Made by a program: the position numbers and the translations under genes. A DNA stretch of 41,681 nt from Nitrosomonas sp. GTDB taxonomy: Bacteria; Pseudomonadota; Gammaproteobacteria; Burkholderiales; Nitrosomonadaceae. Position 1 is the stretch's first letter, and the number at the start of each line of letters is the position of its first letter. The stretch spans positions 1 through 41,681 of the forward strand of contig JAJSDU010000024.1 in the NCBI GenBank assembly GCA_028577615.1, given 5' to 3'. The notes below the pieces were generated by a model, which saw only the letters and a program-made list of their open reading frames with translations, was not told where the DNA came from and made no database searches. This document shows positions 1-41,681 of the stretch, piece by piece.

Positions 1-2
1 GC

Positions 3-269
3 TCCGGCTACGGCGACGGCTCCGGCTACGGCGACGGCTCCGGCTCCGGCTCCGGCGACGGCGACGGCTCCGGCTCCGGCTACGGCGACGGCTCCGGCTC
101 CGGCTACGGCTCCGGCTCCGGCTACGGCGACGGCTCCGGCTCCGGCTACGGCTACGGCGACGGCTCCGGCTCCGGCTCCGGCGACGGCTCCGGCTACGGC
201 GACGGCTCCGGCTCCGGCTACGGCTACGGCGACGGCTACGGCTCCGGCTCCGGCGACGGCTTCGATTAA
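3..269 (+). CDS. C-terminal part of a Gly-X repeat protein (5' end outside window)
   Basis: The only sensible open frame runs from the window edge to TAA at 267-269. It consists of 43 dipeptides X-Gly with X limited to Ser, Tyr or Asp, then Phe-Asp. At DNA level each 6-base unit is TCC, TAC or GAC followed by an invariant GGC, a low-complexity tandem array. Similar Ser/Tyr/Asp-Gly tails occur on phage proteins of the DUF7666 type as I recall them, but the globular N-terminus lies outside the window, so the family is a guess. It is the most upstream gene seen of the plus-strand early region. Function unknown; such a tail would be flexible and acidic. Confidence 0.7.
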   Translation, partial: SGYGDGSGYGDGSGSGSGDGDGSGSGYGDGSGSGYGSGSGYGDGSGSGYGYGDGSGSGSGDGSGYGDGSGSGYGYGDGYGSGSGDGFD

Positions 270-302
270 AAAGAATTTCACCTTGGCAACCCGTTGGTAG
301 CC

Positions 303-398
303 ATGAACTCGCCGGAAGTAGGGTGCGGCGCGAAAGCTGGTTTTCGTAATTGCGGCGGCGCCGATGTGAGCGCCCAGGAGAACGTCTGGAGCCAATAG
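303..398 (+). CDS. possible 31-residue ORF in the leader between the Gly-X gene and the early operon
   Basis: An ATG at 303 opens a 31-codon frame ending TAG at 396-398, in the same frame as the preceding Gly-X gene. The product has two Cys and no recognised domain. No convincing Shine-Dalgarno precedes it. The same stretch can fold into short hairpins (CGAAA/TTTCG around 340-355 and CCAG/CTGG around 374-389), so it may be a structured leader rather than a gene. Confidence 0.25.
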   Translation: MNSPEVGCGAKAGFRNCGGADVSAQENVWSQ

Positions 399-453
399 CC
401 AGCAGAACGACGTGACAAGCCTGGAGAGACAGGCACATAACAAGGGGATGAAT

Positions 454-597
454 ATGAAACGATTTGAAATAACGATCCGAACGGCTGATACGAAGACCCG
501 GAAGATTTACGGACTATTCAGGTCTAGCTTTGAAGCGTACATGCAAACGCTGAACTCGGTGGGTCAGCTCTGCTACGTGAAAGTGCGGGTGCTGTAA
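454..597 (+). CDS. small hypothetical protein (47 aa)
   Basis: I chose the ATG at 454 because AAGGGG lies about six bases upstream; the ATG at 448 is too close to that site and the GTG at 412 has none. The product starts MKRFEITIRT, is basic, and has no known domain. Its TAA overlaps the ATG of the next gene (TAATG), so the two are probably translated together. First gene of the coupled early operon. Function unknown. Confidence 0.6.
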   Translation: MKRFEITIRTADTKTRKIYGLFRSSFEAYMQTLNSVGQLCYVKVRVL

Positions 598-755
598 TGA
601 GTACACCTGTTCAGATGCTTCAAAACAAAACCGGCATGCTATCGGTGTTATGTGATGACGGATCAATTATGTATCAGTTTTACGACTCCGAGGAGGATAA
701 AACTGAGTGGGTTCGCCAAGTTGATATTCCGCAAGACGGTGAGGCTAAGCAATGA
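597..755 (+). CDS. small hypothetical protein (52 aa)
   Basis: The ATG at 597 shares a base with the preceding TAA, and the TGA at 753-755 overlaps the next ATG at 752. Both junctions are typical of translational coupling, which is the main support for this short gene. The product starts MSTPVQMLQN and ends with an acidic, Gln/Lys-rich tail; no known domain. Function unknown. Confidence 0.6.
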   Translation: MSTPVQMLQNKTGMLSVLCDDGSIMYQFYDSEEDKTEWVRQVDIPQDGEAKQ

Positions 756-1096
756 GCCTTCCGGTCATAAAATTGTCGATGAAGCAGGTCGAGATGCGCA
801 TCCGCGAAAACCAATGGGACCAGCTTGGCAGGGCCATTGATGATCTGGTCATGAATCGTGAATATCCGCTCGATGTGACTGAGTTTTTAAAGTGGCTTCA
901 GGCTTCGCTGACAAAACGCCAGGGGATCATTGATGAGTTTTCGCAGGAACACCAGAACATCCAGCAGGACGTGAATATTTTGGATGCGCTTCTCCTCTGG
1001 ATGGATTGCAATTACGAATCTGACGGATATCAAACCAGAGTTGAACGGGTGGCGAAATTAAAAGCGGCGTTTGAGAAACTGGAGGTGGTGCCATGA
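752..1096 (+). CDS. hypothetical protein (114 aa)
   Basis: Starts in an ATGA overlap with the upstream gene and overlaps the downstream ATG at 1093 by four bases. The product is charged and looks mostly helical, with Met/Gln/Glu-rich segments and no recognisable motif. Its position ahead of the exonuclease and RecT genes suggests an early accessory role, but I cannot assign one. Confidence 0.7.
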   Translation: MSLPVIKLSMKQVEMRIRENQWDQLGRAIDDLVMNREYPLDVTEFLKWLQASLTKRQGIIDEFSQEHQNIQQDVNILDALLLWMDCNYESDGYQTRVERVAKLKAAFEKLEVVP

Positions 1097-1233
1097 GCCA
1101 GGATTCAAAACTGATGGTCTTTTGTGTACTTCTGGTGCTAACTGCACTTTGGATGGATGACGGAGCAGCGCAGCGATGGTGCGACACGTACCAATTTTGC
1201 GAGGAGGAAACGACGAATCATGATCACGAATAA
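1093..1233 (+). CDS. small membrane protein (46 aa)
   Basis: The ATG at 1093 overlaps the preceding stop (ATGA) and the frame ends TAA at 1231-1233. Residues about 7-21 (LMVFCVLLVLTALWM) form one hydrophobic segment. The rest is a short polar tail with two Cys and a His/Glu-rich end. It looks like a single-pass membrane micro-protein. It overlaps the start of the next ORF (1220) by 14 bases. Function unknown. Confidence 0.5.
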   Translation: MSQDSKLMVFCVLLVLTALWMDDGAAQRWCDTYQFCEEETTNHDHE

Positions 1234-1348
1234 GCGGCTTACATATAGACAGCTCACAATCTGGCAGCGATTGGACAATTTTATATATTTCATCCGGCGC
1301 GGCCATTCTATCAAGCAGGCTTGGAGGTATTCGAGGGTGGCGATATGA
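1220..1348 (+). CDS. small basic hypothetical protein (42 aa)
   Basis: The start at ATG 1220 is preceded by GAGGAGG at about 1201-1207; the upstream in-frame ATG at 1157 lies inside the previous gene and has no such site. The product begins MITNKRLTYR, is rich in Arg and aromatic residues, and has no known domain. Its TGA overlaps the ATG of the exonuclease gene by four bases, consistent with coupled translation. Confidence 0.5.
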   Translation: MITNKRLTYRQLTIWQRLDNFIYFIRRGHSIKQAWRYSRVAI

Positions 1349-2271
1349 GTGAATTAGACAGAAGTTCTTATATCGGAAGCAGCGACGCCAGCGCAATACT
1401 TGGTGTTTCGCCGTGGAAAAGCCCGTTCGCCTTGTATCAAGAGAAGATCGGTGAATGGAAGGAAGAAATTACCACTGTTAAGCAGAAACAATTTAATCGC
1501 GGCAAGAAATTTGAGCCAATGATTCTTGAAATACTGGTTGAGGAACTGGAAGAACGTGGCCATGACATTGAAGTAATAGCCACAAATGAACGGCTGCGTG
1601 ATACTGAATTGCCTTTCCTTGCATCTGAATCCGACATGGTGTTGCGTGTTGATGGCGAGGTTATCAGTGCAGAGGCAAAATCTGTGAACGGCTTCGCTGC
1701 AAAACTTTGGGGCGAGCCTGAGACAGACGATTTCCCGATCTATTACCAGTGCCAGACGATGCACGATTTGATGGTTAAGCGCCGGAATAAATGCGTGGTT
1801 GCCGCGTTGATTGGAACTGATGATCTGCGCATTCACTGGATCGAACGTGATGAGGAAATAATCCAGGCAATCCGCAGCAAGGAAATTGATTTTTGGGATC
1901 GGATACAGCGCCGTGATCCGCCGGAACCAACAAGCCCCGAAGATATTAAGCGGCTTTATCAATTTGATTCAGGAGCCGTGCTGGAAGCGGATGCCGAATT
2001 GCTTGAGTGGGTCGGTGAATTATCTAACGTAAAAACAAGCTGCAAAGCTGCTGAGACACGAATTGAAACGTTATCGACATTGATAAAAGCCAGAATGGGC
2101 GAGGCGGCTTTGCTGACTCACAACGGGCAGAAATTGGTGTCTTGGAAGGCGAGCAAGACAAGCACAAAAATTGACTGGCAATCTGCTTATCTGTCTCTGA
2201 AACCAGAGGCGGGGCACGTTGCGAATTTCACAACCACAAAACCGGGCGCAAGGCCATTTTTAGTTAAATAA
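1345..2271 (+). CDS. YqaJ-type (lambda-exonuclease-like) recombinase nuclease
   Basis: 308 residues from ATG 1345, which sits in an ATGA overlap after GAGGGTGG; the in-frame ATG at 1321 would overlap the upstream gene. The PD-(D/E)xK core is visible: the N-terminal YIGSSDASAILG motif, Glu57 in a GKKFEP segment, Asp97 (ASESDM) and Glu110-x-Lys112 (AEAKS). Family members are 5'-3' double-strand exonucleases that make the 3' overhangs used by the partner annealase. The next gene is RecT, the classic two-component phage recombination pair. Probably cytoplasmic and early-expressed. Confidence 0.9.
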   Translation: MSELDRSSYIGSSDASAILGVSPWKSPFALYQEKIGEWKEEITTVKQKQFNRGKKFEPMILEILVEELEERGHDIEVIATNERLRDTELPFLASESDMVLRVDGEVISAEAKSVNGFAAKLWGEPETDDFPIYYQCQTMHDLMVKRRNKCVVAALIGTDDLRIHWIERDEEIIQAIRSKEIDFWDRIQRRDPPEPTSPEDIKRLYQFDSGAVLEADAELLEWVGELSNVKTSCKAAETRIETLSTLIKARMGEAALLTHNGQKLVSWKASKTSTKIDWQSAYLSLKPEAGHVANFTTTKPGARPFLVK

Positions 2272-2281
2272 GGAAATCATC

Positions 2282-3319
2282 ATGAGCGTAGCAAATTTAA
2301 AAGCAGCAGCAACCGGCGGCGAAGCGCCGATGAAACTTTCTGATATGAAACCGAAAGATCAGATTGCCCATTTATTGAGAAGCAAGCACGCGGAAATATC
2401 CAAGATGTTGCCGAAGCACTTGAACGCAGAAAGATTGCTGAAAGTTGCGCAAATCGCCGCGACCACAACGCCTGCGCTTGCAAAATGCGATGTGCCGAGT
2501 CTGATCGGTGCAATTGGCCAGTGCGCGCAAATGGGACTGGAGCCAAACACGGTCTTGGGGCACGCATACCTGTTGCCATTTAACACTAAGCGCAAGGACG
2601 CAAATGGCAATGAAAAATGGGTTAATTCTGTCCAAGTAATAATTGGGTACAAAGGATTAATCGATCTCGCACGACGCTCCGGGCAAATCATCAGCATAGC
2701 GGCGCACGAAGTATGTGGAAACGATAGGTTCGAACTGGTTTATGGACTGGATGAGAAGTTAAACCACACGCCAGCAATGGAAGCGCGCGGAGAAGTAATC
2801 GGATTTTACGCGATAGCCAAGCTGAAAGATGGCGGCCATGCGTTCGAGTTCATGAGCAGATACCAGGTTGAAGAAATTAAAGCGGCAAGTGAACGCAAGA
2901 ATAAGCGCGAATCGTCTGTTTGGAAGGATCATTTTATCGAAATGGGGCGCAAGACTGTGATCCGCAGATTAGCAAAGTATCTGCCTTTGTCTATTGAGTT
3001 CCAGACTGCATCAGCTTTGGATGGCATGGCGGACGCCGGGAAAGATCAGCACCTTGATGATATTGAGGGTGATTTTTCTATCATCCCGGAAGATGCTCCG
3101 GAGGTTTATGAAGAAACCGGAGAGATACCAAATAACAAGCCTGAGAAAACAAAACAAATAGACCAAGACAAACCGGACATCAAAGCCGAAGAAATCAAGT
3201 CAGCGAATAACAACGAACCATCCCATGAAGAGCAGGAAGCAATCCGGCAGCAATTGATCGAAGAAGCGCAGCAGGAAGAGAAGCCTCAGTCGAAGCGCAA
3301 GTCGTTTAATCTGGAGTAA
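2282..3319 (+). CDS. recT: RecT family single-strand annealing protein
   Basis: 345 residues; SD AAGGAAA lies just before the ATG. The central region (residues about 60-230) carries the RecT hallmarks: the QCAQMGLEP segment, Leu-Pro-Phe after it, VQVIIGYKGLIDLARRSG, and a WKDHFIEMGRKTVIRRLAKYLP block. The C-terminal 90 residues are acidic and Gln/Glu-rich, as is common in RecT proteins. RecT coats and anneals the single strands produced by the YqaJ-type exonuclease encoded 10 bases upstream. It probably supports replication, circularisation or recombination of the phage genome. Confidence 0.93.
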   Translation: MSVANLKAAATGGEAPMKLSDMKPKDQIAHLLRSKHAEISKMLPKHLNAERLLKVAQIAATTTPALAKCDVPSLIGAIGQCAQMGLEPNTVLGHAYLLPFNTKRKDANGNEKWVNSVQVIIGYKGLIDLARRSGQIISIAAHEVCGNDRFELVYGLDEKLNHTPAMEARGEVIGFYAIAKLKDGGHAFEFMSRYQVEEIKAASERKNKRESSVWKDHFIEMGRKTVIRRLAKYLPLSIEFQTASALDGMADAGKDQHLDDIEGDFSIIPEDAPEVYEETGEIPNNKPEKTKQIDQDKPDIKAEEIKSANNNEPSHEEQEAIRQQLIEEAQQEEKPQSKRKSFNLE

Positions 3320-3324
3320 TCATC

Positions 3325-3537
3325 ATGCGATCAAAAGGCAAACAAGTGCAAGAAATATACAAAGATGATGAATTTGAATCGTTGCTTGATGATGCAGAAA
3401 AAAACGCAGCTAACTATTGGGAAGAAACATTCGTTTCAGACCTGAAATCAAAGTTTGAGCAATTTGGGCGGAGCATGTATTTATCAGAATCACAACAAGA
3501 TCATCTTGAGGGAATTGCAGGCGACGATAAATCATGA
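3325..3537 (+). CDS. hypothetical protein (70 aa)
   Basis: Starts five bases after the recT stop, with GGAG about seven bases before the ATG, and overlaps the next gene by four bases. The product is acidic and probably helical; no known domain. Co-transcription with exonuclease and recT suggests a recombination accessory, which is inference only. Confidence 0.7.
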   Translation: MRSKGKQVQEIYKDDEFESLLDDAEKNAANYWEETFVSDLKSKFEQFGRSMYLSESQQDHLEGIAGDDKS

Positions 3538-4040
3538 TGATAAACAAAATACCAGAAAGTGACGAAGCAGCGCTAAATGCTGCCAGGAATTGGCTTGGCT
3601 TTGTCACTTTACCTGACCACATATCAAGCATCACAAACACAACCGAATCAGCGGAGGCGGACAGAGAGCGCTACAAACAAAAGAAAAGCCCATACGAAAT
3701 ACAAACTTTTGCAACACGGAAATTGATCAGGGGATTAACCGTTTGCCTGAATGCTGGAATGATAAATAACAATGACATCTACCATCTTTTAATGGATCGA
3801 GGATTTCTGGCTAAAAAAGATGGGCGAATTATTACAAGGCAAACAGTAAACCAATATTTGCGAGCAGTCAGGGAAAGGTTGGGTTTGGTCAGGAAAGATA
3901 AAAAGACCATGATTTGCGAAATGTTTGATCAAGGTAAAAGGATGAAACAAATAGCCGAGTTGATTAACTCAACGCCTATGTATGTGTACCAAACTCTGAA
4001 AAATAACGGATACAAAGTGAATAGAGGAGATGCTTTATGA
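3534..4040 (+). CDS. predicted helix-turn-helix protein (168 aa)
   Basis: ATGATG start overlaps the upstream stop, and the stop overlaps the next start (ATGA). Residues about 127-162 (MICEMFDQGKRMKQIAELI onward) read as a resolvase/MerR-like helix-turn-helix. The preceding stretch (RQTVNQYLRAVRERLG) is basic and could be a second DNA-contacting helix. The N-terminal third is unassigned. Lying between recT and the RdgC-like gene, it may regulate the operon or bind phage DNA; neither is shown by the sequence. Confidence 0.65.
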   Translation: MMINKIPESDEAALNAARNWLGFVTLPDHISSITNTTESAEADRERYKQKKSPYEIQTFATRKLIRGLTVCLNAGMINNNDIYHLLMDRGFLAKKDGRIITRQTVNQYLRAVRERLGLVRKDKKTMICEMFDQGKRMKQIAELINSTPMYVYQTLKNNGYKVNRGDAL

Positions 4041-4927
4041 AAAATTTAACGATATTCCGGACAGAGAAAGGCTGGAAACCGGATTTTGATCTGCTGAAAA
4101 ACAATCTTTCTATGCCAGATAAATTGGGTTTCGGATGGAAAGTTCTGCGCAACGATGAGCCGGTCATAACCGTTGGCGGCAACAATTTAATAACGCTCGA
4201 AAAGCAGGAAAAATTGTTGCCGAAGCAGGTAATTGAAAATGAATTGAAGCTGCGTATATACCAGCAGATCGAGGAAGAGCAAGGCTACAAAGTTGGCAAG
4301 AAAATGAAGCGCGATTTGAAAGAGCAGATTACAGAATCGCTCTACGCCAAAGCTTTTACGGTCAGCAAATTTTTTAATGTTTGGATCAATACTGAGCATG
4401 ATTTGATGTGCGTTGAAACAACGTCAGAATCAGCTGCAGAAGATGTTTTGAAATTTTTAATCAGAGATTTTGGATGGAGTGGTAAACGTTTTAATACATT
4501 TAATCACATTGAATCGTTCATGCGCGGGTTGATAGTCGGAGATGACTCAATACCGGAGATTTTTTCGCTCGGCAGAAGTTGTGTTTTGCAGGATCGTGAC
4601 GAAAGCGGAAAGAAAATCACGTACAAGAATGAATCGCTCGATACCGGAATAGTCAGCAATTATGTGATGGAAGGCAAGCGCCCGGTAAAACTTGAGATTT
4701 CACTTCATAGCGGTGATGAAGGATGTTTTTTTACGATTGATAACAAATTCATCATAAGCAAAATCACCCTTGCTAACTTAATTGAAGATCACTCCGAGTT
4801 CGATACTGATGATGATTATTTTGACAACGAGTTTGCAATCAGATCAGGCCAGTGTTTACAGATCATCAATTCGCTGATTGAAACATTGGGCGAGGAATCA
4901 GTAGACCAACAAAGCGAGGCGGCTTAA
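4037..4927 (+). CDS. rdgC: RdgC-like recombination-associated protein
   Basis: 296 residues, close to the length of bacterial RdgC (about 300). Recognisable features are the N-terminal LTIFR strand and the central EKLLPKQVIENE segment followed by a charged helix and AFT...VWIN, the most conserved part of RdgC. RdgC forms a ring around double-stranded DNA and limits RecA access. A phage copy beside RecT and a Rad50-like ATPase would bias repair away from host RecA toward annealing; that role is inference. Coupled to its neighbours by a 4-base overlap upstream and a 2-base gap downstream. Confidence 0.8.
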   Translation: MKNLTIFRTEKGWKPDFDLLKNNLSMPDKLGFGWKVLRNDEPVITVGGNNLITLEKQEKLLPKQVIENELKLRIYQQIEEEQGYKVGKKMKRDLKEQITESLYAKAFTVSKFFNVWINTEHDLMCVETTSESAAEDVLKFLIRDFGWSGKRFNTFNHIESFMRGLIVGDDSIPEIFSLGRSCVLQDRDESGKKITYKNESLDTGIVSNYVMEGKRPVKLEISLHSGDEGCFFTIDNKFIISKITLANLIEDHSEFDTDDDYFDNEFAIRSGQCLQIINSLIETLGEESVDQQSEAA

Positions 4928-4929
4928 TC

Positions 4930-6666
4930 ATGAAAATCAACAAAATATCATCATCAGGCACAATCGCGATCAGGTCCGTGGATATCAATTGCAACACACC
5001 TATCACTCTGATTTGCGCGCACAACCGGGGCGGCAAGACATCGCTGCGGGACGGCATCATTCATGCGTTTACCGGCGCGCACCCGAAAGAGAAACTGAAA
5101 AAGAATTACTCGCTGCTGATCAATCGGAACGATGGCAACAATGTTGGTTATACGTATGTCGATTATGACGGAGGCAAACGTGCGTGCATTACCCTGCCAA
5201 ACGGCACCCATGAACTGACAGATCAATTACCAGCCGCACTGCCATTTGTCATTGATCCGGCACTATTCGGCAGCATCACGCCGGATGAACGCAGATCATT
5301 TCTGTTCGATCTTGGCAACCTGCGCAGCGATGGCGAGGAAGTGAAAAAGAAATTGATAATTCGCGGGTACAGCACAGACCGTATAAACGCCGTCATGCCG
5401 TTCCTGAAATCCAGCTTTGCCAATGCTCAAAAACACGCGGAGGAAAACGTAAAGCAGGCACGCGCTAATTGGAAAGCCGTGACTGGTGAAACGTATGGAT
5501 CACTGAAAGCCGAAAAATGGGCCACTCAGGTGCCGGTAATCGGCTCAAATGAAAAGATCGCGATCGAGAATGATCTGTCCGGAATTGATCGTGAATTGGC
5601 TGAGACAAATCAAGAACTAGGTTTTATGCAAGCGCTGATGAATGGCATCAATCAAAAATCCGGAGAAATTAATCGGCTGACTGAACTGGCGGGCAGAGAA
5701 GAACGCATCCGCCAGAAGCTCGACATAGACCGGCATCAGGTCAATGAATGGGAGGATAAAGTAACGCGAGCACGCAACGCTGCTTTGGGATCGAAGCCTG
5801 GCGCGGTGGCTTGTGCATGTCCATCTTGCGGCACTGAGCTTGTGTTTGATGGGGCAAAGCTGACTGAGCGCGGCGGCGATCTGCACGGCGATGAAGAAAT
5901 GGCCGCAAAACTGCCGGAATACGAAAACTCGCTGAAGATGATAAAAAATGCAGTGGCCAATGGCGAGCGTGATCTTGCCGCGGCAACCGCTGCGCGCGAA
6001 CAACTGGCGATGATTAATAGCTCAACAGATGCCGAGCCTTCCGCAGAAAAGATACAGGCTATAAAAGATAACGTCGCTTTCTTGCGAGCCAGCCGGGATC
6101 AAGCACAAAAGGCGTTGGATAAAATCAATGCTGAAATCAAGCTGGCAGCGGAAGCGGAGGTGAAAACCCAAAAGGCAGCCGAGCATCACGCAGACGCTCA
6201 AGCCTGGGACGCAATTGCATCTGCACTGGCGCCGGACGGAATACCGGGTGAAATGTTGGGTGCGGCGTTAAAGCCGATTAATGATCGAATTGCAGCCAGC
6301 GTTCAACGGCTGAATTTCCCCGGCAACGTGAGCATCGCTGACGATATGACGATCATGGAAGATGACAGCAAACTGTATGCTTTTGCATCGAAAGCAACCA
6401 GATTTCTCATTGACTCGATGATTGCCGAAGCTATTAGTTTTGTTTCGGGGATCAAGTTTTTCATGGTTGATGAGTTCGATCTTCTGGACATGCCAAGCCG
6501 CAGCGCATATCTGGGATGGTTGATCGATCTTGCAGAAAACAAAGAAATCGAATCGGTAATCTTGTTCGGGACACTGAAAGAAAAGCCGGTTAAATTGCCG
6601 CCAGAGGTTTCGGCGCACTGGATCGAGAATGGATTTGTTCATGATCACAAGGAAGAGGCAGCTTAA
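4930..6666 (+). CDS. Rad50/SbcC-like ATPase with zinc-hook motif
   Basis: 578 residues. A P-loop lies near the N-terminus (AHNRGGKTS, residues 30-38, with Ala in place of the usual first Gly). Long helical arms surround a CPSC motif (Cys297/Cys300) at their midpoint, as in zinc hooks. A Walker B (FFMVDEFD, Asp514-Glu515) lies near the C-terminus. This head-arm-hook-arm-head order is that of SMC/Rad50/SbcC proteins, but at about half their length. No partner nuclease of SbcD/Mre11 type is adjacent; the YqaJ exonuclease upstream is the likely functional neighbour. It probably processes or tethers DNA ends. Confidence 0.85.
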   Translation: MKINKISSSGTIAIRSVDINCNTPITLICAHNRGGKTSLRDGIIHAFTGAHPKEKLKKNYSLLINRNDGNNVGYTYVDYDGGKRACITLPNGTHELTDQLPAALPFVIDPALFGSITPDERRSFLFDLGNLRSDGEEVKKKLIIRGYSTDRINAVMPFLKSSFANAQKHAEENVKQARANWKAVTGETYGSLKAEKWATQVPVIGSNEKIAIENDLSGIDRELAETNQELGFMQALMNGINQKSGEINRLTELAGREERIRQKLDIDRHQVNEWEDKVTRARNAALGSKPGAVACACPSCGTELVFDGAKLTERGGDLHGDEEMAAKLPEYENSLKMIKNAVANGERDLAAATAAREQLAMINSSTDAEPSAEKIQAIKDNVAFLRASRDQAQKALDKINAEIKLAAEAEVKTQKAAEHHADAQAWDAIASALAPDGIPGEMLGAALKPINDRIAASVQRLNFPGNVSIADDMTIMEDDSKLYAFASKATRFLIDSMIAEAISFVSGIKFFMVDEFDLLDMPSRSAYLGWLIDLAENKEIESVILFGTLKEKPVKLPPEVSAHWIENGFVHDHKEEAA

Positions 6667-6891
6667 ATGCTCGGGGATCTGAAAATGGTGATTGTTATAG
6701 CATGCATATTTTTTGTATGCGGATTTGGCTGGGGGCAGTGGTTTGCTGAGAGAGCTATCCGGAAAGAAAGAAGCAACTTGGAGCAAGGAAGGCTGTTGGT
6801 ATCAGTGCCAATGCACAAAGACGAAGCGTCGAGGGTATTTGAGGCTATTCAAACTCTTGTGGAACTGTCCGAGGGGAGGCGCGATGAGTAA
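6667..6891 (+). CDS. small membrane-anchored protein (74 aa)
   Basis: ATG directly follows the TAA of the ATPase gene; AGGAAGAGG lies upstream. Residues about 7-26 (MVIVIACIFFVCGFGWGQWF) are one transmembrane helix, followed by a charged cytoplasmic-type tail. A nine-codon frame at 6884-6913 bridges this gene and the next TTG start. Function unknown. Confidence 0.6.
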   Translation: MLGDLKMVIVIACIFFVCGFGWGQWFAERAIRKERSNLEQGRLLVSVPMHKDEASRVFEAIQTLVELSEGRRDE

Positions 6892-6909
6892 CCAACAAAG
6901 GGAAGCGGC

Positions 6910-7494
6910 TTGAACACGACCAAAGAACGCCCAATATTATTTTCTGTGCCGATGGTTAGAGCTATTTTAGATGGCAGAAAAACTCAAACACGGCGAGTTG
7001 TTAAACCGCAGCCATTGTTTGTCGCCGATCCAAATGTCCCGTTCAAAACGGCAAGTTGCGATCCAAAAGGCATAATCAATTGCCCATACGGCAAACCATG
7101 CGACAGACTCTGGGTTCGTGAGACGTTCGCCATAATTGATGATGAAAGTGGCTATGGATCAGCATACATAGAATACAAAGCATCATGCGACAAACCTGAG
7201 AGGATCATATGGAAGCCATCAATCCACATGCCTAGATGGGCATCACGGATATTGCTCGAGGTGACAAATGTGCGCGTTGATAAGTTGCGGGATATTAGCG
7301 AAGAGGATGCGATGGCTGAAGGCTATATTAGCACGGCGATTGTAAATGACGCTGGCGATGACTACACCGGAGAATACGCTGCAGAAGCTTTTAGAACGCT
7401 GTGGAAATCACCAATCAACGGCCAAGGATCCTGGGATTTGAATCCGTGGGTATGGGTTGTGGAATTTAAGGTTTTGGAGATAAATGAAAAATGA
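6910..7494 (+). CDS. phage ASCH-like protein (194 aa)
   Basis: Starts with TTG 6910 after AAAGGGAAG; the next Met is residue 15, inside the conserved start. The N-terminal pattern RPILFS.PMV.AILDG.KTQTRRVVKPQP, then the CPYG and LWVRE motifs, is that of a widespread phage family with an ASCH/PUA-like fold. ASCH domains are thought to bind RNA or modified bases; no activity is established for this subfamily. It overlaps the next gene by four bases. Confidence 0.75.
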   Translation: MNTTKERPILFSVPMVRAILDGRKTQTRRVVKPQPLFVADPNVPFKTASCDPKGIINCPYGKPCDRLWVRETFAIIDDESGYGSAYIEYKASCDKPERIIWKPSIHMPRWASRILLEVTNVRVDKLRDISEEDAMAEGYISTAIVNDAGDDYTGEYAAEAFRTLWKSPINGQGSWDLNPWVWVVEFKVLEINEK

Positions 7495-7697
7495 GCACAC
7501 TCGGCGGAGTAACAAGATTGTCGTGGGATGTTTCAAGATGCACCGGCGAAAACCAGAGCGGGAAATGCACAGAGCGAATGAATTGCCTTAGACATACGGA
7601 ATTCGAAAGCGGAAGCTTAATTACACCAAAGTTTGAAGCACCTGTGTATTCTAATTTATCAACCGGTTGCGAGCTAATGATTCATGATCCAAAATAA
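7491..7697 (+). CDS. small cysteine-containing protein (68 aa)
   Basis: ATG 7491 overlaps the previous stop (ATGA). The segment SRCTGENQSGKC.ERMNCLRH places three Cys (17, 25, 32) and a His close together, suggesting a small metal site, with a fourth Cys at 59. Similar short Cys-rich phage proteins exist, but I do not recognise a named family. Function unknown. Confidence 0.6.
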   Translation: MSTLGGVTRLSWDVSRCTGENQSGKCTERMNCLRHTEFESGSLITPKFEAPVYSNLSTGCELMIHDPK

Positions 7698-7796
7698 ATC
7701 AGCCATCACACAAGCAGATATTTTATAAGCTGCCTGCGCGACAGCGAACGTCATACGGCAGTTTTGCTGAAAATTTGGAATGGATTGGAAATCTAA

Positions 7797-7937
7797 GTGA
7801 AAAGACATAGAGCGCCAAAAGCAAAACCAGGAGAATGTGAAGCTCCTATTCCTAGATGTGTTAAAGCCTGGGAGAGAAATATGTATAACTATGAAGGTCA
7901 AGAATGCCCTGTTTATAAGGAGCGAAATAATGGCTGA
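7797..7937 (+). CDS. possible small cysteine-containing protein (46 aa)
   Basis: A GTG-started frame with a weak GGA eight bases upstream. It overlaps the next start (7930) by eight bases. Three Cys in CEAP...RC...QECP suggest a mini metal site resembling the 68-residue protein just upstream. Moderately supported by the overlap and the Cys pattern. Confidence 0.35.
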   Translation: MKRHRAPKAKPGECEAPIPRCVKAWERNMYNYEGQECPVYKERNNG

Positions 7938-8013
7938 ATGGAAAGAGTTTGATGGGAGTGATGAGCAGATCGCTGAGATGGGTAACTCACGGGCAGGTTG
8001 GATTGTTGAATGA
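7930..8013 (+). CDS. 27-residue mini-ORF, probable remnant of a larger phage protein
   Basis: ATG 7930 has a good AAGGAG site upstream and its TGA overlaps the next ATG at 8010. The peptide contains EFDGSDEQIAEM, which I recognise as the start of a longer phage protein family (typically continuing for tens of residues). Here the frame stops after GWIVE, so it is either a degenerated remnant or a short coupling peptide for the ASCH gene. Confidence 0.4.
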   Translation: MAEWKEFDGSDEQIAEMGNSRAGWIVE

Positions 8014-8588
8014 GCACACAAAAACCACTATTCATCCCGCTCAGAACTGAATATTACGAATTATTTGAGTCCGGTCGCAAAAAAGCAGAACTCCGCAAGT
8101 ACGGACCAAGATGGAACGAGAAAACATGCGCTATTGGAAGGCCGGTTATATTAAGCAAGGGCTACGGCATAAAACACAGAGTATCTGGCAAAATAATTGA
8201 TTTCAAGAAAAAATCAGCGAGCGACATAGACCCGATTCATAGACTCGCTATTCAGACAATTTATGGGGCTCTGGATATTGATATAGCAGTTATTTACATC
8301 GAATGCGATAACAAACAAAGATTGCTAAATGGAACCACAGCCACGACCGGCTCTGTAAATAATTACACATTAACCGATGTGCTGGCGGCAAAGGAGATAT
8401 TGAGATCATTTCCTATGCCAAGGAGGGTTAAAAGCATCACATTTAATAATTCTGGATTAATAAAGTTTATGCAAGCAGCAAAAATTGACGATCCCCCTCT
8501 ATGTAACGGTTTTCTAAATCTTACTTTTAATGGGGTGAATTGCTTTTTGGTACCAGGACAGATTGAAGAATTCAAGATTAATTATTGA
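8010..8588 (+). CDS. ASCH domain protein (192 aa)
   Basis: The N-terminal half (FIPLRTEYYELFESG.KKAELRKYGPRWNE, then GRPVILSKGYG) is a typical ASCH/PUA-like fold. The C-terminal half has no assigned domain. It is the second ASCH-type gene within 1.1 kb but is not a close copy of the 6910 gene. Starts in an ATGA overlap with the mini-ORF. Molecular role unknown; RNA or modified-nucleotide binding is the family guess. Confidence 0.75.
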   Translation: MSTQKPLFIPLRTEYYELFESGRKKAELRKYGPRWNEKTCAIGRPVILSKGYGIKHRVSGKIIDFKKKSASDIDPIHRLAIQTIYGALDIDIAVIYIECDNKQRLLNGTTATTGSVNNYTLTDVLAAKEILRSFPMPRRVKSITFNNSGLIKFMQAAKIDDPPLCNGFLNLTFNGVNCFLVPGQIEEFKINY

Positions 8589-8608
8589 TTGAAGGCGCGG
8601 ATCAACAA

Positions 8609-8725
8609 ATGCCAAACAAGTTTAAATCCAAGCAATGCAGGCAATTACAGGATGGAATAATGGCCGAATGGTTCTTATTAACGGCGAACAGGTTTCAAAT
8701 AACACAAAACAAGATTGACTACTGA
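8609..8725 (+). CDS. possible small protein (38 aa)
   Basis: A 38-codon frame, MPNKFKSKQC to TGA 8723-8725, fills the gap between the ASCH gene and the excisionase-like gene. It is basic with one hydrophobic patch. The upstream AAGG is about 13 bases from the ATG, farther than usual, so support is weak. Confidence 0.3.
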   Translation: MPNKFKSKQCRQLQDGIMAEWFLLTANRFQITQNKIDY

Positions 8726-8744
8726 AAGAAGCGAGAGGATAAAC

Positions 8745-9068
8745 ATGCAACCACAAGAAATTGAAGTTTTGGAGCGACACACTCAGGCACTGAATGCTCT
8801 AGCAGAGGCGCTTACAAAAAAAACAATTGACGTTTCAGACGACAGGAGACTATGGGACGCCCAGGCATGCGCTGAATATCTTGGAATCAAGAGCGCAAGA
8901 TCATTTACCGAGCATACCGCACCGCTTCCTGATTTTCCAGACGCAGTTCCAATTCCATCGATTCGAAGCTCATCAACTACGCAACGCCGCTGGATTGCCA
9001 AAGAGGTGCAGGACTGGGCTTTGTCTAATCGGGATAAAGTACAGGCTCGCAGAAAGTCACGAAAATAG
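8745..9068 (+). CDS. excisionase/AlpA-like DNA-binding protein
   Basis: 107 residues from ATG 8745, chosen for the GAGAGG seven bases upstream over the TTG at 8715. The middle segment LWDAQACAEYLGIKSARSF resembles the winged-helix start of AlpA/excisionase proteins. It is followed by a wing-like stretch and RRWIAKEVQDW, the usual end of that fold, and a basic tail. Lying immediately before the attachment site and integrase, it is the likely recombination directionality factor. Confidence 0.7.
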   Translation: MQPQEIEVLERHTQALNALAEALTKKTIDVSDDRRLWDAQACAEYLGIKSARSFTEHTAPLPDFPDAVPIPSIRSSSTTQRRWIAKEVQDWALSNRDKVQARRKSRK

Positions 9069-9125
9069 TATTCAAATCCTCGATTAGGAATTGAACCGGT
9101 TACCGTATACAGGAATTTAATAAAC

Positions 9126-9335
9126 GTGGATAATTACAAATACCTGGGGGATTTTTCAGCCACTCCACCATGGCATTCAAGGAGTATGTCGTGCGATACT
9201 TGCAAAGTGTCATGGACGGGGTGTTGGGACAACTTCACGTGCCCTCAGTGCGGTCAGGGAGAATTACCGTCGTGCGATGACGATCTTCTAATGTCTACGG
9301 AAAAATTACGGAAGCTGTCATGCAAACCTTCATAA
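9126..9335 (+). CDS. small zinc-ribbon-like protein (69 aa)
   Basis: GTG start at 9126; only a weak AGGA about a dozen bases upstream. Two CxxC pairs (CDTC at 23-26 and CPQC at 39-42), with intervening Trp residues, form a probable zinc ribbon. The gene ends 10 bases before the att core, so it lies on the Xis side of attP. Function unknown. Confidence 0.5.
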   Translation: MDNYKYLGDFSATPPWHSRSMSCDTCKVSWTGCWDNFTCPQCGQGELPSCDDDLLMSTEKLRKLSCKPS

Positions 9336-9345
9336 ACACTAGATA

Positions 9346-9368
9346 TTCGATTCCGGCTCCGGGCACCA
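9346..9368 (+). other. attP core identical to the 3' end of a tRNA gene (Leu type)
   Basis: These 23 bases read as T-loop TTCGATT, T-stem 3' strand CCGGC, acceptor 3' strand TCCGGGC, discriminator A and CCA. The bases just upstream cannot form the matching T-stem, so this is a tRNA 3' fragment and not a tRNA. Integrative elements often carry such fragments as the attP core and restore the host tRNA on insertion. The acceptor sequence and discriminator A fit a tRNA-Leu. It lies 163 bases upstream of the integrase start. Confidence 0.75.
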
Positions 9369-9450
9369 TTTCAAGTTTTTTCAGACTCCCACGTAGCCAC
9401 ACAATCCTCCAAAGAACGGCTTGAATACTGTGTTTTAGCCGTTTTATTTA

Positions 9451-9466
9451 CCGCCAGTTAAACACA
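9451..9466 (+). repeat. direct repeat copy 1 flanking int (CCGCCAGT-AAACACA)
   Basis: CCGCCAGTTAAACACA here is matched by CCGCCAGTAAACACA at 10548-10562, identical apart from one extra T. The two copies flank the integrase gene on its two sides. Could be a protein-binding site or a trace of int-gene exchange. Confidence 0.35.
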
Positions 9467-9531
9467 AAGCATCACAACAAAACACACAATTCCGTTATAC
9501 TTTACGTCAAATTTACGGACTGTATTACGGA

Positions 9532-10509
9532 ATGGCATCATTTAGAAAAAAAGGTAATGGATGGGAAGCTTCGATCTGCAAGAAAGGTATTCGCACATCT
9601 AAAACATTCGACACGAAGCTCGCCGCAAGTCACTGGGCAGCCGAGACTGAGAAAGAGATTATATCCGGCAAGCATGGCGAAATACCCAACAAAACTTTTG
9701 GTGACTTATTAACGCGCTATGCAGAGACAGTATCAGTAACAAAACGCGGTGCACAATGGGAGCAGCACAGGATAAACGCTTTTTTACGGGATGAATTTAC
9801 GGACGTAAAATTGTCGCACCTGAAACCTGAGATATTCTCAGCATGGCGTGACAGAAGGCTTGCAAGCGTTACGGCCGGAACTGTTCTGCGCGAAATTAAT
9901 CTACTTTCGCATGCAATCAACACGGCTATTAAAGATTGGGGATGGCTAAAAGTTAATCCACTTTCTGGTATCCGAAGACCTTCAGAGCCGCTTCCGCGCG
10001 ACAGGATAATAACCGACCGCGAAATTGAGAAATTACTTTTCTCGCTTGGATATGATCACGGACGTAAACCTGTCGGTGTATCTGAGCGAGTAGGCGCAGC
10101 TATGCTGTTTGCGATTGAGACCGCTATGCGTGCAGGAGAAATAGCCAAACTAACATGGGATTATGTGAATATTGAGAAGAAAACTGCACGCCTAATTGAA
10201 ACGAAGAACGGCCATAAACGCGATGTACCGCTATCAAGTGAGGCGATACGCATACTCGTACAGGTTAGATCCGATACAGAATCAGTATTTAATCTCGAAG
10301 CCAGCCAGATCGACGTAAATTTCCGTAAAGCGAAAGATCGATGCATGATTGAGGATCTCCATTTTCACGATTTACGCCATACCGCAATTACCAGATTAGC
10401 ATCAAAACTGAATGTGTTGGAACTGGCCCGATGCGTAGGGCATCGTGATCTTAGGCAGCTTCAGATTTATTATAACGAGACAGCGGAAGAAATGGCAAAG
10501 AAGCTTTGA
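9532..10509 (+). CDS. int: tyrosine recombinase / phage integrase
   Basis: 325 residues. N-terminal arm-binding domain (GNGWEASICKKGIRTSKTF, residues about 8-26), core-binding SAM-like domain (about 55-150) and C-terminal catalytic domain. Catalytic residues visible: Arg200 (AMRAGEI), Lys225 (TKNGHKR), His279-x-x-Arg282 (HDLRHT), His304 (GHRD) and nucleophile Tyr313 or Tyr314 (IYYNET). ATG at 9532 has no clear SD; the TTACGGA repeats run right up to it, which could let Int repress its own expression. It should integrate the phage at a tRNA gene through the adjacent att core. Confidence 0.95.
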   Translation: MASFRKKGNGWEASICKKGIRTSKTFDTKLAASHWAAETEKEIISGKHGEIPNKTFGDLLTRYAETVSVTKRGAQWEQHRINAFLRDEFTDVKLSHLKPEIFSAWRDRRLASVTAGTVLREINLLSHAINTAIKDWGWLKVNPLSGIRRPSEPLPRDRIITDREIEKLLFSLGYDHGRKPVGVSERVGAAMLFAIETAMRAGEIAKLTWDYVNIEKKTARLIETKNGHKRDVPLSSEAIRILVQVRSDTESVFNLEASQIDVNFRKAKDRCMIEDLHFHDLRHTAITRLASKLNVLELARCVGHRDLRQLQIYYNETAEEMAKKL

Positions 10510-10547
10510 GTGAAATCCTTGTGTCAACTGTTCGATTCAGACATTGG

Positions 10548-10562
10548 CCGCCAGTAAACACA
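10548..10562 (+). repeat. direct repeat copy 2 flanking int
   Basis: CCGCCAGTAAACACA, 38 bases after the int stop, matches 9451-9466 with one base missing. Confidence 0.35.
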
Positions 10563-10598
10563 GGGACTTAGCATAAGAACCAAGTCTCTTTATTTTTT
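10563..10598 (+). terminator. rho-independent terminator after int
   Basis: GGGACTT (10563-10569) pairs with AAGTCTC (10582-10588) through a 12-base loop with one G-U pair, followed by TTTATTTTTT. Correctly placed and oriented to end int transcription. Confidence 0.6.
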
Positions 10599-10693
10599 CG
10601 GGGTTACACGGGGGGTTACTTTACCATAAAAATTGATGCTTCATTTTGAGCGAATTGCTTGTGCAGCTCACCAATTGGATAGAATTACACCAA

Positions 10694-10718
10694 ATAAAAA
10701 ACCCGCACGAGGCGGGTT
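10694..10718 (-). terminator. rho-independent terminator of the minus-strand baseplate/fibre operon
   Basis: AACCCGC (10700-10706) and GCGGGTT (10712-10718) form a perfect 7-bp stem with a 5-base loop. On the minus strand it is followed by a T-run. It lies 47 bases past the last gene of the tail operon. Confidence 0.8.
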
Positions 10719-10764
10719 GATCGATAAAATGAATAATGCTTAGAGTTATTAGATTTCTTTTATA

Positions 10765-11268
10765 CTAAAACACCTGACCCGACAGAATCTCTGCCTTGCG
10801 AGTCTGAACGTCTATGGTTAAACCAGCAGTGTTTATTGCATTTAAAGTGCATTCGATATCATCCTGGATGGACGGCAACGCCATCACAACTACATCTGTA
10901 CGCGGATCTTCCAATTGCCGCCAAAAATCATCAATCTTGGGGTCGGTGGCACGAAGCTCACGCGCTTTTATGCGCTCATCAGATGTGAACAAACGCATGA
11001 ATGCAATAGCATTCACTGTCGGAGGAATGACTGGTGGTATTTCAGGAGGCGAGAAATCTACCTGCGCTATTACGGGCAGCTCATCATCAACAGGTTTTTC
11101 AACATTAAGAAAATCTCTCACATCAAAATCATATATCGCACCAACATAAACACCGCGGTGTGCGGCTATGACAGTAAATTCATCACCACGTGATACGTCA
11201 CTTTCATTTTCTGCGATGATAACGTTCACAACCTGACCACTACCGATATTTACAATAGCGAAATGCAT
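10765..11268 (-). CDS. tail-fibre-associated protein (167 aa)
   Basis: The N-terminus (MHFAIVN, VVNVIIAENES, then GVYVGAIYDF) is the pattern of small proteins encoded right after phage tail fibres. The C-terminus (AFMRLFTSDERIKARELRATDP through DDFWRQLEDPR) is a separate conserved tail-operon block. Last gene of the operon, two bases after the polyglycine gene. Likely role is fibre assembly or a fibre tip component, inferred from position. Confidence 0.6.
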   Translation of the reverse strand: MHFAIVNIGSGQVVNVIIAENESDVSRGDEFTVIAAHRGVYVGAIYDFDVRDFLNVEKPVDDELPVIAQVDFSPPEIPPVIPPTVNAIAFMRLFTSDERIKARELRATDPKIDDFWRQLEDPRTDVVVMALPSIQDDIECTLNAINTAGLTIDVQTRKAEILSGQVF

Positions 11269-11270
11269 TT

Positions 11271-12593
11271 TTAGACCTCCATCTCTAATTCAACACAAAA
11301 AGCGCCAGCACCTCCCGGTGCTCCATTGCCAGAAGGATTCGCCCCTCTCTTGTTGACCGATGATGTATGTGTACCATTAGGACCACCTCCACCGCCTGGG
11401 CCTCCTTGACCGCCTCTTCCGCCCCAACCTGTCCAATACCCTCCGGCGTTGCTCCCGCCAGTGCCGCCCTTAGCACCACCTCCACCAAAACCTCCCGTGC
11501 CACCATCTCCTCCATTACCAGCGGCATAGGCATCCGTAGTGTGTCCGCCGTTCGCCTGCGCACTGCCGCCAGGGCCGCCAGAACCACCGGATCTGCCAAA
11601 ACCACCCGTACCACCCTTCCCGCCATTGCCACCTCTACTCGTTGCTCCATTGCCGCCACCAGGGCCACCAGAACCTCCCGTACCACCCTTCCCGCCGTAG
11701 CCACCATCTCCGCCAAGGCCGCCATTGCCAGCATCACCAGTTGTTCCGTCAGAGTAACCACCCGCGCCACCATTCCCGCCATTGCCACCCCAACCACCCT
11801 TCCCGCCTTGGCTGCCTTGTCCGGATATCCCGCCATTCCCGCCGTAGCCACCATTCCCGCCGTAGCCACCATCGCCACCAGGCGAACCGGAACCGTAATT
11901 GCTAGATGCACTGCTCCCATTGCCGCCATTGCCGCCAAACAGCCCAGCTCCACCTGTTTGTCCCTGACCGCTCGCGCCACTGCCACCAGGAACACCTGTT
12001 CCTGGTGGCGTTCCTGTAATTCCGTTTGCGCCAGGACTCGCAAGATTATTCCCGCGAAACAGATAATCATTTTTTGCGGCATCAACCACAGCCTGGATGT
12101 ATCCGGCCCAATCCGCCCAATCCCCTGAACCACTAACGGTATCACCAAACAATCCCCCGCTGGCACCACCGGCCGCTGTCCCGCCGTCTCCGCCCTTGGC
12201 GTTGAAGTCGCCTCCCGTCGCGGTACCACCCAAACCTGCCCCGCTCGATGTCGCGTTCGTGCCACCGTTGGCTCGACAAAGCTCAACACCGCCGGAATGC
12301 AGATATGTGATTCCCCCAACAGCCCCAACAGTCAGATCAAACCTGGTTCCCGCCACTGGCGAATTGATTTCTTTGACGAAGAGACCTCCTCCGCCACCGG
12401 AGTAACTGGTGGAATCATTGATTAATCCAGCAGCCCACGCATTGCCGCCTGGCCCAAGGCCAATGAATTTGATTCTTTTGCAGCCGACCGGAACGATAAC
12501 TCCTTTCGTCGAAGTAATGATCTCTGCAATTTTTTTAGTATCATTTGCGGCAGAGCCACTAGATTGCTGTTGTTCGGAAATATAACGCCCCAT
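11271..12593 (-). CDS. polyglycine-rich tail adhesin
   Basis: 440 residues. Residues about 1-115 are an attachment region (VPVGCKRIKFIGLGPGG, then GRP-like strands). From about 115 to 425 the chain is dominated by GGxGG repeats (GGNGGYGG, GGKGGWGG, GGAGGY), ending in a short FCVELEMEV strand. This is the signature of polyglycine-II sandwich adhesins known at the tips of some phage fibres, such as the gp38-type adhesin of phage S16, where variable loops bind the host receptor. Located after the tail fibre, it is probably the receptor-binding tip. Large frames in other phases here are artefacts of the repeats. Confidence 0.75.
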   Translation of the reverse strand: MGRYISEQQQSSGSAANDTKKIAEIITSTKGVIVPVGCKRIKFIGLGPGGNAWAAGLINDSTSYSGGGGGLFVKEINSPVAGTRFDLTVGAVGGITYLHSGGVELCRANGGTNATSSGAGLGGTATGGDFNAKGGDGGTAAGGASGGLFGDTVSGSGDWADWAGYIQAVVDAAKNDYLFRGNNLASPGANGITGTPPGTGVPGGSGASGQGQTGGAGLFGGNGGNGSSASSNYGSGSPGGDGGYGGNGGYGGNGGISGQGSQGGKGGWGGNGGNGGAGGYSDGTTGDAGNGGLGGDGGYGGKGGTGGSGGPGGGNGATSRGGNGGKGGTGGFGRSGGSGGPGGSAQANGGHTTDAYAAGNGGDGGTGGFGGGGAKGGTGGSNAGGYWTGWGGRGGQGGPGGGGGPNGTHTSSVNKRGANPSGNGAPGGAGAFCVELEMEV

Positions 12594-12913
12594 TACACGT
12601 TCTCCTCAAAACCAGTCACGCGAGCGGTGACGCTTGAAATATTTGATCTAAGAATTACTCGTTCGCCGGCACCCACAATCTCACCAGTTAGTTTGTATAA
12701 TCCACTCGCTGGGATAGTAATATCAGGCTCAATGCGGTCAGCATCAACCGGGCTTGTGCCAGTGGAGATATAAACTTTCACAATTGCCGATTGTGACGTG
12801 TTGGTATTGACAAGATTCACACTTACTGTACGAACCTTCCCAGCTGGTACTGCCCCAGTGTCCTGGTCAGTGTTTACTGGCAATACGCCTGCCCAATACT
12901 TACCTGATGACAT
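12593..12913 (-). CDS. small tail protein (106 aa)
   Basis: Predicted beta-rich protein (VRTVSVNLVNTN, IVKVYISTGTSP, LYKLTGEIVGAGERVILRS). Its stop shares a base with the polyglycine gene start (TAATG). Its place between the fibre and the adhesin suggests an adaptor. No family recognised with confidence. Confidence 0.65.
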   Translation of the reverse strand: MSSGKYWAGVLPVNTDQDTGAVPAGKVRTVSVNLVNTNTSQSAIVKVYISTGTSPVDADRIEPDITIPASGLYKLTGEIVGAGERVILRSNISSVTARVTGFEENV

Positions 12914-12922
12914 TTAGCCTCC

Positions 12923-13597
12923 TTAAATATTTGCAAAATAGTTTCGACGAGCACGCCCGTCGATCAGGACTGCATCGAGTTCGGCCTGGGTCAGATACTG
13001 CGGGTGCGGGTCAGTGTTCGCTAGATGCGTGGTCATGCTAGCGGCAGCGCTGCCTAGCGGGTCATAAAATGTATCAGCTTCGGCCTTAGTTAAATATATT
13101 GGATGTGGATCGGCTTTAGCTTCATGAGCCGATATGCCATTATCAACATACTGATGCGTTGCCATCACTATGCTAGGATCAACCGTCAAAGTGATAGTTG
13201 CTGCATTGGATGTTTCTACAATCAGCCGGTAAATGCTATCCCTGGTCATACCCGAAGCCAAAATGGGCTTGAACTCTGGCGCCGTTACACCGATATAAAT
13301 CGGATTTCCGGCAGCATCGTCTATCCTGAATTCACGTATCCAAAAATCACCAACTTCAGGTGGCACAACCAATTCAACGATATACCACGCTGCATTATCA
13401 GGATCTTGGGTTATCGAATTTATATTTGCCCTATAGACCTCGTTAGCCAACGCCTCCGATGCGGGTGTGTGCGCAGGTAATGACCCGTTGCCATCACCTA
13501 ATGCCACTTGCGCAAGATCGACCGCCGTAGCATGCGCAGCCGCATACGCCATCGCAGAAGCGCCAGCATTAGTAAGCAATGTGTAGTAAATACTCAT
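12923..13597 (-). CDS. tail fibre protein, P2 gpH-type N-terminus (DUF3751-like)
   Basis: 224 residues. The N-terminal 150 residues (YYTLLTNAGASAMAYA, VALGDGNG, VPPEVGDFWIREF) are the baseplate-attachment domain of P2-type tail fibres. Two copies of an H-x(5)-DPHP-x-YLT repeat follow (about 155-165 and 190-200), a known trimeric shaft element. It lacks a long C-terminal shaft, so the polyglycine protein downstream probably supplies receptor recognition. Overlaps the gpI-like stop by four bases. Confidence 0.85.
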   Translation of the reverse strand: MSIYYTLLTNAGASAMAYAAAHATAVDLAQVALGDGNGSLPAHTPASEALANEVYRANINSITQDPDNAAWYIVELVVPPEVGDFWIREFRIDDAAGNPIYIGVTAPEFKPILASGMTRDSIYRLIVETSNAATITLTVDPSIVMATHQYVDNGISAHEAKADPHPIYLTKAEADTFYDPLGSAAASMTTHLANTDPHPQYLTQAELDAVLIDGRARRNYFANI

Positions 13598-14304
13598 GCT
13601 GTTTTTGGATAAATAGTGTTAGTGGAAATTCCAATCATTGCAGCACCTATTCGCGTTATGTTTGTCCATTCAGTAGGCTGTGATGCAGCCGGATAAACAA
13701 CAGCTATACTCCCGGTTAACATTGCGGCCCTTATGTAATTGGTTGCACGCCACGTTGTTAGCATCGCAAAATAAAGAATTAAGCGTGCTGGTATTATAGA
13801 ACTCAGTATGGGTGCCATTTTGTCGATGTTTTCCCATGTTGTTTTGGATGAATCGATGGCGACACGCACCCGGCTTGTGGAGAATTTTGTTGAGTCGGCT
13901 CTTAATAATGGTGAAAGCTGGTTTGGGTATGTGCCTGCCTTGGTTTGAGCCATTTGCTCAATGGCATAGCCGTTTGGGAATAAAAGCTGCAGGTATGTGG
14001 CCAGAAAATGGAACCCGCGCCCATTCTTATTGCGTGATTTCCATGCCTTGTAGAGATAACGAGTTGCGGTTTCTTCCCTTTCGCCGTCGATTAATGCCAG
14101 CCCATCAACGTTTACCAGTTTTCTAATCAAATCCATAGATCCAAGGTGCCCAACGCCAATAACATTCATATCAAAAGCGCTTTGTGCCATCATTGACTCA
14201 AACAGATCGATGAATAGATTGCGCAGGTCGTTTTCAACATCATCAACAGTAAAACTGTTTTTTAGCGGCTTTAGTTCAGGTAATTGTGCGTTAAGAAAAT
14301 CCAC
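13594..14304 (-). CDS. baseplate/tail protein, gpI-like
   Basis: 236 residues from a GTG directly after the gpJ stop. The position between gpJ and the tail fibre and the N-terminal MDFLNAQLPELKPLK region match the P2 gpI / Mu gp48 slot. The motif YLYKAWKSRNKNGRG lies at about residue 90. Sequence similarity to P2 gpI itself is weak by eye, so the call rests partly on order. Expected at the baseplate edge, joining wedge and fibre. Confidence 0.65.
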   Translation of the reverse strand: MDFLNAQLPELKPLKNSFTVDDVENDLRNLFIDLFESMMAQSAFDMNVIGVGHLGSMDLIRKLVNVDGLALIDGEREETATRYLYKAWKSRNKNGRGFHFLATYLQLLFPNGYAIEQMAQTKAGTYPNQLSPLLRADSTKFSTSRVRVAIDSSKTTWENIDKMAPILSSIIPARLILYFAMLTTWRATNYIRAAMLTGSIAVVYPAASQPTEWTNITRIGAAMIGISTNTIYPKTA

Positions 14305-15798
14305 TTATTGCCCCCAGGCAGGCGGCAAGACATTTTCAGAGGTAACGGTAACCGTCAAGCTTGTAGCAGAAACATAACGCCATAATTCTGGCCGGTAATC
14401 TCCAACTGGTGAGGCAATAGTCACCCGAATATCAGCGTTTGCATCAGATAATGCCGCTATTTTTTCTTTGAGCAACGCATAAACCCGTTTGTAGAGCGGT
14501 TTATTAGCGCTTCGCTTTGATCCGGGTTGCTCTTCACCGTATTCTGCAAGTATCGTTTCGATTATTTGTGATTGAACGTCACCGGCAACGTATGCCGTGG
14601 AAATGGTGGCTGTTATGGTCATAGCTATTTCAGACCGAACCGGGGTCATGAATTTAACCCGATAGCTATTGTCGGCTTTCAGTATGACACCACGGATGCC
14701 TTTCTGTGTTGCGGTCAGGTTAATTTCGGCAATTAAATTGGGCGTGACTGGTGTTTCTGGATTCGGTTCTGTCAGCACGGTTTCAGTACCATCGACAGAC
14801 AAGCAAGCCACAAATAAAGTATTGATGTTATCTACATTAGCTCCCCTAGCAACCTCTTCTATGGCCTCGTTCCAGATCGACAGGAATTTGGTATTGCTAT
14901 ATTTCCGCCTGACAACGAAGTCAAATTCACCCAAGAAAACAGCATTGTGATTGTATACGGATGGATATTTAACCAAATCGCGCATGGTCGTCATATCTGG
15001 TGGGTTTATGCCACTTTCTAAAAGCGATGAAAGCGATAATTCAACAGCCGATTCGTTTGGTGATTGCAGGTATTCAAAAGAAAATGGCGAACCCGATGCG
15101 GGTGAAATTTCGCCCGCAGTGCGTGAGATAGTGAGCGTTATAACCTGCCCGTCAGCCGGTTGAACACCAACAATATCAGCCTGCCCGAAACGCACATAAA
15201 TACGCTGCCTATCGTCAGCCTCGACGTGAAAAACGCGCTCATCAGGCCAAGTATTTACATATCGCTCGCGGTACTCATACTCACCACCGACATCACTCAC
15301 AGATATCCCGCTAAGGTATGTATCATCAATGGATTCGGGTATCTCGATGGCATAAAAAGGGGTGCTGCCTGATACCGTGTGACTGATGGTTTCACGCTTG
15401 GATTGCACCGCATCGAATGTGCCTGTGCCATTTGCCGCAATAACAGCCGATGTTTCAATAATGTACGACAAGCCCGCTGAATCAATAATGGTTCTGCCGG
15501 TATCGACCGTGAAAGCGGTGCTATTGCCATTTTTTACGGCTATTCTGACTCTGCCAGGGTTTGCTTTTCGGATTACGCCACGCATAGCAGCATCAGCCAG
15601 GACGGTAGCGTCACGCACTTTCTCGAACGGTTCCGCCATCGCGGTTTCGATCTGGGATGAAAACATGGCCAGCATGGCAGCCATGGCATCCAAACTTTGC
15701 AGGATACGCGGGTCACCGGCTTGATAAAGTGGAGCGACGGCTGGGTATGCGGCTATCGAGTCTACAATTGCTTGCTGAAAGTCTTTTTTAGTCAGCAT
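14305..15798 (-). CDS. baseplate J-like protein
   Basis: 497 residues from ATG 15798 (GGAG about 10 bases upstream); the longer frame to 15843 would run into the gp25-like gene. The family pattern is visible: a helical N-terminus (DAMAAMLAMFSSQIETAMAE), ATVLADAAMRG, the beta-rich middle, and the late LLKEKIAALSDANADIRV region before the C-terminal strand. gpJ/gp47 proteins form the wedge of contractile-tail baseplates. Lies between the gp25-like and gpI-like genes as in P2 and Mu. Confidence 0.88.
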   Translation of the reverse strand: MLTKKDFQQAIVDSIAAYPAVAPLYQAGDPRILQSLDAMAAMLAMFSSQIETAMAEPFEKVRDATVLADAAMRGVIRKANPGRVRIAVKNGNSTAFTVDTGRTIIDSAGLSYIIETSAVIAANGTGTFDAVQSKRETISHTVSGSTPFYAIEIPESIDDTYLSGISVSDVGGEYEYRERYVNTWPDERVFHVEADDRQRIYVRFGQADIVGVQPADGQVITLTISRTAGEISPASGSPFSFEYLQSPNESAVELSLSSLLESGINPPDMTTMRDLVKYPSVYNHNAVFLGEFDFVVRRKYSNTKFLSIWNEAIEEVARGANVDNINTLFVACLSVDGTETVLTEPNPETPVTPNLIAEINLTATQKGIRGVILKADNSYRVKFMTPVRSEIAMTITATISTAYVAGDVQSQIIETILAEYGEEQPGSKRSANKPLYKRVYALLKEKIAALSDANADIRVTIASPVGDYRPELWRYVSATSLTVTVTSENVLPPAWGQ

Positions 15799-15799
15799 T

Positions 15800-16096
15800 T
15801 CATCGCGACTCCGGAACCGTGATTGTTTGCCCGGCCACTTCAATTACCAAGTCAAGTCTATCGGGTGGTGTTTGTACGCCGTAAAGGTTGACTGCACCTC
15901 TTGGCAGAGCCTGAAGCACCGGAACATCGACGCGCAACTTTTCTAGCAGTGCCTCGGGCGCGCCGTCAGCTTGCGGTCTGTGCAAGAGAGCTTTTATGTC
16001 TTGCCCATAAGATGACCCAAGGTAGCCGTTGACCGGCACACGGAGCCAGTGCGATACCATATCTTGAATGTCGTTGCCGGTAATAGTATTTGCCAT
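15800..16096 (-). CDS. gp25-like baseplate wedge protein
   Basis: 98 residues, the usual length of the gpW/gp25 family. Typical segments are RVPVNGYLGSSYG, DIKALLH and a short helix ending before LRVDVPVL. It forms the inner wedge of the baseplate and initiates sheath assembly in contractile phages. First gene of the minus-strand cluster 16096-10765. In Mu-like phages the gene before it is the spike, but here the spike lies 20 kb away at 36.0 kb. Confidence 0.8.
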   Translation of the reverse strand: MANTITGNDIQDMVSHWLRVPVNGYLGSSYGQDIKALLHRPQADGAPEALLEKLRVDVPVLQALPRGAVNLYGVQTPPDRLDLVIEVAGQTITVPESR

Positions 16097-16239
16097 GCGC
16101 TTATCGTATTGTTTGGGCGCACAGCAATATTGGCGTTTTTCCTAAGCCGGGGTCAGATTGACAGAAAAACACAACATAAACAGAAATAACGAAGGTATAG
16201 TGTAATGATTATTATTTACATGCTAAGGACATCATCATC

Positions 16240-16647
16240 GTGAACAAATTAACGATCTTCAGAAAAGATGATCTTAAAAGGATCATAGAAGAAGCAACCA
16301 TCGACCAGACAGACGATCAATGGATAGAAGTTTTCTTGAAAGGAGCGTCAAATCTGATCGGTTCAAATCCGATAATCTACCGCTCATTTGGCCCGTTTTG
16401 GTGGGTTCTAAAAAAATATCTGCAAGATGAAAATCTTAATTCCGGTGAGCCGGTAGACACTGACGTATTTAATCAGATCACCATGGGAGAAAAGATTCTT
16501 GATATAGCGGCCGCTTATGCGTATCACGACATAACCACAAAAGACATGACAGCAACGCAATCGACTAGAACCATTGAATCAGACGACGGAACAATCGATT
16601 ACACATTGATTGATGAAGAAATGGAAGCAATCATTGCATTCAAGTGA
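16240..16647 (+). CDS. lone plus-strand hypothetical gene (135 aa), moron-like
   Basis: GTG 16240 with AAGGA 10 bases upstream. The product is acidic and helical (MNKLTIFRKDDLKRIIEE); residues about 30-55 contain FLKGASNLIGSN and SFGPFWWVLKKYL. No known domain. It sits against the direction of the flanking late genes and is followed at once by its own terminator. A TTGACA box at 16158-16163 lies upstream, with only a weak -10. This arrangement is that of a moron expressed in the lysogen. Confidence 0.7.
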   Translation: MNKLTIFRKDDLKRIIEEATIDQTDDQWIEVFLKGASNLIGSNPIIYRSFGPFWWVLKKYLQDENLNSGEPVDTDVFNQITMGEKILDIAAAYAYHDITTKDMTATQSTRTIESDDGTIDYTLIDEEMEAIIAFK

Positions 16648-16650
16648 AAA

Positions 16651-16680
16651 AACGGAGCTTTTTTAGCCCCGTTTTGCTTT
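16651..16680. terminator. bidirectional terminator between convergent genes
   Basis: AACGGAGC (16651-16658) pairs with GCCCCGTT (16666-16673) with one mismatch. A-run before and T-runs after allow termination in both directions. It serves the 16240 gene on plus and the giant gene on minus. Confidence 0.7.
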
Positions 16681-16685
16681 TTGCT

Positions 16686-19600
16686 TTACTTCAAGGCCTC
16701 ATAAAGAGCCTCAATATCGGTTCCTGATGGCACGCGCCATGTGTTATCGCCATATTTCCGATCACCTTTAGGTAGGTCTGATGAATATTTAATACCCAGG
16801 AAGCGCGCATCGAATTTTTTCTTAAGAGGATTCTCTGCGCCAGCGAGCCTGTCTTTAAGAGTCCAGCCACTGTCTTTCATCCAGAAAGCATCATATGGTT
16901 GCAACGTAATCTTTTCCCAGCGGGTTGCGATTTGCACAACCTCTGTGTTGTAAAACACATCGATCCCAAGCGCTTTAAATCTATCCTTTAAATCTTGCGG
17001 TATTTCTCGATAGCCGGGAACAGACTTTAATGCCGCTTCTTTGACTAATTGCTCTTCATGTTCCAGTTGACGCACAACTTCACGCAGATTACTTATTTTT
17101 GCAGAAGTTACCTCTTTTGTTATGCGTTCGATCTCATCAAAATTAATAAACTCATTTTCCTTCATCCATGATTTAATTTTCACAATAATGGATTGATATG
17201 GACTATCCTCGTAATAAGAGTAACCAAGATTGCGTATTATCGCGTTCACCGCCTCTTTGTCAGAAACAGGCATATCCTTCTTGATGACCTCATCCATTGC
17301 TGAAACAGCTTGAATCCTAATGTCTTCAGGTTGAGCCGTTTTTAGTTTGGAAAGCAAGTTTGATTCCCAGGAATCGCCAAATATTGCGGGCATAAAATCT
17401 TTGAAATACACGGAATTGATTCCGCCAGTACCTTGACGCGACTTCTTGTACTCTTCGATCAATGCAGATTGTAATTTCCTGTCATTTTTATCAGGATAAA
17501 TTGCATTATTCTTTGTTACCCAGTATTTTCCTGAGCTCCATATTATCTCACCACCATCTGCGTAATACAGGAAGCCGTCCGACTGAATTTTATCGAAATT
17601 GTTGAAGAAGAAATCCTTGTCGACCTCCGCAAACTCCTTAAATACATGTTGTTTATTTAACCATTTCATGCGCTCCATTTCATCTGGAGCCAGCTTGACT
17701 TCTACAGCGAAATCCAACAATTTGTCTGCGTTGTAAGTGCCATAAGTGTTCCCAATAATGGCCTCCACGGTAATATTCCTGCCCGGCACATCTATTTCCG
17801 TCACTCTGGAAATTTGTTCGCGGTTATTGCGATCAAACTTAAAAACACTGCCGATGGTTATCAGCATACGCTTGCCGGTAAACATGATGGATTCTGGCGC
17901 ATCAAGAAGCGCAGCACCAAATGGCAACTCGCCTTTCTTTTCAATACCCTTCAGGAACGCCGTGATTTGCCGTTTCTGAGCTTCGGCATCAGACTGTTTT
18001 TTGGTATAAGTCGCCTCGACTCTACCAACCTTATTTCTTGCTGCGGCAACTGATAATTCAGCGCGATCAATATCTTCTTTTGATGCGCCTTCTGCTTTCA
18101 AACGTTCAAATCTGGTAATCGCTTTTTCGATATCTTTTTGAGCATCGGAAATAGCTTTTGCTTTGTGCGTCTCAAAACTTGCCAGAAAATTAACGGCCAT
18201 AGATAACTGGCCGAGCTTGATCTTGGCGGTATTGTTACGCCGGTCCCTATCCTCGGCTTCTTTTTTTACCTTCATTTCAGCCATGGTTTTGAGAAATTCT
18301 TCGCGGTCATCGGACAACAAAGCAGCTTGCTCGATAGCGCCCATAGCCTCGGCATTTTCAGCACTATCGTTTTCTGCGTTGCGGTCCATCAACGCCGCAA
18401 TCCAATTTCCTTTGTTTTTTAGCAGGTCCAGCCGGTATTCATCAAATGAGCCTTTGGCCTGATAATAATAAACCCGCACTTCAGATCGGGTATTGCCTTG
18501 TCTTACGCCGCGCCCGTTTCGTTGTTGCAAGCTGGCTGGATTCCAGGGCAGCGTCAGATGATGGATGGCCGAAGTACCTTTTTGCAGGTTTACTCCTACT
18601 TCGGCTTTTTTGTTGGCAACAATGATCCTAACTTCGCCACGGTTAAAAGCATCGGAGATTTGTTGCAGTTTTTCTCCAGCCGCAGTGTCTGCATTAATGA
18701 TGGAGACCTGATCGGCCGTAACAGGGAGATGATTCGTTATGAGTCGCAATAACTTGGCGTGCTGGCTTTTTTCCTCGGTAAACACCAATTGCTTTCCGCT
18801 GGAATCCAACTCCGCACGCATGTTTTCTATTAATTTTGCATACTTGGGGCGCAATGGATGGCTGACATAATCAATCTTGAACTTGGTTATTCTGGAATCG
18901 ACATATTCAGCATATATTTCAGGCGTAATGTAGCTGATCGTATCGCCTTTTGCGGCATATTTGGATTCTTTTTTTACATCAATGGTTACGATATTATCGC
19001 CTTCTTTTTTGCTGCCCTTCAGTTTTTTGAGCTCTCCGGTCTCTTCATCTTCAACGAAAGATTGGCTTAGCTGATCAGGTAAATCTGAGATTAAGGCATC
19101 CAGCTTTCCTTGATCTTCATGCTTGAATAAATATGTTGCTACGCCATAATACATATCAACATCGGTTGTAACCCTGTCCATGTCTCGCAAAACGGCAAAC
19201 ATCGGCCTCGCCTTGCCGTTTTTAACATTCTCCGGATTGCCAGCGGCTTTCGCTTCTTCGCGTAATTGCAGATACAGATCATGCTGATCACTGGTCATTT
19301 CAAGTTGATCGATCATTTCAACTGCTGATGGCAATTTCATGACGCTGCCATCGGGGTCAACATCTTTAGGTCCGCGCATCAATGCGTAGCGATGGAACAG
19401 CCCACGCAGAGCATTAAGGTTCTTGAACCCAGCCAACCCTTCGCGCTTTTCGACAGATCCCCTGACCGTAAGCTTATCAACATCTTGAATAATGCCGAAC
19501 TGGCGCACAAAATCATCAGGGGTATGGATGCCAATGCGCTCAAACTCGGATTGATCAATCACCAGGGACAGCATGTTGAATATTTCTATCGGACTGTTGG

Positions 19601-22600
19601 CTACGGGCGTGGCGGTTAGCAAAATAGCGCCCTTACCATCGTATTTGTCACGCAACCACGCCGTTTTCATGGCCATATCAGTAGCACGCTGAGAGACGGC
19701 GGCATTCGGCAAATAGGCTAGTTTGGCAGTATCTCCGTCCTGGATTTTATAGCTGTTGCGGAATTGATGCGCCTCATCAACGATAACTCGATCAAATCCC
19801 ATGTCTTCAAAATACGGGTACTCATCCTTTTTGATGCCGCCTTCATCGGAGAATTGACCGCGAATGCGATCTTGATTTTTGGCATCGTTGTAAGACTTGG
19901 ATTTCTCTTCGGCGTCATCACCATTCTTAGCAAACATTTTCTTCATTTCCGCTTTGCTCATCATGGATTTTTTAACCCACTTTCCAGCATAGCCAAGCCG
20001 GGTTTCTTCGCGCAAAGGGATATCCTTGAATTTCTCCTGCGTCATAATGACGATTGACTTATCAGTGTGCGGTATCAAGTGCATTTTTGTATACACTTCA
20101 TCCTTGTCTTCCTTGCGCAAAACGTCCTGATATTCAATTTGCCCGGTAAATTTATTGACCTTTGGCTGTCCGTTTTCATCCAGAACCGGCTCTTGTTTAA
20201 TTTCACCTGTTTTGGAATCGCGTACCGGATCAAAGCCGACAAACATCACATCATTATGATCGCCGTAAAGCGCTTTTGACTCCATGTACCAGTTTGCCAG
20301 AACCGAATTGGGCACAACGATGCAATGCTTTTTAGATCGCCCCATTTGACGATCATAGGCGCTCAAAGCCAGTGCACTGGACGTGTTGTGCGTAACAATA
20401 AATTCATCAGTAATATATAAATGTGATGGATGATCAATGCTAATACATTGAGCTTCGGCTAAGCCGATACTCTCAATTTTTGTAAAAAACCTAACTGGCT
20501 GATACTTAGTTTTTGGCTTAACCTTTTCAGCTTTTCTTTTTAGCTTGAATGGATTTGTTTTAGACGGAATACGCATGGAAACAGTAAATGCCTCTTTACC
20601 CTTGCGCCTCTCATCATTGTGCGTGTAAGTTGGGATTTTGCTGGACTGCCAGGCAATACCGCCCAAACTTTGAACCAAATGAACAACGCCATCAGCAAGT
20701 AATTTTGATGTGCTTGTGAATTGAACAGTTATACCGTCTTTGCTGACATGCCCATCCGTATCCATTAAGCCGCGCAACAACTCTAATCTCTGATTGGCAG
20801 AGCCAAACTTATAAATGTCTGGAATGAACTTTTCGTGCGAACCAAGTCCGTCAAGCCCCAGAGTTCTCAATTGCGCTTTTACAAAATTCTCGACATTGCC
20901 GCCGATATTTCCTTGGGAAATTGAATAAGATGGTGATCTATTGGCTAACGAATTTACTTTTTTAACTTCAACACCAATTGATTTTTCTGAAATGATTTTC
21001 GCTACGCGCTCCGCTATTTCATCGTCGCCAGGGGTAAAAGTAACACCACCATTTCTGAAACAACCGTCGCCCAACAAAACCCCTATGACATAAGGATCGA
21101 TTGCAAAATCAATCACATCAAAATCAGCCGGAGAAACAAGCGGAATTGCATGATTTTTCTGCGTTTGGTAAATCAGGGTATCTTTTATTTCAGACAGAGA
21201 TTTGACACTCCCATGGAACGACAATTCCTTCCCATTTCGCTTGTGGTAGCGTTCGTTTTTACGATCCTTTTCTGTTTTAGTGAGCCACAGGTGTTCGTCG
21301 CAGCAGCGTGTTTTAGAGCCATCACTAAACATTACTTCAAATATTTCCTTTTTGCCTTGCGGAAATACGCCAGTAACAGGAACGCGCGAACCATCGGCAG
21401 AAATAACAAGGTCGCCAACCTTAATATCACCCATTAAAACCCATCCATTGGGAGTCAGCACTTTAGCGTCGAGCGGTTGAGCCTTGCCCAAACCAACATC
21501 AAACCCAAGAATTCCAGTGCCTTCCTCAGAGAGTTGCCGCACACCTTGATTCTGGTACCAGTGCAATTTGATCTTGCCTGACATTCCTTTGATCCCAAGA
21601 TCATTGCTGTCATACTCAGGTTTCACATAATTGTTAAATGTGATGTTGTAAGTACGCTCGATTTCTTGAAAATCAGCGTGAGATTGCATGAAATACTTGA
21701 ATTGCTCTTCCAGATCGTTGACTCGCGCCCTCAGGTCTGCAATACGATCCCTACCCTCCTCTTCTGTTTTGGATAACCGGTAGCTTATGCTTTGCCCATT
21801 CATGTAGTACTCAAGCTGCCTGGCAAACACATCCCGTTTGCGCTGCCCCGCATCGATTTTCCATGTTCCTGTTACATCGGCTGTATCATTGTTTACCTCG
21901 AAGCCCATGTACACTTCACCGGTTTCAGATTCCTTCTCCACATCTTCAATTCGAGAATAACTGAAACGGTAGCCGCTTTTTTCCAAAAATTCGCGCTTAT
22001 ACTTCTGGTCATACCATTTATCTCGCAGACCGAATGAAATATCTTCAATGCTTGTGCGCCTGACCTTGGATAGCATCAAATCAATGGTCTTTTGGTATTT
22101 ATCCTTGATTCTCAGATCCGTCTCTCCGTCCATGACGCTCTGAATGTCAGCGCATTTTTTGTAGATTTCGCCATTGCAGTAATCTTTGGTAGTTGAGATA
22201 AAACCTGCTGGCGTGAACACGATACCGTCAATATCGGCAATATCACCAAGCGATTCTATGTTGCGACCGCCTTTGTATAACCGTTTCAGATCATCCAGAG
22301 TAACATCAGAAAGCCCTTCTCTTTGAAAATAAGAAACGATAGATAATGGCTCTTCTGCGTTATAACCGGACGCATCTTCAATACCATCCTTGATGATGCT
22401 GGATACACCCCCTTTCTTGTCTATTGCCTGAAGGAATGATCCAAAATAGCGAGCTTGTTCGCCCTCCAACACAAACCCTTTGATTGAACTTGGATGGCCA
22501 TATTTTTTGAACTCTCGCTCTAACAGTGATCTGACATGCTCACGGTCTGCGCTATCGGTATCACGGTTGTTTGCTCTGGCAATGTATTTGGTAACCAATG

Positions 22601-24113
22601 AACCAAGCAATGAACCGCGGTAGGCTTGTTCGCGCAAAGAATCCAACGGTTGTGACTTGGCAAATAAAATAGCTTGCGTTTGCTGGCTATTGAATAGGTT
22701 TGGGTAGGTTGAGAATGCATTAATTGCCTGCTGGTAAGTGATAGACAGCATGGATTCAGGGCTTTTTAGAATCTCCGCCAGGTCATCCAATGTGGCAGCG
22801 CCAAACTTGTTTTTATCAATGCCATTTGCATGGTCTGCGGTATAAGCAACCTCGCTCCAAGCGCCATTCTCGAGCACATGCTCTTTGCCGTTGATGATCC
22901 TGCGATCACCCTCCGCATAGTAGTTAATGACAGGAGCCACGCTATCCAGCATAACCCAGTCAATGCGTGAGTCGAATTTAATTGCCAGGGAACGCCTCAA
23001 GGATTCATCTGTCATGCCTTCTTCAGCAATGACTTGCTCCATTGGCCTGAAGTCGTCTTTATTGGGCGGAACATACTGCCCCTTAATAAATCGCTTACCT
23101 TCACCCAGCCAGTATTTGCCCTTGATAAATTCATCCCACAGAACGTTTGCAGACCTTAAAGTGTCCGCAGTGTAACCATCTATTTTGTCTAACAAATCAG
23201 TGGAATGTTTGCGTAGAACAATAATGTCAGTCACAACATCGGTGCCTTGCTTGCCGAAGGTTTTTGATGGCAGTTTGTGCCCACCAAGGAATTCCGCCTT
23301 GCGGCTTATTTCTGCACGGAATTTCTTCCACGGTTCAGTAACATTCCCCATCACTCTGGTAGGTACTACCAAGGCAATCAAGCCGCCAGGGCGTGTTTTA
23401 TCGATGACCCGGCTGATAAAGTAACGCTCAATGTATTTTTCTTTTTTGTATTGCGGGTCATCATTAGCAGACGGTCCGCGCACATCACCAAAAGGAACAT
23501 TACCTACCACGCCATCGAAGTGATTATCTGGAGTGGCAACCGCCAGCTTTTCAAATGACTGATTGAGAATCTTATCTTCCGGATGCAGTATTTGATTGAC
23601 TGTTGAGGATACGGGGTCAATCTCTGTGCCAGTAATTACCGTTCCTCTTGGTTTGGTAGCGCTAAACACACCAGAACCAGTTGATGGTTCGAGAGTGTTG
23701 CCATTCTCAAAGCCATTCTCTTTGAGCAAATCCCACATACCCTCAGCCACAGGTGTCGGGGTATAGTATTCGTACTGACTGTTATCAGATAAACCTCCCT
23801 TGCCTGAATATTGTTTCAGCAGATCAATTTCTTCTGAGGTGAGCGTTTTTGGATCTTTGCCAGCATTGACTTGATCGACGATTGAGGCGACTTGCGCATT
23901 GATTTTTTCGCGGGTCTTGATGCCGCTTGATTGCAGTCCGAATGTTGCGCCTGATTCTTGCTGATTGCCACCCACCAAACCAAGCTTGATCATAGCTTCT
24001 GATTTTGTCTTTTGCGCCTGACGTTTTGCGACAAACGACGGATTCCCAGAAAGGATTTTGTTTTGTTCTAATATCGTGTTTTGGATAGCTCTTTTTTCTG
24101 CAAATGAAATCAT
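16686..24113 (-). CDS. DarB-like N6-adenine methyltransferase / SNF2-type helicase, intein-interrupted (2475 aa)
   Basis: N-terminal methyltransferase: motif I LEPSTGSG (about 141-148) and motif IV NVPF (205-208, a variant NPPF). Helicase motif I DVGLGK lies at 872-877 with its Thr displaced to 1244 by an intein (878-1243). DEAH is at about 1446, LLTATP at about 1498 and NGRGVRQGNTR at about 1863. A long coiled and alpha/beta C-terminus follows. The spliced product would be 2109 residues. The layout matches phage P1 DarB, a virion-packaged antirestriction protein of 2255 residues. ATG 24113 is preceded by AGGAC next to an inverted repeat. The methyltransferase half may be catalytically altered, given Val in NVPF. 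Confidence 0.88.
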   Translation of the reverse strand: MISFAEKRAIQNTILEQNKILSGNPSFVAKRQAQKTKSEAMIKLGLVGGNQQESGATFGLQSSGIKTREKINAQVASIVDQVNAGKDPKTLTSEEIDLLKQYSGKGGLSDNSQYEYYTPTPVAEGMWDLLKENGFENGNTLEPSTGSGVFSATKPRGTVITGTEIDPVSSTVNQILHPEDKILNQSFEKLAVATPDNHFDGVVGNVPFGDVRGPSANDDPQYKKEKYIERYFISRVIDKTRPGGLIALVVPTRVMGNVTEPWKKFRAEISRKAEFLGGHKLPSKTFGKQGTDVVTDIIVLRKHSTDLLDKIDGYTADTLRSANVLWDEFIKGKYWLGEGKRFIKGQYVPPNKDDFRPMEQVIAEEGMTDESLRRSLAIKFDSRIDWVMLDSVAPVINYYAEGDRRIINGKEHVLENGAWSEVAYTADHANGIDKNKFGAATLDDLAEILKSPESMLSITYQQAINAFSTYPNLFNSQQTQAILFAKSQPLDSLREQAYRGSLLGSLVTKYIARANNRDTDSADREHVRSLLEREFKKYGHPSSIKGFVLEGEQARYFGSFLQAIDKKGGVSSIIKDGIEDASGYNAEEPLSIVSYFQREGLSDVTLDDLKRLYKGGRNIESLGDIADIDGIVFTPAGFISTTKDYCNGEIYKKCADIQSVMDGETDLRIKDKYQKTIDLMLSKVRRTSIEDISFGLRDKWYDQKYKREFLEKSGYRFSYSRIEDVEKESETGEVYMGFEVNNDTADVTGTWKIDAGQRKRDVFARQLEYYMNGQSISYRLSKTEEEGRDRIADLRARVNDLEEQFKYFMQSHADFQEIERTYNITFNNYVKPEYDSNDLGIKGMSGKIKLHWYQNQGVRQLSEEGTGILGFDVGLGKAQPLDAKVLTPNGWVLMGDIKVGDLVISADGSRVPVTGVFPQGKKEIFEVMFSDGSKTRCCDEHLWLTKTEKDRKNERYHKRNGKELSFHGSVKSLSEIKDTLIYQTQKNHAIPLVSPADFDVIDFAIDPYVIGVLLGDGCFRNGGVTFTPGDDEIAERVAKIISEKSIGVEVKKVNSLANRSPSYSISQGNIGGNVENFVKAQLRTLGLDGLGSHEKFIPDIYKFGSANQRLELLRGLMDTDGHVSKDGITVQFTSTSKLLADGVVHLVQSLGGIAWQSSKIPTYTHNDERRKGKEAFTVSMRIPSKTNPFKLKRKAEKVKPKTKYQPVRFFTKIESIGLAEAQCISIDHPSHLYITDEFIVTHNTSSALALSAYDRQMGRSKKHCIVVPNSVLANWYMESKALYGDHNDVMFVGFDPVRDSKTGEIKQEPVLDENGQPKVNKFTGQIEYQDVLRKEDKDEVYTKMHLIPHTDKSIVIMTQEKFKDIPLREETRLGYAGKWVKKSMMSKAEMKKMFAKNGDDAEEKSKSYNDAKNQDRIRGQFSDEGGIKKDEYPYFEDMGFDRVIVDEAHQFRNSYKIQDGDTAKLAYLPNAAVSQRATDMAMKTAWLRDKYDGKGAILLTATPVANSPIEIFNMLSLVIDQSEFERIGIHTPDDFVRQFGIIQDVDKLTVRGSVEKREGLAGFKNLNALRGLFHRYALMRGPKDVDPDGSVMKLPSAVEMIDQLEMTSDQHDLYLQLREEAKAAGNPENVKNGKARPMFAVLRDMDRVTTDVDMYYGVATYLFKHEDQGKLDALISDLPDQLSQSFVEDEETGELKKLKGSKKEGDNIVTIDVKKESKYAAKGDTISYITPEIYAEYVDSRITKFKIDYVSHPLRPKYAKLIENMRAELDSSGKQLVFTEEKSQHAKLLRLITNHLPVTADQVSIINADTAAGEKLQQISDAFNRGEVRIIVANKKAEVGVNLQKGTSAIHHLTLPWNPASLQQRNGRGVRQGNTRSEVRVYYYQAKGSFDEYRLDLLKNKGNWIAALMDRNAENDSAENAEAMGAIEQAALLSDDREEFLKTMAEMKVKKEAEDRDRRNNTAKIKLGQLSMAVNFLASFETHKAKAISDAQKDIEKAITRFERLKAEGASKEDIDRAELSVAAARNKVGRVEATYTKKQSDAEAQKRQITAFLKGIEKKGELPFGAALLDAPESIMFTGKRMLITIGSVFKFDRNNREQISRVTEIDVPGRNITVEAIIGNTYGTYNADKLLDFAVEVKLAPDEMERMKWLNKQHVFKEFAEVDKDFFFNNFDKIQSDGFLYYADGGEIIWSSGKYWVTKNNAIYPDKNDRKLQSALIEEYKKSRQGTGGINSVYFKDFMPAIFGDSWESNLLSKLKTAQPEDIRIQAVSAMDEVIKKDMPVSDKEAVNAIIRNLGYSYYEDSPYQSIIVKIKSWMKENEFINFDEIERITKEVTSAKISNLREVVRQLEHEEQLVKEAALKSVPGYREIPQDLKDRFKALGIDVFYNTEVVQIATRWEKITLQPYDAFWMKDSGWTLKDRLAGAENPLKKKFDARFLGIKYSSDLPKGDRKYGDNTWRVPSGTDIEALYEALK
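20385..21482 (-). other. class 3 intein with LAGLIDADG endonuclease domain, in the DarB-like helicase
   Basis: 366 in-frame codons split helicase motif I between Lys and Thr (GLGK/TSS). The segment begins AQPLDAKVLTPNGW and ends IVTHN before Thr+1. Residue 1 is Ala, so class 1 chemistry is impossible. The class 3 triad is present: Trp66 two residues after block B His64 (DEHLW), Cys346 at block F position 4 (AQCISID) and Thr364 before the penultimate His365-Asn366. Endonuclease motifs are VIGVLLGDG (132-140) and LLRGLMDTDG (235-244) with acidic Asp139 and Asp243. The endonuclease looks intact. The Deinococcus Snf2 intein is, from memory, a class 3 intein in a related helicase. Confidence 0.93.
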
Positions 24114-24125
24114 TGGTAACGTCCT

Positions 24126-24151
24126 GATGATGGCAATTTATGACCATCATC
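24126..24151 (-). promoter_or_regulatory. inverted repeat next to the start of the DarB-like gene
   Basis: GATGATGG (24126-24133) and CCATCATC (24144-24151) are perfect 8-base inverted repeats around a 10-base spacer. The repeat abuts the AGGAC ribosome site of the 24113 gene. It could be an operator or an RNA hairpin that controls translation. Confidence 0.5.
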
Positions 24152-24191
24152 ATAGAGACGCTACAGCCCTCAATTTGCTTGGTTTTCCGGG

Positions 24192-24221
24192 CAAAAATAA
24201 AGCCCCGGTTTAGTGGGGCTT
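24192..24221 (-). terminator. terminator after the 829-residue polyvalent gene
   Basis: AAGCCCC (24200-24206) and GGGGCTT (24215-24221) form a 7-bp stem with an 8-base loop. On the minus strand it is followed by TATTTTTG. It separates the polyvalent operon from the DarB-like gene, which therefore needs its own promoter. Confidence 0.75.
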
Positions 24222-24246
24222 GTGTGAAGTTTCTGGTAGATATTCT

Positions 24247-26736
24247 TTAACTGACTTTTTCAGCCGCGGATAGTAACGCAGTAAGCACATCAGCCGCATT
24301 ATTCAGTTCCTTATCCAGCGCTTCAAGCAAACCGGCTTGCTCAATCCTGGCCGCAATCTCATCAAGGCGCTCATTGAATCGATTGATATCGGTTTCGGAT
24401 TTTAGGGCTTCCAGTTCGGCTGCGAATCCGGATTGGGTTGTATCGGCAGGCAATACACTTTTCTGCGGCTGATCATTGCCTTTTGAAATAAGGTATTCAG
24501 CGTAATCCATGCCGGTCTTTGTTGTACTCTTCTCGCTCATATAAGTATCACTTCCAGGAGTTGTTAGCATACGCTCTCCATCAGTTAGCTCAACAATGCG
24601 ACCCTCCGAAACAAGATGTTCAATCATTTTCTTGCGCGATATTATTTGATCGCCGTTATATCTGACCTGAGTTATCAATGCCTGCCTTGCTTTTTCTGAA
24701 TTAGGTGGAGACATTCCCATGGATCTAGTGAACTCAGCTATTTCAGCATCAGTCTTGGCTGAAGCTTCAGCGGATGCTTTGGAACTTTCTTCTAGCAATT
24801 TGTTGATTTCTTCTCGATCCACTACTTCCTTAGCGTATTCCGGGGTTATCCTATATTCATCTTCTTTGATTACTTCCTCAATATTCTTTATCGAATAGCG
24901 TCGAATAGAGCCATCCTCAAGGGTTTTGACTTCGTAAAGATCGCCTCCAAAGATGCCAACAATCTTTTGCCTTCCCCCTGCGGCATTCCACTCACGACCG
25001 ATATTGGGATCGTCTTTTTCTTTATCCGGCAATCCTTTAATCTCCCTAATAGTTTTGGGAGTCCAATACAAATCAAGCTCAACACCAGCGTCAATCAATT
25101 CCTGGATGCTGATATAGCCAAGTTCGCCACCGTAACCAATATTTGCAAGCCCGAATGCCTGGAATTGCTCATCTTCCATATCCTTTTCGGTAATATGCCA
25201 GTCACCGCCACCTTTGAAATAGTGCAGATAGGCAATAGCCTTATCGCCCATACCGTCTTGCCCGTAAGTTTTTGGCATGGTTTGGATTACGTTAGCAATC
25301 TCAATCAACTTATCCTTGAAAAACTGCCCTTCTTCGCCACGAATACCCATACCGATTGCAGATAACTGAGATTTTCCGATGAACTGCTTTAACAGCGGCA
25401 TGACGGCGTTCACATCTGCTATGGTTGCTTGCTGATCAAAATTATCCTCAAGCTCAGGCAATCTCTCGCCGGTATCTTTAATAACTTTCAAAATTACCAT
25501 GTTGACCTCATTATCCGATTCATCTAAAATTGAATCCATAGTGAGCAAGGGAGAGATAGGCGATCCGGGCTTGGCTGTTGGCTCACTAGGCACCCCTGGA
25601 CATCGGAACGTCTCCCCACGGATTAAAGCCGCATCAAGGGAATTCTCTGGCGCGGCTTTTTTCTTTATCCAGTTAGGAACTCCGTCGTGACCGATTCCAT
25701 ACACAGTATAGACATACTCACCGTTTTGGCGCTCCCCAACATTTACCCCGGCTGTGACAATAACGCTGTCAATACTCACGTCCATTTCAAAGAAATGAAA
25801 AGCAACAAAACGATCTTGCCGGTCTTTGTTTAACTCCGTTCTCCCGTCATACTTGCCGCTTGATAAGATCAAGGGAACCTTTGGTATTAACTTAGCCTTT
25901 AATTCATCAGATTTCATTCCTCGTTTCATTTCGCGCCAGCTTGAGCCGTTCATGTGAACATCACCAATCACGGTCTTTACGATTCTTCCTTGTAATTCAG
26001 ATTTATAGAATTCCTTCGCAGCGACAAATGTGTCGCCGCCAAATTCTTCAAGATAAGTATCAAATAGCTTGCTTGGATTTTTGAATTCAACTGGCGATGA
26101 AACAACGCCCAAAGCATTACGAATTTCCTTGATACGCTTCACCATATTCAGCTTTTCCAATCCGGATTGAACAGTTTTCAGGCGCGCGCGGATGCTTCCG
26201 GCTTCTTTAATCAGCTTGATTTTATCTATTCCGGATATGCTATCAAGAGTCGCATCAACAATATTTTTCACTTCATCGTCAGCGATTGCGGAATCATTGG
26301 TAATCATGGCTTGCATAATGTTTTCTTCCTGTGGTTGTTCGTCGTTATCTTCAACTGAATTCTCGATATCTTCCTGGATGTATGCCAGTAAATCCTCGAA
26401 TGGCGGCATCACTTCAATTACGCCACCTCGCGGCTGGCAGAATCCATACAGTTCTCTGGGTGAAAGGTTCCGGCTATCCAGCAAGTGACCGTGTTCGCCG
26501 CTTACCTGATTGATGAATAACCAATCCTTGAAAAAACTGATTGCCAGCTCATCGCCACTGTATTCGATTGGAATATCCTCATCTTCAGCGAAAATCGCAT
26601 CGAATTGACCGGCAGGCGCAAAAACTTTGTAAGTGCCACCATATATTTCCTGTTCATTCTTTACCGGCGCAATCTCACTACCTGCAGGAGAAACCAGTTC
26701 ATATTTCAAACTACCAAAATTGTTTTCTTCAATCAT
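24247..26736 (-). CDS. polyvalent protein with LPD3/BECR-like and DUF2958-like domains (829 aa)
   Basis: Visible parts in order: a unique N-terminus (1-145); two KL-x-LVKR-type helical repeats (about 165-210; GLEKLNMVKRIKEIR); a region at about 250-345 (GRIVKTVIGDVHMNG to YVYTVYGIGHD) resembling the LPD3 or phage BECR-nuclease domains of polyvalent proteins; and a DUF2958-like domain at about 490-560 (DWHITEKD, GGELGYISIQEL). Two further segments follow, one with NGDQIISRKKMIEHL. No catalytic residues can be assigned with certainty. Starts in an ATGA overlap with the upstream metallopeptidase gene. Probably injected with the DNA, as for other polyvalent proteins; that is inference. Confidence 0.7.
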   Translation of the reverse strand: MIEENNFGSLKYELVSPAGSEIAPVKNEQEIYGGTYKVFAPAGQFDAIFAEDEDIPIEYSGDELAISFFKDWLFINQVSGEHGHLLDSRNLSPRELYGFCQPRGGVIEVMPPFEDLLAYIQEDIENSVEDNDEQPQEENIMQAMITNDSAIADDEVKNIVDATLDSISGIDKIKLIKEAGSIRARLKTVQSGLEKLNMVKRIKEIRNALGVVSSPVEFKNPSKLFDTYLEEFGGDTFVAAKEFYKSELQGRIVKTVIGDVHMNGSSWREMKRGMKSDELKAKLIPKVPLILSSGKYDGRTELNKDRQDRFVAFHFFEMDVSIDSVIVTAGVNVGERQNGEYVYTVYGIGHDGVPNWIKKKAAPENSLDAALIRGETFRCPGVPSEPTAKPGSPISPLLTMDSILDESDNEVNMVILKVIKDTGERLPELEDNFDQQATIADVNAVMPLLKQFIGKSQLSAIGMGIRGEEGQFFKDKLIEIANVIQTMPKTYGQDGMGDKAIAYLHYFKGGGDWHITEKDMEDEQFQAFGLANIGYGGELGYISIQELIDAGVELDLYWTPKTIREIKGLPDKEKDDPNIGREWNAAGGRQKIVGIFGGDLYEVKTLEDGSIRRYSIKNIEEVIKEDEYRITPEYAKEVVDREEINKLLEESSKASAEASAKTDAEIAEFTRSMGMSPPNSEKARQALITQVRYNGDQIISRKKMIEHLVSEGRIVELTDGERMLTTPGSDTYMSEKSTTKTGMDYAEYLISKGNDQPQKSVLPADTTQSGFAAELEALKSETDINRFNERLDEIAARIEQAGLLEALDKELNNAADVLTALLSAAEKVS

Positions 26737-28655
26737 GACTGTTCACCTGATAATTTATTAGCCTCTTCAACGACTCTCGCCTCATCTCCGATCATGTTGT
26801 AATAAACTGAGTAAACTTGGTTATCATTCATGCTTGCCATGCGCATAAAGGCTTTGAGAAGGCGCTCATCACCATGCACCGGCGCTGAGTTAGGTATGAA
26901 TTTCCTGTTGTCGTCACTTATGAATGATTTGGTAGCCGTTGCGTAAGCTACCGCATACCCTTTCTTCGTTCTCCTTGACAACTTATCCTTGAATTTTCCA
27001 GCAAATACCCGGTATCCGCCCCATGATCCAATGAATTTTGCATTTGGATCAGCTACCCCACCCCAGCCCAGCAAGCTTCTTTGAGCGTCATGATCTAGCG
27101 CACCAAACCAGCCATCATCAACAATCTCAACACCGGCAGACAACTTATCTAGCGCTTGCGCATACTCGCTTTTGACTTGTTCGCGCTTTTCTTGAGCTTT
27201 ATCCTTTGCGCTATCCTGAACAGCTTGAAGCGCTTTCATAGCCGGGGTTAGATCGGATTGCAAATATCCTGCAACCAACGCGGCCATTTCCGGGTCTTTT
27301 GCCACAAACATTGCGGCATCCGATGGATTAGAAAGGTATTGAATCCCCATTGACCAGACTTCCGTGGTTTTGTCCCGATAAACCTTGCCAATGTAATGAT
27401 TAATAAAATTATCGGAATAAGCTACTTCTTTGCTTTGATAACCGCGATTGCCGGTCAACGATCTGAGAGAATACACTTTCTCGCTTTTTCTTCTCTTAAG
27501 CAGATAGCCATTTGATGCAGCTTTGGCCGCGGGATCACCTTCAAGATGATGAGCCATTTCGTGCCATAAAACGGCTTTATTGAAGTTACTTCCAGGTCTA
27601 ATTACGTTGTCCTCGAAATGACCTATACCGGTCGCATTGGCTCGCCTGCTGCCATCAGTTTCAATTCTGATCTGTCTCAGCTTGCCACCAGTGACACGAT
27701 AGAATTCAGCCATATCGCGGCGAATATCGGTTTCCATGTATCCACTTTTCTTTAATTTGTTTAAAGCTAATTTTTCAATAACCTGATTGCTTGCCCAGGA
27801 ATTGGCTTGCTCAACGGTAATTCTTGAACTATTAAGCAATGTATCTATTACCTTTTGGCCAGCAGGCTCAAGGCTTGCTTTCAATTCAGCGATGCGTTTT
27901 TTTTGTTCTTGTCGTTTTTCGCTAGTTAAGACCTTTATTTTCTCCCACGCTACGGATTTTTGATTCAATGCCGCTTCATATTCTACGGCGGACCTCTCTA
28001 TGTCTTCTTCGGTGTATCCGTTAGCTGAGTTTATCTTGGCTAGATTCGATAATTTCAGTCGTGTGCTTTCACGTTCGCGGTCCACATCTTTCAGAAGCTC
28101 GACAATTTCAGGATCATTCTCGATTCGCCGCATAGTCAGCTCATCAATGGATTTTAAGGTTTCCTGAATTACATCCTTATCGACATCGAACACGGCTCCA
28201 GATGATTTGAAATGCTCAAATGCCAATGCCATCCATTCTTCATTTGTTGTTGTCCCGCCATTACGCATGACATCAGCAAAGGCTTTCATAAAATCGCTTC
28301 TAAAATCCTCAAATTCGTCACCACTATCGCGCGGAAGCAGCAGATTGTATATTCCGAGCGCCGTATCAGCTTCAGCGCCACGCAATGCTTCAGGAACCGC
28401 AGAAAGACCATTTTGCAGGTAATTAGTTAATGATTTAAGTGATTCAACCGGGTTTGATGGATCAATAGACAGGCTAACCGCAGGCTCAATGTTTGAAACA
28501 GACAACAATTGCCGTATCTCGCGCACGCGCTTGACCAGGGTAAGTTTATTTACCCCGGCAACTTCTGGTAGGTTTTTTCGGATAACCCCAAGTTCGCGGA
28601 CCAGCCTGAGTTTTTCAACTCCACCCACCACACCAGCATCATCGAGCATCCGCAT
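26733..28655 (-). CDS. polyvalent protein with HExxH metallopeptidase-like domain
   Basis: About 640 residues. N-terminal repeats (GVEKLRLVRELGVIR, GVNKLTLVKRVREIR) match those of the downstream 829-residue protein. A long helical middle follows. The zinc-protease motif HEMAHH lies at about residue 364, with a downstream Glu (TTEVWSMG) as possible third ligand. A C-terminal domain holds LGWGGVADPNAKFIGSWGGYRV. I prefer ATG 28655, just after the upstream stop; a TTG at 28712 would add 19 residues and overlap the previous gene by 53 bases. Phage polyvalent metallopeptidases are thought to act on host targets or on processing of co-encoded proteins. Confidence 0.7.
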   Translation of the reverse strand: MRMLDDAGVVGGVEKLRLVRELGVIRKNLPEVAGVNKLTLVKRVREIRQLLSVSNIEPAVSLSIDPSNPVESLKSLTNYLQNGLSAVPEALRGAEADTALGIYNLLLPRDSGDEFEDFRSDFMKAFADVMRNGGTTTNEEWMALAFEHFKSSGAVFDVDKDVIQETLKSIDELTMRRIENDPEIVELLKDVDRERESTRLKLSNLAKINSANGYTEEDIERSAVEYEAALNQKSVAWEKIKVLTSEKRQEQKKRIAELKASLEPAGQKVIDTLLNSSRITVEQANSWASNQVIEKLALNKLKKSGYMETDIRRDMAEFYRVTGGKLRQIRIETDGSRRANATGIGHFEDNVIRPGSNFNKAVLWHEMAHHLEGDPAAKAASNGYLLKRRKSEKVYSLRSLTGNRGYQSKEVAYSDNFINHYIGKVYRDKTTEVWSMGIQYLSNPSDAAMFVAKDPEMAALVAGYLQSDLTPAMKALQAVQDSAKDKAQEKREQVKSEYAQALDKLSAGVEIVDDGWFGALDHDAQRSLLGWGGVADPNAKFIGSWGGYRVFAGKFKDKLSRRTKKGYAVAYATATKSFISDDNRKFIPNSAPVHGDERLLKAFMRMASMNDNQVYSVYYNMIGDEARVVEEANKLSGEQS

Positions 28656-28659
28656 GGCG

Positions 28660-30618
28660 CTATCCGTTAACTTGCTGGTCAAGCGCCGCCCATTTCTCGG
28701 CTGCAGCTCCAATCAGTGAGTCGTAATCTTCACCCTTACCAGCCTCGATAATCGCATTCGCAGACGCTTCAATCTTATCCAGCAAGGCCATTAGATCATC
28801 CTTGTCTTTGTCGCCATCCACAACCGATTTTAGGAATTCTCTGGCCGCTTTCATATCTTCTGATTCGGCTTCGATTTCCGCGGCGTCAGGGTTTAACTCT
28901 GTCGAATTAGACGGAATTGGAACGGCAACAGAGTCTATTTCAGCAGCAAGCTGCTCAGGGGTTTTGGATAGATCGTCACGGAGCAATGTGAACTCACTCA
29001 TTTTGGCGTTTACACCATGTCCTACTGTATGAGATAGGCTGTATGTGACACCCACAACATTTTTGCCAGCGCCTACTTGCGCAAAATCCCTTGTTACAGA
29101 GTAAACAAGGCCGGACCCCATAGAATCCTCACCAATCAGTTTTGACAGAATTTGTTTATTGCCCCCAGGGTGGGACCAGTTGGCGGCCATCAACGCATTA
29201 TTTACAGCAACAATCCGTTCCTGAAACAATGCATCAAGATCATCCTGATACTTCAACTGCAATTCAGAATCTGCCATGATTTTGGCGTAATCTTCTGGGG
29301 ATGTTGGGTTCAGCGCCACTTCAACTGCTCTTTGGTTGTCTGTGGGCTGCTCACCAGTTTTGTCGGCATTATCTGCCTCTGGTTGCCGCGGCACTGGTTT
29401 TCGATCTTCAGCAGCAACCTTGGCAATTTCCAATTCATTCTGCGCACTTTTCAACTCAGCCTCCAAAACAACAATTTCATCCTTCAAAGATTGAATGTTC
29501 TGCATACGATCCGCACGTTTTGAATTTGCACGAGCAAAAGCTGGGCTGTTCTTTTCAGCCAGTTTCAGGATACGGCGAGCCACCTCACGTACATTCAGAT
29601 CCTCGCCACGTTCCGGGGCAACCACAATCGTGATATCTTTCTTGTTCAACAGCCATTTGTAAGAAATAACATCATCATTCGGTGATAGCTTTGCTGGTGT
29701 TGCATCAGGATTGTGAAAATAGATTGACACGGTTTGCCCGTCTGATAGCTCATAAACCACAGCCACATTCGCCACGCCAAATTGCTTGAATGGCTCGGTT
29801 ATTTGCATAGCCACAGGTTTAATCCCCGTGCCCATACGCTCCATAACGCCCTGCAAAACTTCCATTTTTCGCTGCAGTTTGATGTAAGGCGTAACCAGCG
29901 CATCAAGCGCCAAAATACCGTCAGAATCGGCAATAATCTCATCAATTCTCACCGCATCCAATAGCAGGTTTTCGCCTGAATCTGATTGCCGTATCTCATA
30001 CAGAACCTGATCGATAGTGGCGTTATATGGCTGCGCGTTTTCATCCCAATGCACTTTTCTTGTCATGGCTTCTAATCCTTCCGGTGGTAAATTTTCTAAT
30101 TTGATAGGCTGGCTCTTATTGCCGTGCTTGAGCCACCATTTGAGTTGGTTAATCGATAGTGGAATTATGCTTTTAAGACCCTTCCAGCCGCGCTCATGGC
30201 TATGCAGATAAGCATTTCTTGCCGTTTCTTCATCGGGAAAAGCCAGCATGATTTTATGTTCATCGAAACGGCCATCGATGTACTGATTGATAGCGTATGC
30301 AATCTCGGATTGCGGGTATGGACCAACAAAACAATCAACGCCGTCGCCATCTGCTCCCTTGGTGCCGCTTATGTAGCCATAATGCGCTGCCATGCGCGAA
30401 GTCCAGCGCTTGCCGGTCTTTGAATCAATCCCGGTTCGATAGGTGCCGCGCGGCTGTTCTATGGCTATTGAGAGACCCTGGAAAGAGACCCTTCCCATTT
30501 TGTAGTTACCGGCCTTGCACTGCGCTTCGGTTGGTTCTGGGATAGGATTCTTGCCGAAAGCGCCACCATGGGCAGCGTTTTCGATGTTAAGAAATGTGGT
30601 ATCAGTTGAATGTGTCAT
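28660..30618 (-). CDS. polyvalent protein with inorganic-pyrophosphatase-like N-domain (652 aa)
   Basis: Residues about 40-180 (YRTGIDSKTGKRW, HYGYISGTKGADGDGVDCFVGP, FDEHKIMLAF) are the pyrophosphatase-like domain common in phage polyvalent proteins. The acidic motif DGDGVD at 90-95 is in the right place for metal binding. A second conserved block at about 285-380 (VSIYFHNPD, ISYKWLLNKKDITIVVAPE, ARRILKLAEKNS) recurs in DarB-associated phage proteins. It is followed by a coiled coil (about 385-410) and an acidic C-terminus. First gene of the polyvalent operon. Enzymatic activity is unproven. Confidence 0.75.
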   Translation of the reverse strand: MTHSTDTTFLNIENAAHGGAFGKNPIPEPTEAQCKAGNYKMGRVSFQGLSIAIEQPRGTYRTGIDSKTGKRWTSRMAAHYGYISGTKGADGDGVDCFVGPYPQSEIAYAINQYIDGRFDEHKIMLAFPDEETARNAYLHSHERGWKGLKSIIPLSINQLKWWLKHGNKSQPIKLENLPPEGLEAMTRKVHWDENAQPYNATIDQVLYEIRQSDSGENLLLDAVRIDEIIADSDGILALDALVTPYIKLQRKMEVLQGVMERMGTGIKPVAMQITEPFKQFGVANVAVVYELSDGQTVSIYFHNPDATPAKLSPNDDVISYKWLLNKKDITIVVAPERGEDLNVREVARRILKLAEKNSPAFARANSKRADRMQNIQSLKDEIVVLEAELKSAQNELEIAKVAAEDRKPVPRQPEADNADKTGEQPTDNQRAVEVALNPTSPEDYAKIMADSELQLKYQDDLDALFQERIVAVNNALMAANWSHPGGNKQILSKLIGEDSMGSGLVYSVTRDFAQVGAGKNVVGVTYSLSHTVGHGVNAKMSEFTLLRDDLSKTPEQLAAEIDSVAVPIPSNSTELNPDAAEIEAESEDMKAAREFLKSVVDGDKDKDDLMALLDKIEASANAIIEAGKGEDYDSLIGAAAEKWAALDQQVNG

Positions 30619-30694
30619 AACAGCATGTTAAGCCGCTGATGACGCTGTATTTGGTGGGTTTTCCGGTTAATTTGATGAATTAATCCTTTTTGTA

Positions 30695-30722
30695 TTGACA
30701 AATAGAAAAAGGCTGATATACT
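30695..30722 (+). promoter_or_regulatory. sigma70-type promoter of the first accessory operon
   Basis: TTGACA (30695-30700), 16-base spacer, TATACT (30717-30722). A near-consensus promoter 67 bases ahead of the ATG at 30789. Confidence 0.8.
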
Positions 30723-30754
30723 GATCACATGTTCGAGACGAAACGGATGTCCGG

Positions 30755-30769
30755 CCTGACGGGTTCAGG
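30755..30769 (+). promoter_or_regulatory. hairpin in the 5' leader of the first accessory operon
   Basis: CCTGA/TCAGG with loop CGGGT lies between the promoter and the GGAG site. The second accessory promoter has a comparable small hairpin at the same place. Confidence 0.45.
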
Positions 30770-30788
30770 ATCCTAATTGGAGAAAATC

Positions 30789-31424
30789 ATGGAAAAATTC
30801 TACATAGTGCACAGCTACCCACGGGAACGCCGGGATTTTAACGATCTGGAATCCGCCGAGAATTATGCGGCTGCTCGAAGATCATATTTTGCCGGACGGG
30901 AACATGCCGAAACCGTTAGGGTAACAACACACAACACCCCAATTGCACCGGACGTAATCGGATACACAGATGAGCAATCTCAGGCAATAAAGCTGGCCAT
31001 AGCCGGTTATCTTAAAGACGAGATAGTAACGGGTGGATTTATTGAGTGCTCGTGGTCAGATCAGATCGTTGACCGCAGTCAACAGAAATTTGCTGTTTTT
31101 GATAAATGGGCATACGAATTATTTAGGGACGAGGTACTGAGTGACTCGCATAGAGAGTTCCATTACCTACCGGTAATTGTTGACGGGAGAATGTTCAGGA
31201 TTGATCCGGAAGAGGGCCGCGGCGGTCTGCTGTATCTGACTAGATGCACAAAACGAAACGGAGCCGAATATAACGGCAATTGGCATTGCATCACAATATC
31301 TACCGGATACATATACACCGAGGAATTAACAATGACAAATCAGCAGATTATGGACAATATTGCCGATGAAATAGATGCTGGCGCAACGCACCTTACAGGC
31401 GGCACCTGGATGGCCATGAAATAA
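30789..31424 (+). CDS. hypothetical protein (211 aa)
   Basis: ATG 30789 has GGAG six bases upstream; the in-frame TTG at 30777 overlaps that site. N-terminus MEKFYIVHSYPRERRDF with aromatic and acidic residues; the middle contains ECSWSDQIVDRSQQKFAVFDKW. No recognised domain. First gene of a promoter-led plus-strand operon lying between two minus-strand blocks, so probably expressed separately from late genes. Confidence 0.7.
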   Translation: MEKFYIVHSYPRERRDFNDLESAENYAAARRSYFAGREHAETVRVTTHNTPIAPDVIGYTDEQSQAIKLAIAGYLKDEIVTGGFIECSWSDQIVDRSQQKFAVFDKWAYELFRDEVLSDSHREFHYLPVIVDGRMFRIDPEEGRGGLLYLTRCTKRNGAEYNGNWHCITISTGYIYTEELTMTNQQIMDNIADEIDAGATHLTGGTWMAMK

Positions 31425-31437
31425 AAGGGACAGAAAA

Positions 31438-31887
31438 ATGAAAGAGACCATTTTGTGTCATAAAGGAAGTTCCGAACCAGCGGCTATAGCTGTATCACTC
31501 GAAGATGTGAAGGAACATCTATTAAGCATCAACCCCGAGTTGATAATAAAAATTGAATATGATGATTACGACGACTACGGCTGTGATCATCGACTGACCG
31601 TGATCGGGAGCCACGCCGATCTTGTATTCAAAAAAGATTACGGCGGCATGTTCTGCCCGGGGAACTCACTAGACTGTTTTGTCGATCCCCGTGTCATAAG
31701 AGATGAAACAACATTCTTGAAAGCAGAATACATTTTCTCCGGGGAATGGCCTAAAACAATACATATCTCAATTAATTACGCGGACAGAATCACAGAATTC
31801 TTTTCTGAATATAGCAAATACTTAAGCGAAGACTCTGGTTTACTAAAAAAAATTGAATACGAAAAAACAACGTGGAGTAATACATAA
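31438..31887 (+). CDS. hypothetical protein (149 aa)
   Basis: AAGGGAC precedes the ATG by about seven bases. Acidic product with an EYDDYDDYGCDH stretch and KDYGGMFCPG; no known domain. Second gene of the operon, 13 bases after the first. Function unknown. Confidence 0.65.
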   Translation: MKETILCHKGSSEPAAIAVSLEDVKEHLLSINPELIIKIEYDDYDDYGCDHRLTVIGSHADLVFKKDYGGMFCPGNSLDCFVDPRVIRDETTFLKAEYIFSGEWPKTIHISINYADRITEFFSEYSKYLSEDSGLLKKIEYEKTTWSNT

Positions 31888-32130
31888 ATGGAAAACTTTG
31901 ACCAAAATAATTTTCAGCATTGTGTTAATCGTGCAATTTCGTTAATCAAAAATCGTGAAGCACAGATGATTGAAGAGGGGCACGAATGGCCGATTAATAC
32001 AGAATCATGCCGATGGGCGCTTGAGCAAGCCATCATTAATAGAAGCTCAAACGAATCAATGATGGAAGCAGCAATCAAGTATGTTGAATCTGTCGAATAT
32101 CGAGCAGAACAATTTAGCGGATTAGTCTAA
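31888..32130 (+). CDS. hypothetical protein (80 aa)
   Basis: ATG directly follows the upstream TAA, with GGAG about 12 bases ahead. Helical, acidic, with repeated Glu/Asn/Ser; no known domain. Its TAA directly precedes the next ATG. Confidence 0.6.
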   Translation: MENFDQNNFQHCVNRAISLIKNREAQMIEEGHEWPINTESCRWALEQAIINRSSNESMMEAAIKYVESVEYRAEQFSGLV

Positions 32131-32667
32131 ATGAAACTAACAGAACTGGCTATCGGAAAACTGTATCCGCTTAAATTGATGCAGACGGGCGAAGGTGCCG
32201 CAACTCAATTTCTGCTGAAGGGTGGCAATATTCTGCAAATCGTACTGTCTGGAATGAGCGCGGATGAAATTTGGTCGCTCAAAAAAGGAACGATAAAAGG
32301 TGGTTTTTTATATGATAGCAGGGGCTGCCTGCTATGGCTATTTACATTCCATGATCGGCAAAATAAACCGCTCTTTACATTCGATTGCCCGTTTGATGCA
32401 ACGCTAATACCGCGTGACGAAATTGCGCTGCATTCAATAGAGAATGAGAAACAGCGGTTAGCGATAGAGATCCACGCAATAGATGAAAAACGCATAGTCC
32501 GTGCGTTGCGGCTCATAACGTTATCAAACAAAATGACGATTGATTTTCTGTCAGCAGTGCAGGATCAATTGACTGCACATCATGATCACAGCGCAATGTC
32601 GGTATGGATGGCGCAATCAATTGATGATCTGGCAAAAAAATGCAAAATGGAGAAGCTCGGAGAGTGA
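32131..32667 (+). CDS. hypothetical protein (178 aa)
   Basis: Contiguous with its neighbours: the start abuts the previous stop and the stop overlaps the next ATG. N-terminal half has beta-type segments (KLYPLKLMQTG, FLLKGGNILQIVL, GCLLWLFTFHD); C-terminal half is helical with a basic patch. No family recognised. Confidence 0.65.
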   Translation: MKLTELAIGKLYPLKLMQTGEGAATQFLLKGGNILQIVLSGMSADEIWSLKKGTIKGGFLYDSRGCLLWLFTFHDRQNKPLFTFDCPFDATLIPRDEIALHSIENEKQRLAIEIHAIDEKRIVRALRLITLSNKMTIDFLSAVQDQLTAHHDHSAMSVWMAQSIDDLAKKCKMEKLGE

Positions 32668-32855
32668 TGGATAAAAAACATGGCATGACCGGGTTGCGAA
32701 ACGCAGCCAAACGTGATGATCAGAAAAAAGCGGCGAATGTTGTTATCCGCTGCGAAATGTCTGAAAAGAGCGGGTGGGTTAAAACCGCGCAGTCGGAGGG
32801 GCTGACACTCAGCGCATGGATTATCAAAGCTCTAAACAATGTCAGGAAATTTTGA
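32667..32855 (+). CDS. ribbon-helix-helix-like small DNA-binding protein (62 aa)
   Basis: ATG 32667 overlaps the previous TGA (TGATG). The Lys/Arg-rich N-terminus is followed by NVVIRCEMSEKSGWVKTAQ and GLTLSAWIIKALN, matching the strand-helix-helix order of Arc/CopG or mobilisation-type RHH proteins. Being last in an operon whose next promoter follows within 10 bases, it could be a local regulator; that is inference. Confidence 0.6.
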   Translation: MDKKHGMTGLRNAAKRDDQKKAANVVIRCEMSEKSGWVKTAQSEGLTLSAWIIKALNNVRKF

Positions 32856-32863
32856 TAAAAGTG

Positions 32864-32891
32864 TTGCAATTAATCAAAATGAGAGTATAGT
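32864..32891 (+). promoter_or_regulatory. sigma70-type promoter of the second accessory operon
   Basis: TTGCAA (32864-32869), 16-base spacer, TATAGT (32886-32891). It shares spacer length and the following CACATG with the 30695 promoter, and has a similar leader length to the ATG at 32954. Confidence 0.75.
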
Positions 32892-32919
32892 ACTCACATG
32901 GTTAGCAATAAAGCAAACC

Positions 32920-32934
32920 ACCGAAGCCTCCGGT
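32920..32934 (+). promoter_or_regulatory. short hairpin in the leader of the second accessory operon
   Basis: ACCG (32920-32923) pairs with CGGT (32931-32934) across a 7-base loop, upstream of AGGAGA. It occupies the same place as the 30755 hairpin of the first operon. Short, so low confidence. Confidence 0.3.
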
Positions 32935-32953
32935 AGCAGGCAGGAGAAATAAA

Positions 32954-33730
32954 ATGGCAAAATATCAAATAAACTACGCATGTGGCCATGGCAGCACGGA
33001 AAAACAGCTTTACGGAAAAACATCGGAACGCGAGAGCTACATTGAGTGGGCCGAGGCAAATATGGTTTGCCCTGATTGCTACAACGCAAAAAAAATTGCT
33101 GATGATGCTGCAGCAAAGAAAATAGCTAAAATTTGTCTTGTTCCGGCGCTCGACCCCATTATCAGCATCGAAGTAAACGGCCAAATAGAGGTTAATAAGG
33201 ATGCTTTGTACGCATTAGGTTATCGCTGGAGCGATAGTACAAATGATGGCCTACTCGGTTATTTGACGACCGATCGCCCTAAACGTGTGCTTACTTTGCT
33301 TGCTAAGATAGAATCTGAGGAACAAATCGCCGCGTGGATTTCAAACCAACAAAATAAACTTGCAGAGCTGGGATATGAAATTTCAGACAGCTTAAACCTG
33401 ATTGATCTGGAATGGCTAAAAACTCGGATGGCAGAACAGAAAGATTCGATAGCCGCTCAGAAAAATGCTAAGGAAAAACTCGCTGAAATACAGACCACAG
33501 ATCCAAAACCACACATTTCGCCATTGCGCAACAGAATTGCAGAGCTTGAAAAATCAAGTGGTCAAAAATGGAACGGCAAAATTTACGGTCGCAAAGGCGG
33601 ATACAATTTTTACGTAGCAAATACCAAATACTCGGCAACAGACGCCGAAGTCGAGCAGCGCGAAGCAATCAACAAAGCGCGCGCTGACTGGGAAGAAAAA
33701 TACAAATCAGAAATTGAGGCGGCGAAATAA
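32954..33730 (+). CDS. phage hypothetical protein with N-terminal Cys/His cluster (258 aa)
   Basis: The N-terminus YQINYACGHG and later MVCPDCYNAKK form a CGH + CPxC zinc-site pattern (residues about 8-45) seen in a recurrent phage protein family. A middle region and a C-terminal coiled-coil (IAAQKNAKEKLAEIQ) follow, then a basic segment (WNGKIYGRKGGYNFYV). Function unknown. AGGAGA lies about 10 bases before the ATG. Confidence 0.65.
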   Translation: MAKYQINYACGHGSTEKQLYGKTSERESYIEWAEANMVCPDCYNAKKIADDAAAKKIAKICLVPALDPIISIEVNGQIEVNKDALYALGYRWSDSTNDGLLGYLTTDRPKRVLTLLAKIESEEQIAAWISNQQNKLAELGYEISDSLNLIDLEWLKTRMAEQKDSIAAQKNAKEKLAEIQTTDPKPHISPLRNRIAELEKSSGQKWNGKIYGRKGGYNFYVANTKYSATDAEVEQREAINKARADWEEKYKSEIEAAK

Positions 33731-34224
33731 TGTACATTAACCACATAACCATAACCACCGGTAACAATGCCCGCATATCGCGGGCGGATGTGGCTGATGA
33801 TGTCCTGGAAGTTGTAGCGCCGTGGCTGCAATCAATCGTCAATGCCGGGCAAAAATCACCACTCCCGATACCGTCTCTCAGCCATTTTAGCGTGATCGCT
33901 TACGTGCAGGATGGTGGCCTGGTGGTCACGGTCTACGGACCATCGGGGCCGCACCGGCAAAGCCAACCGGCAGGCTCGGATATCCCTCTGGTGACTTTTG
34001 GAGTCGCCCAGCGATCACGGCATTCCGGGCCGCTCTGGGCAATGCTGCTGGCTAATTTTGAGCATCTTGCTGGCATCAAACAACCATCACCACCTTGGTG
34101 CGCCGTGGCGGTGCATCCATCGATCATGATGCATCCGCAAGCGCTCGATTGGATCGCAGACTTTGAGCGTTGCGTGGCGTGGGCATGGATCACGCGCAAT
34201 GCGCAATTAGAGAGCACGCAATGA
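33730..34224 (+). CDS. conserved phage/plasmid hypothetical protein (164 aa)
   Basis: Shares a base with the upstream TAA (TAATG). Recognisable family pattern: MYINHITITTG, LVVTVYGPSGPH, IPLVTFGVA, PWCAVAVHP and a C-terminal WIADFERCVAWAWI. The family is widespread in proteobacterial mobile elements but has no known function. Base composition is visibly more GC-rich than its AT-rich neighbours, suggesting separate origin. Confidence 0.7.
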   Translation: MYINHITITTGNNARISRADVADDVLEVVAPWLQSIVNAGQKSPLPIPSLSHFSVIAYVQDGGLVVTVYGPSGPHRQSQPAGSDIPLVTFGVAQRSRHSGPLWAMLLANFEHLAGIKQPSPPWCAVAVHPSIMMHPQALDWIADFERCVAWAWITRNAQLESTQ

Positions 34225-34472
34225 TAAAAAAAGACAATCGCGGCGGCGCGCGCGAAGGTGCGGGGCGTAAAAAAATGCTTGATTGCGAAAAGAAAAAAAG
34301 AGTTACTTATGCATTATCACCTGATGTTATTGCATTTTTAAATAACCATAGACCAGCTGCTCAGACGCTCGAAAGGGCGGTTAGAGAGTTGGCGGCCAGC
34401 ATGGATAAGGCAAGCAGTACGGCATCGCAATTCGAGGCAGCTTATGCTAAAAAACCGGGAGATGATAAATGA
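34221..34472 (+). CDS. small basic RHH-like protein (83 aa)
   Basis: ATG 34221 overlaps the previous stop. It begins with GGAREGAGRKK, a basic motif common at the start of phage DNA-binding proteins. RVTYALSPDVIAFLNNHRP follows, compatible with a ribbon-helix-helix. The longer frame from 34170 would lie within the previous gene. Probable DNA binder; target unknown. Confidence 0.65.
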   Translation: MIKKDNRGGAREGAGRKKMLDCEKKKRVTYALSPDVIAFLNNHRPAAQTLERAVRELAASMDKASSTASQFEAAYAKKPGDDK

Positions 34473-34651
34473 AAAACGGATCAGAAATAACCACAACACC
34501 TTGCGAAAACGGGCAAATCGTTCAGGAGCTCTACAATGTCGAGATGGATGTTAGAAAAATCATTGATAGACGTGTTCTTGACACGCGCAACGAACAAATT
34601 AGGAATGCCCTGATAGCGCTTGGCTGGACTCCTCCAAATGGTAAATTGTGA
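34469..34651 (+). CDS. small hypothetical protein (60 aa)
   Basis: Overlaps its neighbours on both sides (ATGA at 34469; the TGA overlaps the next start). Acidic to neutral, with a helical DVRKIIDRRVLD stretch; no known domain. Confidence 0.55.
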   Translation: MKNGSEITTTPCENGQIVQELYNVEMDVRKIIDRRVLDTRNEQIRNALIALGWTPPNGKL

Positions 34652-34899
34652 TGACGAAACTATTATATTTAATATCGCAGGACGCTGATGATAATTACGA
34701 TAATTACACCGCCGCAGTGGTATGCGCAGAGTCCGAGGATGAGGCAAAGAAAATACATCCTGACGGGCGCAGCCAATTCCCAGATTGGTCTTATAACGAC
34801 AATTGGGCAAAATCCCCAGATATGGTTAACGTTAAATATCTCGGCATAGCTGATGAAAGTATAAATATTGGCGTTGTACTGCATTCTTACAAAGGATGA
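34651..34899 (+). CDS. small hypothetical protein (82 aa)
   Basis: Start is ATG 34651 or the GTG just before it. Acidic protein with a DADDNYDNYTAAVVCAESEDEA stretch and FPDWSYNDNWAK. It resembles short phage accessory proteins, but I cannot name the family. Last gene of the operon, followed by a strong terminator. Confidence 0.6.
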   Translation: MTKLLYLISQDADDNYDNYTAAVVCAESEDEAKKIHPDGRSQFPDWSYNDNWAKSPDMVNVKYLGIADESINIGVVLHSYKG

Positions 34900-34933
34900 T
34901 AAGTTTCAATACTTTGCATTATTTTGACAAAAC

Positions 34934-34964
34934 AAAGCCCGGCATAACCGGGCTTTTATTATTT
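34934..34964. terminator. bidirectional terminator between convergent operons
   Basis: AAAGCCCGG (34934-34942) and CCGGGCTTT (34948-34956) form a perfect 9-bp stem with a 5-base loop. T-rich flanks exist on both strands, ending the plus accessory operon and the minus nuclease operon. Confidence 0.85.
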
Positions 34965-34988
34965 AATCTAGTTGAGTTAACCGGATGT

Positions 34989-35468
34989 TCAGACTGAGTT
35001 AGATTGCACTACGGTGCCGCCACACCAACCGGCTCGCTTTCCCCCGCTGTACGTTCGCACCAATCCTTATTTGACCATTTCATCACCGACATTAACGCCA
35101 TCCGCCATAACGTGAGCGCTTATCCTGAAATACTTATCTCTGGTTGGATCGTGTAACGCAATATCCTTTGCGTTCATCACCTGACCAGTAAGGTAATTTT
35201 TGGCAGCAATAGCACCAGCAATTTCTTGAGGACATTTCCCCCTAATTTCCGGGGCATCAATTCCGCTTATTCGCACCGGAATGTTTTTGCACAGAACATC
35301 TGGACAACCTGCAATATTGACGCTGAATGTATCGCCATCATAAACTTTCACTACCGACTCCGGCTTAATCACGATACCGGCGTATACCGAATCTGAGCAA
35401 GCTGTCAGCGGTAGCAGTATTGCAATACAAAAAGATAATGTTAAAAATCTACTAAAAAAATTCTTCAT
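34989..35468 (-). pseudogene. SNase-type secreted lipoprotein nuclease with in-frame stop
   Basis: The intact part (35067-35468, 133 residues) has a lipoprotein signal (LLPLTAC) and an SNase fold: KVYDGDTFSV, then VRISGIDAPEIRGKCPQE, then RDKYFRI. TAA at 35067-35069 ends it after DEMVK. In the same frame GLVRTYSGGKRAGWC follows before the next TGA at 34989-34991, which is the normal end of phage SNase homologues. So the gene appears truncated by one nonsense codon. The catalytic core may still be present, lacking the final strand/helix. Start overlaps the DarA-like gene (ATGA). Confidence 0.75.
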
Positions 35469-35950
35469 GCTGTTAATGCTCCTGTGTATGTTGCTATTTC
35501 CGCCCTGACTTCGGCAATAGCCGCCTTCAGAGCATCCCTTTTACCCATCAATACCTGCTCCATCTTTGGCGCGGCCGTGCGCATTCCTGCTGGCGGCCTC
35601 ACCTTTGCTGCGGCAAGTAATTTCTGGAACTTTGAACGCCCGGAGTCCATAGCCTTAACAATCTCAGCGATCGCGGCAACGTGATCATCCTGGTTTTTAA
35701 TTGGCAACAACTTGTTATTTAATAGAACCTGAAAGATATCTCCGGTCTGCTTGATTCGCAGAACGACTTTTTGAGAGTCCGCAAAAGTCAGCAGCATTTC
35801 CCGGTAGCTCACCCCTGAATTACGCTTAACCGCTGTCGATACGTCTTGCTGAACGACATTCGCCCCGGCGCGCGAGAAGTATTTCATGGCCTCTTTTGCC
35901 GCTTTATCTTTGACTGATAGATCAGCGAAACTGAATAGTAAAGATTTCAT
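35465..35950 (-). CDS. DarA-N-like phage antirestriction-type protein (161 aa)
   Basis: The segments MKSLLFSFADLSV, GVSYREMLLTFADSQKVVL and RIKQTGDIFQVLLNNK are those of a phage family I associate with the N-terminal domain of P1 DarA (defence against restriction A). The C-terminal half is helical (AGMRTAAPKMEQVL). Its presence in the same genome as a DarB-like giant supports a linked counter-restriction system. The name is from memory and needs a profile search; the conserved phage family itself is clear. Confidence 0.6.
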   Translation of the reverse strand: MKSLLFSFADLSVKDKAAKEAMKYFSRAGANVVQQDVSTAVKRNSGVSYREMLLTFADSQKVVLRIKQTGDIFQVLLNNKLLPIKNQDDHVAAIAEIVKAMDSGRSKFQKLLAAAKVRPPAGMRTAAPKMEQVLMGKRDALKAAIAEVRAEIATYTGALTA

Positions 35951-36030
35951 GTTTTTAACTCATATTTAAGCAAGTAAGTGATATCCAGAATACACCAGCA
36001 AAAACACCCAAAATTGATGCTTTTACGTTA

Positions 36031-36537
36031 TCAATCTGGCACACCGGTACTGCTTGACCCTGGCGTAACATTCCCGTGATGGTGCGTGTCACCGATGTTT
36101 TTAGCGTTATGTTTCAGCGAACTGCCATTGATGGTTGTGTTAGTTCCATTAATGGTTACCGTAGGTGCGCTGATCTCAACAGTGGCGGCATTCAATTTCA
36201 ATACCCCATCGGCTGTTATTTCTATGTTTGCGTGATGAAATCTGCGCCAATCTATTGAGTTTTCAGATTGCGGGTTTCGGTATCCGGTGATGATGGGGTA
36301 GCGTGGATCTCCAATAATGAACGATATCCAGACCGTGTCACCCGCAAGTATTTCAATCTCTGTAGCATGGCTTCCGGCTCTGGATTTATCGCCAATTGGA
36401 TATTCGATTTCAGCTTCTGGTAGCACGTCAGCGCCGTCCGTCAATCCGGGTATTTCAATTCGGCATGTTCTGCGGTTTTTATCGTATGATTTGACAACTG
36501 CTGGGTATCTTCCCGGCATAGCCCCGTAATCATTCAT
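36031..36537 (-). CDS. baseplate central spike, gpV/Gp45-like
   Basis: 168 residues from ATG 36537. An OB-fold-like N-terminus (GRYPAVVKSYDKNRRTCRIEIP, IPGLTDGADVLPEAEIEYP, DTVWISFIIGDPRYPIITGY) is followed by a beta-helix needle (ITADGVLKLNAATVEIS) and the apex DTHHHGNVTPGSSSTG, whose His cluster would hold a metal at the needle tip. This is the membrane-piercing spike of contractile phages. In Mu and P2 the next gene is the gp25-like wedge, but here it is 20 kb downstream. Confidence 0.88.
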   Translation of the reverse strand: MNDYGAMPGRYPAVVKSYDKNRRTCRIEIPGLTDGADVLPEAEIEYPIGDKSRAGSHATEIEILAGDTVWISFIIGDPRYPIITGYRNPQSENSIDWRRFHHANIEITADGVLKLNAATVEISAPTVTINGTNTTINGSSLKHNAKNIGDTHHHGNVTPGSSSTGVPD

Positions 36538-36649
36538 GGCTACTAGAAGCAACTTTTGTGGCTTTTTTCAAGAGAGCAATCAAGTCTCTGTTATCATGTA
36601 ATTTAACGCCATTTAGCCGCAGCCAATATCTTCTTAAGAATCTTTTCAT
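36530..36649 (-). CDS. small basic protein between hub and spike (39 aa)
   Basis: ATG 36649 is preceded by GGAGGA about 10 bases upstream, itself overlapping the end of the hub gene. The frame overlaps the spike start by eight bases. The product (MKRFLRRYWLRLNG...) is strongly basic. The good ribosome site supports it; function unknown. Confidence 0.45.
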   Translation of the reverse strand: MKRFLRRYWLRLNGVKLHDNRDLIALLKKATKVASSSHE

Positions 36650-36653
36650 GTTA

Positions 36654-37562
36654 TTAATCCTCCAATGAACCAAGCCAAAGGCGTGTGTACTGATTGCTTC
36701 CGCTGCCATCAGTGCCGCTCTGAAATACGTGCGCAGCAGTAATGACAACGAGCGGATCGCGCCCGGTGAAATTGATTAAATCACCGGCTGAAATACCGGC
36801 TGATAAGTTTATGTTCGATATCTTGCGTTGCACCAAGCAGCGTGACATATTGCGCAGGCGTTGCGCATTCATGAACGGAGCGTAACGCACGCTCCTTGTC
36901 TTTCTTTGATCGCCCAAGACAAAGCCACCGGTATCATTCAAAGAGTAGAACCAGGGTATTTCATGCCGCTCAAGGAATCCGCTATTAATATAATCCGATG
37001 CATTATCAGGTAACTCCATGATCGGATCTTGCTTAAATAGATCAGGCAGGCGAAAGAATTTTAACCGGCCATCCTTCCATCGAACTATCCCGCCCTCCTC
37101 CTGTAATGCCCTGGCAATATGGAAGCTTGGGGTATCTCCTACAGGGCAATAGAAACGTGGCACCGGGAAATCCGCATCAACTGCCTTAATGGTAGCGCCA
37201 GATGCTCGGTAGATTGCTGACAAAACAGCGCTTTCTTTGATAATAGCCCGGCTGCGCACAAAAGCCACGCCATGACAAGTATCAAGTATGGCAGTAATCC
37301 GGATTGCGTCCATTTCCCTTGATCCCTGCACTACCCTGTTCTCAACCAAGGTTGATTTTATGATGCGCATAGAATCGCCTGATGACGCAGAGTTGCCGCC
37401 AGCCGTTATTACCTCACCATCGGCCAATTTCTTGGCCATATCTTCATCGGCCCGGATCTCTGCTTCAAGCGTAACCGGTACCGGCGACATATCAGAGCGG
37501 ATTACGGTGGATTTTATTAAATCTCCACGAATCTGTTCTCCGCTATTCAGGTAGAGAATCAC
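36654..37562 (-). CDS. baseplate hub protein, gpD/gp44-like
   Basis: 302 residues. FYCPVGDTPSFHIARALQEEGGIVRWKDGRL is the hub-family signature (late-control protein gpD/gp44 type), preceded by two beta-rich domains. The C-terminal LINFTGRDPLVVITAAHVF is also typical. It lies directly ahead of the spike, as expected for the hub that carries it. Confidence 0.75.
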   Translation of the reverse strand: MILYLNSGEQIRGDLIKSTVIRSDMSPVPVTLEAEIRADEDMAKKLADGEVITAGGNSASSGDSMRIIKSTLVENRVVQGSREMDAIRITAILDTCHGVAFVRSRAIIKESAVLSAIYRASGATIKAVDADFPVPRFYCPVGDTPSFHIARALQEEGGIVRWKDGRLKFFRLPDLFKQDPIMELPDNASDYINSGFLERHEIPWFYSLNDTGGFVLGDQRKTRSVRYAPFMNAQRLRNMSRCLVQRKISNINLSAGISAGDLINFTGRDPLVVITAAHVFQSGTDGSGSNQYTRLWLGSLED

Positions 37563-37572
37563 GGCGAACGAA

Positions 37573-37959
37573 TCACACTGTTATGATTAATTGCAGGAAT
37601 GCTTTTTGTGGCATATCAAGCATCATTTGATTTATATCTTGCTGGATCTCACTGGTTGCCCGGCCAAAAACATCAACTCCGAGCATACGAGAGGCCTCCA
37701 GTTGGGGAGCTGTTTCTCGCTCAACATAAAGCAGAAACAGGGGTTTAATCAAAGCCCATTCGGACAGACTGATTGTTGTCGCGCCAGTAATATCCGGATA
37801 TGGAGGATCGACTAAATCGTTAATTTCGAGCTTGGCATACCCAGCATAAAATTCGGTTGCGGCAACCGCCTGGGCAAGCACGGTGGCCGGGTCTAAAATG
37901 ACCGCCACGGGACGCTCATCAGTAAGAAATTTACTAACCAGATCGTCTATTGTGGCCAT
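37573..37959 (-). CDS. tail-associated hypothetical protein (128 aa)
   Basis: Lies between a decoration-like protein and the hub in the tail operon. Mostly helical, with SLSEWALIKPLFLLYVERE and RMLGVDVFGRATSEIQQD. A tail-completion or baseplate role is inferred from position only. Confidence 0.6.
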   Translation of the reverse strand: MATIDDLVSKFLTDERPVAVILDPATVLAQAVAATEFYAGYAKLEINDLVDPPYPDITGATTISLSEWALIKPLFLLYVERETAPQLEASRMLGVDVFGRATSEIQQDINQMMLDMPQKAFLQLIITV

Positions 37960-37965
37960 TTATTA

Positions 37966-38328
37966 TTATGCGTTTGGTTCGAGTATCAAGAATGCAACCA
38001 CACTGGTATCGATATTGCTGCTTGATAAAATTGTGAAGCTGGTATCGGCAACACGGGCAGACACTCGCAACCAACCGGGTGTGCCGCCGTCAGTCTGAGA
38101 CATCAGGAAAATGCGACTATTTGCTTTAACCTTGGTATTTGCCACGGTCACGGTACCGGCCACAAGCTTGGCGGTTCCCATAGCCGCATCTGATCCTTCA
38201 GCAACCTTGGGCGACGCTTTGCTCATGAATAATTTTTCAACATCCGCTTGCGAGATTGGTTTGTCTCCAACTTCTCCGGGTGGCACAGCAAGTGCCGCGC
38301 CGAGAAATGATGGTGCGTTTCCGCTCAT
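37966..38328 (-). CDS. structural protein with beta-rich C-domain (120 aa)
   Basis: C-terminal half (GTVTVANTKVKANSRIFLMSQ, TPGWLRVSARV, VAFLILEPNA) is a beta module found in phage tail, fibre and decoration proteins. The N-terminus (VPPGEVGDKPISQADVEKLFM) is helical. Probable virion component. Confidence 0.65.
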   Translation of the reverse strand: MSGNAPSFLGAALAVPPGEVGDKPISQADVEKLFMSKASPKVAEGSDAAMGTAKLVAGTVTVANTKVKANSRIFLMSQTDGGTPGWLRVSARVADTSFTILSSSNIDTSVVAFLILEPNA

Positions 38329-38363
38329 ATTAATGCTCCTATCTATGGTTGATTAAATAAAAA

Positions 38364-38864
38364 CTAACTGTAATTACCTGAATTACCAGGAATTACCTCG
38401 CCAAAGTAGTGAAAGAACAGTGTCCCAGTAAATATCAATATCTGTGATCTGTTTTCCCAATCTCTGTCTGGGTTATCTATCTGCATAAAGCAATTTTCAA
38501 TACGCTTGGCTTTCAAAAACTTTTGAGGTGTTCCTTCATAAATTTTTGCATTGAACTTACCGCCTCTCGTGATGAGGTTTACCAGCATGTTATCTATGCT
38601 TCCGGCAATCGTTTCCATAAAAGCGACTTGCCCTTGCTGATTAACTTTCGCTTGTTGAGGCTCCCATCCGGCAGAACCAAGTGGCATTGGAACTTCTATT
38701 TCGCCTCCGACAGAAATTTCCGGCCAAGGCGCTTGTTTGCAGAGCAGGTAATTTTGCTCGAAACCTTCTATCTCAAACGTAAAATCACTTGAAACAACCT
38801 TCGCACCAAGTGCTTGGGTAACGTTGTAAAAACCTTTGAGGTATTCTGAATTGGAAACGGTCAT
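38364..38864 (-). CDS. putative tail tube-like structural protein (166 aa)
   Basis: Beta-rich protein (FTFEIEGFEQNYLLCKQAPWPE, GEIEVPMPLGSAGWEPQQ, NAKIYEGTPQKF) of the length and character of a tail tube subunit, at the start of the hub-spike gene set. No decisive family motif, so the call is provisional. Start overlaps the preceding small frame by four bases (ATGA). Confidence 0.5.
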   Translation of the reverse strand: MTVSNSEYLKGFYNVTQALGAKVVSSDFTFEIEGFEQNYLLCKQAPWPEISVGGEIEVPMPLGSAGWEPQQAKVNQQGQVAFMETIAGSIDNMLVNLITRGGKFNAKIYEGTPQKFLKAKRIENCFMQIDNPDRDWENRSQILIFTGTLFFHYFGEVIPGNSGNYS

Positions 38865-39007
38865 GATGGCGGGTCCTGTAGTTCATTAAATGAATCATCT
38901 GATGAACTGAACTTTGCCTTAGTGACAGCGATTAAACCGGCTGTTTTTCCGGTTAAATTATTTATTGTTACGGTATTAAGGTGCGGCGAATTCTTTTCGA
39001 CACACAA
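38861..39007 (-). CDS. possible small protein, coupled to the tube-like gene (48 aa)
   Basis: An open frame with no ATG runs from TTG 39007 to TGA 38861-38863, which overlaps the next ATG (ATGA). The C-terminal part reads NNLTGKTAGLIAVTKAKFSS, with beta character. Start codon uncertain. The overlap is the main support. Confidence 0.35.
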   Translation of the reverse strand: MCVEKNSPHLNTVTINNLTGKTAGLIAVTKAKFSSSDDSFNELQDPPS

Positions 39008-39548
39008 CCGCAGAAGATACGCCCCCCAATCTCAATCCGTCATAGAAGTATTGCGCCCTGAATACAAGCAGGCGCTCAAGTAATTTCATAAAACGGGGAT
39101 ATTTCTCGAATTTGCTGCAAACGATCTGCCCGTCAAGCAGCATCAAATCCGCAAGGAGTTTGTCTAACTCATGCCTGATTTGTTCGTGACTTGCATTTTT
39201 AATCACCTTATCCTCTTCCGGAGTACTGTAAATAACACCCTCCCCAGGACGATAGGCTGGCTGCATAATGTCAACAGAAACACTCATCATTCCGTTGCGC
39301 AGCAATTCATATCCGGGGTCATGCGCACCGGTGGCGCCCGGCATGATGTCAGGTGTGTCTATTGTTGGTCCGCTCGGGCCGTCGGATGAATATCCAGGCT
39401 CAATGAACAAAAGACCTTCTCTTGTTAGATGGATTCTGTGCAATTGAATGGCTCTTTTTGGTCTGAAATTTGTAAACACAAAATATGGCTCAGTGGTCCG
39501 GTATTTGAATCCCGTGATCCACCGTAATGATTTTGATCTCTGTATCAT
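38976..39548 (-). CDS. DUF1353 family protein (190 aa)
   Basis: The core pattern SSDGPSGPT, then GATGAHDPGYELLR (residues about 55-85) is diagnostic of DUF1353, common beside lysis and tail genes in phages; activity unknown. Two HD/His-Asp pairs suggest a metal or peptidase-like site. ATG overlaps the holin-like gene stop. Confidence 0.75.
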   Translation of the reverse strand: MIQRSKSLRWITGFKYRTTEPYFVFTNFRPKRAIQLHRIHLTREGLLFIEPGYSSDGPSGPTIDTPDIMPGATGAHDPGYELLRNGMMSVSVDIMQPAYRPGEGVIYSTPEEDKVIKNASHEQIRHELDKLLADLMLLDGQIVCSKFEKYPRFMKLLERLLVFRAQYFYDGLRLGGVSSAVVCRKEFAAP

Positions 39549-39859
39549 ATTTTTTTACTCCCTTCCATGGACTGCGGCACCAACAAACCTATTCCTGCTC
39601 CAGCAATCATGATCTGGTTCATTGTCAACGTATCCAGATATGATAATCCGCCAGCTCCTACGCACATGGCTATGAGCTTTAAAACAGCCTTCATTGTTGC
39701 TTGCGGATTACCGAACATATAATCGAATAGGCCAACGTTATTATGCAATTCAGCCCATTTTCCACAATAAGCGTAAAACATTCCAAGCAAGCCAGATGCG
39801 ACGAATACGGATATCCGGATTACTTCTGATGTGTCTATGTAATTACTTAAATAGGTCAT
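39545..39859 (-). CDS. holin-like membrane protein (104 aa)
   Basis: Hydrophobic segments at about 14-31 (IRISVFVASGLLGMFYAY), 56-72 and 78-94 suggest two to three transmembrane helices, with a short polar tail (EGSKKI). Size and position next to the endolysin and lipoprotein genes fit a holin. Confidence 0.6.
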   Translation of the reverse strand: MTYLSNYIDTSEVIRISVFVASGLLGMFYAYCGKWAELHNNVGLFDYMFGNPQATMKAVLKLIAMCVGAGGLSYLDTLTMNQIMIAGAGIGLLVPQSMEGSKKI

Positions 39860-40368
39860 AATGCCTGCACCAGCCCAATCATTATTCGACCAAAAGATAT
39901 TGCGTCCAATAAAGCCTGTCGCCTATTCCCCGCCGCAATGAGATTTTCTACTGAATCATTCATTTTTAGTGCTCTCCGCTGATAATCCTGCAATATCACT
40001 TGGTCGCGTTCCGAGTAGACATTAAAATGTTTCTTAACAATTGATTCGACAGCTTTGTACTGGTTAACCAAGCTGGAGTAATCCGCTAAAAACTCACTAA
40101 ATATTGGAGCGGTAGAGTCAAGATCAGCAATCGATTCTCTCCACCTGGAAACAAATAATGAATAGTTATTTATGGCATGATTAACCGTCAGCAATTCAGT
40201 TTCGTTCAATTCAATTCTCTTTATTGTTTCGGCAACTTGGCCGGTTGTTACCATTTCATTTGCGATGACGGCATTTGCTAAATCATTAGTTTGGTTCAAG
40301 ACTGTCTGGCACCCCACAGTAAAGGCGACAACAGTCAGCACCAGAATTACTAAGCGCGTTATTTTCAT
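39856..40368 (-). CDS. phage lipoprotein (170 aa), possible outer spanin partner
   Basis: N-terminal signal with lipobox FTVGC (Cys about 20), then a long helical region (VNHAINNYSLFVSRW, VILQDYQRRALKMN). It belongs to the lysis cassette. Longer than typical o-spanins, so spanin function is a possibility only. Overlaps the holin-like gene by four bases. Confidence 0.55.
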   Translation of the reverse strand: MKITRLVILVLTVVAFTVGCQTVLNQTNDLANAVIANEMVTTGQVAETIKRIELNETELLTVNHAINNYSLFVSRWRESIADLDSTAPIFSEFLADYSSLVNQYKAVESIVKKHFNVYSERDQVILQDYQRRALKMNDSVENLIAAGNRRQALLDAISFGRIMIGLVQAL

Positions 40369-40383
40369 GATACCTCCGTTAAA

Positions 40384-40848
40384 TTATGCAATTAATCCTT
40401 GACGCTTATAGCTTCCTTTGATGGTCAGCAATTGCATCCTGTTTGCTCCGCTGATGAGCGACACATGCACCCAGCCGGAATTCGGAATACCTGATGTGTA
40501 GTTTTCTAATATCAATTGATCGTAAATCAGATTGGTTGATATCCATGTCGCAAGGTCGTAGTTTGATACGCCCGGAACCTCAAAATCCACAGCCTGACCA
40601 AGCATGTGCTGAGAATTCTTGCTGCCACCCAGTGCCTTATTAAGATTCGGGCACCGATAACCACTATTCACGCTAAACGGAACCAAGAAATGAGATCGAA
40701 CCGGCTCAAGGATGCTTATGCATATCCTCACAAAACTGCCAATCACATCCGCAGGAGGAGTATTGTCTATACCAAGCTTGATTGCTGTATCTGAATGAAT
40801 TAATTCTCTAAGCGTAAAATGAGGCGATAATTTCGCATTTAGATCCAC
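40384..40848 (-). CDS. endolysin, peptidase M15 type (D-Ala-D-Ala carboxypeptidase-like)
   Basis: 154 residues. I chose GTG 40848, with AGGGG six to seven bases upstream, over the GTG at 40866. Zinc ligands are visible: His81 in SQHMLGQAVDFEV, Asp88, and His128 in GWVHVSL, as in the Peptidase_M15_3 family. The N-terminal FTLRELIHSD segment is the usual start. It cuts peptidoglycan cross-bridges. No signal peptide, so it needs the holin. Confidence 0.88.
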   Translation of the reverse strand: MDLNAKLSPHFTLRELIHSDTAIKLGIDNTPPADVIGSFVRICISILEPVRSHFLVPFSVNSGYRCPNLNKALGGSKNSQHMLGQAVDFEVPGVSNYDLATWISTNLIYDQLILENYTSGIPNSGWVHVSLISGANRMQLLTIKGSYKRQGLIA

Positions 40849-40849
40849 G

Positions 40850-41161
40850 TTATAACCCCTTGCCACTTAACAGCTTTATAACCGACTCTATGGCGCCAGT
40901 AAACTTGCCAGCGAGAAGCAGCGCAACAATAATGATCGAGTAGCCGATAATCGTTGCTGTCATGTGCATTCCCCTAATAAAACCAGACTGATTCGCTTTG
41001 TCTTCAATGAGCTTCATCGCATTGTTTTGAGCCATTAATGTCACAGAATTAATCTTGGACTCAAGGGAGCTTTCAAGAATAGTCATATTCTTTTCAAGTG
41101 CCGTTATTCTTGCCTCATGCGACCCCATGCGCATTGTGTGCGGGCAATGCTGATCTTCCAT
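40850..41161 (-). CDS. coiled-coil, C-terminally anchored membrane protein (103 aa)
   Basis: Residues 15-55 form a coiled coil (ARITALEKNMTILESSLESK) and about 68-90 a transmembrane helix (MTATIIGYSIIIVALLLAG). Topology resembles haemolysin-XhlA or i-spanin-like lysis accessories. Its stop lies one base before the endolysin GTG. Confidence 0.65.
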   Translation of the reverse strand: MEDQHCPHTMRMGSHEARITALEKNMTILESSLESKINSVTLMAQNNAMKLIEDKANQSGFIRGMHMTATIIGYSIIIVALLLAGKFTGAIESVIKLLSGKGL

Positions 41162-41162
41162 G

Positions 41163-41387
41163 TCATCTTCTCCTTGCTGTTATCTTGGCAAGGATGCCAA
41201 TCGACCGAATAACAGAATTCAATCGACCGACAATTGCCGACTGTGTTTTGGCTTCAGCTTCGCGCACTTTCTTCCAATCAGAAAACGGCTTGCCATCGAA
41301 GAAATCTTTCGCAACACTTGCAGGCAAATTCAATGCGTCAAGCAAAGAGGTGGGGGAATAAAGGCTGATGTTAGATGCTAGGCTCAT
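41163..41387 (-). CDS. hypothetical protein (74 aa) ahead of the lysis cassette
   Basis: ATG 41387 overlaps the upstream gene end by 17 bases; the longer frame lies inside that gene. MSLASNISLYSPTSLLDALNLPASVAKDFF looks helical; the C-terminal end is very basic (AKITARRR). No known domain. Confidence 0.5.
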   Translation of the reverse strand: MSLASNISLYSPTSLLDALNLPASVAKDFFDGKPFSDWKKVREAEAKTQSAIVGRLNSVIRSIGILAKITARRR

Positions 41388-41681
41388 GAGTGACTCTGAC
41401 CAGGTTAAGCGCGACACGCGAGAGGCAGGTACTAACCGGAAATCGGGCGGGTGGCAAATCGCTTGCCGCCCCTCCTTTTGGTAGTGAAACAATTCCGTTG
41501 TCATCGAATTCTATGCAGAACAAATGATTCAGTTTTTCTCGTCCGGAGAAATACAGCATCAGCAACGCTTCAAAATCACTCGCTGGATAACCGGCTAGTA
41601 CCTTCATCCGGTCAATAAGGAATTTGTCAAACAAATCTTCACCATCTGCCGGGCTTGGTCCGCTTTCTCCCTCAATCGTCA
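41371..41681 (-). CDS. C-terminal part of an unknown gene entering from the right edge
   Basis: The frame is open to the window end; an apparent TTG start at 41634 is internal to it. Visible part contains FDKFLIDRMKVLAGYPASDFEALLMLYF and ends HEPSI. No known domain; it precedes the lysis cassette. Confidence 0.55.
   Translation of the reverse strand, partial: TIEGESGPSPADGEDLFDKFLIDRMKVLAGYPASDFEALLMLYFSGREKLNHLFCIEFDDNGIVSLPKGGAASDLPPARFPVSTCLSRVALNLVRVTHEPSI

Follow-up and report, generated by a model that had tools for sequence, protein, structure and literature searches.

The DarB-type gene and its neighbourhood

The window, a stretch of 41,681 nucleotides that constitutes one whole contig of a 2.6 Mb Nitrosomonas genome, holds a darB-type open reading frame (ORF) of 2475 amino acids on the minus strand (positions 16686..24113), recognized by Pfam, PHROGs and alignments. 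Alignment together with codon checks divides this ORF into a part coding for an N-extein of 877 residues that comprises the methylase and ends in GLGK (21483..24113, minus strand), an insert of 366 codons (20385..21482, minus strand), and a part coding for a C-extein of 1232 residues plus the stop codon (16686..20384, minus strand), which comprises the SNF2 helicase and begins with Thr+1, a residue that is also the Thr of helicase motif I. The host ORF matches the Pfam families Eco57I-type methylase (PF07669), SNF2 (PF00176) and helicase C-terminal (PF00271); its best PHROGs are phrog_1685 and phrog_11801 (named DNA methyltransferase), with phrog_10089, named DarB-like antirestriction, in fourth place. 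Homology to DarB of phage P1 spans the full length of the host, with 282 of 823 aligned residues identical in the N-extein and 368 of 1154 in the C-extein. The methylase motif NVPF is common to the window and P1, and the methylase and helicase motifs line up with those of P1, Vibrio p0908 and others, so that the single chain joins an adenine methylase to an SNF2 helicase as DarB does. The P1 alignment, the Pfam domains and the PHROGs agree with an earlier note on this DNA, which had described the host as a DarB-like helicase. Virion packaging and antirestriction are known for P1 DarB (PMC9024508), and the DarB-type protein of the window is presumed to shield the DNA of the phage against restriction by bacteria.

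Upstream of the darB-type gene lie a gene with a weak DdrA-like match (24247..26736, minus strand; phrog_1855, E 3.5e-5) and a DarA-like gene (28660..30618, minus strand; NF052326, E 2.5e-26, 92.5 bits, below the curated cut-off of 350). In P1 and Vibrio p0908, an ORF of about 140 codons stands in line with darB, downstream of it; between positions 15800 and 16685 of the window, the largest ORF found on the darB strand has 98 amino acids, as compared with 146 for P1 ulx, and a 135-amino-acid ORF on the plus strand (16240-16647) faces darB from downstream. Further phage genes (RecE, RecT, integrase, tail fibre, baseplate and tail) were matched at 1321-3319, 9532-10509, 12923-15843 and 36654-37562. 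In view of the RecE, RecT, integrase, baseplate and tail matches, the window most probably belongs to a temperate phage or prophage.

An in-frame insert with an endonuclease of intact appearance

All 366 codons of the insert are open and in frame with the surrounding ORF, of which they form residues 878-1243. Codon checks place Ala1 at 21480-21482, Asn366 at 20385-20387 and Thr+1 at 20382-20384, directly adjoining GLGK, the start of motif I, at 21483-21494 (all minus strand). The boundaries given in the earlier note, as well as its Trp66, Cys346, Thr364 and Asn366, are thereby corroborated, and the strand, which it had left out, is the minus strand. Phage relatives match the intein over its full length with E values down to 1e-71 and Pfam LAGLIDADG_3 matches at 1.9e-11; these matches are far beyond chance. 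With high confidence, we regard the insert as a class 3 intein containing a two-motif LAGLIDADG homing endonuclease, situated between the Lys and Thr of motif I, in the ATP-binding site of a phage DarB-type protein.

The endonuclease domain covers approximately residues 124-327 (20502..21113, minus strand), as delimited by Pfam and by aligning the predicted structure to I-Tsp061I. Each of its two motifs supplies an acidic residue: in the first, VIGVLLGDG (21063..21089, minus strand), Asp139 is aligned with Asp218 of PI-SceI, and in the second, LRGLMDTDG (20751..20777, minus strand), Asp243 is aligned with Asp326. Asp139, Asp241 and Asp243 are invariant in alignment A3, which consists of 44 chosen full-length sequences that do not include, among others, L008, L023 and L024. 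Since Asn replaces Asp139 in L008 and L023 and the endonuclease motifs of L024 are degenerate, endonuclease decay, judged from these residues, occurs in the intein family but not in the window's copy, where both motifs and their aspartates bear out the two-motif endonuclease of intact appearance that the earlier note had described. Inteins that retain the motifs can nevertheless be dead, as with the Arsp-FB24 DnaB intein, which the title of PMC3196547 terms a pseudogene. Synonymous divergence (dS) of the intein is saturated in four of four pairs, and selection on it is therefore not measurable.

DarB-hosted inteins form a probably mobile lineage

Besides the window, DarB-type hosts carrying the intein were found in four lineages (L003, L072, L219 and L221); L003 is identical to L161 over a frame of 2681 residues, and the intein of L002 is identical to that of L003. 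Intein identity to the window is 62%, 62%, 54% and 47% for L003, L072, L219 and L221, respectively, and host identity over the first 450 C-extein residues is 34%, 45%, 33% and 27%; the lowest host identity, that of L072 versus L221, is 26% over the same stretch. In a quickly computed intein tree (n=104), the inteins of the window, L003 and L072 are united with a support of 99, that of L219 joins them at 89, and that of L221, together with its non-DarB sister L222, joins at 88, the last two supports being not strong. A quick host tree was built from 64 chosen C-exteins, 5 with the intein and 59 without, in which L221 and L054 have very long branches. Intein presence on this tree needs five changes, the maximum for five rows, and for each of the window, L072 and L219 it contains close relatives that lack the intein. 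The DarB inteins thus fall together, with one non-DarB sister, and their hosts scatter among intein-free DarBs. Inteins more alike than their hosts and trees that disagree are the pattern expected from repeated lateral entry at a single site, and these comparisons point to a mobile lineage that has probably entered the darB motif I site repeatedly. Old presence in DarB followed by many losses may also have occurred, as the tree cannot tell losses from gains. The L222 intein (1532-2770) is closest to that of L221 (support 99) and follows GSVRSAK in a non-DarB protein, a pair that suggests a jump of the intein between hosts. The DNA flanks of the five inteined and of eight empty darB sites were compared by eye, and no co-conversion tract is claimed.

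The same data bear on whether the window's intein is decaying, with splicing kept or lost, an endonuclease that no longer cuts, and vertical inheritance. Close copies were not found, identity reaching 62% in the best relatives, and among 37 genomes of the genus searched the intein was present only in the window's own and absent from the other 36, as decay would have it. Against this stand the intact motifs and aspartates, a structural model in which no ten-residue block has a pLDDT under 79, and the disagreement between host and intein trees; decay of this copy is accordingly rated as unlikely.

Assignment to splicing class 3

Following the definition of class 3 and the block numbering of PMC5222942, residue 1 is Ala, which provides no Cys, Ser or Thr nucleophile and excludes class 1, as the earlier note had reasoned. 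The Trp-Cys-Thr signature is formed by Trp66 at B:12 (21285-21287, minus strand), Cys346 at F:4 (20445..20447, minus strand), the predicted initiating nucleophile, and Thr364 at G:5 (20391-20393, minus strand). The remaining class 3 residues are present as well, namely His64 at B:10, within His64-Leu65-Trp66 (21285..21293, minus strand), His365-Asn366, within Thr364-His365-Asn366 at G:5-G:7 (20385..20393, minus strand), and Thr+1. His64, Trp66, Cys346 and Thr364 align with His65, Trp67, Cys124 and Thr143 of the class 3 intein of M. chimaera (PMC7664689), and His64, Trp66, Cys346, Thr364, His365 and Asn366 are invariant in both alignment A1 (21 rows) and A3. The class 3 signature that the earlier note had read from the letters is in this way upheld by alignment, relatives and predicted structure.

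Fold and overall sequence similarity separate the intein classes poorly and do not alone settle the class. Among PDB entries, the top match (E 5.8e-11) is gp41-1 engineered to carry the class 3 signature; the natural inteins follow, with M. chimaera DnaB-1 (class 3) at 4.7e-9, gp41-1 (class 1) at 6.4e-9 and a further class 3 match at 2.9e-8. By structure score against the model, values of 19.2 and 18.7 are closely followed by a Prp8 intein (17.6) and gp41-1 (17.5); AceL NrdHF, a split intein of class 3, reaches no more than 14.9. Classes 1 and 2 were rejected on Ala1 and the Trp-Cys-Thr signature, not on fold or overall similarity, class 2 being defined by the lack of both a residue-1 nucleophile and this signature. 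In a class 2 route, Thr+1 would attack the Lys-Ala1 bond directly and Cys346 would be dispensable; this fits Ala1 (Fig. 1 legend of PMC5222942) but is very improbable in the face of a full signature that is invariant across the 21 and 44 aligned rows and coincides with that of a solved class 3 intein.

Empty sites in DarB and site preference of the intein family

The earlier note had called for a check of the insertion site in intein-free homologues, and eleven were aligned: six named loci (L051-L056) and five of the seven same-genus loci (L038, L039, L041, L042 and L043, with L040 and L044 left out). None of the 11 has a single residue in the 366 intein columns, and in all of them G-L-G-K of motif I is followed directly by Thr, which together with the codon check confirms insertion inside motif I. 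A wider survey, with the C-extein alignment as query, took the best 80 of at least 554 viral loci and the best 80 of 161 genome loci, many of which appear to be near-duplicates from enteric P1-like phages. The site was judged empty by script at 153 of these 160 loci (78 viral and 75 genomic), and one locus of each set carries the intein (L072 and L161). With four loci at which the site could not be judged (L191, L199, L201 and L216), the intein occupies the motif I site in 2 of 156 evaluable loci from these best-80 sets; within the DarB family, it is rare. An insert recruited as a fixed functional domain of the helicase and kept in the mature protein, for which its open frame and its occurrence in five DarB-type lineages might speak, is virtually excluded by the 11 of 11 aligned homologues without any trace of it, by its absence at the 153 empty loci and at L083, by its splitting of motif I and by relatives located after the Lys of motif I or Walker A in numerous other proteins.

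Two surveyed loci showed further peculiarities. L083 (IMGVR 3300024966_000001) contains, around position 8000, a darB-type gene that lacks the intein and shows an in-frame stop within motif I, which is either a real break or an assembly error. In L216, a Burkholderiaceae metagenome-assembled genome, what appears to be the C-terminal end of a different intein (LVHN, then Cys) lies just before position 3324 in the motif II region, so that the DarB family may have a second site for inteins.

Relatives of the intein were detected by similarity, with class not checked record by record, in 780 of 50,697 phage records (603 of them with coverage of at least 80%) and in 38 of 72,556 plasmid records. 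We examined 117 intein loci, of which L022 and L030 lack a C-terminal match and seven were dropped as copies, leaving 108, with a few near copies such as L249/L253 remaining; the N-terminus is present in 104. The THN end occurs in 108 of 108, partly by construction because some search patterns required it. Cys stands at F:4 in 107 of 108, the exception, L235, having it two residues further on, and HxW was found in 103 of 104, the miss in L028 being a start misplaced by a gapped match. At +1, 91 inteins have Thr and 17 have Ser; the first intein residue is Ala in 77 of 104, Ser in 8 and others in the remainder. The N-extein ends in Lys in 97 of 104 and in Gly-Lys in 88, so that motif I, with the junction between Lys and Thr, is the usual site in the surveyed set. 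Insertion between Lys and Thr of the P-loop has already been called classic (PMC5050341), and the preference would be explained by the motif I Ser/Thr supplying the needed +1 nucleophile. As inteins with the same signature and no preceding Lys (for example, after LPG) occur in L258, L267, L276 and L298, the family is not confined to P-loops.

Such inteins were also observed in other settings. On the IncC plasmid pKAZ5 (L057, 3001-4107), a class 3-type intein lies in a conjugative gene annotated traD, with GSGK before Thr. The jumbo phages PhiPA3 (L034) and PS119XW (L036) have one at GTGK before Thr in proteins of about 1050 amino acids that are annotated DarB-like antirestriction, and these inteins group elsewhere in the intein tree.

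Taken together, these counts do not sustain two judgements of the earlier note: that class 3 inteins are a small class, given relatives, class unchecked per record, in 780 phage records, and that this host is unusual, given four other DarB-type lineages and the usual Lys-then-Thr site, although the intein is still rare within DarB.

Proposed splicing and homing

The following account of catalysis and DNA cleavage is predicted from the sequence, alignments and models presented here. In accordance with the class 3 scheme of PMC5222942, Cys346, aided by His64 and Trp66, would attack the Lys-Ala1 bond and take over the N-extein, which would then be handed to Thr+1; Asn366 would cyclise with the help of His365, and an O-to-N shift would restore GLGKT. 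Until splicing, the precursor would be incapable of using ATP. That unspliced DarB is ATPase-dead is a reasonable inference; for archaeal RadA, a precursor with an intein in its P-loop is reported to lose ATPase function, and the same is assumed of DnaB (PMC6195587). When two darB phages share a cell, the endonuclease would cut the intein-free allele at the motif I codons, and repair of the cut allele would copy the intein in.

A vicinal cysteine pair beside the catalytic His

Just before His64 lies a vicinal pair, Cys60-Cys61 (21300..21305, minus strand; alignment and codon check), which is found in all five DarB-hosted inteins and at the equivalent place in 38 of 103 surveyed inteins; in the L072 intein, the pair and the catalytic Cys are the only cysteines. 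Cys61 stands where the mycobacterial class 3 DnaB intein has the Asp of DxxH; in M. smegmatis DnaBi1, this block B Asp belongs to the catalytic centre, and oxidation joins the catalytic Cys to another Cys in an inhibitory disulfide (PMC6195587). A putative redox switch operating through Cys60-Cys61 is plausible. A more far-reaching reading is a class 3 intein lineage dedicated to darB motif I that would place an injected anti-restriction motor under redox-gated control. There, a reversible disulfide with Cys346 would hold DarB as an ATPase-dead precursor; with the capsid-targeting signal being N-terminal in P1 (PMC9024508), the unspliced precursor could still be packaged, and it would splice after entering the next host, whose cytoplasm is reducing. 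We consider this reading a long shot.

Relation to known systems and significance

The mycobacterial DnaB class 3 inteins (M. smegmatis DnaBi1 and M. chimaera DnaB-1) share with the window the Trp-Cys-Thr signature, the lack of a residue-1 nucleophile and the splicing fold, but reside in a replicative helicase and have DxxH in block B instead of CxxH. According to PMC6195587, DnaBi1 is likewise inserted in a P-loop and, unlike the window's intein, lacks an endonuclease. The TerL1-a inteins of mycobacteriophages also lie between the invariant Walker A Lys and Thr (PMC5050341), yet in a terminase, and are likened here by insertion site and not by splicing class. A class 3 intein in a Snf2-named protein of Deinococcus radiodurans, known from the title of Brace et al. 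2010 as cited in PMC7664689, is comparable by description only. The systems of L003 (also L002 and L161), L072, L219 and L221 have the same intein family, Lys-then-Thr site and DarB-type host, albeit at low host identity. The group II intron in a DarB-like gene of Streptococcus phage phi-SgaBSJ31_rum (PMC12350094) is also a self-splicing mobile element in a darB-type gene, but it consists of RNA and its mechanism is unrelated.

No published report of an intein in DarB was found in the literature consulted; the class 3 survey by Tori and Perler (2011), which lies outside it, may mention one. The intein itself is a member of a large family, already known, whose preferred insertion point in many phage motor proteins is this one; what is new is DarB as a host for class 3 inteins and the conserved Cys-Cys pair beside the catalytic His. 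The DarB methylase-helicase is thereby added to the class 3 intein hosts, and the family supplies full-length class 3 inteins with endonucleases that look intact. It also offers a natural homing series, in which related inteins occupy one codon junction in hosts diverging down to 26% identity, and three of the five inteined DarB hosts have close intein-free relatives useful for the study of homing. Furthermore, as conditional splicing has been shown for a mycobacterial class 3 intein (PMC6195587), the Cys-Cys pair at the active site provides a residue-level lead on conditional splicing.
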